From Bolinopsis microptera (taxonomy: Eukaryota > Ctenophora > Tentaculata > Lobata > Bolinopsidae), in contig NC_087077.1 in NCBI RefSeq assembly GCF_026151205.1, positions 6,534,483-6,598,482 of the forward strand: a stretch of DNA of 64,000 nt, given 5' to 3'. Numbering within the stretch: position 1 is the stretch's first letter; the number at the start of each line of letters is the position of its first letter. Both the position numbers and the translations under genes were made by a program. This document shows, piece by piece, positions 1 to 64,000 of the stretch. The notes under the pieces are model-generated. The model had not been told where the DNA came from. It was given only the letters and a program-made list of their open reading frames with translations, and did no database searches.

Positions 1-835
1 ACTACATCTACTTAACACATACTACCTACTACATCAACCTAACATTGGTCACAGAACACATACTCCACATGCACATTTACCTACATACATACTACCTACT
101 ACATCTACTTAACACATACTACCTACTACATCTACCTAACCTTGGTCACAGAACAGATACTCCACATGCACATCTACCTACATACATACTACCTACTACA
201 TCTACTTAACACATACTACCTACTACATCTACCTAACATTGGTCACAGAACACATACTCCACATGCACATCTACCTAACACATACTACCTACTACATCTA
301 CCTAACACATACTACCTACTACATCTACTTAACACATACTACCTACTACATCTACCTAACCTTGTTCACAGAACACATACTCCACATGCACATCTACCTA
401 CAAACATACTACCTACTACATCTACCTAACACATACTACCTACTACATCTACCTAACACATACTACTTACTACATCTACCTAACACATACTACCTACTAC
501 ATCTACCTAACACATACTACCTACTACATCTACCTAACCTTGGTCACAGAACACATACTCCACATGCACATCTACTTACAAACATACTACCTACTACATC
601 TACCTAACCTTGGTCACAGAACACAATATACTCCACATGCACATCTACCTATAAACATACTACCTACTACATCTACCTAATCTTGGTCACAGAACACATA
701 CTCCACATGCACATCTACTTACAAACATACTACCTACTACATCTACCTAACCTTGGTCACAGAACACAATATACTCCACATGCACATCTACCTACAAACA
801 TACGACCTACTACATCTACCTAATCTTGGTGAGTT
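1..835. repeat. 27-bp minisatellite with interspersed ~41-bp units
   Basis: Units of about 27 bp (core ACATACTACCTACTACATCT followed by ACCTAAC) alternate irregularly with a ~41-bp unit built around TTGGTCACAGAACACATACT. Runs of one to five short units lie between the longer ones, giving a loose higher-order pattern. The array is cut by the left edge, so its true length is unknown. Open frames across it are repeat artefacts. Confidence 0.95.
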
Positions 836-1700
836 GGTCACAGTACAGATAAACTGGGGTGACGTAATTTTACGGTTGTAAGGAAGCAAGGGGTCCCGGG
901 TAGTTCATATATTACGTAGTCAATGTTTTGGAAATTTTTACCCCCCCCCCCCCCCCCCCCCCCCGGCCCTCATCCTTCACCCTCCCTTTACGTACTCAAC
1001 CGTAATTGTTTGGAATCTCCCATTCGGCTGATTGCGTAATATGTGAACGACCCGTAAGAAGTACCCAAATTAATATCCCGATTAGTTGGAGTTCTATTCA
1101 CAGCGACCCCTCTATATATATACATATCATAGCCCTGATCTATATTATAATCTTCGTGATATGATAATACGTCAAATCAAAGCCATCTTGTGCTGTATCC
1201 CAATATTAAACAGGATTTTTATAGAAAATAAAAATGATTGTTTTGGAGAGGTGAAGTAAACTGGTGCTTGGAAAGAACGATTTACTAACTCTAGGATAAT
1301 AAATTTAGGAAGAATATTTCACATTGTTTCATATAATATGCTGAATGTAATATTTTAAACTATTGCAGACTGATAAGACAAATGAAAAGCAAAACATTTT
1401 TTTTTAAACAAGAATAGTTTAACAGTGTACAGCGTATACTATAATATAAATATATTAGGGGTAGAAAGTAATAATATTAGTTATAATATTAGTAATACTA
1501 GCTAATACCCCTTTCAAACAATTGATGTAAAGTGCGAAAATGCAAAGGCAGCCCACAGATAGCAGTAGCGTTTTTACAATTCAGCGCAAGAAATATTGTT
1601 AGTTATAGTAATAAGTTATAGTAGTAGTTGTACAGCAATACTGTAAGAAGATGACGATCAGACCTCGTTAACAAGTTATAGTAATAGGAATGTAACCATG
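836..1700. other. Non-coding stretch downstream of the receptor gene
   Basis: AT-rich sequence between the left minisatellite and the receptor stop codon, with a poly-C tract at 941-964. It should contain the 3' UTR of the minus-strand receptor, but no convincing polyadenylation signal close to the stop was seen. No other gene is supported. Confidence 0.6.
941..964. repeat. Poly-C tract, 24 bases
   Basis: Uninterrupted run of 24 C on the plus strand, flanked by TTTTTA and GGCCCT. The exact length may be affected by sequencing slippage. Confidence 0.95.
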
Positions 1701-4700
1701 TTATATAGATGAATTAAGAGTTACTGGGACTCTGTCAGATCCAAAAAATAGTCTCTTAACAAATCTCTTGACATTTGGGTTGAAACATAAGTGTAAGATA
1801 GCATTATTACCTGAAGCAAAAAACAGAGAAAAGTAGTACCAAAGATAAACATAGGTCACATTTTTAAAAATAACGACGTAAGATTGTTCCCAGTCCATAC
1901 CGATTGAGACAGTGACATAATAGTGGATTATTTCAATATAGCAGATGAAATAGTTACAGGAGAGTAGAATAGTCATGAGTATAGCCTGGTTCTCCTTCCT
2001 TCTCTGTCTGAGAACCTTCTTATCCCGTGGAGGAGGTTTAGGACTGTCCTCAGCTGGGGAGCCGCTTATTATGGGGTTTATTGCTACTTGGTTACAATTC
2101 TTGCTTAATTTAATCGTCTCCCCACACTTAATAGATCTTATGCGAGAGAGAGCGTTTCTCATTAGGATGGAGGGTTGGTGGCAGGAGCTGGTTTGCTTCT
2201 TCTTCTTCTTCTTTTGCTTGCGAGATTGGTTCTGAAATGAGGTTCATTGATTAATATGCCTTGCTGAATATTTGAATGTTTTCATCATGATCATTATCTA
2301 TCAATAAAAGACAAAGTAACCTTCGTCAGGTTACCAAGGTAACCATCGTAACCAATCCACCAAGGTAACCTTCGTAAACACCAAGGTAACCTTTGTAACC
2401 AAGGTAACCAAGCCACCAATGTAACCAATGTAACCAAGGTAACCAAGGTAACCAAGGTAACCAAGGTAACCAAGGTAACCAAGGTAACCAAGGTAACCAA
2501 GGTAACCAAGGTAACCAAGGTAACCAAGGTAACCAAGGTAACCAAGGTAACCAAGGTAACCAAGGTAACCAAGGTAACCAAGGTAACCAAGGTAACCAAG
2601 GTAACCAAGGTAACCAAGGTAACCAAGTTACCAAGGTAAACTTTGTAACCAAGGTAACCAAACCACCAAGGTAGCCTTTGTAACCAAGGTAATCAAGTTA
2701 CCAAGGTAACCTTCGTAACCAAGGTAACCAAGCCACCAAGGTAACCAAGGTAACCAAACCACCAAGGTAGCCTTCGTAACCAAGGTGACCAAGCCACCAA
2801 GGTAACCTTCGTAACCAAGGTAACCAAGTTACCAAGGTAAACTTTGTAACCAAGGTAAACTTTGTAACCAAGGTAACCAAACCACCAAGGTAACCTTCGT
2901 TATCAAGGTAACCAAGCCACCAAGATAACCGTCGTTACCAAGGTGACCAAGCCACCAAGGTAACCTTTGCGTAACCAAGGTAACCAAGGTAACCAAGGTA
3001 ACCAAGGTAACCAAGGTAACCAAGGTAACCAAGGTAACCAAGGTAGCCTTTGTAACCAAGGTAACCAAGGTAACCAAGGTAACCAAGGTAACCTTCGTAA
3101 CCAAGGTAACCAAGCCACCAAGGTAACCTTCGTAACCAAGGTGACCAAGCCACCAAGGTAACCTTCGTAACCAAGGTAACCAAGGTAACGAAGGTAACCA
3201 AGGTAACCAAGGTAACCAAGGTAACCAAGGTAACCAAGGTAACCAAGGTAGCCTTTGTAACCAAGGTAACCAAGGTAACCAAGGTAACCAAGGCAACCAA
3301 GGTAACCAAGGTAACCAAGGTAGCCTTTGTAACCAAGGTAACCAAGCCACCAAGGTAGCCTTTGTAACCAAGGTGACCAAGCCACCAAGGTAGCCTTTGT
3401 AACCAAGGTAACCAAGCCACCAAGGTAACCTTCGTAACCAAGGTAATCAAGTTACCAAGAACTAAAAATGTTTAAAACGTCGCTCACCTTCATGACCAGG
3501 ATCTTGACAGCAACCAGAATATTACAGGTGATAATAAGGAAACAAGACACTATGACTGGAACCGTAAACAGAGCTATGTAGATCACTGAAAATAGAAATT
3601 TGCTAAAACGTATTCTGCTAAATAACAGATGTTTTGTTCGATAAATTGAAGATATTATCATTTGATAGCCATCAAACACTTATATTTAATCTAATTTACG
3701 AGCACTATGTCCAATTAATTGAGTTTATCTGATGGAAAATAAATACCTTTTCTAACAGCATCGCTATTAAATGAGTCAAATATTGTCTGGTCGCAGTAGC
3801 CCCAATCTACAAACATTTGGTATGCTTTCACTGAAATATTGTTTAATTTAGCCCCAATCTATAAAAGTTTGGTATTGTCTAATTCATCAAATGGGATTCG
3901 CTGTCAAATCTGTCAAACAAATATCTTCATCAAAGCATATAGGCTCCGGCTCCCCAGTCCTCATAAATGTTTGTTGTTGGACCTTCAATGTAAGCGCAAT
4001 ACGACCGCCTCTATAATTACTTCAATAACTAACCGTCTCTATTTGGTCCAGCGAAGCTGATGGCAGCCCCGATGAAACCATGGCTCCAACAGTAGATAAT
4101 CATTCCCTTGACAACGTTAGATTTGAAGTATTTCTCGTAAGTGAAGGGGCAGTACACAGCTAGGAAGCGTCCAATACTGGCACTTCCCAGGAGTAGAGGT
4201 GTAGTCAGGGATGCCATGTTCCACAGCATACCTGAAATAACACAACAAGTGTAGTGAGATAGAGTTCCTCAAAATTAGAATACTTCTTCTTACTGATTAC
4301 TATATTAATATAGTCAGTATATGAAATGTGTATATTTACCGGTAGGATAACATATAACGTCTCCAAGGACGGACTTGTCATCTTCAAACCATTTCCTCTC
4401 GTTCACTAAGAATATTGAGCCGAAAAGACCAGCGATCCCACTCAAACAGTCTGCGAGAGAATGTCTTAGATAAGAAATAAAGGATTCAAATGAACTGATA
4501 GGGTGATGCTAATAAAAGGGCGAACAGGTGTGACTTATGATTAAAAAAAATAAACTTATACCTAGAGTAGCTAGCTGAAAGAAGATAAACTTATACCTAG
4601 AGTAGCTAGTTGTAAGAAGATAATGTCAGTAACGGACTCCTTTCTCCGTAGTGCAACAAACACATACACCAGCAGACCATTCGCGATAACAGAGAAACAA

Positions 4701-5443
4701 CAAAATACAATTCCTGAAAAGAGTTATAAATTAGCGATAACAGAGAAACAACAAAATACAATTCCTGCAGAGAGTTATTAATGAGCGATAACAGAGAAAC
4801 AACAAAATACAATTCCTGAAAAGAGTTATAAATTAGCGATAACAGAGAAACAACAAAATACAATTCCTGAAGAGAGTTATTAATGAGCGATAACAGAGAA
4901 ACAACAAAATGCAATTCCTGAAGAGAGTTATAAATGAGCGATAACAGAGAAACAACAAAATACAATTCCTGAAAAGAGTTATAAATGAGCGATAACAGAG
5001 AAACAACAAAACACAATTCCTGAAAAGAGTTATAAATGAGCGATAACAGAGAAACAACAAAATACAATTTCTGAAAAGAGTTATAAATGAGCGATAACAG
5101 AGAAACAACAAAACACAATTCCTGAAGAGAGTTATAAATGAGCGATAACAGAGAAACAACAAAATACAATTCCTGAAGAGAGTTATAAATGAGCGATAAC
5201 AGAGAAACAACAAAACACAATTCCTGAAGAGAGTTATTAATAAGCGATAACAGAGAAACAACAAAATACAATTCCTGAAAAGAGTTATAAATTAGCGATT
5301 AAAAATATTAACATGAAATAAAATGTATTATCTGTGACTATACTCTTCCAGTAGTACTAAATTAACTAAATATTAAAATATGCCTCACCGACGGATCCCC
5401 AAACGCAGTCCACTTCCTTGCTGTAGCCTGTAGTCTCATTCAT
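1701..5443 (-). CDS. Class A (rhodopsin-like) G-protein-coupled receptor, 7 exons, divergent orphan
   Basis: Predicted seven-helix plasma-membrane receptor of 397 residues, assembled from exons 5443-5389, 4713-4597, 4450-4340, 4231-4034, 3830-3747, 3585-3488 and 2231-1701. All introns are GT-AG; the first five are phase 1 and the last phase 0, and the frame closes exactly (1194 nt). What is seen: N2 glycosylation sequon; TM1 about 19-40 with the A-N-G-L-L-V pattern; TM2 with LATLD (Asp58, 2.50 position); Cys91 and Cys173 as the likely TM3-ECL2 disulfide pair; TM3 ending GRFLAVYCP where DRY is usual; TM4 with Trp143; TM5 with Pro198; a long basic loop 3 (222-303) with a Lys run; TM6 from about 304 without CWxP; TM7 with NNAILH where NPxxY is usual, then FNPNVKRF as helix 8. 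Start chosen because this ATG has a short open exon spliced in phase to TM1. Ligand unknown. Missing micro-switch motifs suggest unusual activation or a fast-evolving lineage-specific receptor. Confidence 0.87.
2310..3462. repeat. 9-bp GGTAACCAA satellite filling receptor intron 6
   Basis: Tandem GGTAACCAA units with recurring variants (CACCAAGGTAACCTTCGTAA type) that make a loose higher-order pattern. The array fills almost all of the 1256-bp intron between the TM5 exon and the loop-3/TM6-TM7 exon. The unit is 9 bp, so minus-strand frames stay open and give apparent (T-L-V)n or (L-P-W)n proteins; these are artefacts, as the flanking splice sites remove the array. Confidence 0.95.
3798..3875. 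repeat. Decayed 52-bp duplication overlapping receptor exon 5
   Basis: The 26-bp block starting AGCCCCAATCTA occurs at 3798-3823, inside exon 5 (extracellular loop 2), and again at 3850-3875 in intron 4 with a few differences. The second copy carries a stop in the exon frame and is not part of the coding sequence. Confidence 0.75.
4555..4620. repeat. 35-bp tandem duplication of the exon-2 splice donor
   Basis: CTTATACCTAGAGTAGCTAG (minus-strand donor CTAG/GTATAAG) occurs at 4590-4609 and again 35 bp downstream in the gene at 4555-4574. In the second copy ACAA has become TCAG, so a possible acceptor (TTCTTTCAG) lies between the two donors. The insertion is not a multiple of three, so using the distal donor without a further splice would shift the frame. 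Confidence 0.8.
4683..5294. repeat. 12 x 51-bp array containing the exon-2 splice acceptor
   Basis: Twelve 51-bp units, starting at 4683 and every 51 bp after, fill intron 1 of the receptor. Each unit holds 31 nt equal or nearly equal to the start of exon 2 plus the pyrimidine tract and CAG acceptor. The copy at 4713/4714 is the functional junction because only it runs into the rest of the TM1 exon. In any upstream copy the receptor frame meets a TAA after about a dozen codons. Confidence 0.93.
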
Positions 5444-5767
5444 GCTGCTGCCGTGTAAGTAAACGTCTTATTAAAAATACTATAAAATAATAAACTTCAA
5501 GAAATACAGCTCTCTATATTATCGGTAAGATAAGGGAACTAAGCAGCTGTACATTGCTCAGTTACTAATTACAGTAATTTACTGCTGCTGCTCCTGCTGC
5601 TGCTGCAAGTGTCATGACTCATGTAATGTGAAGTACTAGCTGTTGAAAAATTGTCCTTAAATCAGTAATTAATTTTCTGGATCTGTACCTCCAATAGTTT
5701 CTTATATTTCATGTAAATGATGCCATCGCCTATCCTTCTACCACCCACACTAAAACCTTTAACTGGT

Positions 5768-5889
5768 ACCAGGTAACCAGGTAACCAGGTAACCAGGTAA
5801 CCAGGTAACCAGGTAACCAGGTAACCAGGTAACCAGGTAACCAGGTAACCAGGTAACCAGGTAACCAGGTAACCAGGTAACCAGGTAAC
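5768..5889. repeat. 8-bp AGGTAACC tandem array
   Basis: About fifteen nearly perfect copies of AGGTAACC. The unit shares the GGTAACC core with the 9-bp array in receptor intron 6, 2.3 kb away, but differs by one base in length. Confidence 0.95.
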
Positions 5890-6187
5890 AAGTATAATGA
5901 CAAGTTGCTCCATAGGAAACAAAAATATACAAAATTACCTATACGTACTATAAGTAGTAAATAATACTCAATCTGGAAATTATATCTATTGAGCTGACCC
6001 AGTGACCCCGATACTTGCTCCCCAACATTGGATAAGCAATACCAATTTCTTAGACACTTGCCAAAAGCAGGTACTGTAAAGAATGGTCAATATAACAGTA
6101 GTCAATATTACAGTAGCAGAAAGGCGGTTAACTGTATCTGCAATTCAGCACAGAATGAATAATGCATATATTGTATGAGTTAGGAGA

Positions 6188-6208
6188 AAGAGAGAGAGAG
6201 AGAGAGAA
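6188..6208. repeat. GA microsatellite
   Basis: Run of alternating GA, preceded by AGGAGAAAGAG and followed by AAGC. Confidence 0.85.
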
Positions 6209-7170
6209 GCAAAGTCATGTACCTGAGATCACGGTCATGGTTTGATCTCTAGCCACGAGATCAACATAAATCATATTAATACTGGCTACAGGTATTATAT
6301 ACTACTATATAATACTACATACTACTACATACAACTGCTACTATACTGCCAGCATTAACTAATAGCGTGAAATCAAATTCCCGGAGATGAAGGAGAGAGG
6401 ACCATGTGGTATTGCTCGGTTGTTCACCACAACATTGTAATTAATAAGATATATCCTCAACAGTAAGCAGTAAGATATACCCTCAGCAGTGAGTGATTTG
6501 ATCGTCGCGGCCACATAGCTGGCTTAAGTAAAGGATGCATTCTAGTTCAAATTTACCGACAAAATAAAACACAATTCACACTGGCCAATAGAAAGATCAG
6601 AATTTCCAGAGCATAAATAATGGAATATTTCACATTCCAGGATAAAAAGTTGTCACAATTATGTGACAATATTATCAAATTATGCACATATTTGACCATC
6701 ATCTAGGAGGTGCTAAATGAAATGGAGGCTTTTATACAAACCATGGATCCTGGAGCAGAATTTTCTTCTTAATATCTTTTATTAACTTTTATTAACTTTT
6801 CAGTTCTCCTCTCCACCATTTATATTACAATATATTATGCTAGTGAAGCTGCCTTACAATATGTTAAGTATAAACATTATAACATGGTTCTTGAAGTAGA
6901 GTCTTATAAACATCCTAATAAATCACAAACGAAGAAAAACACCGATCTAAAAGAAGTCTATAGATTAGACCCGGCAGAGTCTGGTACGATTAACAAGACA
7001 GTAAACGAGTAAGTAAAAACCTACCCTGAAAATAATACATTAAATACGAGCAAATAAAACGTACGGTAATCTGAGGAGGAGACTGTAAGGAGCAACATTC
7101 AATTATCTAACCACTTACCTTTTCGTCAGTTGCATTCTAACTAAGGAATATGTTATCAACATTTCAGCAA

Positions 7171-7243
7171 GAGGGCAAAAAGCGGGAACGTTTGCAGTAA
7201 AGTTAATGAGGGCAAAAAGCGGACATGTTTGCAGTAAAGTTAC
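7171..7243. repeat. 37-bp direct duplication
   Basis: Two copies of a sequence starting GAGGGCAAAAAGCGG and ending TTTGCAGTAAAGTTA, at 7171 and 7208, with two or three differences. Confidence 0.85.
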
Positions 7244-7500
7244 TAGTTAGTGAGTATGAGATGTATAATGTGGGGAGTCCGGCCACGTGATATTAGCAGT
7301 AGATTGGCGGTAGCCACTGCAGACCACTGCTTAAGTGCTTTAATGGACATTATCCAACAATCTCAATCGAACGACGTGGTATAATAATATGCAGGGTGGA
7401 TGGAAAGATATGTGCAACCATTATCAACGAGCCCCTCCTCTGGGTTGCATTATCAACGAGATGGTCTAGTCCTCCCTTGGATTTAATCCTTGATTAAATT

Positions 7501-10030
7501 GTGACTGTAATAACCTTAACTGGATTTTTCCTCATCGGTAAGACTTTGGAGGGGCTCCCCTTCTCTCCTTTGACTGCTTTGAGGGTGTAGCCCAAAAGAG
7601 AGCCCCTCGTTTGGGTTGCACCCTCAAAGGAGAGAAGGGGCTCCCCTCTTTTGGGTTGCAGCACCAAAGGAGAGAAGGGGCTCCCCTCTTTTGAATTGCA
7701 GCACCAAAGGAGAGGAGGAGCTCCCGTCTTTTGGGTTGCAGCACCAAAGGAGAGAAGGGGCTCCCCTCTTTTGGGTTGCAGCACCAAAGGAGAGAAGGGG
7801 CTCCCCTCTTTTGGGTTGCAGCACCAAAGGAGAGAAGGGGCTCCCCTCTTTTGGGTTGCAGCACCAAAGGAGAGGAGGAGCTCCCCTCTTTTGGGTTGCA
7901 GCACCAAAGGAGAGAAGGGGCTCCCCTCTTTTGGGTTGCAGCACCAAAGGAGAGAAGGGGCTCCCCTCTTTTGGGTTGCAGCACCAAAGGAGAGGAGGAG
8001 CTCCCCTCTTTTGGGTTGCAGCACCAAAGGAGAGAAGGGGCTCCCCTCTTTTGGGTTGCAGCACCAAAGGAGAGAAGGAGCTCCCCTCTTTTGGGTTGCA
8101 GCACCAAAGGAGAGAAGGGGCTCCCCTCTTTTGAATTGCAACACCAAAGGAGAGGAGAGGCTTCCCTCTTTTGGGTTGCAGCACCAAAGGAGAGGAGGAG
8201 CTCCCCTCTTTTGGGTTGCAGCACCAAAGGAGAGAAGAGGCTCCCCTCTTTTGGGTTGCAGCACCAAAGGAGAGAAGGGGCTCCCCTCTTTTGGGTTGCA
8301 GCACCAAAGGAGAGGAGGAGCTCCCCTCTTTTGGGTTGCAGCACCAAAGGAGAGAAGGGGCTCCCCTCTTTTGGGTTGCAGCACCAAAGGAGAGGAGGGG
8401 CTCCCCTCGTTTGGGTTGCAACACCAAAGGAGAGAAGGGGCTCCCCTCTTTTGAATTGCAACACCAAAGGAGAGGAGGGGCTTCCCTCTTTTGGGTTGCA
8501 GCACCAAAGGAGAAAAGGGGCTCCCCTCTTTTAGGTTGCAGCACCAAAGGAGAAAAGGGGCTCCCCTCTTTTGGGTTGCAGCACCAAAGGAGAGAAGGGG
8601 CTCCCCTCTTTTGGGTTGCAGCACCAAAGGAGAGAAGGGGCTCCCCTCTTTTGGGTTGCAGCACCAAAGGAGATAAGGGGCTCCCCTCTTTTGGGTTGCA
8701 GCACCAAAGGAGAGAAGGGGCTCCCGTCTTTTGGGTTGCAGCACCAAAGGAGAAAAGGGGCTCCCCTCTTTTGGGTTGCAGCACCAAAGGAGAAAAGGGG
8801 CTCCCCTCTTTTGGGTTGCAGCACCAAAGGAGAGAAGGGGCTCCCCTCTTTTGGGTTGCAGCACCAAAGGAGAGAAGGGGCTCCCCTCTTTTGGGTTGCA
8901 GCACCAAAGGAGATAAGGGGCTCCCCTCTTTTGGGTTGCAGCACCAAAGGAGAGGAGGAGCTCCCCTCTTTTGGGTTGCAGCACCAAAGGAGAGGGGGAG
9001 CTCCCCTCTTTTGGGTTGCAGCACCAAAGGAGAGGAGGAGCTCCCCTCTTTTGGGTTGCAGCACCAAAGGAGAGGAGGAGCTCCCCTCTTTTGGGTTGCA
9101 GCACCAAAGGAGAGGAGGAGCTCCCCTCTTTTGGGTTGCAGCACCAAAGGAGAGGAGGGCCCCCCTCTTTTGGGTTGCAGCACCAAAGGAGAGAAGGGGC
9201 TCCCCTCTTTTGGGTTGCAGCACCAAAGGAGAGAAGGGGCTCCCCTCTTTTGGGTTGCAGCACCAAAGGAGAGGAGGAGCTCCCCTCTTTTGGGTTGCAG
9301 CACCAAAGGAGAGAAGGGGCTCCCCTCTTTTGGGTTGCAGCACCAAAGGAGAGGAGGAGCTCCCCTCTTTTGGGTTGCAGCACCAAAGGAGAGAAGGGGC
9401 TCCCCTCTTTTGGGTTGCAACACCAAAGGAGAGGAGGGGCTCCCCTCGTTTGGGTTGCAACACCAAAGGAGAGAAGGGGCTCTCCTTGTTGTGACTGTAA
9501 TAACCTTAACTGGATTTTTCCTCATCGGTAAGACTTTGGAGGGGCTCCCCTTCTCTCCTTTGACTGCTTTGAGGGTGTAGCCCAAAAGAGAGCCCCTCGT
9601 TTGGGTTGCAACACCAAAGGAGAGAAGGGGCTCCCCTCTTTTGAATTGCAACACCAAAGGAGAGGAGAGGCTTCCCTCTTTTGGGTTGCAGCACCAAAGG
9701 AGAGGAGGAGCTCCCTTGCCGGAGGGAGGCTTCCCTCTTTTTGGGTTGCAGCACCAAAGGAGAGGAGGAGCTCCCCTCTTTTGGGTTGCAGCACCAAAGG
9801 AGAGAAGGGGCTCCCCTCTTTTGGGTTGCAGCACCAAAGGAGAGAAGGGGCTCCCCTCTTTTGGGTTGCAGCACCAAAGGAGATAAGGGGCTCCCCTCTT
9901 TTGGGTTGCAGCACCAAAGGAGAGAAGGGGCTCCCGTCTTTTGGGTTGCAGCACCAAAGGAGAGAAGGAGCTCCCCTCTTTTGGGTTGCAGCACCAAAGG
10001 AGAGAAAGGGCTCCCCTCTTTTGGGTTGTA
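7501..10030. repeat. 40-bp minisatellite with two copies of a 120-bp cassette
   Basis: About 57 copies of a 40-bp unit (GGGTTGCAGCACCAAAGGAG plus AGAAGGGGCTCCCCTCTTTT). A 120-bp non-repeat cassette starting GTGACTGTAATAACCTTAAC lies at 7501-7620 and again at 9491-9610, so the array has a 1990-bp higher-order duplication. The cassette contains a segment resembling the reverse complement of the unit. A unique GC-rich interruption sits at 9715-9735. The GGGGCTCCCC core is nearly self-complementary. Open frames of several hundred codons exist on both strands and follow from repetition. Confidence 0.95.
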
Positions 10031-10965
10031 ACCAATACTACGAATGAACCCTTGCTCTGGAAGTTATCTATGAAATTCTCCAAATTCCCCAGGTACCCAA
10101 TATACTTAAGCGGTTCATTAATTACCATTCAGAACTGTGAGTACTGCTGGAGAGCGTACCAATTTCGGTGCTAATCGGTGTGCACATTTTATCAAAATAC
10201 AATCAGGCTTTACAGAATATGTTTTACCGGAAAAAGCGTATATTTCTACAAATATATATAATATTTTCACTAATAATATTTGTTTGGAATGTAGCAATCT
10301 GAGAGTCATACAGCATGGAAATCATTCGACAATGAATGTGTTATGAATTGTAGTGTTAACAGTAAACAAAGAAAGCAATTATCTAGTAATTTGTAAGGGG
10401 TTAATTAAACCATTCAAACACCACGCTAGTTAATAAAGCTTATTAAGGCGCGTAGTGTGAACACCTGACATTAACACACTGAAACACGGGCATCTTTCTG
10501 CAAGGTACTATAAACTAAATGCTCATGTTTGTACGCATGACAACGAAATGAAATAAAAATAACGAAATTTGAGGAAGTGTAGATTTATAAATATTGTATA
10601 CAAAAATAGTTTAAAGTTGATTTGAGGAATAACTATTGTCTATTTGACATAATAAAAGGAAGCAAATAATATCTGGATACTAATCATGTATCTGGATACT
10701 TTATGAAACGCGGCTCTCGATTCTAGTTTAACATAATCAACAGGAAAATAACTGCTGAGAAGAAGCAAATTAAATATTACAACTGACATTTCGGTTAACT
10801 AACTTATTAACAAGTAACTAACTAACTAACTGACAGTTACATCATTAAGCTCGCCTAAAGGCCAACAAGTGCCAAAACGTTCAAGTGGCCGGTAGTACAC
10901 TTACAATGTCAGTACTCAATACAATAGTTTACGGAAGATTTTGCGATAGTCATACCTCCGCAATC

Positions 10966-11030
10966 AATTAGTCGGTTATACAATTAGTCTGTAATATATA
11001 ATTAGTCGGTTATACAATTAATATGTAATA
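10966..11030. repeat. Two-copy ~34-bp tandem repeat
   Basis: ATTAGTCGGTTATACAATTA occurs at 10967 and 11001 with similar following bases. Confidence 0.85.
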
Positions 11031-11205
11031 TTGTTCTATGCAATTGGCAAATTCCCCCAGGAAGCTTACAATCGATACAACATCAATTAACAATAATATC
11101 GCATCAGACGTTTAACCATTTGAAAAGATTAATCGGTACGAGTTCACAAAAGTATGAGATCTCATCAGAGCAGGCACATAGCCAGGGGGTGGGGGGCAGC
11201 ATCAG

Positions 11206-11235
11206 AGCAGTGGCGCAGTTAGTGTTACGCCACTG
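11206..11235. repeat. Short inverted repeat GCAGTGGCG/CGCCACTGC
   Basis: Nine-base arms around a 12-nt spacer. CAGTGGCG resembles the outer end of many hAT transposon terminal repeats and the core of the 31-bp satellite at 28-36 kb. Too short to call an element. Confidence 0.55.
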
Positions 11236-11344
11236 CGTGTTAATCAAAATTTTGTGCGATAAATCGATTCTGAAATAATCAAATCAAATTTAACACCGAA
11301 CGGGATGTATAATCTTAGACGAATAGGCGATGGTGTTCATTGTA

Positions 11345-11946
11345 CAGCAGGGTGTCATATCATAATTATTGGCGCGTTTGAAATTGTATGTGTATTTTAT
11401 GATGATTTTATGATCAATATTTTTCGACGGGTCATAACTTTACTTCTGAGTATCGAAATTACAAAATTCAAAAACTGGTCTGTAGAAAATCGTCTGAAAT
11501 TTTTCTTAATTTTAGAATTTTATGTTGATGTACCTCAAAACCCATAATTTAGGCCGTTATTTAAAGGGTCGATTCCATACTTGGTTAGATTTACGAAGGA
11601 GTAAGGGATTTATGTGTAATTTTTTTCGGTGAATTTTTTCTGAAATTATTCTTTAGACTAAAGTATACAGCTCTTCAGGCGATAGCGAAACATATAGAAA
11701 GCTATAGATTTTATAAAAGCTCTCTTTTTCCTCTAACTGACGCAATTAAATATAGTTAAAATCTAACTTCTTTCGGACTTCGTTTTTAAACTGAACTGTA
11801 GTATGAAATAGTATCTCTCGAATGATTAAGACTCCATAGGAAACTGACCCTCAGAAGTCAAGTAATGATCGTTTCTAAAAGCTTGGGTAAGCTACAATTT
11901 TATAACGCAAAATTGTCTACGCGCCAATAATTATGACACCCTGCTG
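11345..11946. mobile_element. Mariner/Tc1-like MITE, 602 bp
   Basis: Ends are inverted repeats: CAGCAGGGTGTC through ATAATTATTGGCGCG on the left and its complement on the right, about 28 bp matched apart from a 5-nt indel. The element is bracketed by TA on both sides (11343-11344 and 11947-11948), the target duplication of Tc1/mariner elements. The interior is AT-rich and codes for no transposase, so it is non-autonomous. Confidence 0.82.
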
Positions 11947-12013
11947 TACTGCATAATAAAATGCCGACATTTAACTTCAATTTTTATTTTTTATAGTATC
12001 CAATTTTTATAGT

Positions 12014-12465
12014 ATCCAAATTAAATTAGAAATTCTCCAAAAGAGAGCTATTAAATGGATTCTATCTGAAAAGGGCCGCAGTTATCCACCTGAGCAATAT
12101 GTCAAAAAGTGCAAGCTTGTCGACATTCTCCTTTTTCTCAAAAGTTTGACTAAAATGATCTATTTTTCCACAAAGGTTTAAACAATTAAATTCCTGTGTC
12201 ACTGCCTCACTATCTCTCTTTATATCAGGGTGAACTTCTCGACTAAGACGTTGCCCCTCCACAGTCTGTGAGTCTGTCTATTGTTTCATCAATTTTACCT
12301 AAATTAAGTCAGAATTCACACACCTCAAATAGTACCTCAAATAGTCCACTGGCAAAATCATTTTCCTACAGAACCCATATACTGTGGAATGGACTCCCTT
12401 TACAGGTAATACATATTGTGTCTAGTCTTTTCAAATCTGAGGTGACTAAGCATCTTTGGAAATGA
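12014..12465 (+). pseudogene. Decayed 3' end of a LINE reverse-transcriptase ORF
   Basis: The frame from 12014 reads LEILQKRAIKWILSEKG then SYPPEQYVKKCKL and stops after about 55 codons. A second frame at 12268-12465 contains FSYRTHILWNGLPLQ and ends FKSEVTKHLWK. These pieces match the usual C-terminal end of jockey/CR1-type retrotransposon ORF2 proteins (a conserved L-x-x-Q-R-R-A-x-x-W-I block, then R-x-x-x-L-W-N-x-L-P). A frameshift and stops separate them, so it is a dead remnant. Family membership is judged by eye from motif pattern only. Confidence 0.68.
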
Positions 12466-13242
12466 TTATTGGATAGTGAAAGAACAATCTAGCCTAATCT
12501 CTTTGCTCCGCATGTATATATATTATATATGTATGTATATTTCATTGCTGAACTTCTACACAATAAAAAAATCGGTTTTGACTAGATCCTCGTAATTCTT
12601 TGCATCATTTATTAACATCAATTTTGAGGAAATATATCTATAATAATATAGAAAATATATATATATATTTTTTTTCCTCTATCTACCTTTGTGTACTCCC
12701 TACATCATATCACACTTCCCCCACACACTTTTTAACTGCATTTACATTAAAAACCATATCTAATGTATCAGAAATTTGACGTATTGACTATTAAAATACC
12801 AATTTTAGCTCTATATCCACAGTTATTTACCATGTATTTGTTTGTTATTAAATAGTTGTTCATAAATTTTTGGATTTAGATTAATTCCTTATATTGGGTC
12901 CAAGTTATTGCGGACAAAGTTCACTATGTGTTAACCGTGTTTGGGTGCCCATCTTATTTTACAGATGGGGGCGATATTTTGAACGATTCTATTTTATATT
13001 CATTTATTGATGTACTCAGTAAAATTTGAAAAGTATATAATTTAAAAATTTATATTCTTAGCACCATGACACAAGGAGACATATCTTTGACACTTCTCAT
13101 AATTCCAAAGATTTTTTCGTAAGGGGCTGTGGTAAAAATGACCACTATAAGATAGAGCATTTAAGTAAGGGGCTCTATAAAATAGAGTTTAACCCGGTTT
13201 ATGAGACTGGATCCCACTTGGTAGTGAGAACTTGTCTGTCAC
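12466..13242. other. AT-rich DNA, no gene recognised
   Basis: Probably includes the 3' tail of the LINE remnant (AT-rich with TATATATA runs to about 12680). Nothing else supported. Confidence 0.5.
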
Positions 13243-13385
13243 ACAAGGAGTAAATTAGATAGAAGGAGTAAATATAGATAAGTAGATAGAAGAGATAGAA
13301 GGAGTAAATATAGATAGAAGAGATAGAAAGAGTAAATATAGATAAAAGAGATAGAAGTAGTAAATATAGATAGAAGGCGTAAAAG
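13243..13385. repeat. GATAGAAGGAGTAAATATA minisatellite
   Basis: Imperfect tandem copies of roughly 22-33 bp combining AGAGATAGAA and GGAGTAAATATAGATA. Coding-like Y/S/F-rich minus-strand frames are artefacts. Confidence 0.85.
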
Positions 13386-13637
13386 TATCCTCCTCGTTCG
13401 AAAGACCACTTGGTACTGACCAATAAAGTGATTCATTGTCTCCTCTGCCATGAGGCAGTGCGGATAATTTTCCATCCACTTTTGTTTGCGAAGCAAAACA
13501 GTAAAAGGATGGTTAGGAATCAAGGGCAGCGGCGTGAGACTGAGAGCTAGGGAGGGGGGGGGGTTCGAGTCGTAGGTCGATTTGGACGAGTGTTTGCAAA
13601 ACCAATTCGCATCTCGTGTTGCTATTTGTTGCTATCT

Positions 13638-13990
13638 TACTATATATAAATCGAGACGATATATCAACACCGACTTTTAATGTGTGGGAGTACAGCAACG
13701 AAATATATATATAAATATGTATGTTTATCCGTACCATTTTACTGACACCATGGCATCAACTTTAGCACGAATTTCCGCAAAAAATCGTAAAAGATATACA
13801 ACTTAAACTTTTTTGACTGGTTCAAATACTTTCATGGCCTTCAAATCAGCATGAAAAACAAAAAAATTGGCCAAGGAACAAGAATTTTAGTGCCCAAAAT
13901 TTGGACCCCTAAGTGGTGTCAAAAAATAAGTAATAGTTATTTTAATCTTTCGAGTCTTGACACCACGTTAGGGTTAGACGGGTTCCTGCT
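13638..13990 (+). mobile_element. Dispersed hairpin-ended repeat, copy 1
   Basis: Shares with 61071-61365 the start ACTATATATAAA..GACGATATATC, the block ATCCGTACCATTTTACTGAC, the block CCTTCAAATCAGCATGAAAA and the end TTAGGGTTAGACGGGTTCCT. This copy has a ~60-bp insertion near 13663-13727. Near the 3' end AAGTGGTGTCAA (13911-13922) pairs with TTGACACCACGT (13957-13968). A third fragment, only the terminal ~25 bases, lies in reverse at 25088-25110. It is not coding. Class unknown; the terminal CTAGT in copies 2 and 3 recalls a Helitron 3' end. Confidence 0.65.
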
Positions 13991-14349
13991 ATGTCAATAT
14001 GTTCATTATATGCAAGCCTCTTGATTTATAATCACCGGGTCTAGTAATTGTTTAAGAGAGTTCTCTGGCAGTTACAAAGCTCGAGAGACTGTGGGATACT
14101 GAAGGGAAAAGAAGCAGTTCTAATGAGCGCTTCTCAAACACAAGGATATATCTTGTGAACTTGGCTAGTATATATGAAACATTTGACACGGAGTTGCAGA
14201 GTGAGCTATGTGCCTCGCCGGGCTAAAGTAGTGAATGTCCTTGCTATACGGCAAGTTAAACAATGAACTGAAACTACTAGGTTCCGTACAGGCTCAACTC
14301 TGCACCCATGTCAATATGTTCAATATATGCAAGCCTCTTGATTTATAAT
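13991..14349. repeat. 42-bp direct repeats flanking 275 bp
   Basis: ATGTCAATATGTTCATTATA and following bases to ATAAT at 13991-14032 recur at 14308-14349 with one mismatch. The left copy starts right where the dispersed hairpin repeat ends. The DNA between shows no coding signal. Confidence 0.85.
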
Positions 14350-16252
14350 ACCAGTAATATAGCTTCAATAAAGCTGGGTTTTAAGCTAGTGTTTATTGTA
14401 CGTGTTAAAGAGTATCCTGAAAAGTGAGAGTTCAGTTAGTTTAATAGTTTTTAAGGACCATGTTTATAGTCGTGAGAAATAAATACGAGAAAGCCGATGA
14501 CACAGGTTTCTGCTAACTCAGTTATCCCTATCAATTTACCATATATGTCGAATATTACAAGAGACTGTTGACAGAGGTAATAACAGATATCACCTCAATG
14601 TTAGACGGTACACCTCCTAACAATATTAGTGCTTTCATTACCCTTGCTGTCTCACAACCCACCTTTTGTATAGACTTTTATTAGGATTGTTAGGAAATGA
14701 GACACTAGTTTAATCCAACAAGACTAAAGCGGGTTAGTTGAGACTCGATCTAAAGGAAATATAACATGAGCTGGGAACTCCAAAGTTACAACTTAATTAC
14801 CGCAACGAATATTCAAAATAGAGCTAATTATTGGAGTAGTCTGCATAAAAGAAATGTTTAACAATAAAAAGTGAAGCTGATGACAATATAAAACTTTGTG
14901 TGTCCTCTAAACAATAAATACCAATAATAAAACGTACGATGACAATAGAACTTCAGCCAAAACTCTACTGACTCTACTCAGTTACTCAGTTACTCAGGTT
15001 TGAACTTTTGAAGAGCCGCTTCAAGGACAATTACCGCTAACAAGGTTTTATTACGTCACAATCCCAAAGTAAACAAGAACTGTTAAACTATTGTCAGCAG
15101 CAGCTCACTTTTTATTATTGTTATTTGTATGGTATCCCGGTCATAGAGTCCTGCTCCTGGTCATATGAGGATGCTGTTATCAAAACTAGGAGTTTAACAT
15201 TTTATCAATCGACATTTATAATACATGATATCAAAACAATTCTTTCAATTATCTGAGCTGATTTCATCTCAAAATGCGAATCGCACTTCGCAGTTACAAA
15301 ATAGGCTTTTGATATAAGTTATAGCCCAAGAATAAGACGGAAGATTCATCATGATTCCAGATATTTTTTAACCATCAGCTTGGTTGTATTAGGCCTGGCA
15401 AGTCTTTAGTCTGGACTAGGTCTCGTGATCTCAGAATTAACTTTAATCAGACGCATAGTATTATGTAGTTTGTTTATTACGATATAAATTAATACATACT
15501 GAAGGACTGGTCATATTACTCAGGTAAATGTTACCAACTTATGAGTTGAAGATAATTGATTCTATGATATAAAAACAAAGGTCCGAAACGGTGAACTAGC
15601 TGGAATCGTTTAATGGTTCGGTGATAATGTATATCGTAAATGGACAAGTTGACGAGCGTAACTGGTATACGTTGACAGATAGCATGAACTATTACTTCTA
15701 ACACTCATAACTTAAACTATTACATATCATGGAACCGCAAAAAGGCACCTGTCTCTGACCTCTATATCATCATCAATTACAACTTTATGGCGGTCAGTCT
15801 TAAGAACTTTGTGACGTGATACTTATCAAGTCGTTAGTGCACGTGACCACGCCCACGTGACCACGCCCACGTGCATGTCTCTCTATGGAGACTATACACT
15901 GTCTCTACTGTATATTATAATTGGGTCAGATTAATAGTGTCATTATTTTACTGTGTTTTGTGATATATCAAGATCCCAAACTGATTGAGTAATAACTCGC
16001 CAGTATTCGGGTAATTTTTATACATAAATGTGGATATTACGGTGAACCCTAGTTTTGGGGCGATAAACCTTATTACACGTAATTATATTAGATACTATTA
16101 ATTGGCACCTCCCCAATAACTAGTATCCACATGTTTTTGTATACTAGTATATAGCAGAGAGCTGCTTAAGAACGATTTCTTTTATCTACCATGAATTCAG
16201 TCAATTTTGTTGACTAAAATTGCTGTAAACTAAATCTGTGGAGTAGTAATAT
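14350..16252. other. Intergenic DNA, no gene recognised
   Basis: AT-rich sequence without supported genes. Contains a short CACGTGACCACGCC tandem at 15839-15873. Confidence 0.6.
15839..15873. repeat. Tandem CACGTGACCACGCC with three CACGTG sites
   Basis: Two and a half 14-bp units carrying three palindromic CACGTG hexamers, the canonical E-box. Whether it is bound by a transcription factor cannot be told from sequence. Confidence 0.7.
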
Positions 16253-19200
16253 AACACAGCTGTGGGGCAGGGGCTAACACAGCCATACTGCGAGCTGTGG
16301 GGCAGGGGCTAATACAGCTATACTGCGAGCTGTGGGGCAGGGGCTAATACAGCCATACTGCGAGCTGTGGGGCAGGGGCTAACACAGCTATACTGCGAGC
16401 TGTGGGGCAAGGGCTAACACAGCCATACTGCGAGCTGTGGGGCAGGGGCTAACACAGCCATACTGCTGTGGGGCAGGGGCTAACACAGCTATACTGCGAG
16501 CTCTGGAGCAGGGGCTAACACAGCTATACTGCGAGCTGTGGGGCAGGGGCTAACACAGCCGTACTGCGAGCTGTGGGGCAGGGGCTAACACAGCTATACT
16601 GCGAGCTGTGGGGCAGGGGCTAACACAGCTATACTGCGAGCTGTGGGGCAGGGGCTAACACAGCCATACTGCGAGCTGTGGGGCAGGGGCTAACACAGCC
16701 ATACTGCGAGCTGCGGGGCAGGGGCTAACACAGCCATACTGCGAGCTGTGGAGCAGGGGCTAACACAGCCATACTGCGAGCTGTGAAGCAGGGGCTAACA
16801 CAGCTATACTGCGAGCTGTGGGGCAGGGGCTAACACAGCTATATAACTGCGAGCTGTGGAGCAGGGGCTAACACAGCCATACTGCGAGCTGTGGGGCAGG
16901 GGCTAACACAGCCATATAACTGCGAGCTGTGGAGCAGGGGCTAACACAGCCATACTGCGAGCTGTGGGGCAGGGGCTAACACAGCCATACTGCGAGCTGT
17001 GGTGCAGGGGCTAACACAGCCATACTGCGAGCTGTGGGGCAGGGGCTAACACAGCCATATAACTGCGAGCTGTGGGGCAGGGGCTAACACAGCCATACTG
17101 CGAGCTGTGGGGCAGGGGCTAACACAGCCATACTGCTGTGGGGCAGGGGCTAACACAGCTATACTGCGAGCTGTGGGGCAGGGGCTAACACAGCCATACT
17201 GCGAGCTGTGGGGCAGGGTCTAACACAGCCATACTGCGAGCTGTGGGCAGGGGCTAACACAGTCATACTGCGAGCTGCGGGGCAGGGGCTAACACAGCCA
17301 TACTGCGAGCTGTGGGGCAGGGGCTAACACAGCCATATAACTGCGAGCTGTGGGGCCGGGGCTAACACAGCCATATAACTGCGAGCTGTGGGGCAGGGGC
17401 TAACACAGCCATATAACTGCGAGCTGTGGGGCAGGGGCTAACACAGCCATATAACTGCGAGCTGTGGGGCAGGGGCTAACACAGCTATACTGCGAGCTGT
17501 GGGGCAGGGGCTAACACAGCCATATAACTGCGAGCTGTGGGGCAGGGGCTAACACAGCCATATAACTGCGAGCTGTGGGGCAGGGGCTAACACAGCCATA
17601 TAACTGCGAGCTGTGGGGCAGGGGCTAACACAGCCATACTGCGAGCTGTGGGGCAGGGGCTAACACAGCTATACTGCGAGCTGTGGGGCAGGGGCTAACA
17701 CAGCTATACTGTGAGCTGTGGGGCAGGGGCTAACACAGCTATACTGCGAGCTGTGGGGCAGGGGCTAACACAGCCATACTGCGAGCTGTGGGGCAGGGGC
17801 TAACACAGCTATACTGCGAGCTGTGGGGCAGGGGCTAACACAGCCATACTGCTGTGGGGCAGGGGCTAACACAGCTATACTGCTAGCTGTGGGGCAGGGG
17901 CTAACACAGCCATACTGCGAGCTGTGGGGCAGGGGCTAACACAGCCATACTGCGAGCTGTGGGGCAGTGGCTAACACAGCCATACTGCTGTCGAGCAGGG
18001 GCTAACACAGCTATACTGCTGTGGAGCAGGGGCTAACACAGCTATACTGCGAGCTGTGGGGCAGGGGCTAACACAGTCATACTGCGAGCTGTGGGGCAGG
18101 GGCTAACACAGCTATACTGCGAGCTGTGGGGCAGGGGCTAACACAGCCATACTGCGAGCTGTGGGGCAGGGGCTAACACAGCCATACTGCGAGCTGTGGG
18201 GCAGGGGCTAACACAGCCATACTGCGAGCTGTGGGGCAGGGGCTAACACAGCCATACTGCGAGCTGTGGGGCAGGGGCTAACACAGCCATACTGCTGTGG
18301 AGCAGGGGCTAACACAGCTATACTGCTGTGGAGCAGGGGCTAACACAGCTATACTGCGAGCTGTGGGGCAGGGGCTAACACAGTCATACTGCGAGCTGTG
18401 GGGCAGGGGCTAACACAGCTATACTGCGAGCTGTGGGGCAGGGGCTAACACAGCCATACTGCGAGCTGTGGGGCAGGGGCTAACACAGCCATACTGCGAG
18501 CTGTGGGGCAGGGGCTAACACAGCCATACTGCGAGCTGTGGGGCAGGGGCTAACACAGCTATACTGCGAGCTGTTGGGCAGGGGCTAACACAGCCATACT
18601 GCGAGCTGTGGGGCAGGGGCTAACACAGCCATACTGCGAGCTGTGGTGCAGGGGCTAACACAGCCATACTGCGAGCTGTGGGGCAGGGGCTAACACAGCT
18701 ATACTGCGAGCTGTGGGGCAGGGGCTAACACAGCTATACTGCGAGCTGTGGGGCAGGGGCTAACACAGCCATATAACTGCGAGCTGTGGGGCAGGGGCTA
18801 ACACAGCCATATAACTGCGAGCTGTGGGGCAGGGGCTAACACAGCCATACTGCGAGCTGTGGGGCAGGGGCTAACACAGCCATACTGCTGTGGGGCAGGG
18901 GCTAACACAGCCATACTGCGAGCTGTGGGGCAGGGGCTAACACAGCCATACTGCGAGCTGTGGGGCAGGGGCTAACACAGCTATACTGCGAGCTGTGGGG
19001 CAGGGGCTAACACAGCTATACTGCGAGCTGTGGGGCAGGGGCTAACACAGCCATACTGCGAGCTGCGGGGCAGGGGCTAACACAGCCATACTGCTGTGGG
19101 GCAGGGGCTAACACAGCTATACTGCGAGCTGTGGGGCAGGGGCTAACACAGCCATACTGTGAGCTGTGGGGCAGGGGCTAACACAGCCATACTGCGAGCT

Positions 19201-19437
19201 GTGGGGCAGGGGCTAACACAGCCATACTGCGAGCTGTGGGGCAGGGGCTAACACAGCTATACTGCGAGCTGTGGGGCAGGGGCTAACACAGCTTTACTGC
19301 GAGCTGTGGAGCAGGGGCTAACACAGCTATACTGCGAGCTGCGGGGCAGGGGCTAACACAGCTATACTGCGAGCTCTGGGGCAGGGGCTAACACAGCCAT
19401 ACTGCGAGCTGTGGGGCAGGGGCTAAAACAGCTATAA
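16253..19437. repeat. 36-bp satellite, about 88 copies
   Basis: Main unit is 36 bp, GCTGTGGGGCAGGGGCTAAC followed by ACAGCCATACTGCGAG. Variants lack GAGC (about 31 bp) or insert ATA (CATATAACTGCGAG, about 39 bp). GCTGTG and CACAGC within each unit are complementary around a 13-nt G-rich loop, so each single strand could fold into a row of hairpins. No long open frame survives. Confidence 0.97.
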
Positions 19438-20820
19438 TGGACAAATTTGCAACTGAAAAGGAGACATCTGCATTCTGCAGGTATAGTAGGTAGTACCTGT
19501 GTTTAGGGACGCCCTTGTGAACTAATTAATACTAAAAGGATTCACGCAATCCAGTCGGGGAGATTAACTGGATCTATCCATATAACCGTTACATATTACA
19601 GTACTAGCACTAGTGCACTGCTAGTGTAGCACTAGTGCACTGCTAGTGTAGCTACTCTAATTTTAATTGCTCTCCATTGTCCTTAAAGAGGATTATTGCT
19701 GGTCTCTCAATCTATGCATTATAATACAGGGTAGCGTGGTATAATCTCCCCGGTTAAACGGTACAATTCTCACATTCTATTTAAGTACGTTTACTCGACT
19801 AACTGAGTAACTAGGTGGTAAGTGGTAACTAGGTGGTAACTAGGTGGTAAGTACACCTAGACTAACAGTTCTTAGATCTTGGTTGTGTTAATATTTGAAA
19901 TATTTCAATTTGGTTTAATAAACAAAAACCTGTTACCTGACTAGATAAGGTTACGACGTCTCATTTCTCAATGAAAAGTACAATTAATATAGAGGTGCAA
20001 TACAATTCGAGAGATGTAGAATAATTTCACAGCAACAGGTCTGACCAACAGGTAACGCCACTGCTGACCACTGAGCACTGAGTACATTAATCCCCAGTAA
20101 AATGTTCACTTCTTTAGAGCCAGTGTTCTGAGAACTTAAACACGGAATATGGTACTTTAGGCATTATTTAATAAAACTTGACTAGTTACCAATATTTGGG
20201 TCACTATAATGGCTTATATTGAGTAATTGGCCAAAAACTGATTTTGGCTTGACGATGAGCTCAATTTTGCTAACTTATCATGTGAACATTTCTCCGTAAG
20301 TGTAAACTAATTGGAATGAGCATATTTATTTACAATTAGTTGAGAAGAAAAACCAATTCCAGGTGCCGAAATTCGCTCAATTATAGAAATACCCGCAAAA
20401 TTAGGTTATAAAGGTCCTTGAGAATAGGTGCAAAATGTTCACAATAATTATACAGTATATGTATACCCTGTACTGCATCTACATACAATTTATGAAGCAA
20501 AAAGGGCAGAACGACTAGAGCCACTTTATTTAGCCTGAATGTGCAATTCTACTGCTTTAAGTTTAAATAAACAACTACTTAATATTTAAGAACAGTAACT
20601 CTTTTATCAGCATGTTGGGTCTCCATTACGGGAGTAGTGCGTATCATAGCTACACACGTACTATAATCACGTACCAGTGTGTTGCGTAGTTACCATAGTT
20701 ACCGTAGTATTAGTTACCATGATAGTTACACGTACGCATAGGATTCCGCGTCAATTGTCTGTCCTCTGACCTCTATGTGCACAATTTCAAATCTGCACAC
20801 CTACAATACTAGTAAATTCA
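19438..20820. other. Intergenic DNA with small duplications, no gene recognised
   Basis: Includes a doubled ACTAGTGCACTGCTAGTGTA at about 19608-19652 and AACTAGGTGGTAAGTGGT repeats near 19806-19852. No coding signal. Confidence 0.6.
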
Positions 20821-20824
20821 TCAC

Positions 20825-20868
20825 GTAACTGAGGCGCAACAGAGTGTGCTCTGTTGCGCCTCAGTTAC
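20825..20868. repeat. Perfect 20-bp hairpin with 4-nt loop
   Basis: Arms 20825-20844 and 20849-20868 are exact reverse complements (GTAACTGAGGCGCAACAGAG on the left) around TGTG. With one mismatch it extends two more pairs outward. Not a known terminator context in a eukaryote; no function assigned. Confidence 0.95.
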
Positions 20869-20875
20869 ATGAGAA

Positions 20876-20997
20876 CTGCTACTAGTACTGCTACTAGTAC
20901 TACTACTACTAGTAGTACTACTACTAGTAGCTACCAATACTACTAGTAGTACTAGTAGTACTGGTAGTAGTAGTAGCAGTAGTACTAGTAGTACTGC
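20876..20997. repeat. TAG/CTA trinucleotide microsatellite
   Basis: Irregular mixture of ACTAGT, TAGTAC and CTACTA triplets. Poly-Ser/Val/Leu frames on the minus strand are artefacts. Confidence 0.9.
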
Positions 20998-21267
20998 TAG
21001 ACCAACACAGATAGAAAGAACATTTATCAAAGTAGTGGCGTATCTGTCTGGTTTCCGTAAGTAGTTGTAATAGTACTGTAAGTAGTTGGTAGAGTTAGGG
21101 AAGAAGAGCGCGGTTTAACTTTAATAGTCCGGTTGTGATGACTTGACACTTTGTACGTGTTTCTGTGTTTAATAAACACTAGCTGAGGTAAGAAGCTAAA
21201 GAAATTGAAGGAACGACTGCTCTTTTACCGATATACACACGCTGTGGTGATTACTGATTGCACTGAA

Positions 21268-21335
21268 ATATCCTTACCTGGGGACCCCAGCCCCCAGGCT
21301 AAATATCCTTACCTGGGGACCCCAGGCTAAATATC
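21268..21335. repeat. Two-copy repeat TATCCTTACCTGGGGACCCC
   Basis: Copies begin at 21268 and 21304, both followed by AG..CAGGCTAAATATCC. A related fragment (TACCTGAGGACCCCAGGCTT) occurs at 39539-39558 inside the LINE ORF1 remnant, so the family is dispersed. Confidence 0.8.
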
Positions 21336-23044
21336 CATGCTGGATGAACATGCACAACTAGTCAATAAATAGTTGCATGATTTTCAGCGCGCCACATTCG
21401 TTGGTAATAGCAAAGAAATTGTGAGCGAAATTTGTTAAATATAACAAAGTTATGCGATTTGCGGAGAGGTGCAGATATCGATAAAAATGATCTACAATAA
21501 AAGGTATAATGAATCGTGGTTAATCTGTCTCCTACATTACATGTAATTCCCACCCTGCTTATATTCAGTATCTCAGCAATACCTTCTTTCAAAGCTACTT
21601 TTAATATTTTCAACGCAGTCACAAAACATGCAGGTGAGAATTGTGAGATGACTTACTCGATAAGAAAGCATCAAACATTTTAAACAGGAAATCATTCAAC
21701 GAAACCTCAAAAAAATATCGAGTGTTTCAATTAATATGTTTGAACTTGGTAACAATAACATAACAATAACGGTGTCTTTATTGACTAAGCGCATATAAAC
21801 AATCAAAATCACATAGAAAAAGATGTTCCTTGCATGAACATATAACCTTTACGAAGGGAAGGAGGGGAGTGCAACTACCAATCATGCTGACACTTGTCTC
21901 ATCAACTATTCGGACTAGATGCAGTATATATTTTAGGCTGGATATTTTCCACTGCCACCTTTGTTTCGGGCAATTATGGCGCGTCGAGACTCGAGACATG
22001 GCCTGTTGTCATGGAAACTGCATGCCTACTGATTCTTATATAAGATTCCAGGGAGCGAATAAAAACAGATATTGCAAAATTGGTTCAAAATAATAGTACT
22101 CAGCCACTGATTATATTTGTGCATGAAAAATATGTATATATATATATATTATATGCATGAAATGACATCAGAATTTTAATTTTGGCATTTTTTAAAATTT
22201 GGCGGCCGTTGACCGATTTCTAAAAAACCCGGGGTTTCTTAAACAATTTTAATAATACTATACTGATCCTTATGTAAGATTCCAGGGAGCGAATAAAAAC
22301 ACGATCTTAACACCTCTTATGACACTCATTTAAAATAATGAAAGAAGGCTTTCAACTGAATTAGTGAATAATATCCGGCATAATTTATAATAGTTATACT
22401 GTATTTTTTAGGCGTTGAAGTGTATAGCGTTGATTCACTCCAGACCAGGGACAGACGTTCGCATTTAACAAATAATAATAATAATAACATAACGTGATGA
22501 ACTGAGGGATGTTAAAGAATTGTTTCTGTTTAAGTCACGTGGCAGTCTTGATTCTAGCAGGAGCAAAACAGCTTTTGCTCGTAATTCCACAGACAAGCGT
22601 TTTTTTTCTTTGTTAAAAAATAAATCACAAATTCCGATAGATAAGGGTTGGGGTTTGGTTAAATAGGGTTAATAGGGTTGTGGTTATATGAAGTTTGAGG
22701 CTAGAGTTAGTGTTAGGGTTTAGGTATCAGGGAAACCCAAGAGTTTTAGTTTCACTGTAAGTCAAGCAAATTTGTCGCTCTTAATAAAATTGCTTAAGTT
22801 CACAGAGACAATGGACAGTAATGGATCAGGTCCGGGTACTCATGTTACGTGCTTTGGAACGGATACTACAGTAGCTACAAGTTTAAATAAGATGATAGCA
22901 GCTTGATGAGGGCTAATGCTATTACCCGTATTCAGTTAGTTACATAGAACTAATCCCCAGGTAATGTAAGCTACGGTCTAATTTAGCGGGTTTTCGGTTC
23001 GTTAAGAACAATTGTAATGGAACTAATAATATCAATGAGGTGCT
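21336..23044. other. Intergenic DNA, no gene recognised
   Basis: Contains an ATTCCAGGGAGCGAATAAAA direct repeat at 22046 and 22281, an AT run at 22135-22152 and a degenerate GGGTTA-rich stretch at 22640-22730. Open frames at 21362-21622 and 21778-22093 have no recognisable motifs. Confidence 0.55.
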
Positions 23045-24030
23045 GAAATACAGGGTATACGGGGTATACCCTACCCTACTTCCCTACTACCGGGTATACA
23101 GTATTGAAATACAGGATATACCAGGTATACCCTACCCTACTACCCTACTATCGGGTAAACAGTATTGAAATACAGGATATACCGGGTATACCCTACCCAA
23201 CTACCCTACTACCGGTATACAGTATTGAAATACAGGATATACCGGGTATACCCTACCCTACTACCCTACTACCGGGTATACAATATTGAAATACAGGATA
23301 TACCGAGTATACCCTACCCTACTACCCTACTACCGGGTATACAGTATTGAAATACAGGATATACGGGGTATACCCTACCCTACTACCCTACTACCGGGTA
23401 TACAGTATTGAAATACAGGATAAACGGGGTATACCCTACCCTACTACCCTACTACCGGTATACAGTATTGAAATAAAGGATATACGGGGTATACCCTACC
23501 CTACTACCCTACTACCGGGTATACAGTATTGAAATACAGGATATACGGGGTATACCCTACCCTACTACCCTACTACCGGGTATACAGTATTGAAATACAG
23601 GATAAACGGGGTATACCCTACCCTACTACCCTACTACCGGTATACAGTATTGAAATAAAGGATATACGGGGTATACCCTACCCTACTACCCTACTACCGG
23701 GTATACAGTATTGAAATACAGGATATACCGAGTATACCCTACCCTACTACCCTACTACCGGGTATACAGTATTGAAATACAGGATATACGGGGTATACCC
23801 TACCCTACTACCCTACTACCGGGTATACAGTATTGAAATACAGGATAAACGGGGTATACCCTACCCTACTACCCTACTACCGGTATACAGTATTGAAAAA
23901 AAGGATATACGGGGTATACCCTACCCTACTACCCTACTACCGGGTATACAGTATTGAAATACAGGATATACCGGGTATACCCTACCCTACTACCCGTCTA
24001 CCCTACTACCGGGTATACAGTATTGAAATT
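23045..24030. repeat. 61-bp minisatellite, about 16 copies
   Basis: Units of 60-61 bp start with GTATTGAAATACAGGATATA and contain CCCTACCCTACTACCCTACT and GGTATAC-rich ends. Groups of three (61+60+61) recur with a 182-bp period between 23347 and 23714, so there is higher-order structure. Short 61-codon frames reflect the unit length. Confidence 0.96.
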
Positions 24031-24600
24031 GGTTGACCATATCGAATATCGATGTCTTAAAAATCAAGCGAGTTTAAAATTTAAGGCAACTAGACTTTTA
24101 ACAGATATTGTAGGTTTATAACAATTTCCCGAGAAGAGATCAAGTTTGTGAAATTTAAATACTACTGTCTGGAGCGGGGGATGTCGCATTTGTGAAGCCT
24201 TACTTTGAATTGTTTAGACAATATTAGACAGCTGTCTAACTCCCTAGAGTCTAGTCAACCCTTAACGCAGATACATTAACTAAAATGTATTAATCAATTG
24301 ATGTGCATAATGGTGGGGAGGTTTTGAAAACACGTGACATGTTGGTCACTGTCATCTGCCAGAAAAAACATTCACTTCCCACCTGTTTCCAGATCAATAT
24401 AATTATACGCTAGATTTATACCCACAAATAGATTCGTTAGTGTTTCAGCTGTAACAAACGATAGATCAAAATATAAATTGTGGACAAAATTGTGCAGCTA
24501 TTTAGTCATTAACTTAGATTAAAATTCTATGAGTACATCGAAAACAATGACGGGCTCGGCCCCTAATTATTGCACTTCAGTTTGCATATACAGTGCTAAA
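24031..24600. other. Intergenic DNA, no gene recognised
   Basis: AT-rich, no coding signal seen. Confidence 0.6.
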
Positions 24601-24623
24601 CCTCTACAGATTACTGAATACAG

Positions 24624-24682
24624 TAATACCCCGATTTACCGCGGTTAATCGGGGTTTGCGGTAATTAATCGGGGTTTTATAG
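24624..24682. repeat. Possible pogo/Tigger-like terminal fragment
   Basis: CAGTAATACCCCGATTTACC resembles the terminal repeats of pogo/Tigger elements, and AATCGGGGT recurs twice just downstream. No partner end was found, so this is at most a fragment. Confidence 0.35.
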
Positions 24683-24768
24683 TATCGTTCAGTTATTTAA
24701 ATCCAAAATCGAAGAAGATCGAAGAAAATGTATTCTTGATCTCTTCATTCCGAGTTTAATGTTGTCAT

Positions 24769-24900
24769 AATAAGGAACGTACTAAGGGACGCAGTAAGGG
24801 ACGCAGTAAGGGACGTACTAAGGGACGTAGTAAGGGACGTAGTAAGGAACGTAGTAAGGGACGTAGTAAGGGACGTAGTAAGGAACGTAGTGAGGGACGT
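24769..24900. repeat. 12-bp AGTAAGGGACGT array
   Basis: About eleven copies of AGTAAGGGACGT with small variants (ACTAAGGGACGC, AGTAAGGAACGT). Confidence 0.93.
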
Positions 24901-25401
24901 AATCATCAGCTGGACAAGCCACGAAGTCGGAAGTGCGAATCTAATAATCTAATATATTATATCATAATATATATATTTATATATCTAATAATGAACGGGC
25001 CTTCTCTATCAGGATTTTATGAGAGGTTTATTGACAATCTGCGAAGAAATGAAAGTGAAATTATTCTTTAAGTGATCGGAATTTAATAACACTAGCAGGA
25101 ACCCGTCTAACTAATATAACTTAAATAAATATTTAGCGAAATAAAATTAAAATACTGTTACAGGTTAATGAAATTCGACCAGTTTCCAAATTGAAGTGTG
25201 TGCATAATATGTTTTATACAAAATTTATACAAGTGAATACATTATATAAGCATATTACATACAAGTTCATAAAATACAAATTTACAAAATAATGCAGCTC
25301 ATAATAATTGAAATCATTAATTGAATTGTCCAAGATTCAATCAAGTATACCGAGTTTGACACTGAAAGTTTCCAGGAATTTGGTAGATTAACTAATTCTT
25401 A
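24901..25401. other. AT-rich DNA, no gene recognised
   Basis: Includes at 25088-25110 the reverse-oriented terminal fragment of the dispersed hairpin repeat (CTAGCAGGAACCCGTCTAAC). Confidence 0.55.
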
Positions 25402-25689
25402 CACCCCAGTTCCATGGCCGGATATAATGCCAAATTATTAGACGGAGATCGTCTACTGATATTTCTCCGGATATTTCTCCGGTTTGCAGTTCCACGACCG
25501 GAGACCATCTACGGTAATTTTGTTGATTCTGTATGATTCTGTATGAATTAATCTCCGAGAAATTCCCGGAGAGCTTCATCTCCGTCTAATACAGTAGACG
25601 GAGCCGGAGAATCATCTCCGGAGATGATCTACGGGAAATGGACATCCGTCTAATAATTTGGCATAGTATCCGGCTGTGGAACTGGGGTG
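25402..25689. mobile_element. 288-bp MITE, PIF/Harbinger-like, copy 1
   Basis: Long terminal inverted repeats: CACCCCAGTTCCA..GCCGGATA..TGCCAAATTATTAGACGG on the left, its complement on the right, about 45 bp with few mismatches. TTA on both sides (25399-25401, 25690-25692) fits the TWA target duplication of PIF/Harbinger elements. The interior is rich in TCTCCGG/CCGGAGA motifs in both orientations. No transposase. A diverged copy lies at 44846-45153. Confidence 0.8.
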
Positions 25690-25694
25690 TTACC

Positions 25695-25815
25695 TTAAAT
25701 ACATTAAATGAATGACCTCAAGCGTTCATTTTAATGTCCGTTCAAAATTATGTTCGTTCATGCGCAATGTCCGTCCGGTCAAATAAGGTCCGATAAGGTA
25801 TTATTACTACTGATA
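25695..25815 (-). repeat. GAACGGAC dispersed repeat, copy 1
   Basis: Carries repeated GTCCGTTC/TTCGTTCA words and ends GGTCAAATAAGGTCCGATAAGG. The reverse complement appears at 40118-40195 and a weaker copy at 45185-45240. Unknown class. Confidence 0.55.
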
Positions 25816-27570
25816 AGGTATGTCACTTAGTCACTTCTTGTAATAGTATTACAAGAAGTACTAGTACTAATACTGCATCAAACTTAGTCGATAAAGTAAA
25901 TATAAACTTCTCGATAGTTTTAATTTTGAATGCTTTACATGTACCATTGTGACCTTGGTTAATATAATCGCCCGGGTTGCACTGATGGTATTGGTAGGCT
26001 GGATAGTGGATACTACTAGTACTACAATTTCCACACAGACGACCAGGCTAGCCAGGGGCTAGGCTCACCTAGTAGCTGTGATTGGTACAGGATTTACCCC
26101 ACTAGTTGCAGTAATATTTACCCTAATATAGGGGTGACGCAGGTATGCGAGGTGTAGTGTAATTACCAGATCTGCCGTCTAGCTAGAGTTCTTACTGGGT
26201 TATTAGGTTGCTGCCCACTGCTATCCTACCATCATTGGTTAAAGGCCGTGACTGAGTGGTAAAAGTTGGCGACTGTTCAGACAGAGGTTTTAATAATTTT
26301 GAGATAAATTTAAACTAAGTTTTTGAGAGGGTTGCAGATTCCGAAGCCCCCTCAAAAGCAACACTTCAGTATGAACAGACGCTGAAAGCCCACCGACTCG
26401 CTCATTTCTTGCCCCTTTTTTTCCCAAAAATGCCAAATCGCATATACAATGTATATTATACATGCACAAAATCAAAATGAAACGCTCCACTTGTACCTAC
26501 TGGTCTCCTCACCACGTCATGTACCCATATTTGGAATAATTATGCACCAAATTTGATAGTTTTCCTTCGTATATTACAACTATAGCCTCCCAACCTTTCG
26601 TATATTACCTCAGGTTATATCAGGATATTATAAAGACAAAACTTCGCAATTTACATGAATCGTTGATCATTTATTTTTAGAAATACTCATCTGTATACTA
26701 TAAAATATACTATTTACAAAAATACTATAAAAAATGCTATTAAAAAAAATACTATACTAGTGCCGTTGAGACCATTACAGCTAAATCTCATCCGATACTT
26801 GAAAAGAAATTGATTTCTCGACTACAATAGAAAAATAGAAAAGTCTCTAAACTCTGTTGATAAGTTAGAGTAGCTAACTTGGACATTTCCAACTAACTCA
26901 CGTGTTGGAGCAGTGGTAGGTAGTGTAGTGGATGAGTCGCTACGTCACGTGGTGTCTCTTATCTTGGTATCAGCTTTTATTTAGATAAAACCTGCACATT
27001 CAGCGTAACCATTACAAAATTTCGGGAAAAAATGTTTCGTCCAAAGTGATCAAATTGCATGAGACGTGTTACACCATACACCAAAACAGGGCATAGCCCA
27101 AATGACTTCACAGGAAGTTCGGTCAACCATTTTGCGCGCCATTTCCACACCAAACTAAATGTTGTTGAGAACATCTATCTCTATTTCTGTAATTGGCGAT
27201 TTTCTGGTTTGAAATCTGATTGAGAGTCTGTAACTCAGCTAGCTATTTCTTATGATATCGAGCTGAAATCGTACCTCAAAAGGCTGTGTTGCTAAGGTTT
27301 CTTTTTAAGTAATAAAGCGGACATTTTCATTTTCAGGCTTGTTTTGACCGAAAAGTCGATCAGGGAACATCGGATTGTTTTGATACAGATACTTGGTAAA
27401 TAAGTGTTCTCGAAATTCTGGCACAGTTTTTGATGCCCTCAAAATGTGCCCAGCCAACTGGAAAGTTGATTTTTTGGACCTCAAAGTCACAAAAGTTTAT
27501 TATTATATATACTTATAGGATTCTTTTTAATAAAATGTATAACACAAGGTGAAAAGCATAAAAATTAATG
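25816..27570. other. Intergenic DNA, no gene recognised
   Basis: Two minus-strand frames of about 60 codons (26977-27174, 27305-27490) show no known motif. The block AGCCCAAATGACTTCACAGG at 27095 recurs in reverse near 36604-36623, so part of this is a dispersed repeat. Confidence 0.5.
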
Positions 27571-27666
27571 TTCCGTGTTATAATTATGTGCAGTTCGTTA
27601 TGTTCCGTGTGATAATTATGTGCAGTTCGTTATGTTCCGTGTAATAATTATGTGCAGTTCGTTATG
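27571..27666. repeat. 32-bp tandem repeat, 3 copies
   Basis: Unit starts TTCCGTGTTATAATTATGTG and ends CAGTTCGTTATG; three nearly identical copies. Confidence 0.93.
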
Positions 27667-27960
27667 ATTTTTTTTCGGTGGGTATTCGAGAACCTACCGA
27701 GAAAAGAGAAATTACTAATATAAAGCATTGAAAAGAAAATGTATTAAATTAAATTTTTAAATATTTTTAAGGACAATGACGCCACCAAAATGAACATTTA
27801 AGTACAAGTTCATGACCAATGAAAGTTATTAGAACCCATGTCCCATACAACAAAATATTTTCCGTTTTTACAGTAGATTCAGCAGATTTTTCTTTTACAA
27901 AGCCGATGTCAAAGAGAGAATTTGTTGAAACTTGTCAGAGGAGGCATCATGAACAAGGAG

Positions 27961-30900
27961 TTTATTGCTCTGCAGTGGCGTAACCATGGTAACGTGGCGT
28001 AACGTTGCCTGTTATTGCTCTGCAGTGGCGTAACATTGCCTGTTATTGCTCTGCAGTGGCGTAACCATGGTAACGTGACGTAACGTTACCTGTTATTGCT
28101 CTGCAGTGGCGTAACGTTGCCTGTTATTGCTCTGCAGTGGCGTAACATTGCCTGTTATTGCTCTGCAGTGGCGTAACGTTGCCTGTTATTGCTCTGCAGT
28201 GGCGTAACGTTCTAACGTTGCCTGTTATTGCTCTGCAGTGGCGTAACGTTGCCTGTTATTGCTCTGCAGTGGCGTAACGTTGCCTGTTATTGCTCTGCAG
28301 TGACGTAACGTTGCCTGTTATTGCTCTGCAGTGGCGTAACGTTGCCTGTTATTGCTCTGCAGTGACGTAACGTTGCCTGTTATTGCTCTGCAGTGGCGTA
28401 ACGTTCTAACGTTGCCTGTTATTGCTCTGCAGTGGCGTAACGTTGCCTGTTATTGCTCTGCAGTGGCGTAACGTTGCCTGTTATTGCTCTGCAGTGACGT
28501 AACGTTGCCTGTTATTGCTCTGCAGTGGCGTAACGTTGCCTGTTATTGCTCTGCAGTAACGTAACATTGCCTGTTATTGCTCTGCAGTGGCGTAACCATG
28601 GTAACGTGACGTAACGTTACCTGTTATTGCTCTACAGTGGCGTAACGTTGCCTGTTATTGCTCTGCAGTGGCGTAACGTTGCCTGTTATTGCTCTGCAGT
28701 GACGTAACGTTGCCTGTTATTGCTCTGCAGTGGCGTAACGTTCTAACGTTGCCTGTTATTGCTCTGCAGTGGCGTAACGTTGCCTGTTATTGCTCTGCAG
28801 TGGCGTAACGTTGCCTGTTATTGCTCTGCAGTGACGTAACGTTGCCTGTTATTGCTCTGCAGTGGCGTAACGTTGCCTGTTATTGCTCTGCAGTGACGTA
28901 ACGTTGCCTGTTATTGCTCTGCAGTGACGTAACGTTGCCTGTTATTGCTCTGCAGTGGCGTAACGTTGCCTGTTATTGCTCTGCAGTGCGTAACGTTGCC
29001 TGTTATTGCTCTGCAGTGGCGTAACGTTGCCTGTTATTGCTCTGCAGTGGCGTAACGTTGCCTGTTATTGCTCTGCAGTGGCGTAACGTTCTAACGTTGC
29101 CTGTTATTGCTCTGCAGTGGCGTAACGTTGCCTGTTATTGCTCTGCAGTGGCGTAACGTTGCCTGTTATTGCTCTGCAGTGACGTAACGTTGCCTGTTAT
29201 TGCTCTGCAGTGGCGTAACGTTGCCTGTTATTGCTCTGCAGTGGCGTAACGTTGCCTGTTATTGCTCTGCAGTGGCGTAACGTTCTAACGTTGCCTGTTA
29301 TTGCTCTGCAGTGGCGTAACGTTGCCTGTTATTGCTCTGCAGTGGCGTAACGTTGCCTGTTATTGCTCTGCAGTGGCGTAACGTTCTAACGTTGCCTGTT
29401 ATTGCTCTGCAGTGGCGTAACGTTGCCTGTTATTGCTCTGCAGTGGCGTAACGTTGCCTGTTATTGCTCTGCAGTGCGTAACGTTGCCTGTTATTGCTCT
29501 GCAGTGGCGTAACGTTGCCTGTTATTGCTCTGCAGTGGCGTAACGTTGCCTGTTATTGCTCTGCAGTGACGTAACGTTGCCTGTTATTGCTCTGCAGTGA
29601 CGTAACGTTGCCTGTTACTGCTCTGCAGTGACGTAACGTTGCCTGTTATTGCTCTGCAGTGACGTAACGTTGCCTGTTATTGCTCTGCAGTGGCGTAACG
29701 TTGCCTGTTATTGCTCTGCAGTGGCGTAACGTTGCCTGTTATTGCTCTGCAGTGGCGTAACGTTGCCTGTTATTGCTCTGCAGTGACGTAACGTTGCCTG
29801 TTATTGCTCTGCAGTGGCGTAACGTTGCCTGTTATTGCTCTGCAGTGGCGTAACGTTCTAACGTTGCCTGTTATTGCTCTGCAGTGGCGTAACGTTGCCT
29901 GTTATTGCTCTGCAGTGGCGTAACGTTGCCTGTTATTGCTCTGCAGTGGCGTAACGTTCTAACGTTGCCTGTTATTGCTCTGCAGTGGCGTAACGTTGCC
30001 TGTTATTGCTCTGCAGTGGCGTAACGTTGCCTGTTATTGCTCTGCAGTGGCGTAACGTTCTAACGTTGCCTGTTATTGCTCTGCAGTGGCGTAACGTTGC
30101 CTGTTATTGCTCTGCAGTGGCGTAACGTTGCCTGTTATTGCTCTGCAGTGGCGTAACGTTGCCTGTTATTGCTCTGCAGTGGCGTAACGTTGCCTGTTAT
30201 TGCTCTGCAGTGGCGTAACGTTGCCTGTTATTGCTCTGCAGTGGCGTGCTGTTGCCTGTTATTGCTCTGCAGTGGCGTAACGTTGCCTGTTATTGCTCTG
30301 CAGTGGCGTAACGTTGCCTGTTATTGCTTTGCAGTGGCGTAACGTTGCCTGTTATTGCTCTGCAGTGGCGTAACGTTGCCTGTTATTGCTCTGCAGTGGC
30401 GTAACGTTGCCTGTTATTGCTCTGCAGTGGCGTAACGTTGCCTGTTATTGCTCTGCAGTGGCGTAACGTTGCTTGTTAGTGCTCTGCAGTGGCGTAACGT
30501 TGCCTGTTATTGCTCTGCAGTGGCGTAAAGTTGCCTGTTATTGCTCTGCAGTGACGTAACGTTGCCTGTTATTGCTCTGCAGTGGCGTAACGTTCTAACG
30601 TTGCCTGTTATTGCTCTGCAGTGGCGTAACGTTGCCTGTTATTGCTCTGCAGTGGCGTAACGTTGCCTGTTATTGCTCTGCAGTGGCGTAACGTTGCCTG
30701 TTATTGCTCTGCAGTGGCGTAACGTTCTAACGTTGCCTGTTATTGCTCTGCAGTGGCGTAACGTTGCCTGTTATTGCTCTGCAGTGGCGTAACGTTGCCT
30801 GTTATTGCTCTGCAGTGGCGTAACGTTGCCTGTTATTGCTCTGCAGTGGCGTAACGTTGCCTGTTATTGCTCTGCAGTGGCGTAACGTTCTAACGTTGCC

Positions 30901-33900
30901 TGTTATTGCTCTGCAGTGGCGTAACGTTGCCTGTTATTGCTCTGCAGTGGCGTAACGTTGCCTGTTATTGCACTGCAGTGGCGTAACGTTGCCTGTTATT
31001 GCTCTGCAGTGGCGTAACGTTGCCTGTTATTGCTCTGTAGTGGCGTAACGTTGCCTGTTATTGCTCTGCAGTGGCGTAACGTTGCCTGTTATTGATCTGC
31101 AGTGGCGTAACGTTGCCTGTTATTGCTCTGCAGTGACGTAACGTTGCCTGTTATTGCTCTGCAGTGGCGTAACGTTGCTTGTTAGTGCTCTGCAGTGGCG
31201 TAACGTTGCCTGTTATTGCTCTGCAGTGGCGTAAAGTTGCCTGTTATTGCTCTGCAGTGACGTAACGTTGCCTGTTATTGCTCTGCAGTGGCGTAACGTT
31301 CTAACGTTGCCTGTTATTGCTCTGCAGTGGCGTAACGTTGCCTGTTATTGCTCTGCAGTGGCGTAACGTTGCCTGTTATTGCTCTGCAGTGGCGTAACGT
31401 TGTCTGTTATTGCTCTGCAGTGGCGTAACGTTCTAACGTTGCCTGTTATTGCTCTGCAGTGGCGTAACGTTGCCTGTTATTGCTCTGCAGTGGCGTAACG
31501 TTGCCTGTTATTGCTCTGCAGTGGCGTAACGTTCTAACGTTGCCTGTTATTGCTCTGCAGTGGCGTAACGTTGCCTGTTATTGCTCTGCAGTGGCGTAAC
31601 GTTGCCTGTTATTGCTCTGCAGTGGCGTAACGTTGCCTGTTATTGCTCTGTAGTGGCGTAACGTTGCCTGTTATTGCTCTGCAGTGACGTAACGTTGCCT
31701 GTTATTGCTCTGCAGTGACGTAACGTTGCCTGTTATTGCTCTGCAGTGGCGTAACGTTGCCTGTTATTGCTCTGTAGTGGCGTAACGTTGCCTGTTATTG
31801 CTCTGCAGTGGCGTAACGTTGCCTGTTATTGCTCTGCAGTGGCGTAACGTTGCCTGTTATTGCTCTGCAGTGACGTAACGTTGCCTGTTATTGCTCTGCA
31901 GTGGCGTAACGTTGCCTGTTATTGCTCTGCAGTGACGTAACGTTGCCTGTTATTGCTCTGCAGTGACGTAACGTTGCCTGTTATTGCTCTGCAGTGGCGT
32001 AACGTTGCCTGTTATTGCTCTGCAGTGACGTAACGTTGCCTGTTATTGCTCTGCAGTGGCGTAACGTTGCCTGTTATTGCTCTGCAGTGACGTAACGTTG
32101 CCTGTTATTGCTCTGCAGTGGCGTAACGTTGTCTGTTATTGCTCTGCAGTGACGTAACGTTGCCTGTTATTGCTCTGCAGTGGCGTGCTGTTGCCTGTTA
32201 TTGCTCTGCAGTGGCGTAACGTTGCCTGTTATTGCTCTGCAGTGGCGTAACGCTGCCTGTTATTGCTCTGCAGTGGCGTAACGTTGCCTGTTATTGCTCT
32301 GCAGTGGCGTAACGTTGCCTGTTATTGCTCTGCAGTGACGTAACGTTGCCTGTTATTGCTCTGCAGTGGCGTAACGTTGCCTGTTATTGCTCTGCAGTAA
32401 CGTAACATTGCCTGTTATTGCTCTGCAGTGGCGTAACCATGGTAACGTGACGTAACGTTACCTGTTATTGCTCTACAGTGGCGTAACGTTGCCTGTTATT
32501 GCTCTGCAGTGGCGTAACGTTGCCTGTTATTGCTCTGCAGTGACGTAACGTTGCCTGTTATTGCTCTGCAGTGGCGTAACGTTCTAACGTTGCCTGTTAT
32601 TGCTCTGCAGTGGCGTAACGTTGCCTGTTATTGCTCTGCAGTGGCGTAACGTTGCCTGTTATTGCTCTGCAGTGACGTAACGTTGCCTGTTATTGCTCTG
32701 CAGTGGCGTAACGTTGCCTGTTATTGCTCTGCAGTGACGTAACGTTGCCTGTTATTGCTCTGCAGTGACGTAACGTTGCCTGTTATTGCTCTGCAGTGGC
32801 GTAACGTTGCCTGTTATTGCTCTGCAGTGCGTAACGTTGCCTGTTATTGCTCTGCAGTGGCGTAACGTTGCCTGTTATTGCTCTGCAGTGGCGTAACGTT
32901 CTAACGTTGCCTGTTATTGCTCTGCAGTGGCGTAACGTTGCCTGTTATTGCTCTGCAGTGGCGTAACGTTGCCTGTTATTGCTCTGCAGTGACGTAACGT
33001 TGCCTGTTATTGCTCTGCAGTGGCGTAACGTTGCCTGTTATTGCTCTGCAGTGGCGTAACGTTGCCTGTTATTGCTCTGCAGTGGCGTAACGTTCTAACG
33101 TTGCCTGTTATTGCTCTGCAGTGGCGTAACGTTGCCTGTTATTGCTCTGCAGTGGCGTAACGTTGCCTGTTATTGCTCTGCAGTGGCGTAACGTTCTAAC
33201 GTTGCCTGTTATTGCTCTGCAGTGGCGTAACGTTGCCTGTTATTGCTCTGCAGTGGCGTAACGTTGCCTGTTATTGCTCTGCAGTGCGTAACGTTGCCTG
33301 TTATTGCTCTGCAGTGGCGTAACGTTGCCTGTTATTGCTCTGCAGTGGCGTAACGTTGCCTGTTATTGCTCTGCAGTGACGTAACGTTGCCTGTTATTGC
33401 TCTGCAGTGACGTAACGTTGCCTGTTATTGCTCTGCAGTGACGTAACGTTGCCTGTTATTGCTCTGCAGTGACGTAACGTTGCCTGTTATTGCTCTGCAG
33501 TGGCGTAACGTTGCCTGTTATTGCTCTGCAGTGGCGTAACGTTGCCTGTTATTGCTCTGCAGTGGCGTAACGTTGCCTGTTATTGCTCTGCAGTGACGTA
33601 ACGTTGCCTGTTATTGCTCTGCAGTGGCGTAACGTTGCCTGTTATTGCTCTGCAGTGGCGTAACGTTCTAACGTTGCCTGTTATTGCTCTGCAGTGGCGT
33701 AACGTTGCCTGTTATTGCTCTGCAGTGGCGTAACGTTGCCTGTTATTGCTCTGCAGTGGCGTAACGTTCTAACGTTGCCTGTTATTGCTCTGCAGTGGCG
33801 TAACGTTGCCTGTTATTGCTCTGCAGTGGCGTAACGTTGCCTGTTATTGCTCTGCAGTGGCGTAACGTTCTAACGTTGCCTGTTATTGCTCTGCAGTGGC

Positions 33901-36336
33901 GTAACGTTGCCTGTTATTGCTCTGCAGTGGCGTAACGTTGCCTGTTATTGCTCTGCAGTGGCGTAACGTTCTAACGTTGCCTGTTATTGCTCTGAAGTGG
34001 CGTAACGTTGCCTGTTATTGCTCTGCAGTGGCGTAACGTTGCCTGTTATTGCTCTGCAGTGGCGTAACGTTGCCTGTTATTGCTCTGCAGTGGCGTAACG
34101 TTGCCTGTTATTGCTCTGCAGTGGCGTAACGTTGCCTGTTATTGCTCTGCAGTGGCGTGCTGTTGCCTGTTATTGCTCTGCAGTGGCGTAACGTTGCCTG
34201 TTATTGCTCTGCAGTGGCGTAACGTTGCCTGTTATTGCTTTGCAGTGGCGTAACGTTGCCTGTTATTGCTCTGCAGTGGCGTAACGTTGCCTGTTATTGC
34301 TCTGCAGTGGCGTAACGTTGCCTGTTATTGCTCTGCAGTGGCGTAACGTTGCCTGTTATTGCTCTGCAGTGGCGTAACGTTGCTTGTTAGTGCTCTGCAG
34401 TGGCGTAACGTTGCCTGTTATTGCTCTGCAGTGGCGTAAAGTTGCCTGTTATTGCTCTGCAGTGACGTAACGTTGCCTGTTATTGCTCTGCAGTGGCGTA
34501 ACGTTCTAACGTTGCCTGTTATTGCTCTGCAGTGGCGTAACGTTGCCTGTTATTGCTCTGCAGTGGCGTAACGTTGCCTGTTATTGCTCTGCAGTGGCGT
34601 AACGTTGCCTGTTATTGCTCTGCAGTGGCGTAACGTTCTAACGTTGCCTGTTATTGCTCTGCAGTGGCGTAACGTTGCCTGTTATTGCTCTGCAGTGGCG
34701 TAACGTTGCCTGTTATTGCTCTGCAGTGGCGTAACGTTGCCTGTTATTGCTCTGCAGTGGCGTAACGTTGCCTGTTATTGCTCTGCAGTGGCGTAACGTT
34801 CTAACGTTGCCTGTTATTGCTCTGCAGTGGCGTAACGTTGCCTGTTATTGCTCTGCAGTGGCGTAACGTTGCCTGTTATTGCTCTGCAGTGGCGTAACGT
34901 TGCCTGTTATTGCTCTGCAGTGGCGTAACGTTGCCTGTTATTGCTCTGTAGTGGCGTAACGTTGCCTGTTATTGCTCTGCAGTGGCGTAACGTTGCCTGT
35001 TATTGATCTGCAGTGGCGTAACGTTGCCTGTTATTGCTCTGCAGTGACGTAACGTTGCCTGTTATTGCTCTGCAGTGGCGTAACGTTGCTTGTTAGTGCT
35101 CTGCAGTGGCGTAACGTTGCCTGTTATTGCTCTGCAGTGGCGTAAAGTTGCCTGTTATTGCTCTGCAGTGACGTAACGTTGCCTGTTATTGCTCTGCAGT
35201 GGCGTAACGTTCTAACGTTGCCTGTTATTGCTCTGCAGTGGCGTAACGTTGCCTGTTATTGCTCTGCAGTGGCGTAACGTTGCCTGTTATTGCTCTGCAG
35301 TGGCGTAACGTTGTCTGTTATTGCTCTGCAGTGGCGTAACGTTCTAACGTTGCCTGTTATTGCTCTGCAGTGGCGTAACGTTGCCTGTTATTGCTCTGCA
35401 GTGGCGTAACGTTGCCTGTTATTGCTCTGCAGTGGCGTAACGTTCTAACGTTGCCTGTTATTGCTCTGCAGTGGCGTAACGTTGCCTGTTATTGCTCTGC
35501 AGTGGCGTAACGTTGCCTGTTATTGCTCTGCAGTGGCGTAACGTTGCCTGTTATTGCTCTGTAGTGGCGTAACGTTGCCTGTTATTGCTCTGCAGTGACG
35601 TAACGTTGCCTGTTATTGCTCTGCAGTGACGTAACGTTGCCTGTTATTGCTCTGCAGTGGCGTAACGTTGCCTGTTATTGCTCTGTAGTGGCGTAACGTT
35701 GCCTGTTATTGCTCTGCAGTGGCGTAACGTTGCCTGTTATTGCTCTGCAGTGGCGTAACGTTGCCTGTTATTGCTCTGCAGTGACGTAACGTTGCCTGTT
35801 ATTGCTCTGCAGTGGCGTAACGTTGCCTGTTATTGCTCTGCAGTGACGTAACGTTGCCTGTTATTGCTCTGCAGTGACGTAACGTTGCCTGTTATTGCTC
35901 TGCAGTGGCGTAACGTTGCCTGTTATTGCTCTGCAGTGACGTAACGTTGTCTGTTATTGCTCTGCAGTGACGTAACGTTGTCTGTTATTGCTCTGCAGTG
36001 GCGTAACGTTGCCTGTTATTGCTCTGCAGTGACGTAACGTTGTCTGTTATTGCTCTGCAGTGACGTAACGTTGCCTGTTATTGCTCTGCAGTGGCGTGCT
36101 GTTGCCTGTTATTGCTCTGCAGTGGCGTAACGTTGCCTGTTATTGCTCTGCAGTGGCGTAACGCTGCCTGTTATTGCTCTGCAGTGGCGTTATGTTGCCT
36201 GTTAATGCTCTGCAGTGGCGTAAAGTTGCCTGTTATTGCTCTGCAGTGGCGTAAAGTTGCCTGTTATTGCTCTGCAGTGGCGTAACGTTGCCTGTTATTG
36301 CTCTGCAGTGGCGTAACGTTGCCTGTTATTGCTCTG
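27961..36336. repeat. 8.4-kb satellite of ~31-bp units with higher-order structure
   Basis: Roughly 260 copies of a ~31-bp unit, GCCTGTTATTGCTCTGCAGT then GGCGTAACGTT. Common variants: GACGT for GGCGT, an added TCTAACGT block, and a longer form with CCATGGTAACGTGACGTAAC. Rare variants act as markers: GCAGTAACGTAACATTG at 28553 and 32394 (3841 bp apart), GTGGCGTGCTG at 30241 and 34152, and at 32180 and 36091 (each 3911 bp apart), GCTTGTTAGTGC at about 30471, 31171, 34382 and 35091. The array is therefore built from segmental duplications of about 3.9 kb, with a nested ~0.7-kb period. No transcript or protein is implied. Confidence 0.97.
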
Positions 36337-38628
36337 GCTTCTTTTCGATCCAGTTAGTGGGGAGTCTTGAATTGCAGTTGGTTATGACTTTAGTTTTCTT
36401 TTGTTGTTGCAGGAGTGGGGAGTATATGACTCTTTAGGTTGGAGCTTACTGATATTTTCCATTCTGCGGTTTCATTAGATGGGGCATGGTTTATTTCAAT
36501 TTATCTACTTTTTGCGCTGTTTTCTGATGAGATGGTGATTTGTGGACAACTTATACAACTTATGAAGTAACATATAGCCTAGATGGTCAGTGGTCACTGA
36601 ACTTCCTGTGAAGTCATTTGGGCTGGACATATTAGGTGTATTGCAGTAAATGGAGCTGTATTCAATAACAAAAGGAAACGAGAACACATGGCACCTAGTG
36701 AGGGTTTATAGGTGAGCGGCTACAGATACCGTGGATCGAGATCATGTGTACTACCTGGGTTTTCTAATCTCTATACCGAGCACTTTCCGTTTCCCCCTAG
36801 AGTCCCATATCAAATAGACCTTATGGGCAATGGCCCATTAAAGAAGACAGGATATGACTAGGTAGATGTAAATATACCTTTCAACATCTGCCTTTCAACA
36901 TCTGCCTTTCAACATCTACTGTCAACATCTACTGTCTATTATGTAAATACCGCCCCCAGATTCGAGCAAGGGAGACTGGAGTGTAAAGGAACAAAATGAA
37001 GAATCAGGATTTGTTAAGATCAGTGATCACTTAGATTCTAGAGACGATGGGAGAGATCAGGAAGTATGTTTAGGGATGTTGTGAAGCTAGAAGACATGTT
37101 CTTGTGCAGGCTAACGAACTACGAAGAGCATGATTATCAAGTTAACTGTAGGATCAAAGAACACCGAAAAGGAAAGTTTTAGAAGTGATGGCTACTTACC
37201 GACTGTAGAATTTAAAGAGGAAATTAGAAAGTTACCAATGAGAACCAAGAGAGATCGAGGAAATATATCTAGGCACGTTAGGGTTGGGATTAGGGTTTAT
37301 GTAAAACCGTTTTGTACGGCTGCAAAACCATAAAAACCAAAGTCACGTGAAATTTTTGGGCGAGCGAATTAGTAAGAGCCTGCAACTTTATTGAATAGGG
37401 GATTGTCATGCCTCATGTGATATCAACAAAATTATTAGATTCCTAAAATCACAATACAGATTACCGGAATGGGCCTTTGGTTCAGTTTCTTGAAGTTTAC
37501 TTGATAAGCGTTGTACCGTATTTACTCGTGGCTCCTGAATCTAACTAACAACATAAGTAAGACATACAAAAGCCTTTTAATATTACCAAACGAAAACTTT
37601 TCAAACTTTTTCTAAAAACTACTTTGCTTTTTGCTCCTCGTTTCTAGCGATTTCAATGATTTTGGACCTATAAAAATGGTTTGAATTTTTGGTTGTTAGT
37701 TAATTGGACAATTATCCAATAATCTGACGTTTTTTACATTGTCAAAATAAACATCCCCTTGATTAATCCGCAACTTCTTTATCTTAGGATTTTCATAACT
37801 ATAGATATTTGACTTGCAAAGTAAGTGGTAAAAAGTGGCCTCAACACACGTGAACAGTTTGGAAAGGTTGGTCAGCCATTAAGAACACCAAATGAAACTC
37901 AAAAATGTTCTGAAAGCTTCTTGTTTTGGTAAATCAATTGTTTCAGACGGATCTGTCAGTACTACATTGCAAGAAACCTATTGTGACAGCCTACAATACG
38001 GAATACCCTGATTCAAAACAATAACAGAATATCGTAAATATATTGGTCCAAAATTAGGATTGGAGACAATGGCTAACCCAAATTGTAAGCGGCCCAAAAT
38101 GAAAGCTGCCTCGAACTGCGAGCAGAAGAGAGGGCAAATTTCTTAAATAACGGCCGTTCCACAAAAGCTAACAAGTTGCTATTCAAGTGAGGAGACATAG
38201 AGTCAAAGAAATGGTGTTTGCTAATTATAGAGCAAGCCACTTCCAATGAATATTATAATGGACAATATGATATGATACCACGCTGAAACTGATGTTTACG
38301 ATTAGAAGTGCCGCTGAAGAAGACCCCTTTAGATGAGTAGTCCGCATGTGGAATGTGCCAGATAACCCCAACCCTCGCCAGGGCCGGGTGGTAATAGCTA
38401 GTTGATAGCTAGTTGATGAGTCGCAATCACAGAGCTCCATATTCATCAGAAATAACTGATGAAGCAGCAGGTGGCAAACTGTAACTGTACTCCAGAAGCA
38501 GGTGGTCATGCAGGGGGGGGGGGGGCAGGGGGATGCATTTAGAATCACATACATAATCTCTCCCTTATCTATCTGTAGGATCAGGGCCCAGGGGTCATTC
38601 TAAAGAGGAGCACTGAAATTAAGCACGT
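36337..38628. other. Intergenic DNA, no gene recognised
   Basis: Moderately AT-rich, with short CTTTCAACATCTGC repeats at 36880-36945, TTAGGG-like words near 37275-37300 and a 13-base G run at 38513-38525. Frames at 37130-37333 and 38225-38554 lack recognisable motifs. Confidence 0.55.
38513..38525. repeat. Poly-G tract
   Basis: Thirteen G followed by CAGGGGG. Confidence 0.9.
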
Positions 38629-38656
38629 ACACTGTACGCGGCGTACTACTACTACA
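38629..38656. repeat. Direct repeat ACACTGTACGCGGC, left copy
   Basis: ACACTGTACGCGGCGTACTA is matched by ACACTGTACGCGGCATACTA at 40060. The two copies bracket the LINE ORF1 remnant and flanking DNA. Confidence 0.8.
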
Positions 38657-38934
38657 CTTTGTAAACCGAGACGTTGCCCGGGTGGTTCTAATGACCAATT
38701 TTAATCTTAACAAATATACAATAAAAATAGTAATAATCTCTCACAAGGGCACAAGGAATTTAAACTTCATCTGACAAATATTGCGAAAACTTTGTATGCT
38801 CCAACGGCCAGAAAGAATAACTCAACAAATAAAATTGTTTATCACAACGGGACAATTCCCCATCCTCTTACGAACACTATCGTCCCTAATATAATAGCAA
38901 GAGCCAAGACATGTATTGAACAAATTTACTCTAG

Positions 38935-39886
38935 TAAAATCCACACTCGCATCTCACAGAGTTGTCTTCAGTATGAATTTTCCATCCTTTGATGTAGTGG
39001 TGCTTGTTTGGCTCAGCGTTCTTCTTCTTTTGCAAGTATTGAAGGCCTGAACTAAACTTCGCTGACTGTCGCAGCTTTTGAGCTTGACTGAGTATCTGAT
39101 ATGCTGTACTGGAACTGGACAGAGTAACCTTGACTGGCCGAGTAGTTTTCTCCTTCAACTTGCCAACACTGAACTCTACTGAGCTCTATTGCTGATTTCA
39201 GTCCAATCTCCTCAAATATGTCTCCGACAGTTCTGTTCAAGTCTTTATTGGAATCTTCAGGCAAACCGGAAATCATGATGTTCTTGCTCCGGTCTTTTGC
39301 TTGCACCACAGACTTGACGACTTCTTTCAAAGTCTCGGGGTTACTGAACTTTCAGGTTGACAAACCATGACGTTTTCCTGAACTGCATAGCTGTACGATT
39401 TAAACTGACTTTCTACCGTGTCTTGAACGACGGTCTGCACTGCCTGCAACTGTTTCTGCAGCTGTTTTTCTTTGCATGGTCAATTATTGATTCCTGAGCG
39501 CTGATAACCAATTTCTGATTCTCGATCGACTGATTCTTTACCTGAGGACCCCAGGCTTTAATGTTGATAAACAACCGAATAGAGATTAGGCGGAATGACA
39601 GGCTGAGCGCGGCCCAGTAACTGATTCTTGATTGAGCTCAGTACGTTTTTCATTTTCTTTAACTTGTCATTTTGAAAGCGAACCAAACATGAAGCGATTC
39701 TGACAGAAACGCTGCAAACTTTTCTTTATCCGTTAAACATAATGACCTTTTAAGCAAAAAATGTTTGCACTGTACAGAAGTCATGTCAACTGGTGCTTCA
39801 CAACCGAACTGATTCATAATTTTTGCCATCCAATCCTCAGCTTTAAACATAATACTGTCAATCTCCATGTCGTCCACAGCTGCCAT
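38935..39886 (-). pseudogene. Decayed LINE ORF1 (nucleic-acid-binding protein)
   Basis: Read on the minus strand from 39886, the first frame (75 codons) starts MAAVDDMEIDSIMFKAEDW. After frameshifts and stops, a frame at 39330-39052 reads DRSKNIMISGLPEDSNKDL, and another at 39158-38931 reads RPVKVTLSSSSTAYQILSQA then KLRQSAKFS. The N-x-x-I-x-G-L-P-E and R-P-V-K-V-T-L..A-x-x-L-R blocks are typical of the RNA-binding domain of LINE ORF1 proteins. An insertion with the ACCCCAGGCTT dispersed repeat lies around 39540-39620. Dead copy; unrelated in sequence to the esterase-type ORF1 at 50.7-52.9 kb. Confidence 0.7.
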
Positions 39887-40058
39887 GATGTGAAGCTAAG
39901 CTACAAGGCGAGAGTCACAAAATCTCGCCGTTAAACAAGGCGAGATAAGAAAGCAGATAAGAGAGCGAATTAAACAAACGTATGCTATAATTAATGTAGG
40001 GCTGAACTGTTGAGTGTAGGCCGTAGGGCTGAACTGTAGGGCTGAACACTAATAGTAA

Positions 40059-40086
40059 TACACTGTACGCGGCATACTAATACTAC
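40059..40086. repeat. Direct repeat ACACTGTACGCGGC, right copy
   Basis: Partner of 38629-38656, about 1.43 kb away in the same orientation. Confidence 0.8.
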
Positions 40087-40117
40087 TAGTACTACTACTG
40101 TTAGTTTTACGGTTTAC

Positions 40118-40195
40118 CTACCTTATCAGACCTTATTTGACCGGACATTAAATGAACGGACAAAATTATGAACGGACTTTAAAATGAACGCTCGA
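40118..40195 (+). repeat. GAACGGAC dispersed repeat, copy 2
   Basis: CCTTATCAGACCTTATTTGA..CCGGACATT then repeated GAACGGAC words; reverse complement of the family at 25695-25815. Confidence 0.55.
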
Positions 40196-40281
40196 AGGCA
40201 TTCAAAACCATCAAAATTCCAAATTTTTTCATCTTTTTTTTTGGCGTTTTAAAAATTTTAGCAGATAATTTGTAAATTAAT

Positions 40282-40786
40282 CACAGTGCTGGCAAGCACG
40301 ACCGTTGCATTTATTGTGGGTATACTATGTACCCCATTTACTATTATACCCCCTTTACTATTATACCCCCTTTACTATTATACCCTCTTTGGTACACGTT
40401 ACAAGCCTCTTTCGTGCACGCGAAGCGTGCACTCCGGCCGGAGTTTTTCAGACATTAAGACTCATCGGAAGTCGTTCAGCAGATTTATTTTAGTTCAAAA
40501 CATTCTAATTTGATGTCAAAGATGACAGGAATAAAAAATAGTTATGTTGAGATTTTTAAGAAATTTGCATAAAATACTCGCCAGCACTGTTATACGAAAT
40601 TCGGTAAAAAACCCAAAATCGCCATATTCAGGTGCTTTAAAAACCATGTTAAAATTGAGTTCGAGATCTGAAATTTTTCAGGGCGTCTAGACGTTGACCA
40701 AATCGACTGCAAAAAAAGTTTCAGGTTTCAGGAACATCGGGAAGTGGGTTTTCTAGAACCCCTGTTTTACGACAGATTGTCGTGAT
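40282..40786 (+). repeat. Block A of the composite
   Basis: Starts CACAGTGCTGGCAAGCACG; an inner inverted partner GCCAGCACTG lies at 40583-40592. Contains a GTGCACGCGAAGCGTGCAC hairpin and (TTTACTATTATACCCCC) repeats, and ends with TACGACAGATTGTCGTGATA followed by an ATAC microsatellite tail. Confidence 0.75.
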
Positions 40787-40814
40787 ACATACATACATAC
40801 ATATACATATACAT

Positions 40815-41178
40815 ATATTTTACCAAAACCCATAATCATGGGTAGAGTGGAGCGCTGCCAGTGTCTCTCTTTCCCAAACAAAAGGCAATGATATCAATTT
40901 GAATGACCGTTATCAAATGCAAAATGATACCGAGAATGAAATCGGTCGCTCGCTTTTCCCACTCATTCATGGCTTACGAATTGTAATAAGTTTCGATTTA
41001 TAACATGTAATCTATTTCAATTGTAAATGAATGGGAAAAGCGAGCGACCGATTTCATTCTCGGTATCATTTTGCATTTGATAACGGTCATTCAAATTGAT
41101 ATCATTGCCTTTTGTTTGGGAAAGAGAGACACTGGCAGCGCTCCACTCTACCCATGATTATGGGTTTTGGTAAAATAT
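40815..41178. repeat. Hairpin block B
   Basis: Left arm 40815-40970 and right arm 41025-41178 are near-perfect inverted repeats, both ending ATATTTTACCAAAACCCATA outward, around a ~54-nt loop. Confidence 0.85.
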
Positions 41179-42214
41179 CATCTCTTTTTTATTATAATGT
41201 CAGGGTACTTTACAAAGCCGAAATGTAAACTCATAACTTCATTAATATTAATAAGGAGGTTATTTCAACGATTTCGAAATTTTTCCTTTGAAAACATTTC
41301 CTTGTGTTTAGGTAAGCATATCGGTCGATCACTGACTGAATTTGCCACTTTATACTCATTGAAGTTCAGAAGTTGGCATTAAATTCATATATAATGACAT
41401 TGAACTGTCGTGGCAAAGCAGAATTTGTTCAAAATCACGAATGAGCAAAATTTTAACCTTTCGCACGTGCAAACCTTGAGCGGAAGTTGCGTGCGCATCC
41501 AATATTGAATCACCGTAAATTTTTGCATGATGGTGTTTTATATATAGTTTGATAAGCATGCAAAGTTTCAAAGTATTTTAAGAAGAACTGTAATCACAAC
41601 GGCACTCCAAAGTTGACGGAAATTGGTGAAAACAGCAATTTTCAGTGATTTTAGCAATTTTCTATCAATTTGGGCGTGTCCCCACGTGTGCAACTTTTCG
41701 ATTTTCAACTTTAAAACTAGCCTATGACACAATTTAGAGCTTTAGGAAGCAAAATTGAGCTCCACAACCCAAGGGATGGTGCAACACCAGAGAATACTAG
41801 AACGTAAAATTAGCGTTTTTATAAAATTATTCTTTAAAAAAGCACTAACTTCAATAGCGAATATCTTTATGAAGGAGCAAGCTAGAAAAACTTTCCGGTA
41901 GATTTTTAGAATGCTTAAACAATTATCTAACTTCACTATGCCCCCAAATTTTGAATAAAATTACTCCTTAATGGTGTAAAATCGATTTGAAAAATGATTA
42001 CTTTGTGAAAAATCAAGTTTTAAAAATGGTTAACTTGATGACGTCATCAAGTGGTGATGATGACGTTGAATTACTTTTTAACATAATGTAAACTAAAGTC
42101 TAAACAATTATCTTCAAGACCTGTGGTCCGAAATGGCTGTATCTTTTATACTTTAGAATCTACGGACACTTAAATACAGGCTATAATTCACTGGCAAAGC
42201 GTCTATCCCTGAAT
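41179..42214 (+). repeat. Palindrome arm C
   Basis: About 1.04 kb with its inverted partner at 42774-43799. Ends GGCAAAGCGTCTATCCCTGA AT at the centre of the palindrome. Short open frames on both strands are not conserved between the arms. Confidence 0.8.
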
Positions 42215-42240
42215 ATATATATGTATATATATATGTATAT

Positions 42241-42773
42241 ATCACGACAATCTGTCGTAAAACAGGGGTTGTAGAAAACCCATTTCCCGATGCTCCTGAA
42301 ACTTGAAACTTTTTTTACAGTCGATTAGGTCAACGTCTAGACGCCCTGCAAAGCTTCAGATCTCTAACTCAATTTTAACATGGGTTTTAAGGCACCTGAA
42401 TATGGCGATTTCGGGTTTTTTACCGAATTTCGTATAACAGTGCTGGCGAGTATTTTATGCAAATTTTTTAAAAATCTCAACATAACTATTTCTTATTTCT
42501 GACATCTTTGACATCAAATTAGAATATTTTGAACTAAAAATAAATCTGCTGAACGACTTCCGATGAGTCTTAATGCCTGAAAAACTCCTGCCGGAGGCGT
42601 CGGCCTTCGGCCGCCGCCTCCGGCCGGAGTGCACGCTTCGCGTGCACGAAAGAGGCTTCCGACGTGTACCAAAGGGGGTGTAAAGGGGGTATAATAGTAA
42701 AGGGGATAGAATAGTAAAGGGGGTACATAGTATACCCCCAATAAAGACACCGCTCGTGCTTGCCAGCACTGTG
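42241..42773 (-). repeat. Block A' inserted at the palindrome centre
   Basis: Reverse-oriented copy of block A with a longer GC-rich segment: two adjacent hairpins at 42590-42624 (16-bp stem, one mismatch, TTC loop) and 42629-42647 (8-bp stem, TTC loop). An AT/GTAT microsatellite tail lies at 42212-42240. Confidence 0.75.
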
Positions 42774-43799
42774 ATTCAGGGATAGACGCTTTGCCAGTCA
42801 ATTGTAGCCTGTATTTAATTGTCCATAGATTGAAAAGTATAAAAGATACAGCCATTTCCGACCACAGGTCTTGAAAATAATTGTTTACACTTTAGTTTAC
42901 ATTGTATAAACAAATTATTTGACGTCATGAACACCCTTTGATGACGTCATCAAGTTAACCGTTTTTAAAACTTGATTTTTGACAAAGTAATAACTTTTAA
43001 AAATGATTTTACACCATTAAAAAGTAATTGTATTCAAAATCTGAGGAAATTTTTACCTTAGATAATTGTTCAAGCATTCTGAAAATCTACCGGAAAGTTT
43101 TTCTAGCTTGCTCCTTCATAAAGATATTCGTCATTGAAGTTTGTGCTTTTTTTGAAGAATTATTTTATAAAAACGTCAATTTTGCGATTTAGTATTCTCT
43201 GGTGTTGGGCCATGCCTTGAGTTGTGGAGCTCAGTTCTGCTTCCTATAGGTATAAATTGTGCATTAGGCTAGTTTTAAAGTTGAAAATCGAAAAGTTGCA
43301 CACGTGGGGACACGCCCAAATTGATAGAAAATCGATAAAATCACTGAAAATTGCTGTTTTCGTCATTTTCTGTCAACTTTAGAGTGCCGTTGTGATTACA
43401 ATTCTTCTTGAAATAGTTTGAAACTTTGCATGCTTATCAAACTATATATAAAACAATTACATGCAAAAATTTACGGCGATTCAATATTGGATGCGCACGC
43501 AACGTCCGCTCAAAGTTTGCACGCGCGAAAGGTGAGAATTTTGCTCATTCGTGATTTCCAACAAATTCTGCTTTGCCACGACAGTTTAATGTCATTATAT
43601 ATATGAATTTAATGCCAACTTGAATGAGTATTAAGTGGCATATTCAGTCAGTGATCGACCGATATGCTTACCTTAACACAAGGAAATGTTTTTAAAGGAA
43701 AAATTTCGAAATCGTTGAAACTTCCTCCTTATTAATGAAGATATCAGTTTATATTTCGACTTTATAAAGTACCCTGACATTATAATCAAAATAGATGAT
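42774..43799 (-). repeat. Palindrome arm C'
   Basis: Inverted partner of 41179-42214; begins ATTCAGGGATAGACGCTTTG right after block A'. Confidence 0.8.
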
Positions 43800-44298
43800 A
43801 TTTGACCAAAACCCATAATCATGGGTAGAGTGGACCGCTGCCAGTGTCTCTCTTTCCTAAACAAAAGGAAATGATATTAATTTTATTGACCGTTCTCAAA
43901 TGCAAAATGATACCGAGAATGAAATCGGTCGCTCGCTTTTCCCATTCATTTACAATTGTAATAGACTAAGAAAAACTACCCAAAGGCAGCTGTACTCGGC
44001 AATAAAGATTCAATAAACTTCAGCAGTAGTAACTACCACCCTTACCCCGAAATACTAGGTATCGACCCGAACGCAACCCAAAGAGATTTTTACAGCATCT
44101 CATGATTGATGGAATCAATCGAAACTTATTACAATTCGAAAGCCGTGAATGAATGGGAAAAGCGAGCGACCGATTTCATTCTCGGTATCATTTTGCATTT
44201 GAGAACGGTCAATCAAATTAATATCATTTCCTTTTGTTTAGGAAAGAGAGACACTGGCAGCGGTCCATTCTACCCATGATTATGGGTTTTGGTCAAAT
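43800..44298. repeat. Hairpin block B'
   Basis: Arms about 43800-43950 and 44146-44298. Same outer ends as B (ACCAAAACCCATAATCATGG) but the loop is ~195 nt, about 140 nt longer than in B. Confidence 0.82.
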
Positions 44299-44845
44299 TT
44301 TTTATACATTATACAATTACAATGAGCACGAACGGCAGTCGTTAAGCAGTAAAAAATGTCAAAATATCTGTAGATTAGTGTCTATGATTATGAAAGTTGT
44401 GTAAAAACAACAAATACGAAATATGACCAGATTTGATGATCATATCAAATTCACAGGTCATCTTCCTTTAACGGGTGATACCGGTAAAATGTTTGTTTTA
44501 AATATACAAGACCGTCGACGAGTCCAACTCGGCGCGTGTCTTGGTAGGTTTAAACCTACAAATCTTCCTCAAATGGTATAATTAACTTAAAATATTTAAA
44601 TTGTATAATAACTCGTTTTTCATTGATCCGTTGATATAATTTAGTCCGAATCCGATGATAGCCATTACAATTGACTGAAATTAAAAAGTTGTCATATTTA
44701 GTGGAACTATGTAAAAGGGGATCGTTGCTAGCGTCGAGATTGTCTTAACCCTGCCTTAGTCAGTTGAAAGTCTGATAGCATATGTTCCGTTTGATTTGAC
44801 CAAACTAATGCCTTTCATTGCTTTATATCCTAAAAGTAAACATTA
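44299..44845. other. AT-rich DNA, no gene recognised
   Basis: No coding or repeat signal that could be supported. Confidence 0.55.
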
Positions 44846-45153
44846 CCCCCAGTACAGTTCCATAGCGGATATTATGCCAAATTATTAGACTGAGATCGTC
44901 AAATAATATTTCTTCGGATATTTCTCCGGTTTGCAGTTCCATAACCTTATCCGGAGACCATCTACGGTAATTTTGTTGATTCTCACAGATGGAGCAAAGT
45001 GCAAAGAAATTACCACAAACTGCTACAATCTCCGAAAAATTCCCGGAGAGCTTCATCTCCGTCTAATACAGTAAACGGAGCCGGAGAATCATCACCGTAG
45101 AAATGGACCTCCGTCTAATAATTTGTCATAATATCCGCTATGTAACTGGGGGG
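44846..45153. mobile_element. MITE, copy 2 of the 25.4-kb family
   Basis: Same ends and interior words as copy 1 (GCGGATATTATGCCAAATTA..TTTCTCCGGTTTGCAGTTCC..CGTCTAATAATTTG), in the same orientation, more diverged. The outer bases (ACCCCCAGT / ACTGGGGGGT) are less exact and no clear target duplication is seen. Confidence 0.75.
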
Positions 45154-46187
45154 TGAGTTCGCAGTGGAATAATTTTGGAAAAAATCTCAACGGACTTTAA
45201 CTTGGACATGAACGGACCTTAAACGGACGGACTTTACAGTATTATTGATTATACGGAGCTTCACGACCGTGCTAAATCATTCTGCACTGGAACTTTTTCT
45301 AAAGGGCCCCTGTACTGCAGTAGTCGAAACCAGCGTAAATGGATATATTTTTGAACGCTGATTTCTAATCATCCCTCATAAAATACTTCCCTGACGAGTT
45401 ATTGGCGAAATAATAATATAAGGAAGTAGGTCAAATCGATAGGGTGCGGTTTAAGCAATCAATTGAGTTAATGATCGGGTAGGTTAGGTCAGTGTATAGG
45501 GTTTGTAATTGTGGGTCAGAGCCATCTAGAGAACGTGTTAAACTTAGTCACGTGATAGTGCAATGCAGAGTGATTTATCATCATCCTCAACATTAAACAG
45601 CAATCAAATCAGAGAACGTGGTCTCGGAGCGATGACATCTCATTACCCGAAAATAAAAACACAAACTCTACAGCAGTATCTTTGGGCTGTGCTAAGCAAC
45701 AAACATGCAAAAACTTCCTGGACACCTTGCTATTTGTATATATCTTATTTAATTACAAAATATATAATATATATTATATAATGATTTATGAATTTATTAT
45801 ATAATAATAATAATAGTGAAAAGTAAAAATGGCTTTCACCACAATATGAACAAGTGTGCAATAGGACAACATATTATATTTATCGGAACTTTCCAGACCA
45901 AGTTACTAATGTCATTTAAAGCTAAGTTATCAGAGTTACCACTGTCTATATAGCAATGACTGGAAACAACATAGTGGGTTATGAGACTCTTGTTGCTAAT
46001 TGTAATTTTATTTTTAATTAAAGTTCTAAACAAGGGATAGTTAATTTTATAAACGGAGCATATAAGTGAAATTGGATATCGATAAGCTCATATATTTGAT
46101 ACAATATGAAAATGTTTGATGGCAGGTAAAAGAGTTTATCAGGCAGGTTAAAGTAGTAGCGTAGTAAAGAAGGACATGCGAGGTAGG
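45154..46187. other. AT-rich DNA, no gene recognised
   Basis: Starts with a weak GAACGGAC-type repeat (45185-45240). Frame 45563-45781 has no recognisable motif. Confidence 0.55.
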
Positions 46188-46305
46188 TAGGTAGGACATG
46201 TGCCTCTAGTAACATTAAAAGTTGGGCACATTATGTGAGGTAGGTAGGACATGTGCCTCAAGTAACATTAAAAGTTGTGCAGATTATGTGAGGTAGCACA
46301 TTATC
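46188..46305. repeat. Two-copy ~58-bp tandem repeat
   Basis: GTAGGTAGGACATGTGCCTC then ..AGTAACATTAAAAGTTG..CAnATTATGTGAGG, twice. Confidence 0.88.
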
Positions 46306-46387
46306 AGAGGGTTAATATGAGATTGGTTCTGTCATTATCGAGTGGTATCAGAGCGGAAATTTCAATAAAACGCTCGGCCAAGCGATG

Positions 46388-47353
46388 CTGAATGGTGATT
46401 GCAATTAGCAAACCTAGCAGAGCGTTAAGAGTGGCTGAGTTGGTGATTGCAATTAACAAATCTAGCAGAGCGCTAAGTGATGCTGAGTTGGTGATTGCAA
46501 TTAGCAAACCTAGCAGAGCGTTAAGAGTAAGTGTGGCTGAGTTGGTGATTGCAATTAACAAATCTAGCAGAGCGCTAAGTGTGGCTGAGTTGGTGATTAC
46601 AATTAACAAACCTAGCAGAGCGCTAAGTGAGGCTGAGTTGGTGATTGCAATTAGCAAACCTAGCAGAGCGCTAAGTGTGGCTGAGTTGGTGATTGCAATT
46701 AGCAAACCTAGCAGAGCGCTAAGTGTGGCTGCGTTGGTGATAGCAATTAGCAAATCTAGCAGAGCGCTAAGTGTGGCTGAGTTGGTGATTGCAATTAGCA
46801 AACCTAGCAGAGCGCTAAGTGTGGCTGAGTTGGTGATTGCAATTAGCAAACCTAGCAGAGCGCTAAGTGTGGCTGAGTTGGTGATTGCAATTAGCAAACC
46901 TAGCAGAGCGCTAAGTGTGGCTGCGTTGGTGATAGCAATTAGCAAACCTAGCAGAGCGCTAAGTGTGGCTGAGTTGGTGATTGCAATTAGCAAACCTAGC
47001 AGAGCGCTAAGTGTGGCTGAGTTGGTGATTGCAATTACTTAGCAAACCTAGCAGAGCGCTAAGTGACGCTGAGTTGGTGATTGCAATTAGCAAATCTAGC
47101 AGAGCGCTAAGTGTGGCTGAGTTGGTGATTGCAATTAGCAAACCTAGCAGAGCGCTAAGTGTGGCTGAGTTGGTGATTGCAATTAGCAAACCTAGCAGAG
47201 CGCTAAGTGTGGCTGAGTTGGTGATTGCAATTAGCAAACCTAGCAGAGCGCTAAGTGTGGCTGAGTTGGTGATTGCAATTAGCAAACCTAGCAGAGCGCT
47301 AAGTGTGGCTGAGTTGGTGATTGCAATTAGCAAACCTAGCAGAGCGCTAAGTG
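46388..47353. repeat. 48-bp minisatellite, left part
   Basis: About 20 copies of a 48-bp unit, CTAAGTGTGGCTGAGTTGGT followed by GATTGCAATTAGCAAACCTA and GCAGAGCG. The unit is 16 codons, so both strands stay open: ALSVAELVIAISKPSR on plus, LIAITNSATLSALLGL on minus. Ends at GCTAAGTG (47346-47353), the left copy of an 8-bp duplication flanking the LINE. Confidence 0.96.
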
Positions 47354-50300
47354 TTCCAGTTTCTTTTGTGTATCTCCCTCTCTCAATAAGAAGGTCATGG
47401 CTACTGGAGCGGATTTTTGCTATGTGCATGCGACATTGACTATTTTTTAGATTGAGATACTGCTCCTCTCCGAATACCTGTTTGATAGTGCAGTAAAATT
47501 GCATTTTCTTTTGGGATGCTAAATCTGTTCTCCAATCTTTTACAAAGTGATCAACCAAATTTCCATGTGCAGTTGAGGTCGTTCCTTCTGCTCTGTGTTG
47601 GTCGGATCGAGCGAATTTGGCCGCTTTGGATTCAGACTGAGCGATCGAGTTCCAGGTCTTATACCAAGAGAGGTTTAGATTCTTCTGCTCTTGGAATGTC
47701 TGATGTACAAGAAAGTTGACGCTGCTCACGTCGGGTGATGTCTGAGACAATCTGTCGAAGTATCTCAGGCATTGTGGTAGTACCGACAGGGCCCATGGTA
47801 ACCTGCCCGTATCTCCGTAACAGAAGTTGTTGTTAGCTTTCTTGTGTAAGCCGAGCACCCATTTCAGCATTTTCAGGTGTGTTGTCTCAAGTGCGTCCTT
47901 TGTTGCAGCTCTAGCAAGGTTCTGTCTTGAACCATCAGCGCAAGCCATCTCCTTTGCCATTTTTGTACACGGTAGCCATATCTGACAGGCATACGTAGCG
48001 ACTGGTTTAACGAGGCTGTCTATAAGCTTGAGCATGGTTTTTGTTGTTAATGCTCGAGTGTCGACCATGCGTCTGATCGAGAAAAATGCTCTTAGTGCTT
48101 TTTTCCTCAGTTCGTTCATGGCACCTTTAAATGAACCGTTGAGACTGAATTGAATGCCTAGATAGCAGTAAGATTTGGCCGATGAGATGTCCAGGTTCCC
48201 TAGTTTGAACCCGTAGGAGCACTTCAGCAAACGAGAGCTCGAGTTGAATACCATGATTTTGGTTTTGTCGATGTTAATTGACAGTTCCCATTTACTTGCA
48301 AATTCGTGCAGGCAATCAAGTTGTTTCTGCAGGCTTTTGGCGTCGAGTGCCAAAAGTATCAGGTCGTCTGCCCACAGAAGATGGCTGACCGGGAAGCCGT
48401 TCAGTTCTGGAATTGACAAGTCCTCAAGAGCTGCTAGTCTAATGGAGAGGTCATAAATGTATACCTTGAAGAGCTCCGGCGACATTGGATGCCCCTGTTC
48501 GGTACCAATGGTGACATCGATGGTGTCCGACAGCTTCTTGCTCAGTTTGATACGGGTAACTGAGTTGCTGTACATGTTCTGGAGGCAAGAGAAGAAGCTT
48601 CCTCCGATACCAAGTCTACTGAGTTTGTACATGAGAGCCTCCCTGCAGACTGTGTCGAACGCCTTACGATAGTCCACGAAGCAAGCGAATATTTTCTTCT
48701 TCAGCTTCTTTGTATACTTCTCGATGATCGTTGTAAGGGTCAGGATATGGTCAGAGCACTGGGCACCAGCTCTGAATCCGAGTTGGTGAGGGAAGTCGGG
48801 ACAGACGACTTTACGGAATTCGATCAGCCTATCAAGGAGGAGGGATGCAAAGAGTTTTCCAAGGCAACTTCCGACTGTGATTGCTCTATAGTTATCGGGG
48901 TTCTGCTTGTCCCCCTTTTTGTGTAGGGGGGTAGTTATTGAGCAGTTCCAGGGGTAGATTCCTTGCGTTAGGCAACCATTGAATAGTTTCAGAAGGACTT
49001 TTTGGAGACCGAGTTTGGAGCTCTTGAGCATCTCGTTGGAGATAAGATCACATGAAACGCTTTTGTTATTCTGGAGCTTATTGGTGACTTTCTTTAGTTC
49101 TTGGATAGTAAACTCTGTGTTGAGTTTTTCAAGTTCGACTGATGGCTCGAGGTGGTACTCGGTTCCCTGTTCACCAGCTTCGTTGGTCGAAGTGTTCGTT
49201 TGTAGTCCACCGTGCGAGGGGTCCTTGCACTTCTGATTGTATAGGTCGTTGAAGAACTTGTGAAATGCGATCAGGTCATATATGTCGAATGTATCGGGGT
49301 CCTTGCAAGCGGACGAGAGGTCTTTTAAAGCAGCCCAGTTGATGTTGTTGCTGAGGTTGATTTTCTCGTTAAGTTTGTATAGGTAAGCTCCCTTTCTAGC
49401 TCGTGTTTGTGCCCTGTATTCTTTCTTACGGAGGTAAAATCTTGCTCGGTTGGATTCCACGAGCATAGGATCGATGTGGGTGTTATTCTTGGCTCTTTCG
49501 TCTCTACAGACTAATCGTTTAGCATGCCTACAACTCCAATCAAACCATTTGTTTTTGTTAGTACTGGGCTTTCCACTTTTCTGGGTGGTAACTTGACTTG
49601 CCAGGTTAGTAAAGGTGGCAATCACAATTTCATTGAAACTGCGAATGTCGTCAGGGGAGGAAATATCAGTTTGAAGAAGAGAATCAACTTTTTCTTTGAA
49701 TTGAGCGGTGTTCTGGGCTGACTTGAATTTTTCTGTGGTACCAAGTCCAGAGCAGGCATCTTTGGTCCACTTGAATGGCTTCGGGATCGATGCGAATTTG
49801 AGCTCCATTTCGTTCGAGATGTCGCCAGCCATCACAATGTTCCTTATGTTAGTGGTTAAAGTGGTGGATATTGGTCTGTGGTCAGAATAAGGGGTGAGGT
49901 CACCAACTTTGAAGAACCTTGCCCGATGAAGGAGGCTGTGGGACACGCAAATGTAGTCGACCGTACTTACTCCATTTCTTTGAATGCAAGTTGGACTGCC
50001 AAATATGTCCCCAATTGTCCTTCCGTTTAGGATTATCATTCCAGTTGTCTGGAGTAGCTCAATGAAGGGTTTGCCGTTGGAGTTGAGAATCCGATCTTGG
50101 TTGTTTCTAGAGGCTACCTCAGTAGGAGATATAGAATGCTGGGGAGGATCGAGTTCAACTTGAAGGTCCCTAGACTCGCATGGTATAAGGAAGTCGTTCA
50201 ATGTGCCGGTCCGCGCGTTCATGTCACCAAGTATGGCAGCATCTTCGGAGTCGGGGATATTTGATAGACACTCTTCTAAGTGCTCACAAGTGGTTGTATA

Positions 50301-50711
50301 TTGTTCCATTTTGGAACGCATTCGTTTCTTGTATGAGCCATGAGCTGGCGAGTCGTACACATTGATAAGATTCAGATCTTTGTCAAGGTTGAAGTATTTG
50401 GCTTTAAGCTTTACGATGAGTATGTCGTCGCATTTGGAAAAATGAACTCTGACTACTCCTGCAGCCAAGTGCTTCCGGATCGCTGTGCACACGCCACCTG
50501 AGTTGCTATCCGATCTGTTGGCGTTGAAGCATTTGAATTCCCGCATAGAAACCTGTCCTTTAGTTTCTTGTAGGCAGACGATATCGTGGCCAGCTATGAG
50601 CTTCTGGACCTCGTCAATTTCGAATTTGACACCCTCAAATTTGTCACGCTGGTGGTTGATGTTCCAGCTCATGAGTTTGAGTGAGTGTCTCATCTTAGGG
50701 GGGCTATTCAT
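47354..50711 (-). CDS. LINE ORF2: APE endonuclease and reverse transcriptase, 3'-truncated
   Basis: About 1119 LINE-derived residues from ATG at 50711. The endonuclease nicks target DNA and the reverse transcriptase copies LINE RNA onto it. Endonuclease motifs: SWNI (15-18), CLQET with catalytic Glu49, GDMNAR near 160, SDHRPI near 273. Reverse-transcriptase motifs: NPDNYRAITVGSCLGK, LGFRAGAQCSDH, FVDYRKAFDT near 677, EQGHPMSPELF near 737, LLWADDLILLA near 777 (WADD in place of the usual YADD, both Asp kept), then CYLGIQFS. A C-terminal region follows to RGRYTKETGT, where the 48-bp repeat begins in frame; the usual Cys/His-containing end is missing. ORF2 overlaps ORF1 by 8 nt at GATGAATAG. The open frame continues as repeat-encoded residues to 47007. 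No internal stop, so insertion is probably recent. Confidence 0.95.
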
Positions 50712-52861
50712 CTCTAAACCTGTTCGTGCTGCGTCTGGATCTGTCCTTAGGTTGGTAGCTTACTCGAGGTAAGCGCATTGTTTTCCTCATTCCTTCACGG
50801 AGGCGCACCCACAGCATTTTTTGACCTCGTTCTCTCAGCTTGAACCCTTCGTTACTTGTGTAAAAGTTTTGGTCACCGATGCTGTCATTTTGGAAGGTAA
50901 AGATCCTATTTTTTGCAACCGGCTTGTGTTTGTGGAGCCAGCTCACATAGTCTTCAACATCTTTGTTGACGATGCTGATTCTCTCATTGAGGGCTTTATC
51001 GTTGCTCGATGGAATCAGTCCTGAGAAGCATATTTGGGCTTTGGTTGTGTTCATCAGGTGCTCGGAGAACTCCTCAACGATACTCACGAGACCAGATTTC
51101 TTTTTGAGAAGGTCATTTATCCCCGTGTGAACATATATGCATTCGGGCTTGAGTCGTTTGATGGTGCTGTTCAATAGCTTTGTTTTTTTAGTCGTATCCT
51201 CATAGCTGTCAAACTTGAGGCAGTGTACATTGAATTGACTATTGAACAGTTTAGGGTTGAAGTGATCAAAGTTACTATCGTGGATCAGAAGAACAGTGTG
51301 CTGTCTGTAACTTTCCCTTATTCGCCTGGAAGATTTGTTTCTACTCTCCTTGGCTTCACGACTCGGTTGATTAGGTTGTGCCTCGTATGCGGTGGTCTCT
51401 GAATGTTTTGACTCACTGCGGTTGTCCTGTCTGGTTGCTGGTACAGGTACATTCTCTTTGTGGTTTTTGCTGTTCTTCTTGTTCGATGTAGTGAACGTCT
51501 CGGAGCCTCCATTCTCAACGATCTTGGACCACAGGATACCCTGTTCGCTTTCCCTGTTCGTATCATCGACAGAGGCCGGTGTGTCACGCCGGGCGGGCTT
51601 GTGGTTCGCCGGAGGCTGTGGTGAACTGGTGAGGGCCTGCGTCAGACTCTCATGGTTTACTTCAAGTGCCTCGATTCGGGTCCTATTTGAGGAACTTACA
51701 ATTTCAAATGACTGAAAGGCTAGATTGAGCTCACCCTTTAGCTCTTCGGCTGTGGCTTGTGACTGGTTCTTAGCAGTGTTTGCCACACTCTTGACTGCTT
51801 TCTTCAGATTGTCTTGGCCTAGCTCAAGTGTTTCGAACTGCCTTCTATTAGCGATATTCGTTGCTTCCAACTTGTTGAAGCAGTTAGCAAGCTCAGCTCT
51901 TAAGTCTGGAGAGGACTGAGTCCTCGTGTTGGCCACTAGGTTCAGAGTATTGTTCTGTTCATCTACTGCCTCTCTAAGTAGGTTGAGGTCAGCTCTTAGT
52001 TGGTTCACTTTGTCTTCAATCGGACTGAGCTTTTTCGCGACTAAGACTTCCAGCTTTTTGTCTGAGGCAGTAGGTGACGAGATGATCAGGTCAGAGATTG
52101 CCTTTTGTTGCAGTATCTCTTCTTTAAGCGTAATAATACTGTCTTGTAGCACTGTCACCGCCGCCTTTAACTCAGAGCATTGACTGCATTCGGTACTTAT
52201 TAGGTGACCCTTGAGGGGCATATCGCCCGCAGTTTCCATGTCGTCGTTAATTTCAGTGGTTGGCCCGTTAGCGGATAATAGGCTCCCGGTATCAGGTGCG
52301 ACTAAAGAATTCTGATGAGGACCAAGGGGGACGCGAGGGGAGGTGTTGTTGCTACCCTTTTTTTCCTTTTTCTTTCTGTGCGACTTTCCCTTTTTTTTCT
52401 TCTTCGCACTTCTAGTGCAAGATTGATCCTTGGGGGTACCAAATTGAAATTTGGTATCAGTGTTACCAGACAGAGGTCCATCAGGGGTTACGTAGTCGCC
52501 CGAATCGTGTGGGCTCGGTTGGTCACGGAGAGACGGTGTGTTGTGCAACTGTAAGATGTTGCGGGTTGAATTACTCTGATCATCCTCACCTGGATTTTCG
52601 AAAACTAGTCTAATCGCGTTACTGTTGCCACTACACTGATTATTACAAAACGAAATCAGAGCCTTTTTTCTTTCTTGGGCTGAAAGGCTCAAGGGAAGAT
52701 AATTGGCAAGGAGTTCCATTCTGATCACTGTTTCTTCGAGTTTATTGATGAGATGAGTGAGTAATTTCACCGTGTTCTTGCTTCCTGTAGACTCACAAGT
52801 TTCGAGTAGGTCACAGAGTTTCTTTTTGTTGAGAGAGACATTGTTGCTACCCTTGAGTCCA
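50704..52861 (-). CDS. LINE ORF1 with SGNH-esterase-like domain, 5'-truncated
   Basis: Open frame of about 719 codons from the array junction to the TAG at 50706-50704. There is no in-frame ATG near the junction (first is near 52719), and the sequence before it (NKKKLCDLLETCESTG) looks coding, so the true start is lost. From a nominal start at 52770: a Lys-rich stretch near 120-140, predicted coiled coil about 195-270, and a C-terminal domain from about 485 with IHDSNF, YVHTGINDL near 547 and NEGFKLRERGQ near 645. These fit blocks I, III and V of SGNH/GDSL esterases found in ORF1 of CR1/L2-type LINEs, although the usual final Asp-x-x-His is not evident. Such proteins bind LINE RNA or membranes and assist retrotransposition; here only the family resemblance is claimed. 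Confidence 0.85.
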
Positions 52862-55800
52862 GCTAAGTGTGGCTGAGTTGGTGATTACAATTAGCAAACC
52901 TAGCAGAGCGCTAAGTGTGGCTGAGTTGGTGATTGCAATTAGCAAACCTAGCAGAGCGCTAAGTGAAGCTGAGTTGGTGATTGCAATTAGCAAACCTAGC
53001 AGAGCGCTAAGTGTGGCTGAGTTGGTGATTGCAATTAGCAAACCTAGCAGAGCGCTAAGTGTGGCTGAGTTGGTGATTGCAATTAACAAACCTAGCAGAG
53101 CGCTAAGTGTGGCTGAGTTGGTGATTGCAATTAGCAAACCTACCAGACCGCTAAGTGATGCTGAGTTGGTGATTGCAATTAGCAAACCTAGCAGAGCGCT
53201 AAGTGTGGCTGAGTTGGTGATTGCAATTAGCAAACCTAGCAGAGCGCTAAGTGTGGCTGAGTTGGTGATTGCAATTAGCAAACCTAGCAGAGCGCTAAGT
53301 GAGGCTGAGTTGGTGATTGCAATTAGCAAACCTAGCAGAGCGCTAAGTGTGGCTGAGTTGGTGATTGCAATTAGCAAATCTAGCAGAGCGCTAAGTGTGG
53401 CTGAGTTGGTGATTGCAATTAGCAAACCTAGCAGAGCGCTAAGTGTGGCTGAGTTGGTGATTGCAATTAGCAAACCTAGCAGAGCACTAAGTGTGGCTGA
53501 GTTGGTGATTGCAATTAGCAAACCTAGCAGAGCGCTAAGTGTGGCTGAGTTGGTGATTGCAATTAGCAAACCTAGCAGAGCGCTAAGTGTGGCTGAGTTG
53601 GTGATTACAATTAGCAAACCTAGCAGAGCGCTAAGTGTGGCTGAGTTGGTGATTGCAATTAGCAAACCTAGCAGAGCGCTAAGTGTGGCTGAGTTGGTGA
53701 TTGCAATTAGCAAATCTAGCAGAGCGCTAAGTGTGGCTGAGTTGGTGATTGCAATTAGCAAACCTAGCAGAGCGCTAAATGTGGCTGAGTTGGTGATTGC
53801 AATTAGCAAATCTAGCAGAGCGCTAAGTGTGGCTGAGTTGGTGATTGCAATTAGCAAACCTAGCAGAGCGCTAAGTGTGGCTGAGTTGGTGATTGCAATT
53901 AGCAAACCTAGCAGAGCGCTAAGTGAGGCTGAGTTGGTGATTGCAATTAGCAAACCTAGCAGAGCGCTAAGTGTGGCTGAGTTGGTGATTGCAATTAGCA
54001 AACCTAGCAGAGCGCTAAGTGTGGCTGAGTTGGTGATTGCAATTAGCAAACCTAGCAGAGCGCTAAGTGTGGCTGAGTTGGTGATTACAATTAGCAAACC
54101 TAGCAGAGCGCTAAGTGTGGCTGAGTTGGTGATTGCAATTAGCAAACCTAGCAGAGCGCTAAGTGTGGCTGAGTTGGTGATTGCAATTAGCAAACCTAGC
54201 AGAGCGCTAAGTGAGGCTGAGTTGGTGATTGCAATTAGCAAACCTAGCAGAGCGCTAAGTGTGGCTGAGTTGGTGATTGCAATTAGCAAACCTAGCAGAG
54301 CGCTAAGTGTGGCTGAGTTGGTGATTGCAATTAGCAAACCTAGCAGAGCGCTAAGTGTGGCTGAGTTGGTGATTGCAATTAGCAAACCTAGCAGAGCGCT
54401 AAGTGTGGCTGAGTTGGTGATTGCAATTAGCAAACCTAGCAGAGCGCTAAGTGAGGCTGAGTTGGTGATTGCAATTAGCAAACCTAACAGAGCGCTAAGT
54501 GAGGGTGAGTTGGTGATTGCAATTAGCAAACCTAACAGAGCGCTAAGCGACGCTGAGTTGGTGATTGCAATTAGCAAACCTAGCAGAGCGCTAAGTGTGG
54601 CTGAGTTGGTGATTGCAATTAGCAAACCTAGCAGAGCGCTAAGTGTGGCTGAGTTGGTGATTGCAATTAGCAAACCTAGCAGAGCGCTAAGTGTGGCTGA
54701 GTTGGTGATTACAATTAGCAAACCTAGCAGAGCGCTAAGTGTGGCTGAGTTGGTGATTGCAATTAGCAAACCTAGCAGAGCGCTAAGTGTGGCTGAGTTG
54801 GTGATTGCAATTAGCAAACCTAGCAGAGCGCTAAGTGTGGCTGAGTTGGTGATTGCAATTAACAAACTTAGCAGAGCGCTAAGTGTGGCTGAGTTGGTGA
54901 TTGCAATTAGCAAACCTAGCAGAGCGCTAAGTGTGGCTGAGTTGGTGATTGCAATTAGCAAACCTAGCAGAGCGCTAAGTGTGGCTGAGTTGGTGATTGC
55001 AATTAGCAAACCTAGCAGAGCGCTAAGTGTGGCTGAGTTGGTGATTGCAATTAGCAAACCTAGCAGAGCGCTAAGTGTGGCTGAGTTGGTGATTGCAATT
55101 AGCAAACCTAGCAGAGCGCTAAGTGTGGCTGAGTTGGTGATTGCAATTAGCAAACCTAGCAGAGCGCTAAGTGAGGCTGAGTTGGTGATTGCAATTAGCA
55201 AACCTAGCAGAGCGCTAAGTGTGGCTGAGTTGGTGATTGCAATTAGCAAACCTAGCAGAGCGCTAAGTGAGGCTGAGTTGGTGATTGCAATTAACAAACC
55301 TAGCAGAGCGCTAAGTGTGGCTGAGTTGGTGATTGCAATTAGCAAACCTAGCAGAGCGCTAAGTGTGGCTGAGTTGGTGATTGCAATTAGCAAACCTAGC
55401 AGAGCGCTAAGTGTGGCTGAGTTGGTGATTGCAATTAACAAACCTAGCAGAGCGCTAAGTGTGGCTGAGTTGGTGATTGCAATTAGCAAACCTAGCAGAG
55501 CGCTAAGTGTGGCTGAGTTGGTGATTGCAATTAGCAAACCTAGCAGAGCGCTAAGTGAGGCTGAGTTGGTGATTGCAATTAGCAAACCTAGCAGAGCGCC
55601 AAGCGATGCTAAATGGTGATTGCAATTAGCAAACCTAGCAGAGCGCTAAGTGTGGCTGAGTTGGTGATTGCAATTAGCAAACCTAGCAGAGCGCTAAGTG
55701 TGGCTGAGTTGGTGATTGCAATTAGCAAACCTAGCAGAGCGCTAAGTGAGGCTGAGTTGGTGATTGCAATTAGCAAACCTAGCAGAGCGCCAAGCGATGC

Positions 55801-58800
55801 TAAATGGTGATTGCAATTAGCAAACCTAGCAGAGCGCTAAGTGTGGCTGAGTTGGTGATTGCAATTAGCAAACCTAGCAGAGCGCTAAGTGAAGCTGAGT
55901 TGGTGATTGCAATTAGCAAACCTAGCAGAGCGCTAAGTGATGCTGAGTTGGTGATTGCAATTAGCAAACCTAGCAGAGCGCTAAGTGAGGCTGAGTTGGT
56001 GATTGCAATTAGCAAACCTAGCAGAGCGCTAAGTGTGGCTGAGTTGGTGATTGCAATTAGCAAACCTAGCAGAGCGCTAAGTGATGCTGAGTTGGTGATT
56101 GCAATTAGCAAACCTAGCAGAGCGCTAAGTGAGGCTGAGTTGGTGATTGCAATTAGCAAACCTAGCAGAGCGCTAAGTGACGCTGAGTTGGTGATTGCAA
56201 TTAGCAAACCTAGCAGAGCGCTAAGTGTGGCTGAGTTGGTGATTGCAATTAGCAAACCTAGCAGAGCGCTAAGTGATGCTGAGTTGGTGATTGCAATTAG
56301 CAAACCTAGCAGAGCGCTAAGTGTGGCTGAGTTGGTGATTGCAAAAAGCAAACCTAGCAGAGCGCTAAGTGATGCTGAGTTGGTGATTGCAATTAGCAAA
56401 CCTAGCAGAGCGCTAAGTGACGCTGAGTTGGTGATTGCAATTAGCAAACCTAGCAGAGCGCTAAGTGATGCTGAGTTGGTGATTGCAATTAGCAAACCTA
56501 GCAGAGCGCTAAGTGTGGCTGAGTTGGTGATTGCAAAAAGCAAACCTAGCAGAGCGCTAAGTGATGCTGAGTTGGTGATTGCAATTAGCAAACCTAGCAG
56601 AGCGCTAAGTGACGCTGAGTTGGTGATTGCAATTAGCAAACCTAGCAGAGCGCTAAGTGATGCTGAGTTGGTGATTGCAATTAGCAAACCTAGCAGAGCG
56701 CTAAGTGTGGCTGAGTTGGTGATTGCAAAAAGCAAACCTAGCAGAGCGCTAAGTGATGCTGAGTTGGTGATTGCAATTAGCAAACCTAGCAGAGCGCTAA
56801 GTGTGGCTGAGTTGGTGATTGCAATTAGCAAACCTAGCAGAGCGCTAAGTGATGCTGAGTTGGTGATTGCAATTAGCAAACCTAGCAGAGCGCTAAGTGT
56901 GGCTGAGTTGGTGATTGCAAAAAGCAAACCTAGCAGAGCGCTAAGTGATGCTGAGTTGGTGATTGCAATTAGCAAACCTAGCAGAGCGCTAAGTGATGCT
57001 GAGTTGGTGATTGCAATTAGCAAATCTAGCAGAGCGCTAAGTGATGCTGAGTTGGTGATTGCAATTAGCAAACCTAGCAGAGCGTTAAGTGATGCTGAGT
57101 TGGTGATTGCAATTAGCAAACCTAGCAGAGCGCTAAGTGTGGCTGAGTTGGTGATTGCAATTAGCAAACCTAGCAGAGCGCTAAGTGTGGCTGAGTTGGT
57201 GATTGCAATTAGCAAACCTAGCAGAGCGCTAAGCGAGGCTGAGTTGGTGATTGCAATTAGCAAACCTAGCAGAGCGCTAAGTGTGGCTGAGTTGGTGATT
57301 GCAATTAGCAAACCTAGCAGAGCGCTAAGTGATGCTGAGTTGGTGATTGCAATTAGCAAACCTAGAGCAATTAGCAAACCTAGCAGAGCGCTAAGTGTGT
57401 CTGAATGGTGATTGCAATTAGCAAACCTAGCAGAGCGCTAAGTGATGCTGAGTTGGTGATTGCAATTAGCAAACCTAGCAGAGCGCTAAGTGTGTCTGAA
57501 TGGTGATTGCAATTAGCAAACCTAGCAGAGCGCTAAGTGATGCTGAGTTGGTGATTGCAATTAACAAACCTAGCAGAGCGCTAAGTGTGGCTGAGTTGGT
57601 GATTGCAATTAACAAACCTAGCAGAGCGCTAAGTGAGGCTGAGTTGGTGATTGCAATTAGCAAACCTAGCAGAGCGCTAAGTGTGGCTGAGTTGGTGATT
57701 GCAATTAGCAAACCTAGCAGAGCGCTAAGTGACGCTGAGTTGGTGATTGCAATTAGCAAACCTAGCAGAGCGCTAAGTGTGGCTGAGTTGGTGATTGCAA
57801 TTAGCAAACCTAGCAGAGCGCTAAGTGTGGCTGAGTTGGTGATTGCAATTACTTAGCAAACCTAGCAGAGCGCTAAGTGATGCTGAGTTGGTGATTGCAA
57901 TTAGCAAACCTAGCAGAGCGCTAAGTGTGGCTGAGTTGGTGATTGCAAAAAGCAAACCTAGCAGAGCGCTAAGTGATGCTGAGTTGGTGATTGCAATTAG
58001 CAAACCTAGCAGAGCGCTAAGTGTGGCTGAGTTGGTGATTGCAATTAGCAAACCTAGCAGAGCGCTAAGTGATGCTGAGTTGGTGATTGCAATTAGCAAA
58101 CCTAGCAGAGCGCTAAGTGTGGCTGAGTTGGTGATTGCAAAAAGCAAACCTAGCAGAGCGCTAAGTGATGCTGAGTTGGTGATTGCAATTAGCAAACCTA
58201 GCAGAGCGCTAAGTGATGCTGAGTTGGTGATTGCAATTAGCAAATCTAGCAGAGCGCTAAGTGATGCTGAGTTGGTGATTGCAATTAGCAAACCTAGCAG
58301 AGCGTTAAGTGATGCTGAGTTGGTGATTGCAATTAGCAAACCTAGCAGAGCGCTAAGTGTGGCTGAGTTGGTGATTGCAATTAGCAAACCTAGCAGAGCG
58401 CTAAGTGTGGCTGAGTTGGTGATTGCAATTAGCAAACCTAGCAGAGCGCTAAGTGAGGCTGAGTTGGTGATTGCAATTAGCAAACCTAGCAGAGCGCTAA
58501 GTGTGGCTGAGTTGGTGATTGCAATTAGCAAACCTAGCAGAGCGCTAAGTGATGCTGAGTTGGTGATTGCAATTAGCAAACCTAGAGCAATTAGCAAACC
58601 TAGCAGAGCGCTAAGTGTGTCTGAATGGTGATTGCAATTAGCAAACCTAGCAGAGCGCTAAGTGATGCTGAGTTGGTGATTGCAATTAGCAAACCTAGCA
58701 GAGCGCTAAGTGTGTCTGAATGGTGATTGCAATTAGCAAACCTAGCAGAGCGCTAAGTGATGCTGAGTTGGTGATTGCAATTAACAAACCTAGCAGAGCG

Positions 58801-59333
58801 CTAAGTGTGGCTGAGTTGGTGATTGCAATTAACAAACCTAGCAGAGCGCTAAGTGAGGCTGAGTTGGTGATTGCAATTAGCAAACCTAGCAGAGCGCTAA
58901 GTGTGGCTGAGTTGGTGATTGCAATTAGCAAACCTAGCAGAGCGCTAAGTGACGCTGAGTTGGTGATTGCAATTAGCAAACCTAGCAGAGCGCTAAGTGT
59001 GGCTGAGTTGGTGATTGCAATTAGCAAACCTAGCAGAGCGCTAAGTGTGGCTGAGTTGGTGATTGCAATTAGCAAACCTAGCAGAGCGCTAAGTGTGGCT
59101 GAGTTGGTGATTGCAATTAGCAAACCTAGCAGAGCGCTAAGTGTGGCTGAGTTGGTGATTGCAATTAGCAAACCTAGCAGAGCGCTAAGTGTGGCTGAGT
59201 TGGTGATTGCAATTAGCAAACCTAGCAGAGCGCTAAGTGTGGCTGAGTTGGTGATTGCAATTAGCAAACCTAGCAGAGCGCTAAGTGAGGCTGAGTTGGT
59301 GATTGCAATTACTTAGCAAACCTAGCAGAGCGC
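52862..59333. repeat. 48-bp minisatellite, right part
   Basis: About 135 copies of the same unit as 46388-47353, resuming at GCTAAGTG after the LINE. Variation concentrates at GTGGCT (GATGCT, GACGCT, GAGGCT, GAAGCT), AGCAAA/AACAAA, AAACCT/AAATCT and GCAATT/GCAAAA. Marker variants reveal 192-bp (4-unit) and 1220-bp periods. Open frames of 912-916 codons exist on both strands at the same place and are not genes. Confidence 0.97.
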
Positions 59334-61070
59334 ACCTGCAATTTCAAATTTTCCATTCCATATTTGCTAGACCCAACGTGTCCACCACGTGTAACCATGG
59401 TAACACCTCACGCAGGGGAAATTAGAAAAACCCCACACGTCTCCGCTATTTTGTGATTTCATATTGAAATTATGAACAAGGGGCGACTCTTTGTTTCATT
59501 CCACGTAGTGTTACTATAGACATAGTGACACGTAACATTACACGCAGTGAAATGGGATTAATGTGGGTCATAGAAGGAAAAGTAAACGCGATGTGTACTA
59601 CTGCACGGTGATGGTATTGAATTTGAAGCAAGTAGACGCGATGTGTACTGATGTATTGAAGCAAGTAGAGGCGATGTTTACTGATGGTATTGAAGCAATA
59701 TGTAAATATTTAACCACGAGACAGACCACTCTTCAAAAAGAGGTAAGGACTACGGAAACGGAACTGCAGTTATAAGGTAATAAGGCATGTAAAATAGTGA
59801 TTCGCCGGACCAGTAACCAGATCTGTACTAATAAAAGTCATGAAACAGTGTACTGCAGTGACCGTGTGACTATTTAGTTTCGTGCCAACTCGGCTGAGAT
59901 GCTACTTAGCTAGCTTATATCATTATCAGACCGCAGGTATGTGAGGAGATACTGCTAATAGTATTATGTATACACATCTTAATAAGCCTGCTTCATAAAC
60001 CCACTAAAACACCTGTTTCTACAATAGATCTGGATGAATATTAACTTATAACTTAAAATTCGTTAAACAAATGGTTGATTGAGGTGTAAGGAAAACCTGT
60101 TAACATTTATTTTAGCGACTAAATACCGAAACAATCGTAGAGTACAGTCGAGGGAAATAATAGAAGCAGTGTAAACAATTAACGCTATAAACGCGTGAAC
60201 ATGTGAACATGGGCTATTAAAGTATTAACAAATGACACGACTAAATAGTATCCATATTATTATTATGAACTAGTTAAGTGTAACGCGTACCGACTAGTAC
60301 TAGTATCATAACATATTAAAATAGGATCAACAGTGGAATAAGAGTTTTACTCTGAGTCTGTAGCCTCCGTGCTCGGACTTTTTCCATTGTAAACTATTTC
60401 CTCTACTGTCTACATTGTTAATTTATAATTACTTCATTAATTACTTAAGTAGCGAAGAAGGTCTGCAATTATAAAGTTAGGCGGGTTTACTAGAGTAGTT
60501 ACATAAAAAGCCATTAACATTTCCATTTAATAATAACAAGGAGATAACTAAGTAACTAAGCAAGATACCACTACTAATAATAATATACTGTAACATAATA
60601 ATATTACCCTGTATATTTAACAACGTTTACAGTTGAATAATATCGTCCGGGGAGTATTGGTACTTAACTGGCAACCTGCCAATATCATGGCAGTCAGCAT
60701 AAAACAATAAGGATAGGCGGCATCCATACTGCCTAAACATAAAGAAACAGACAAAAACAAGCAATGAATATGAAAACAGTTGAAAGCAACAAAAGAGAAA
60801 TATTCAGTTTGTATATTCAACCATCTGGTACTGGTAGTAGAGATAATTGGAGTTTTCATCGGAAATTTCCCTAACAATTCAGTTTGGCAGAGTCATACCG
60901 TCCATATGCTCATATGCATGCTAATGTCATATTTAACAATATGTAGTCCAGTATTTGATCTTACGAAACTTGGTCTAATTTATTGACAGGTTGAAATCAA
61001 TGGAGGTGGAGAGATCGACAGGATTGCAATTAACAATTAACATTATATTTATATCTAATAAAATAATATC
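59334..61070. other. AT-rich DNA, no gene recognised
   Basis: Contains an imperfect 33-36-bp repeat (GAAGCAAGTAGACGCGATGT) at about 59580-59700 and an inverted repeat GTGTTACTAT/ATAGTGACAC at 59509-59532. Frame 60617-60877 lacks motifs. Confidence 0.55.
59580..59700. repeat. Three-copy repeat GAAGCAAGTAGACGCGATGT
   Basis: Imperfect copies about 33-60 bp apart, the last ending in GATGGTATTGAAGCAATATG. Confidence 0.75.
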
Positions 61071-61365
61071 TTATTATATATAAAGCAAGACGATATATCC
61101 GTACCATTTTACTGACACCACGGCATCAACTTTAACGTGACTTTCCGCAAAAACTATAAAAGATATAAATGATAAAACTGAAACTTTTCTGACTGGGTCA
61201 AATGCCATTAAATGACCTTCAAATCAGCATGAAAAAATAAAAAATTGGCCCAAAATTTGGACCCCCAGGCCCAAGTGGTGTCAAAAACGCCAATTTAATA
61301 GGTAATAATAATTTGTGTCTATAGAGTCTTGACACCACTTTAGGGTTAGACGGGTTCCTGCTAGT
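61071..61365 (+). mobile_element. Dispersed hairpin-ended repeat, copy 2
   Basis: Same family as 13638-13990. The terminal hairpin is perfect here: AAGTGGTGTCAA (61273-61284) with TTGACACCACTT (61329-61340). The end reads TTAGACGGGTTCCTGCTAGT. Non-coding. Confidence 0.68.
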
Positions 61366-61730
61366 ATTACATTTACTAAACTACTCACTACACGGTGCAT
61401 GTTGCAAGTGAGAACCCCTCTGAGGCGGGGACGTCTCATAGACATAACAATGTGGTGTGAGTATTATATTATATTCTTATAGGAGCTTATACAGGACTAG
61501 GATGTAGAAGCTCGCTGCATGCAAGTTAAACAAATCTTTAAATAAAATACCACTACATAAAATTATTGTAAGGGAGAGAGTTGTGGAGTAAAGTTGTGGA
61601 ATGTGGAGTAAATACAAGATAAGAGGGCTGTTTTACAAAACACATTCTACGTTGTTAATGTAAAATAACCGTTTTACGCAAGTGCCGGGTGCCTCTACTA
61701 ATACTCTACATAAGCTACACTGTAACAATA
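61366..61730. other. AT-rich DNA, no gene recognised
   Basis: Nothing supported. Confidence 0.55.
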
Positions 61731-62313
61731 ATGTGGAGTAGCTGCACTGTTGCGGAGTAACTGCACTGTTGGGGAGTAGCTGCACAGTTGTGGAGTAGCT
61801 GCACTGTTGCGGAGTAGCTGCACTGTTGCGGAGTTACTGCACTGTTGCGGAGTAGCTGCACTGTTGCGGAGTAGCTGCACTGTTGCGGAGTAGCTGCACT
61901 GTTGCGGAGTAGCTGCACTGTTGCAGAGTAGCTGCACTGTTGCAGAGTAGCTGCACTGTTGCGGAGTAGCTGCACTGTTGCAGAGTAGCTGCACTGTTGC
62001 GGAGTAGCTGCACTGTTGCAGAGTAGCTGCACTGTTGCGGAGTAGCTGCACTGTTGCGGAGTAGCTGCACTGTTGCGGAGTAGCTGCACTGTTGCGGAGT
62101 AGCTGCACTGTTGCGGAGTAGCTGCACTGTTGCGGAGTAGCTGCACTGTTGCGGAGTAGCTGCACTGTTGCGGAGTAGCTGCACTATTGCGGAGTAGCTA
62201 CACTGTTGCGGAGTAGCTGCACTGTTGCGGAGTAACTGCACTGTTGCTGCACTGTTGCGGAGTAGCTGCACTGTTGCGGAGTAGCTACACTGTTGCGGAG
62301 TAGTTACACTGTG
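61731..62313. repeat. 19-bp satellite, about 30 copies
   Basis: Unit GTTGCGGAGTAGCTGCACT with GCAGAG and GGGGAG variants. Because 19 is not a multiple of three, all minus-strand frames stay open as the same 19-residue S-A-A-T-P-Q-Q-C pattern. Confidence 0.96.
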
Positions 62314-62625
62314 AGGAGGTTCTGAATTCATAATACATGGTGAGCAGGTGGTGGCCCGTGGCATTTTTTAAAAGATAAACTGTTTTTCCTTGGTTTTTTA
62401 TCAACTGTTTGCGTAACTATTACTAAATAAGCTTGGTATGCAGGGGCGGATTTTTACCGTCTCCAATACATATATGTACAGAAACTCAAAAGCAGCGCTA
62501 AAAATGATTAAAAAACTGATCTCAGCTTTTTCTTGACGTAAGTAGTGTATGAGGGATTTTTGGAGCTGTATTTAAGCAAAAATTGGGGCACATTTTTTAA
62601 AAACCGCATGTAATTATGCAATCAC
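62314..62625. other. Short intergenic stretch
   Basis: GCAGGGGCGGATTTTTACCG near 62440 resembles a hAT-type terminal repeat, with no partner found. Confidence 0.4.
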
Positions 62626-62700
62626 CCAGGTGGTGCAGTTGGTTAATCTGCCGGATTTTATGCCAGGGGTTGCAAGTTCAAATCCCAGTCGGAGTCGTTC
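62626..62700 (+). repeat. tRNA-derived SINE head
   Basis: Pol III promoter boxes are present: A box TGGTGCAGTTGG at 62631-62642 and B box AGTTCAAATCC at 62675-62685, spaced as in a tRNA. The anticodon stem does not pair well and no clean acceptor stem forms, so a functional tRNA is unlikely; a SINE head or tRNA pseudogene fits better. Confidence 0.55.
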
Positions 62701-63148
62701 TCCAATGTGATTATATTATTATGACGTTAAATATTTAACCTAGTTTAACCCACCAATCAATTTTATTTAACCCTACGTTATGTGATACAGATGTATCAAC
62801 TAAACACATTCATTACACAGCAGAAGTCGTTAAATGTATTATAGTGTACACATTCACGTAACAACGATATTGTTGATGTGGTCACGTAATTAGAGAGCAC
62901 TTTTATGACGTGGTTAATATCAAGATTGTATTATCAATATATAGTCCCAGTACATAAGTTACGGTAACAGCTGTGTTAGTGCTTGTCAGTTACTGACTTC
63001 AGACTTAACGAACCAAATAAAACTACAGGTTAATTGTTAAAATGTGATTTTTTAAGAAATTCAAATACATGAGTATTTATATGTAAAACATATTACGAGA
63101 AATTCTTTTAAATTACGAATATAAATACGTATGGAATCAAAACGCTTC
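62701..63148. other. AT-rich DNA, no gene recognised
   Basis: May include the body of the SINE. No coding signal. Confidence 0.5.
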
Positions 63149-63697
63149 TTACATCTTGTAAACAGCAAATCGAACACAAATTATTCTTGCTACGTTCCAG
63201 TTTGTTGATGGCCTGTTTGTTCTCGCATACTGAAAGGCGTCTTCTTTTTCGATGTCAGTTCTAAATTGCTCATAATCTGAAGCATTTTCCAACAGCTTTG
63301 GTGTCAGAAATAACATCGTATTGTTTGATGGGTGGAAAAACTTGAGTTCGTCAGTGGACCGATTTTTCAGAATGAAACCAAAAGCGACATTTATTTTAAT
63401 TTTACGATTGTAGTTTGAAATTACCCGTTATGCTTTAGACTTAATTTCGCTATCTTCGTTTTCAAAAAGAGGGAAATGAAACGTATCACGTATCCGACCA
63501 TGTTTGAGACTTTCTCTAATTGTTCTCCAGTTTTGTTGATAAACTGGGCGGTACAACTCTGGCAAGGTTTGTAGAATTGCTGCATCCATAACGAGTTTAA
63601 TGGAAATTAATGATTTAACGGCCACAAGTTCAGGTCCTTTTATAGCCTGAAAATGATGCACATATTTTTTTTTGTCAATAATTATAGTGGCGTTCAT
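63149..63697 (-). pseudogene. Unrecognised ORF of 183 codons with one in-frame stop
   Basis: From ATG 63697 (good context, ACCATGAAC, with an in-frame TAG upstream) 89 codons run to TAA at 63430-63428. The same frame then continues for 92 codons to 63149. The second part is clearly protein-like: VAFGFILKNRSTDELKFFHP, FLTPKLLENASDYEQF, ARTNRPSTNWNVARI. The frame's last bases AAGAT/GTAAGAAG form a strong splice donor, so more exons may follow. I do not recognise the family. The TAA makes it a broken gene, a readthrough case or a sequence error. Confidence 0.55.
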
Positions 63698-63898
63698 GGT
63701 ATCGAGTTTGACTTTAAATGTCTATTATTAATAAGTAGAAGTAAATTGGAAACCTGTAGAAACTGATAAATTATGTTATAATAGGAAGTAAGTCAAGCTG
63801 CTTATTCCTTTCGAATTTGTAGATTAAAATCACGAATGATTGATTTTTAATTTTCAATGCACAAAATTAAAGACAAATTAACATGCCTGGTTTTTCGG

Positions 63899-63908
63899 CT
63901 ATATAAGG
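63899..63908 (+). promoter_or_regulatory. Possible TATA box for a rightward gene
   Basis: CTATATAAGG on the plus strand, 75-84 bp before the ATG at 63983, a plausible spacing for a TATA promoter with a ~50-nt leader. Placement between divergent frames supports it weakly. Confidence 0.4.
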
Positions 63909-63982
63909 AGGAGATCCATCAAAAATTTAATCATTTCCAGAATTGTATCCACTCATATAATTCTGTAGTGCTACAAACAAAA

Positions 63983-64000
63983 ATGAGAAAATCATATCAA
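63983..64000 (+). CDS. Possible start of a gene cut by the right edge
   Basis: ATG in good context (A at -3, AAAAATGAG) follows the TATA-like site and opens a frame M-R-K-S-Y-Q that leaves the window. Too short to identify; listed because of its position divergent from the broken ORF at 63149-63697. Confidence 0.3.

Follow-up and report, generated by a model that had tools for sequence, protein, structure and literature searches.

The start of exon 2 in a predicted class A GPCR gene of the ctenophore Bolinopsis microptera is multiplied, together with the 3' end of intron 1, into a tandem array that carries twelve near-identical acceptors. The array, located in a 64,000-nucleotide stretch of contig NC_087077.1 (hereafter the window, numbered from its first letter), is confirmed as an observation and lies far beyond chance: compared with the 300 nt of intron that precede it, the exon 2 acceptor region scores 102, whereas none of 300 dinucleotide shuffles exceeds 29. 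The reading that we prefer, at a probability of roughly 0.6, is that of a neutral minisatellite of the 'mirage' type, i.e., a boundary duplication later expanded, in which the exon-proximal acceptor is used most.

The host gene and the anatomy of the array

The host gene lies on the minus strand and is predicted to be complete, with seven exons encoding 397 aa, an ATG at 5443, a stop codon ending at 1701 and GT-AG ends in 6/6 introns (Table 1); the exon structure, splice boundaries included, is a prediction from sequence. Upstream of the ATG, TAATAA provides two in-frame stops (by eye). Introns 2 to 5 measure 146, 108, 203 and 161 nt, respectively. The product matches the Pfam profile 7tm_1 (1.1e-17; residues 30-355, profile positions 2-250 of 260) over seven helices, as expected of class A (rhodopsin-like) receptors; the nematode-type family Srx also matches (1.5e-07), and among solved structures GPR34 is the closest by sequence, with an E of only 0.0013 (residues 19-130). 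Hydropathy in 19-residue windows (cut-off 1.2) gives segments for TM1 to TM6, while TM7 stays below the cut-off and the seventh helix is based on the Pfam match. A tblastn search within the window (E up to 10) found no clear paralogue, its matches being the gene, its array, a decayed partial copy of exon 5 in intron 4 (E 1.2) and, elsewhere, two that are weak (E 1.8 and 8.4).

Table 1. Predicted exons of the receptor gene and repeats within it, in order of transcription
Feature	Position	Strand	Remark or basis
Exon 1	5389-5443	-	Predicted; ATG, N-terminus MNETTGYSKEVDCVWGSV; donor GTGAGG at 5388
ATCGC	5295-5299	-	In unique intron sequence directly upstream of the first unit; possible founding microhomology
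51-bp tandem array	4683-5299	-	Intron 1 3' end and exon 2 start; 12 acceptors at 4713+51n; Tandem Repeats Finder
Exon 2	4597-4713	-	117 nt, TM1 to TM2; begins with 31 nt that belong to the last 51-bp unit
35-bp tandem duplication	4543-4623	-	Across the exon 2 donor, 2.3 copies; Tandem Repeats Finder and boundary scan
Exon 3	4340-4450	-	111 nt
Exon 4	4034-4231	-	198 nt
Decayed copy of part of exon 5	3849-3875	-	27 nt, in intron 4; 89% identical to 3797-3823, 52 bp apart
Exon 5	3747-3830	-	84 nt, between TM4 and TM5
Exon 6	3488-3585	-	98 nt, TM5
9-bp array	2328-3459	-	AGGTAACCA on the + strand; most of intron 6, short of any exon boundary
Exon 7	1701-2231	-	531 nt, through the stop codon

For the array as a whole, Tandem Repeats Finder gives a period of 51, 12.1 copies, 94% matches, 0% indels and a score of 1101. 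The preliminary description had placed it at 4683-5294, which corresponds to exactly 12 whole units (the full extent reaching 5299), and had proposed the junction 5388/4713, in agreement with an exon 1 that ends at 5389, an intron that starts at 5388 and an exon 2 that starts at 4713. Read on the minus strand, each unit does span the boundary between intron 1 and exon 2 as described, with 20 nt of intron ending in CAG and 31 nt of exon, the first of exon 2, and the real boundary of exon 2, as predicted, is that of the last unit (4713). The acceptors also fall where they had been placed (n=0-11), behind near-identical pyrimidine tracts: CAG is kept in 12/12 copies, the tract preceding it is CTCTTTT, CTCTCTT or, in one copy, CTCTCTG, and all twelve junctions read CAG/GAA or CAG/AAA (the slash marking the junction).

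Variation among the units is confined to 7 of the 51 columns, with a mean pairwise identity of 95.3% and an average divergence of 4.7%, and since so few columns vary, the intact AG is no evidence of selection. Three of the twelve units (the first, the one at 4815 and that of the true boundary) share all 51 bases, so local site strength is unable to choose among those three; one type is thus represented by both outermost units and a single inner one, and the remaining nine differ from it. Tandem arrays are prone to assembly error, and the copy number or even the whole array might be wrong; as the seven variable columns tell the units apart and the period of 51 is held with 0% indels, we consider an artefact very improbable. 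The exact 24-nt pattern of the unit has no match in viral contigs. No hidden RNA fold was found in intron 1 and most of exon 2 (4600-5388), which is less structured than its shuffles (z +5.1, 20 shuffles).

Joined to 4713, the predicted exon 1 opens a product of 397 aa; joined to a decoy, it would encode 30 aa (3/11) or 31 aa (8/11), i.e., 12 or 13 residues past the junction. This bears out the earlier claims that the upstream acceptors run into TAA after about a dozen codons (11/11 stop within 12-13 codons) and that only the last one leads to a full exon, that of TM1; it alone gives the full receptor. The count of twelve acceptors ahead of the true exon has to be amended, twelve being the total of 11 decoys plus the true site. 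With the first decoy, intron 1 would measure 114 nt and exon 2 678 nt, as against 675 nt and 117 nt with the true site. As the unit length is a multiple of three (17 codons), a single ancestral TAA was copied in frame into every unit, and its persistence needs no selection.

Several kinds of splice-site array known from elsewhere were compared with this anatomy. Dual-specific sites in polyubiquitin UBC and VCX3A likewise place a splice site in a tandem repeat and, in the available text of PMC10809524, need AG/GT; a dual-specific or recursive array is rejected here, as AG/GT occurs in 0/12 copies and no array site can thus serve as a donor. A NAGNAG tandem acceptor needs a spacing of 3 nt, whereas the present acceptors are 51 nt apart. 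Decoy units as micro-exons were also discarded, the best GT in the unit being without exonic AG, though its score of 5/9 equals that of the real exon 2 donor. The same GT (ATT/GTATTT) argues against boundary copies on their way to recruitment as new exons or introns, a route from mirages proposed for amphioxus globins in the portion of PMC3087553 consulted; this objection is weak, given that the real exon 2 donor also reaches only 5 of 9 against the donor consensus and the others 6-8, and with an in-frame stop in every decoy unit as well, such an intron birth appears highly unlikely.

Duplications at other boundaries of the gene

The multiplied acceptor, to which the preliminary description is confined, is not the only duplication of its kind in this gene. 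When all 12 splice boundaries were compared with up to 300 nt of adjoining intron (300 shuffles each), a significant copy was found at three of them (exon 2 acceptor, exon 2 donor and exon 5 acceptor; 0/300 shuffles each), while the other nine are without a duplicate in that adjoining sequence. Such duplications thus recur in this gene. At exon 5, the repeat is visible in exon sequence only, no intron part being visibly repeated between the copies, and for this reason its assignment as an older, decayed boundary duplication is given as probable. At the exon 2 donor, the 35-bp duplication provides two donors with an identical 9-mer (intron start at 4596 or 4561), of which the outer (4561) leads to a stop. 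The innermost acceptor-donor pair of exon 2 is the frame-keeping pair at both ends, and an intact receptor requires it at both ends. In the outer copy of the donor duplication the exonic TTACAA reads TTTCAG, and by eye the 22 nt between the copies start with GT and end in TTTCAG, as a very short intron would; the resemblance is probably due to chance, and removal of this segment would shift the frame.

In a compact version of the gene, the chance by position that a 51-bp duplication, not wholly coding, straddles a boundary is 53%, and that of a 35-bp duplication 40%; with the present intron lengths, these values are 21% and 15%. As a boundary would be straddled about half the time in the compact gene, the involvement of a splice site is unremarkable, and it is the tolerance of the duplication that is remarkable. 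Two separate duplications in one exon might also mark a failing allele, in which a multiplied acceptor and a doubled donor leave little functional receptor and the gene drifts towards a pseudogene, and if the closest pair across the intron is chosen, both duplications of exon 2 would favour stop products. Against such decay, neither the 397-aa frame nor any of the 12 splice sites is disrupted despite an average unit divergence of 4.7% (a weak argument, as a short time leaves few stops), and we hold this fate to be improbable.

Tandem repeats also occur away from the exon boundaries. In the 9-bp array of intron 6, the consensus unit differs from the 51-bp unit in having no AG on the transcribed strand, while variant copies hold AG (by eye). 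Elsewhere in the window, a 31-bp array of about 260 copies extends over 8 kb (28075-36336), and a LINE-type element within 46393-59333 has the same 48-bp tandem array on both flanks; its ORF2 (endonuclease and reverse transcriptase; 47007-50759, minus) enters the 48-bp array without a stop, and an upstream frame (50707-52884) has no Pfam match. Searching the ORF2 protein against bacterial and archaeal genome contigs gave 39 pattern hits, none of them confirmed as a relative. At 63149-63721 (minus), a pair of adjacent open frames (92 and 97 aa), possibly exons or a mobile element, has no Pfam match above the curated cut-off. Neither a tRNA nor an Rfam match was found in the window, and CACGTGAC occurs somewhat often, with 3 and 4 copies on the two strands versus about 0.7 expected on each, a sponge-like trait but too weak a signal to build on.

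Origin of the array and choice among its acceptors

Judged by its anatomy as predicted from the sequence, the array is a mirage, its twelve units carrying intron and exon sequence across a predicted boundary and its splice signals being kept. Mirages are duplicated intron-exon boundaries in amphioxus genes (Adh3, the globins BflGb6 and BflGb9, troponin C and PGBD5) and are said to leave regular splicing undisturbed (PMC3087553, PMC3902484); in the accessible portion of PMC3902484, lancelet PGBD5 carries the same kind of repeat, and Adh and troponin C are cited as being without aberrant mRNAs. As here, their units reportedly cross an exon boundary, be it on the 5' or the 3' side, with splice signals kept in many, but not all, of the published copies (CAG in 12/12 here), and the present units of 51 and 35 bp fall inside the 10-160 bp given there. 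In contrast, copies number 12 here, as opposed to 3 and 6 in BflGb6 and a maximum of 7 in one PGBD5 assembly; the host is a GPCR gene; and a single exon has both of its ends duplicated, an arrangement that the available text does not describe for the amphioxus cases. Length instability between haplotypes or cells is a mirage trait, whereas the present array is known from one sequence, and all comparisons made here concern that one sequence of one haplotype. Internal tandem repeats at exon-intron boundaries are also reported from human segmental duplications (PMC2812944, as far as its available text goes), likewise minisatellites able to alter splicing; they are described as having given rise to novel introns with transcript support, while the present array is known from the genome. 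Within the partly accessible literature searched, no comparable acceptor array in a GPCR gene was found.

A history consistent with the preferred mirage reading would begin with duplication, by slippage or microhomology repair, of a 51-bp segment delimited by an ATCGC motif in intron 1 and another in exon 2. ATCGC precedes the first unit and recurs at the end of the exonic 31 nt in each unit (4683-4687 in the last), giving two 5-bp matches 51 bp apart, and it is a possible microhomology of the founding duplication; a length of only 5 bp counts against this history. Growth to 12 units may then have proceeded partly in two-unit steps, a course that would fit the differences between units, which average 1.70 at lag 2 versus 2.64 at lag 1 (1.6% of 20,000 order shuffles being as extreme; the test was chosen after the pattern had been seen, and the signal is modest). 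In the resulting gene, the spliceosome would mostly pick 4713, the acceptor nearest the exon 2 donor, because exon 2 would be recognised as a unit, leaving the decoys mostly silent; transcripts spliced to a decoy would meet an early stop and be lost. The intact frame of 397 aa over seven exons with GT-AG in 6/6 introns supports the mirage reading, as does the recurrence of boundary duplications in this gene and as would, by analogy, the published mirages, which have the same anatomy and reportedly undisturbed splicing.

The rules that govern competition between sites pull in two directions. According to human data in the available text of PMC9225289, competition between near-equal sites in short introns favours the pair with the smallest distance across the intron, while exon definition favours the pair closest across the exon; among competing acceptors the upstream one is preferred overall, most strongly with short introns, and exon definition reduces this preference. 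The across-intron rule would pick the decoy at 5274 and the outer donor at 4561, both leading to stops, and the across-exon rule would pick 4713 and 4596, yielding an intact receptor. The short introns 2 to 5 (108-203 nt) suggest intron definition, in which the upstream of near-equal acceptors is favoured; they speak against the mirage reading and for the across-intron rule. Given an upstream branch point, the reported search from the branch point to the first AG (PMC1431707, seen in part) speaks for that rule as well. The across-exon rule has the intact gene and, by analogy, the amphioxus precedent on its side, and on balance the innermost acceptor-donor pair would be somewhat the likelier choice.

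The same considerations bear on a regulatory role such as the preliminary description proposed, in which the decoys would be used appreciably, the early-stop transcripts degraded and receptor output set by the length of the array. All 11 decoys run into a stop 12-13 codons on, two of them match the true site over all 51 nt, the upstream acceptor tends to prevail over its competitor in the human data, the more so in short introns (PMC9225289, in part), and would be favoured by a first-AG search from an upstream branch point (PMC1431707, likewise), and the short introns of the gene leave room for tuning by copy number. On the other side, the mirages of amphioxus globin, Adh and troponin C genes reportedly leave regular splicing undisturbed, and the stops, copied with a unit divisible by three from one ancestral TAA, persist without selection; such a control is thus regarded as unlikely, if the most plausible of the competing accounts. 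A more demanding version, in which each added 51-bp unit is a near-equal dead-end acceptor, germline or somatic changes in copy number shift the full-length fraction so that output differs between alleles or cells, and the exon 2 donor duplication would add a second switch, is more doubtful still.

A natural test of splice-site pairing

With 12 acceptors in one intron, three of them identical over 51 nt, the gene represents a natural version of the classic duplicated-splice-site experiment, and with two donors of one 9-mer at the same exon it offers a clean natural test of splice-site pairing; this multiplication of both ends of one exon is the uncommon feature of the present case. The splicing of this gene bears on exon definition versus donor distance in this lineage and on the tolerance of mirages. 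If the decoys are used, the copy number of the array would be a mutable control of receptor dose.
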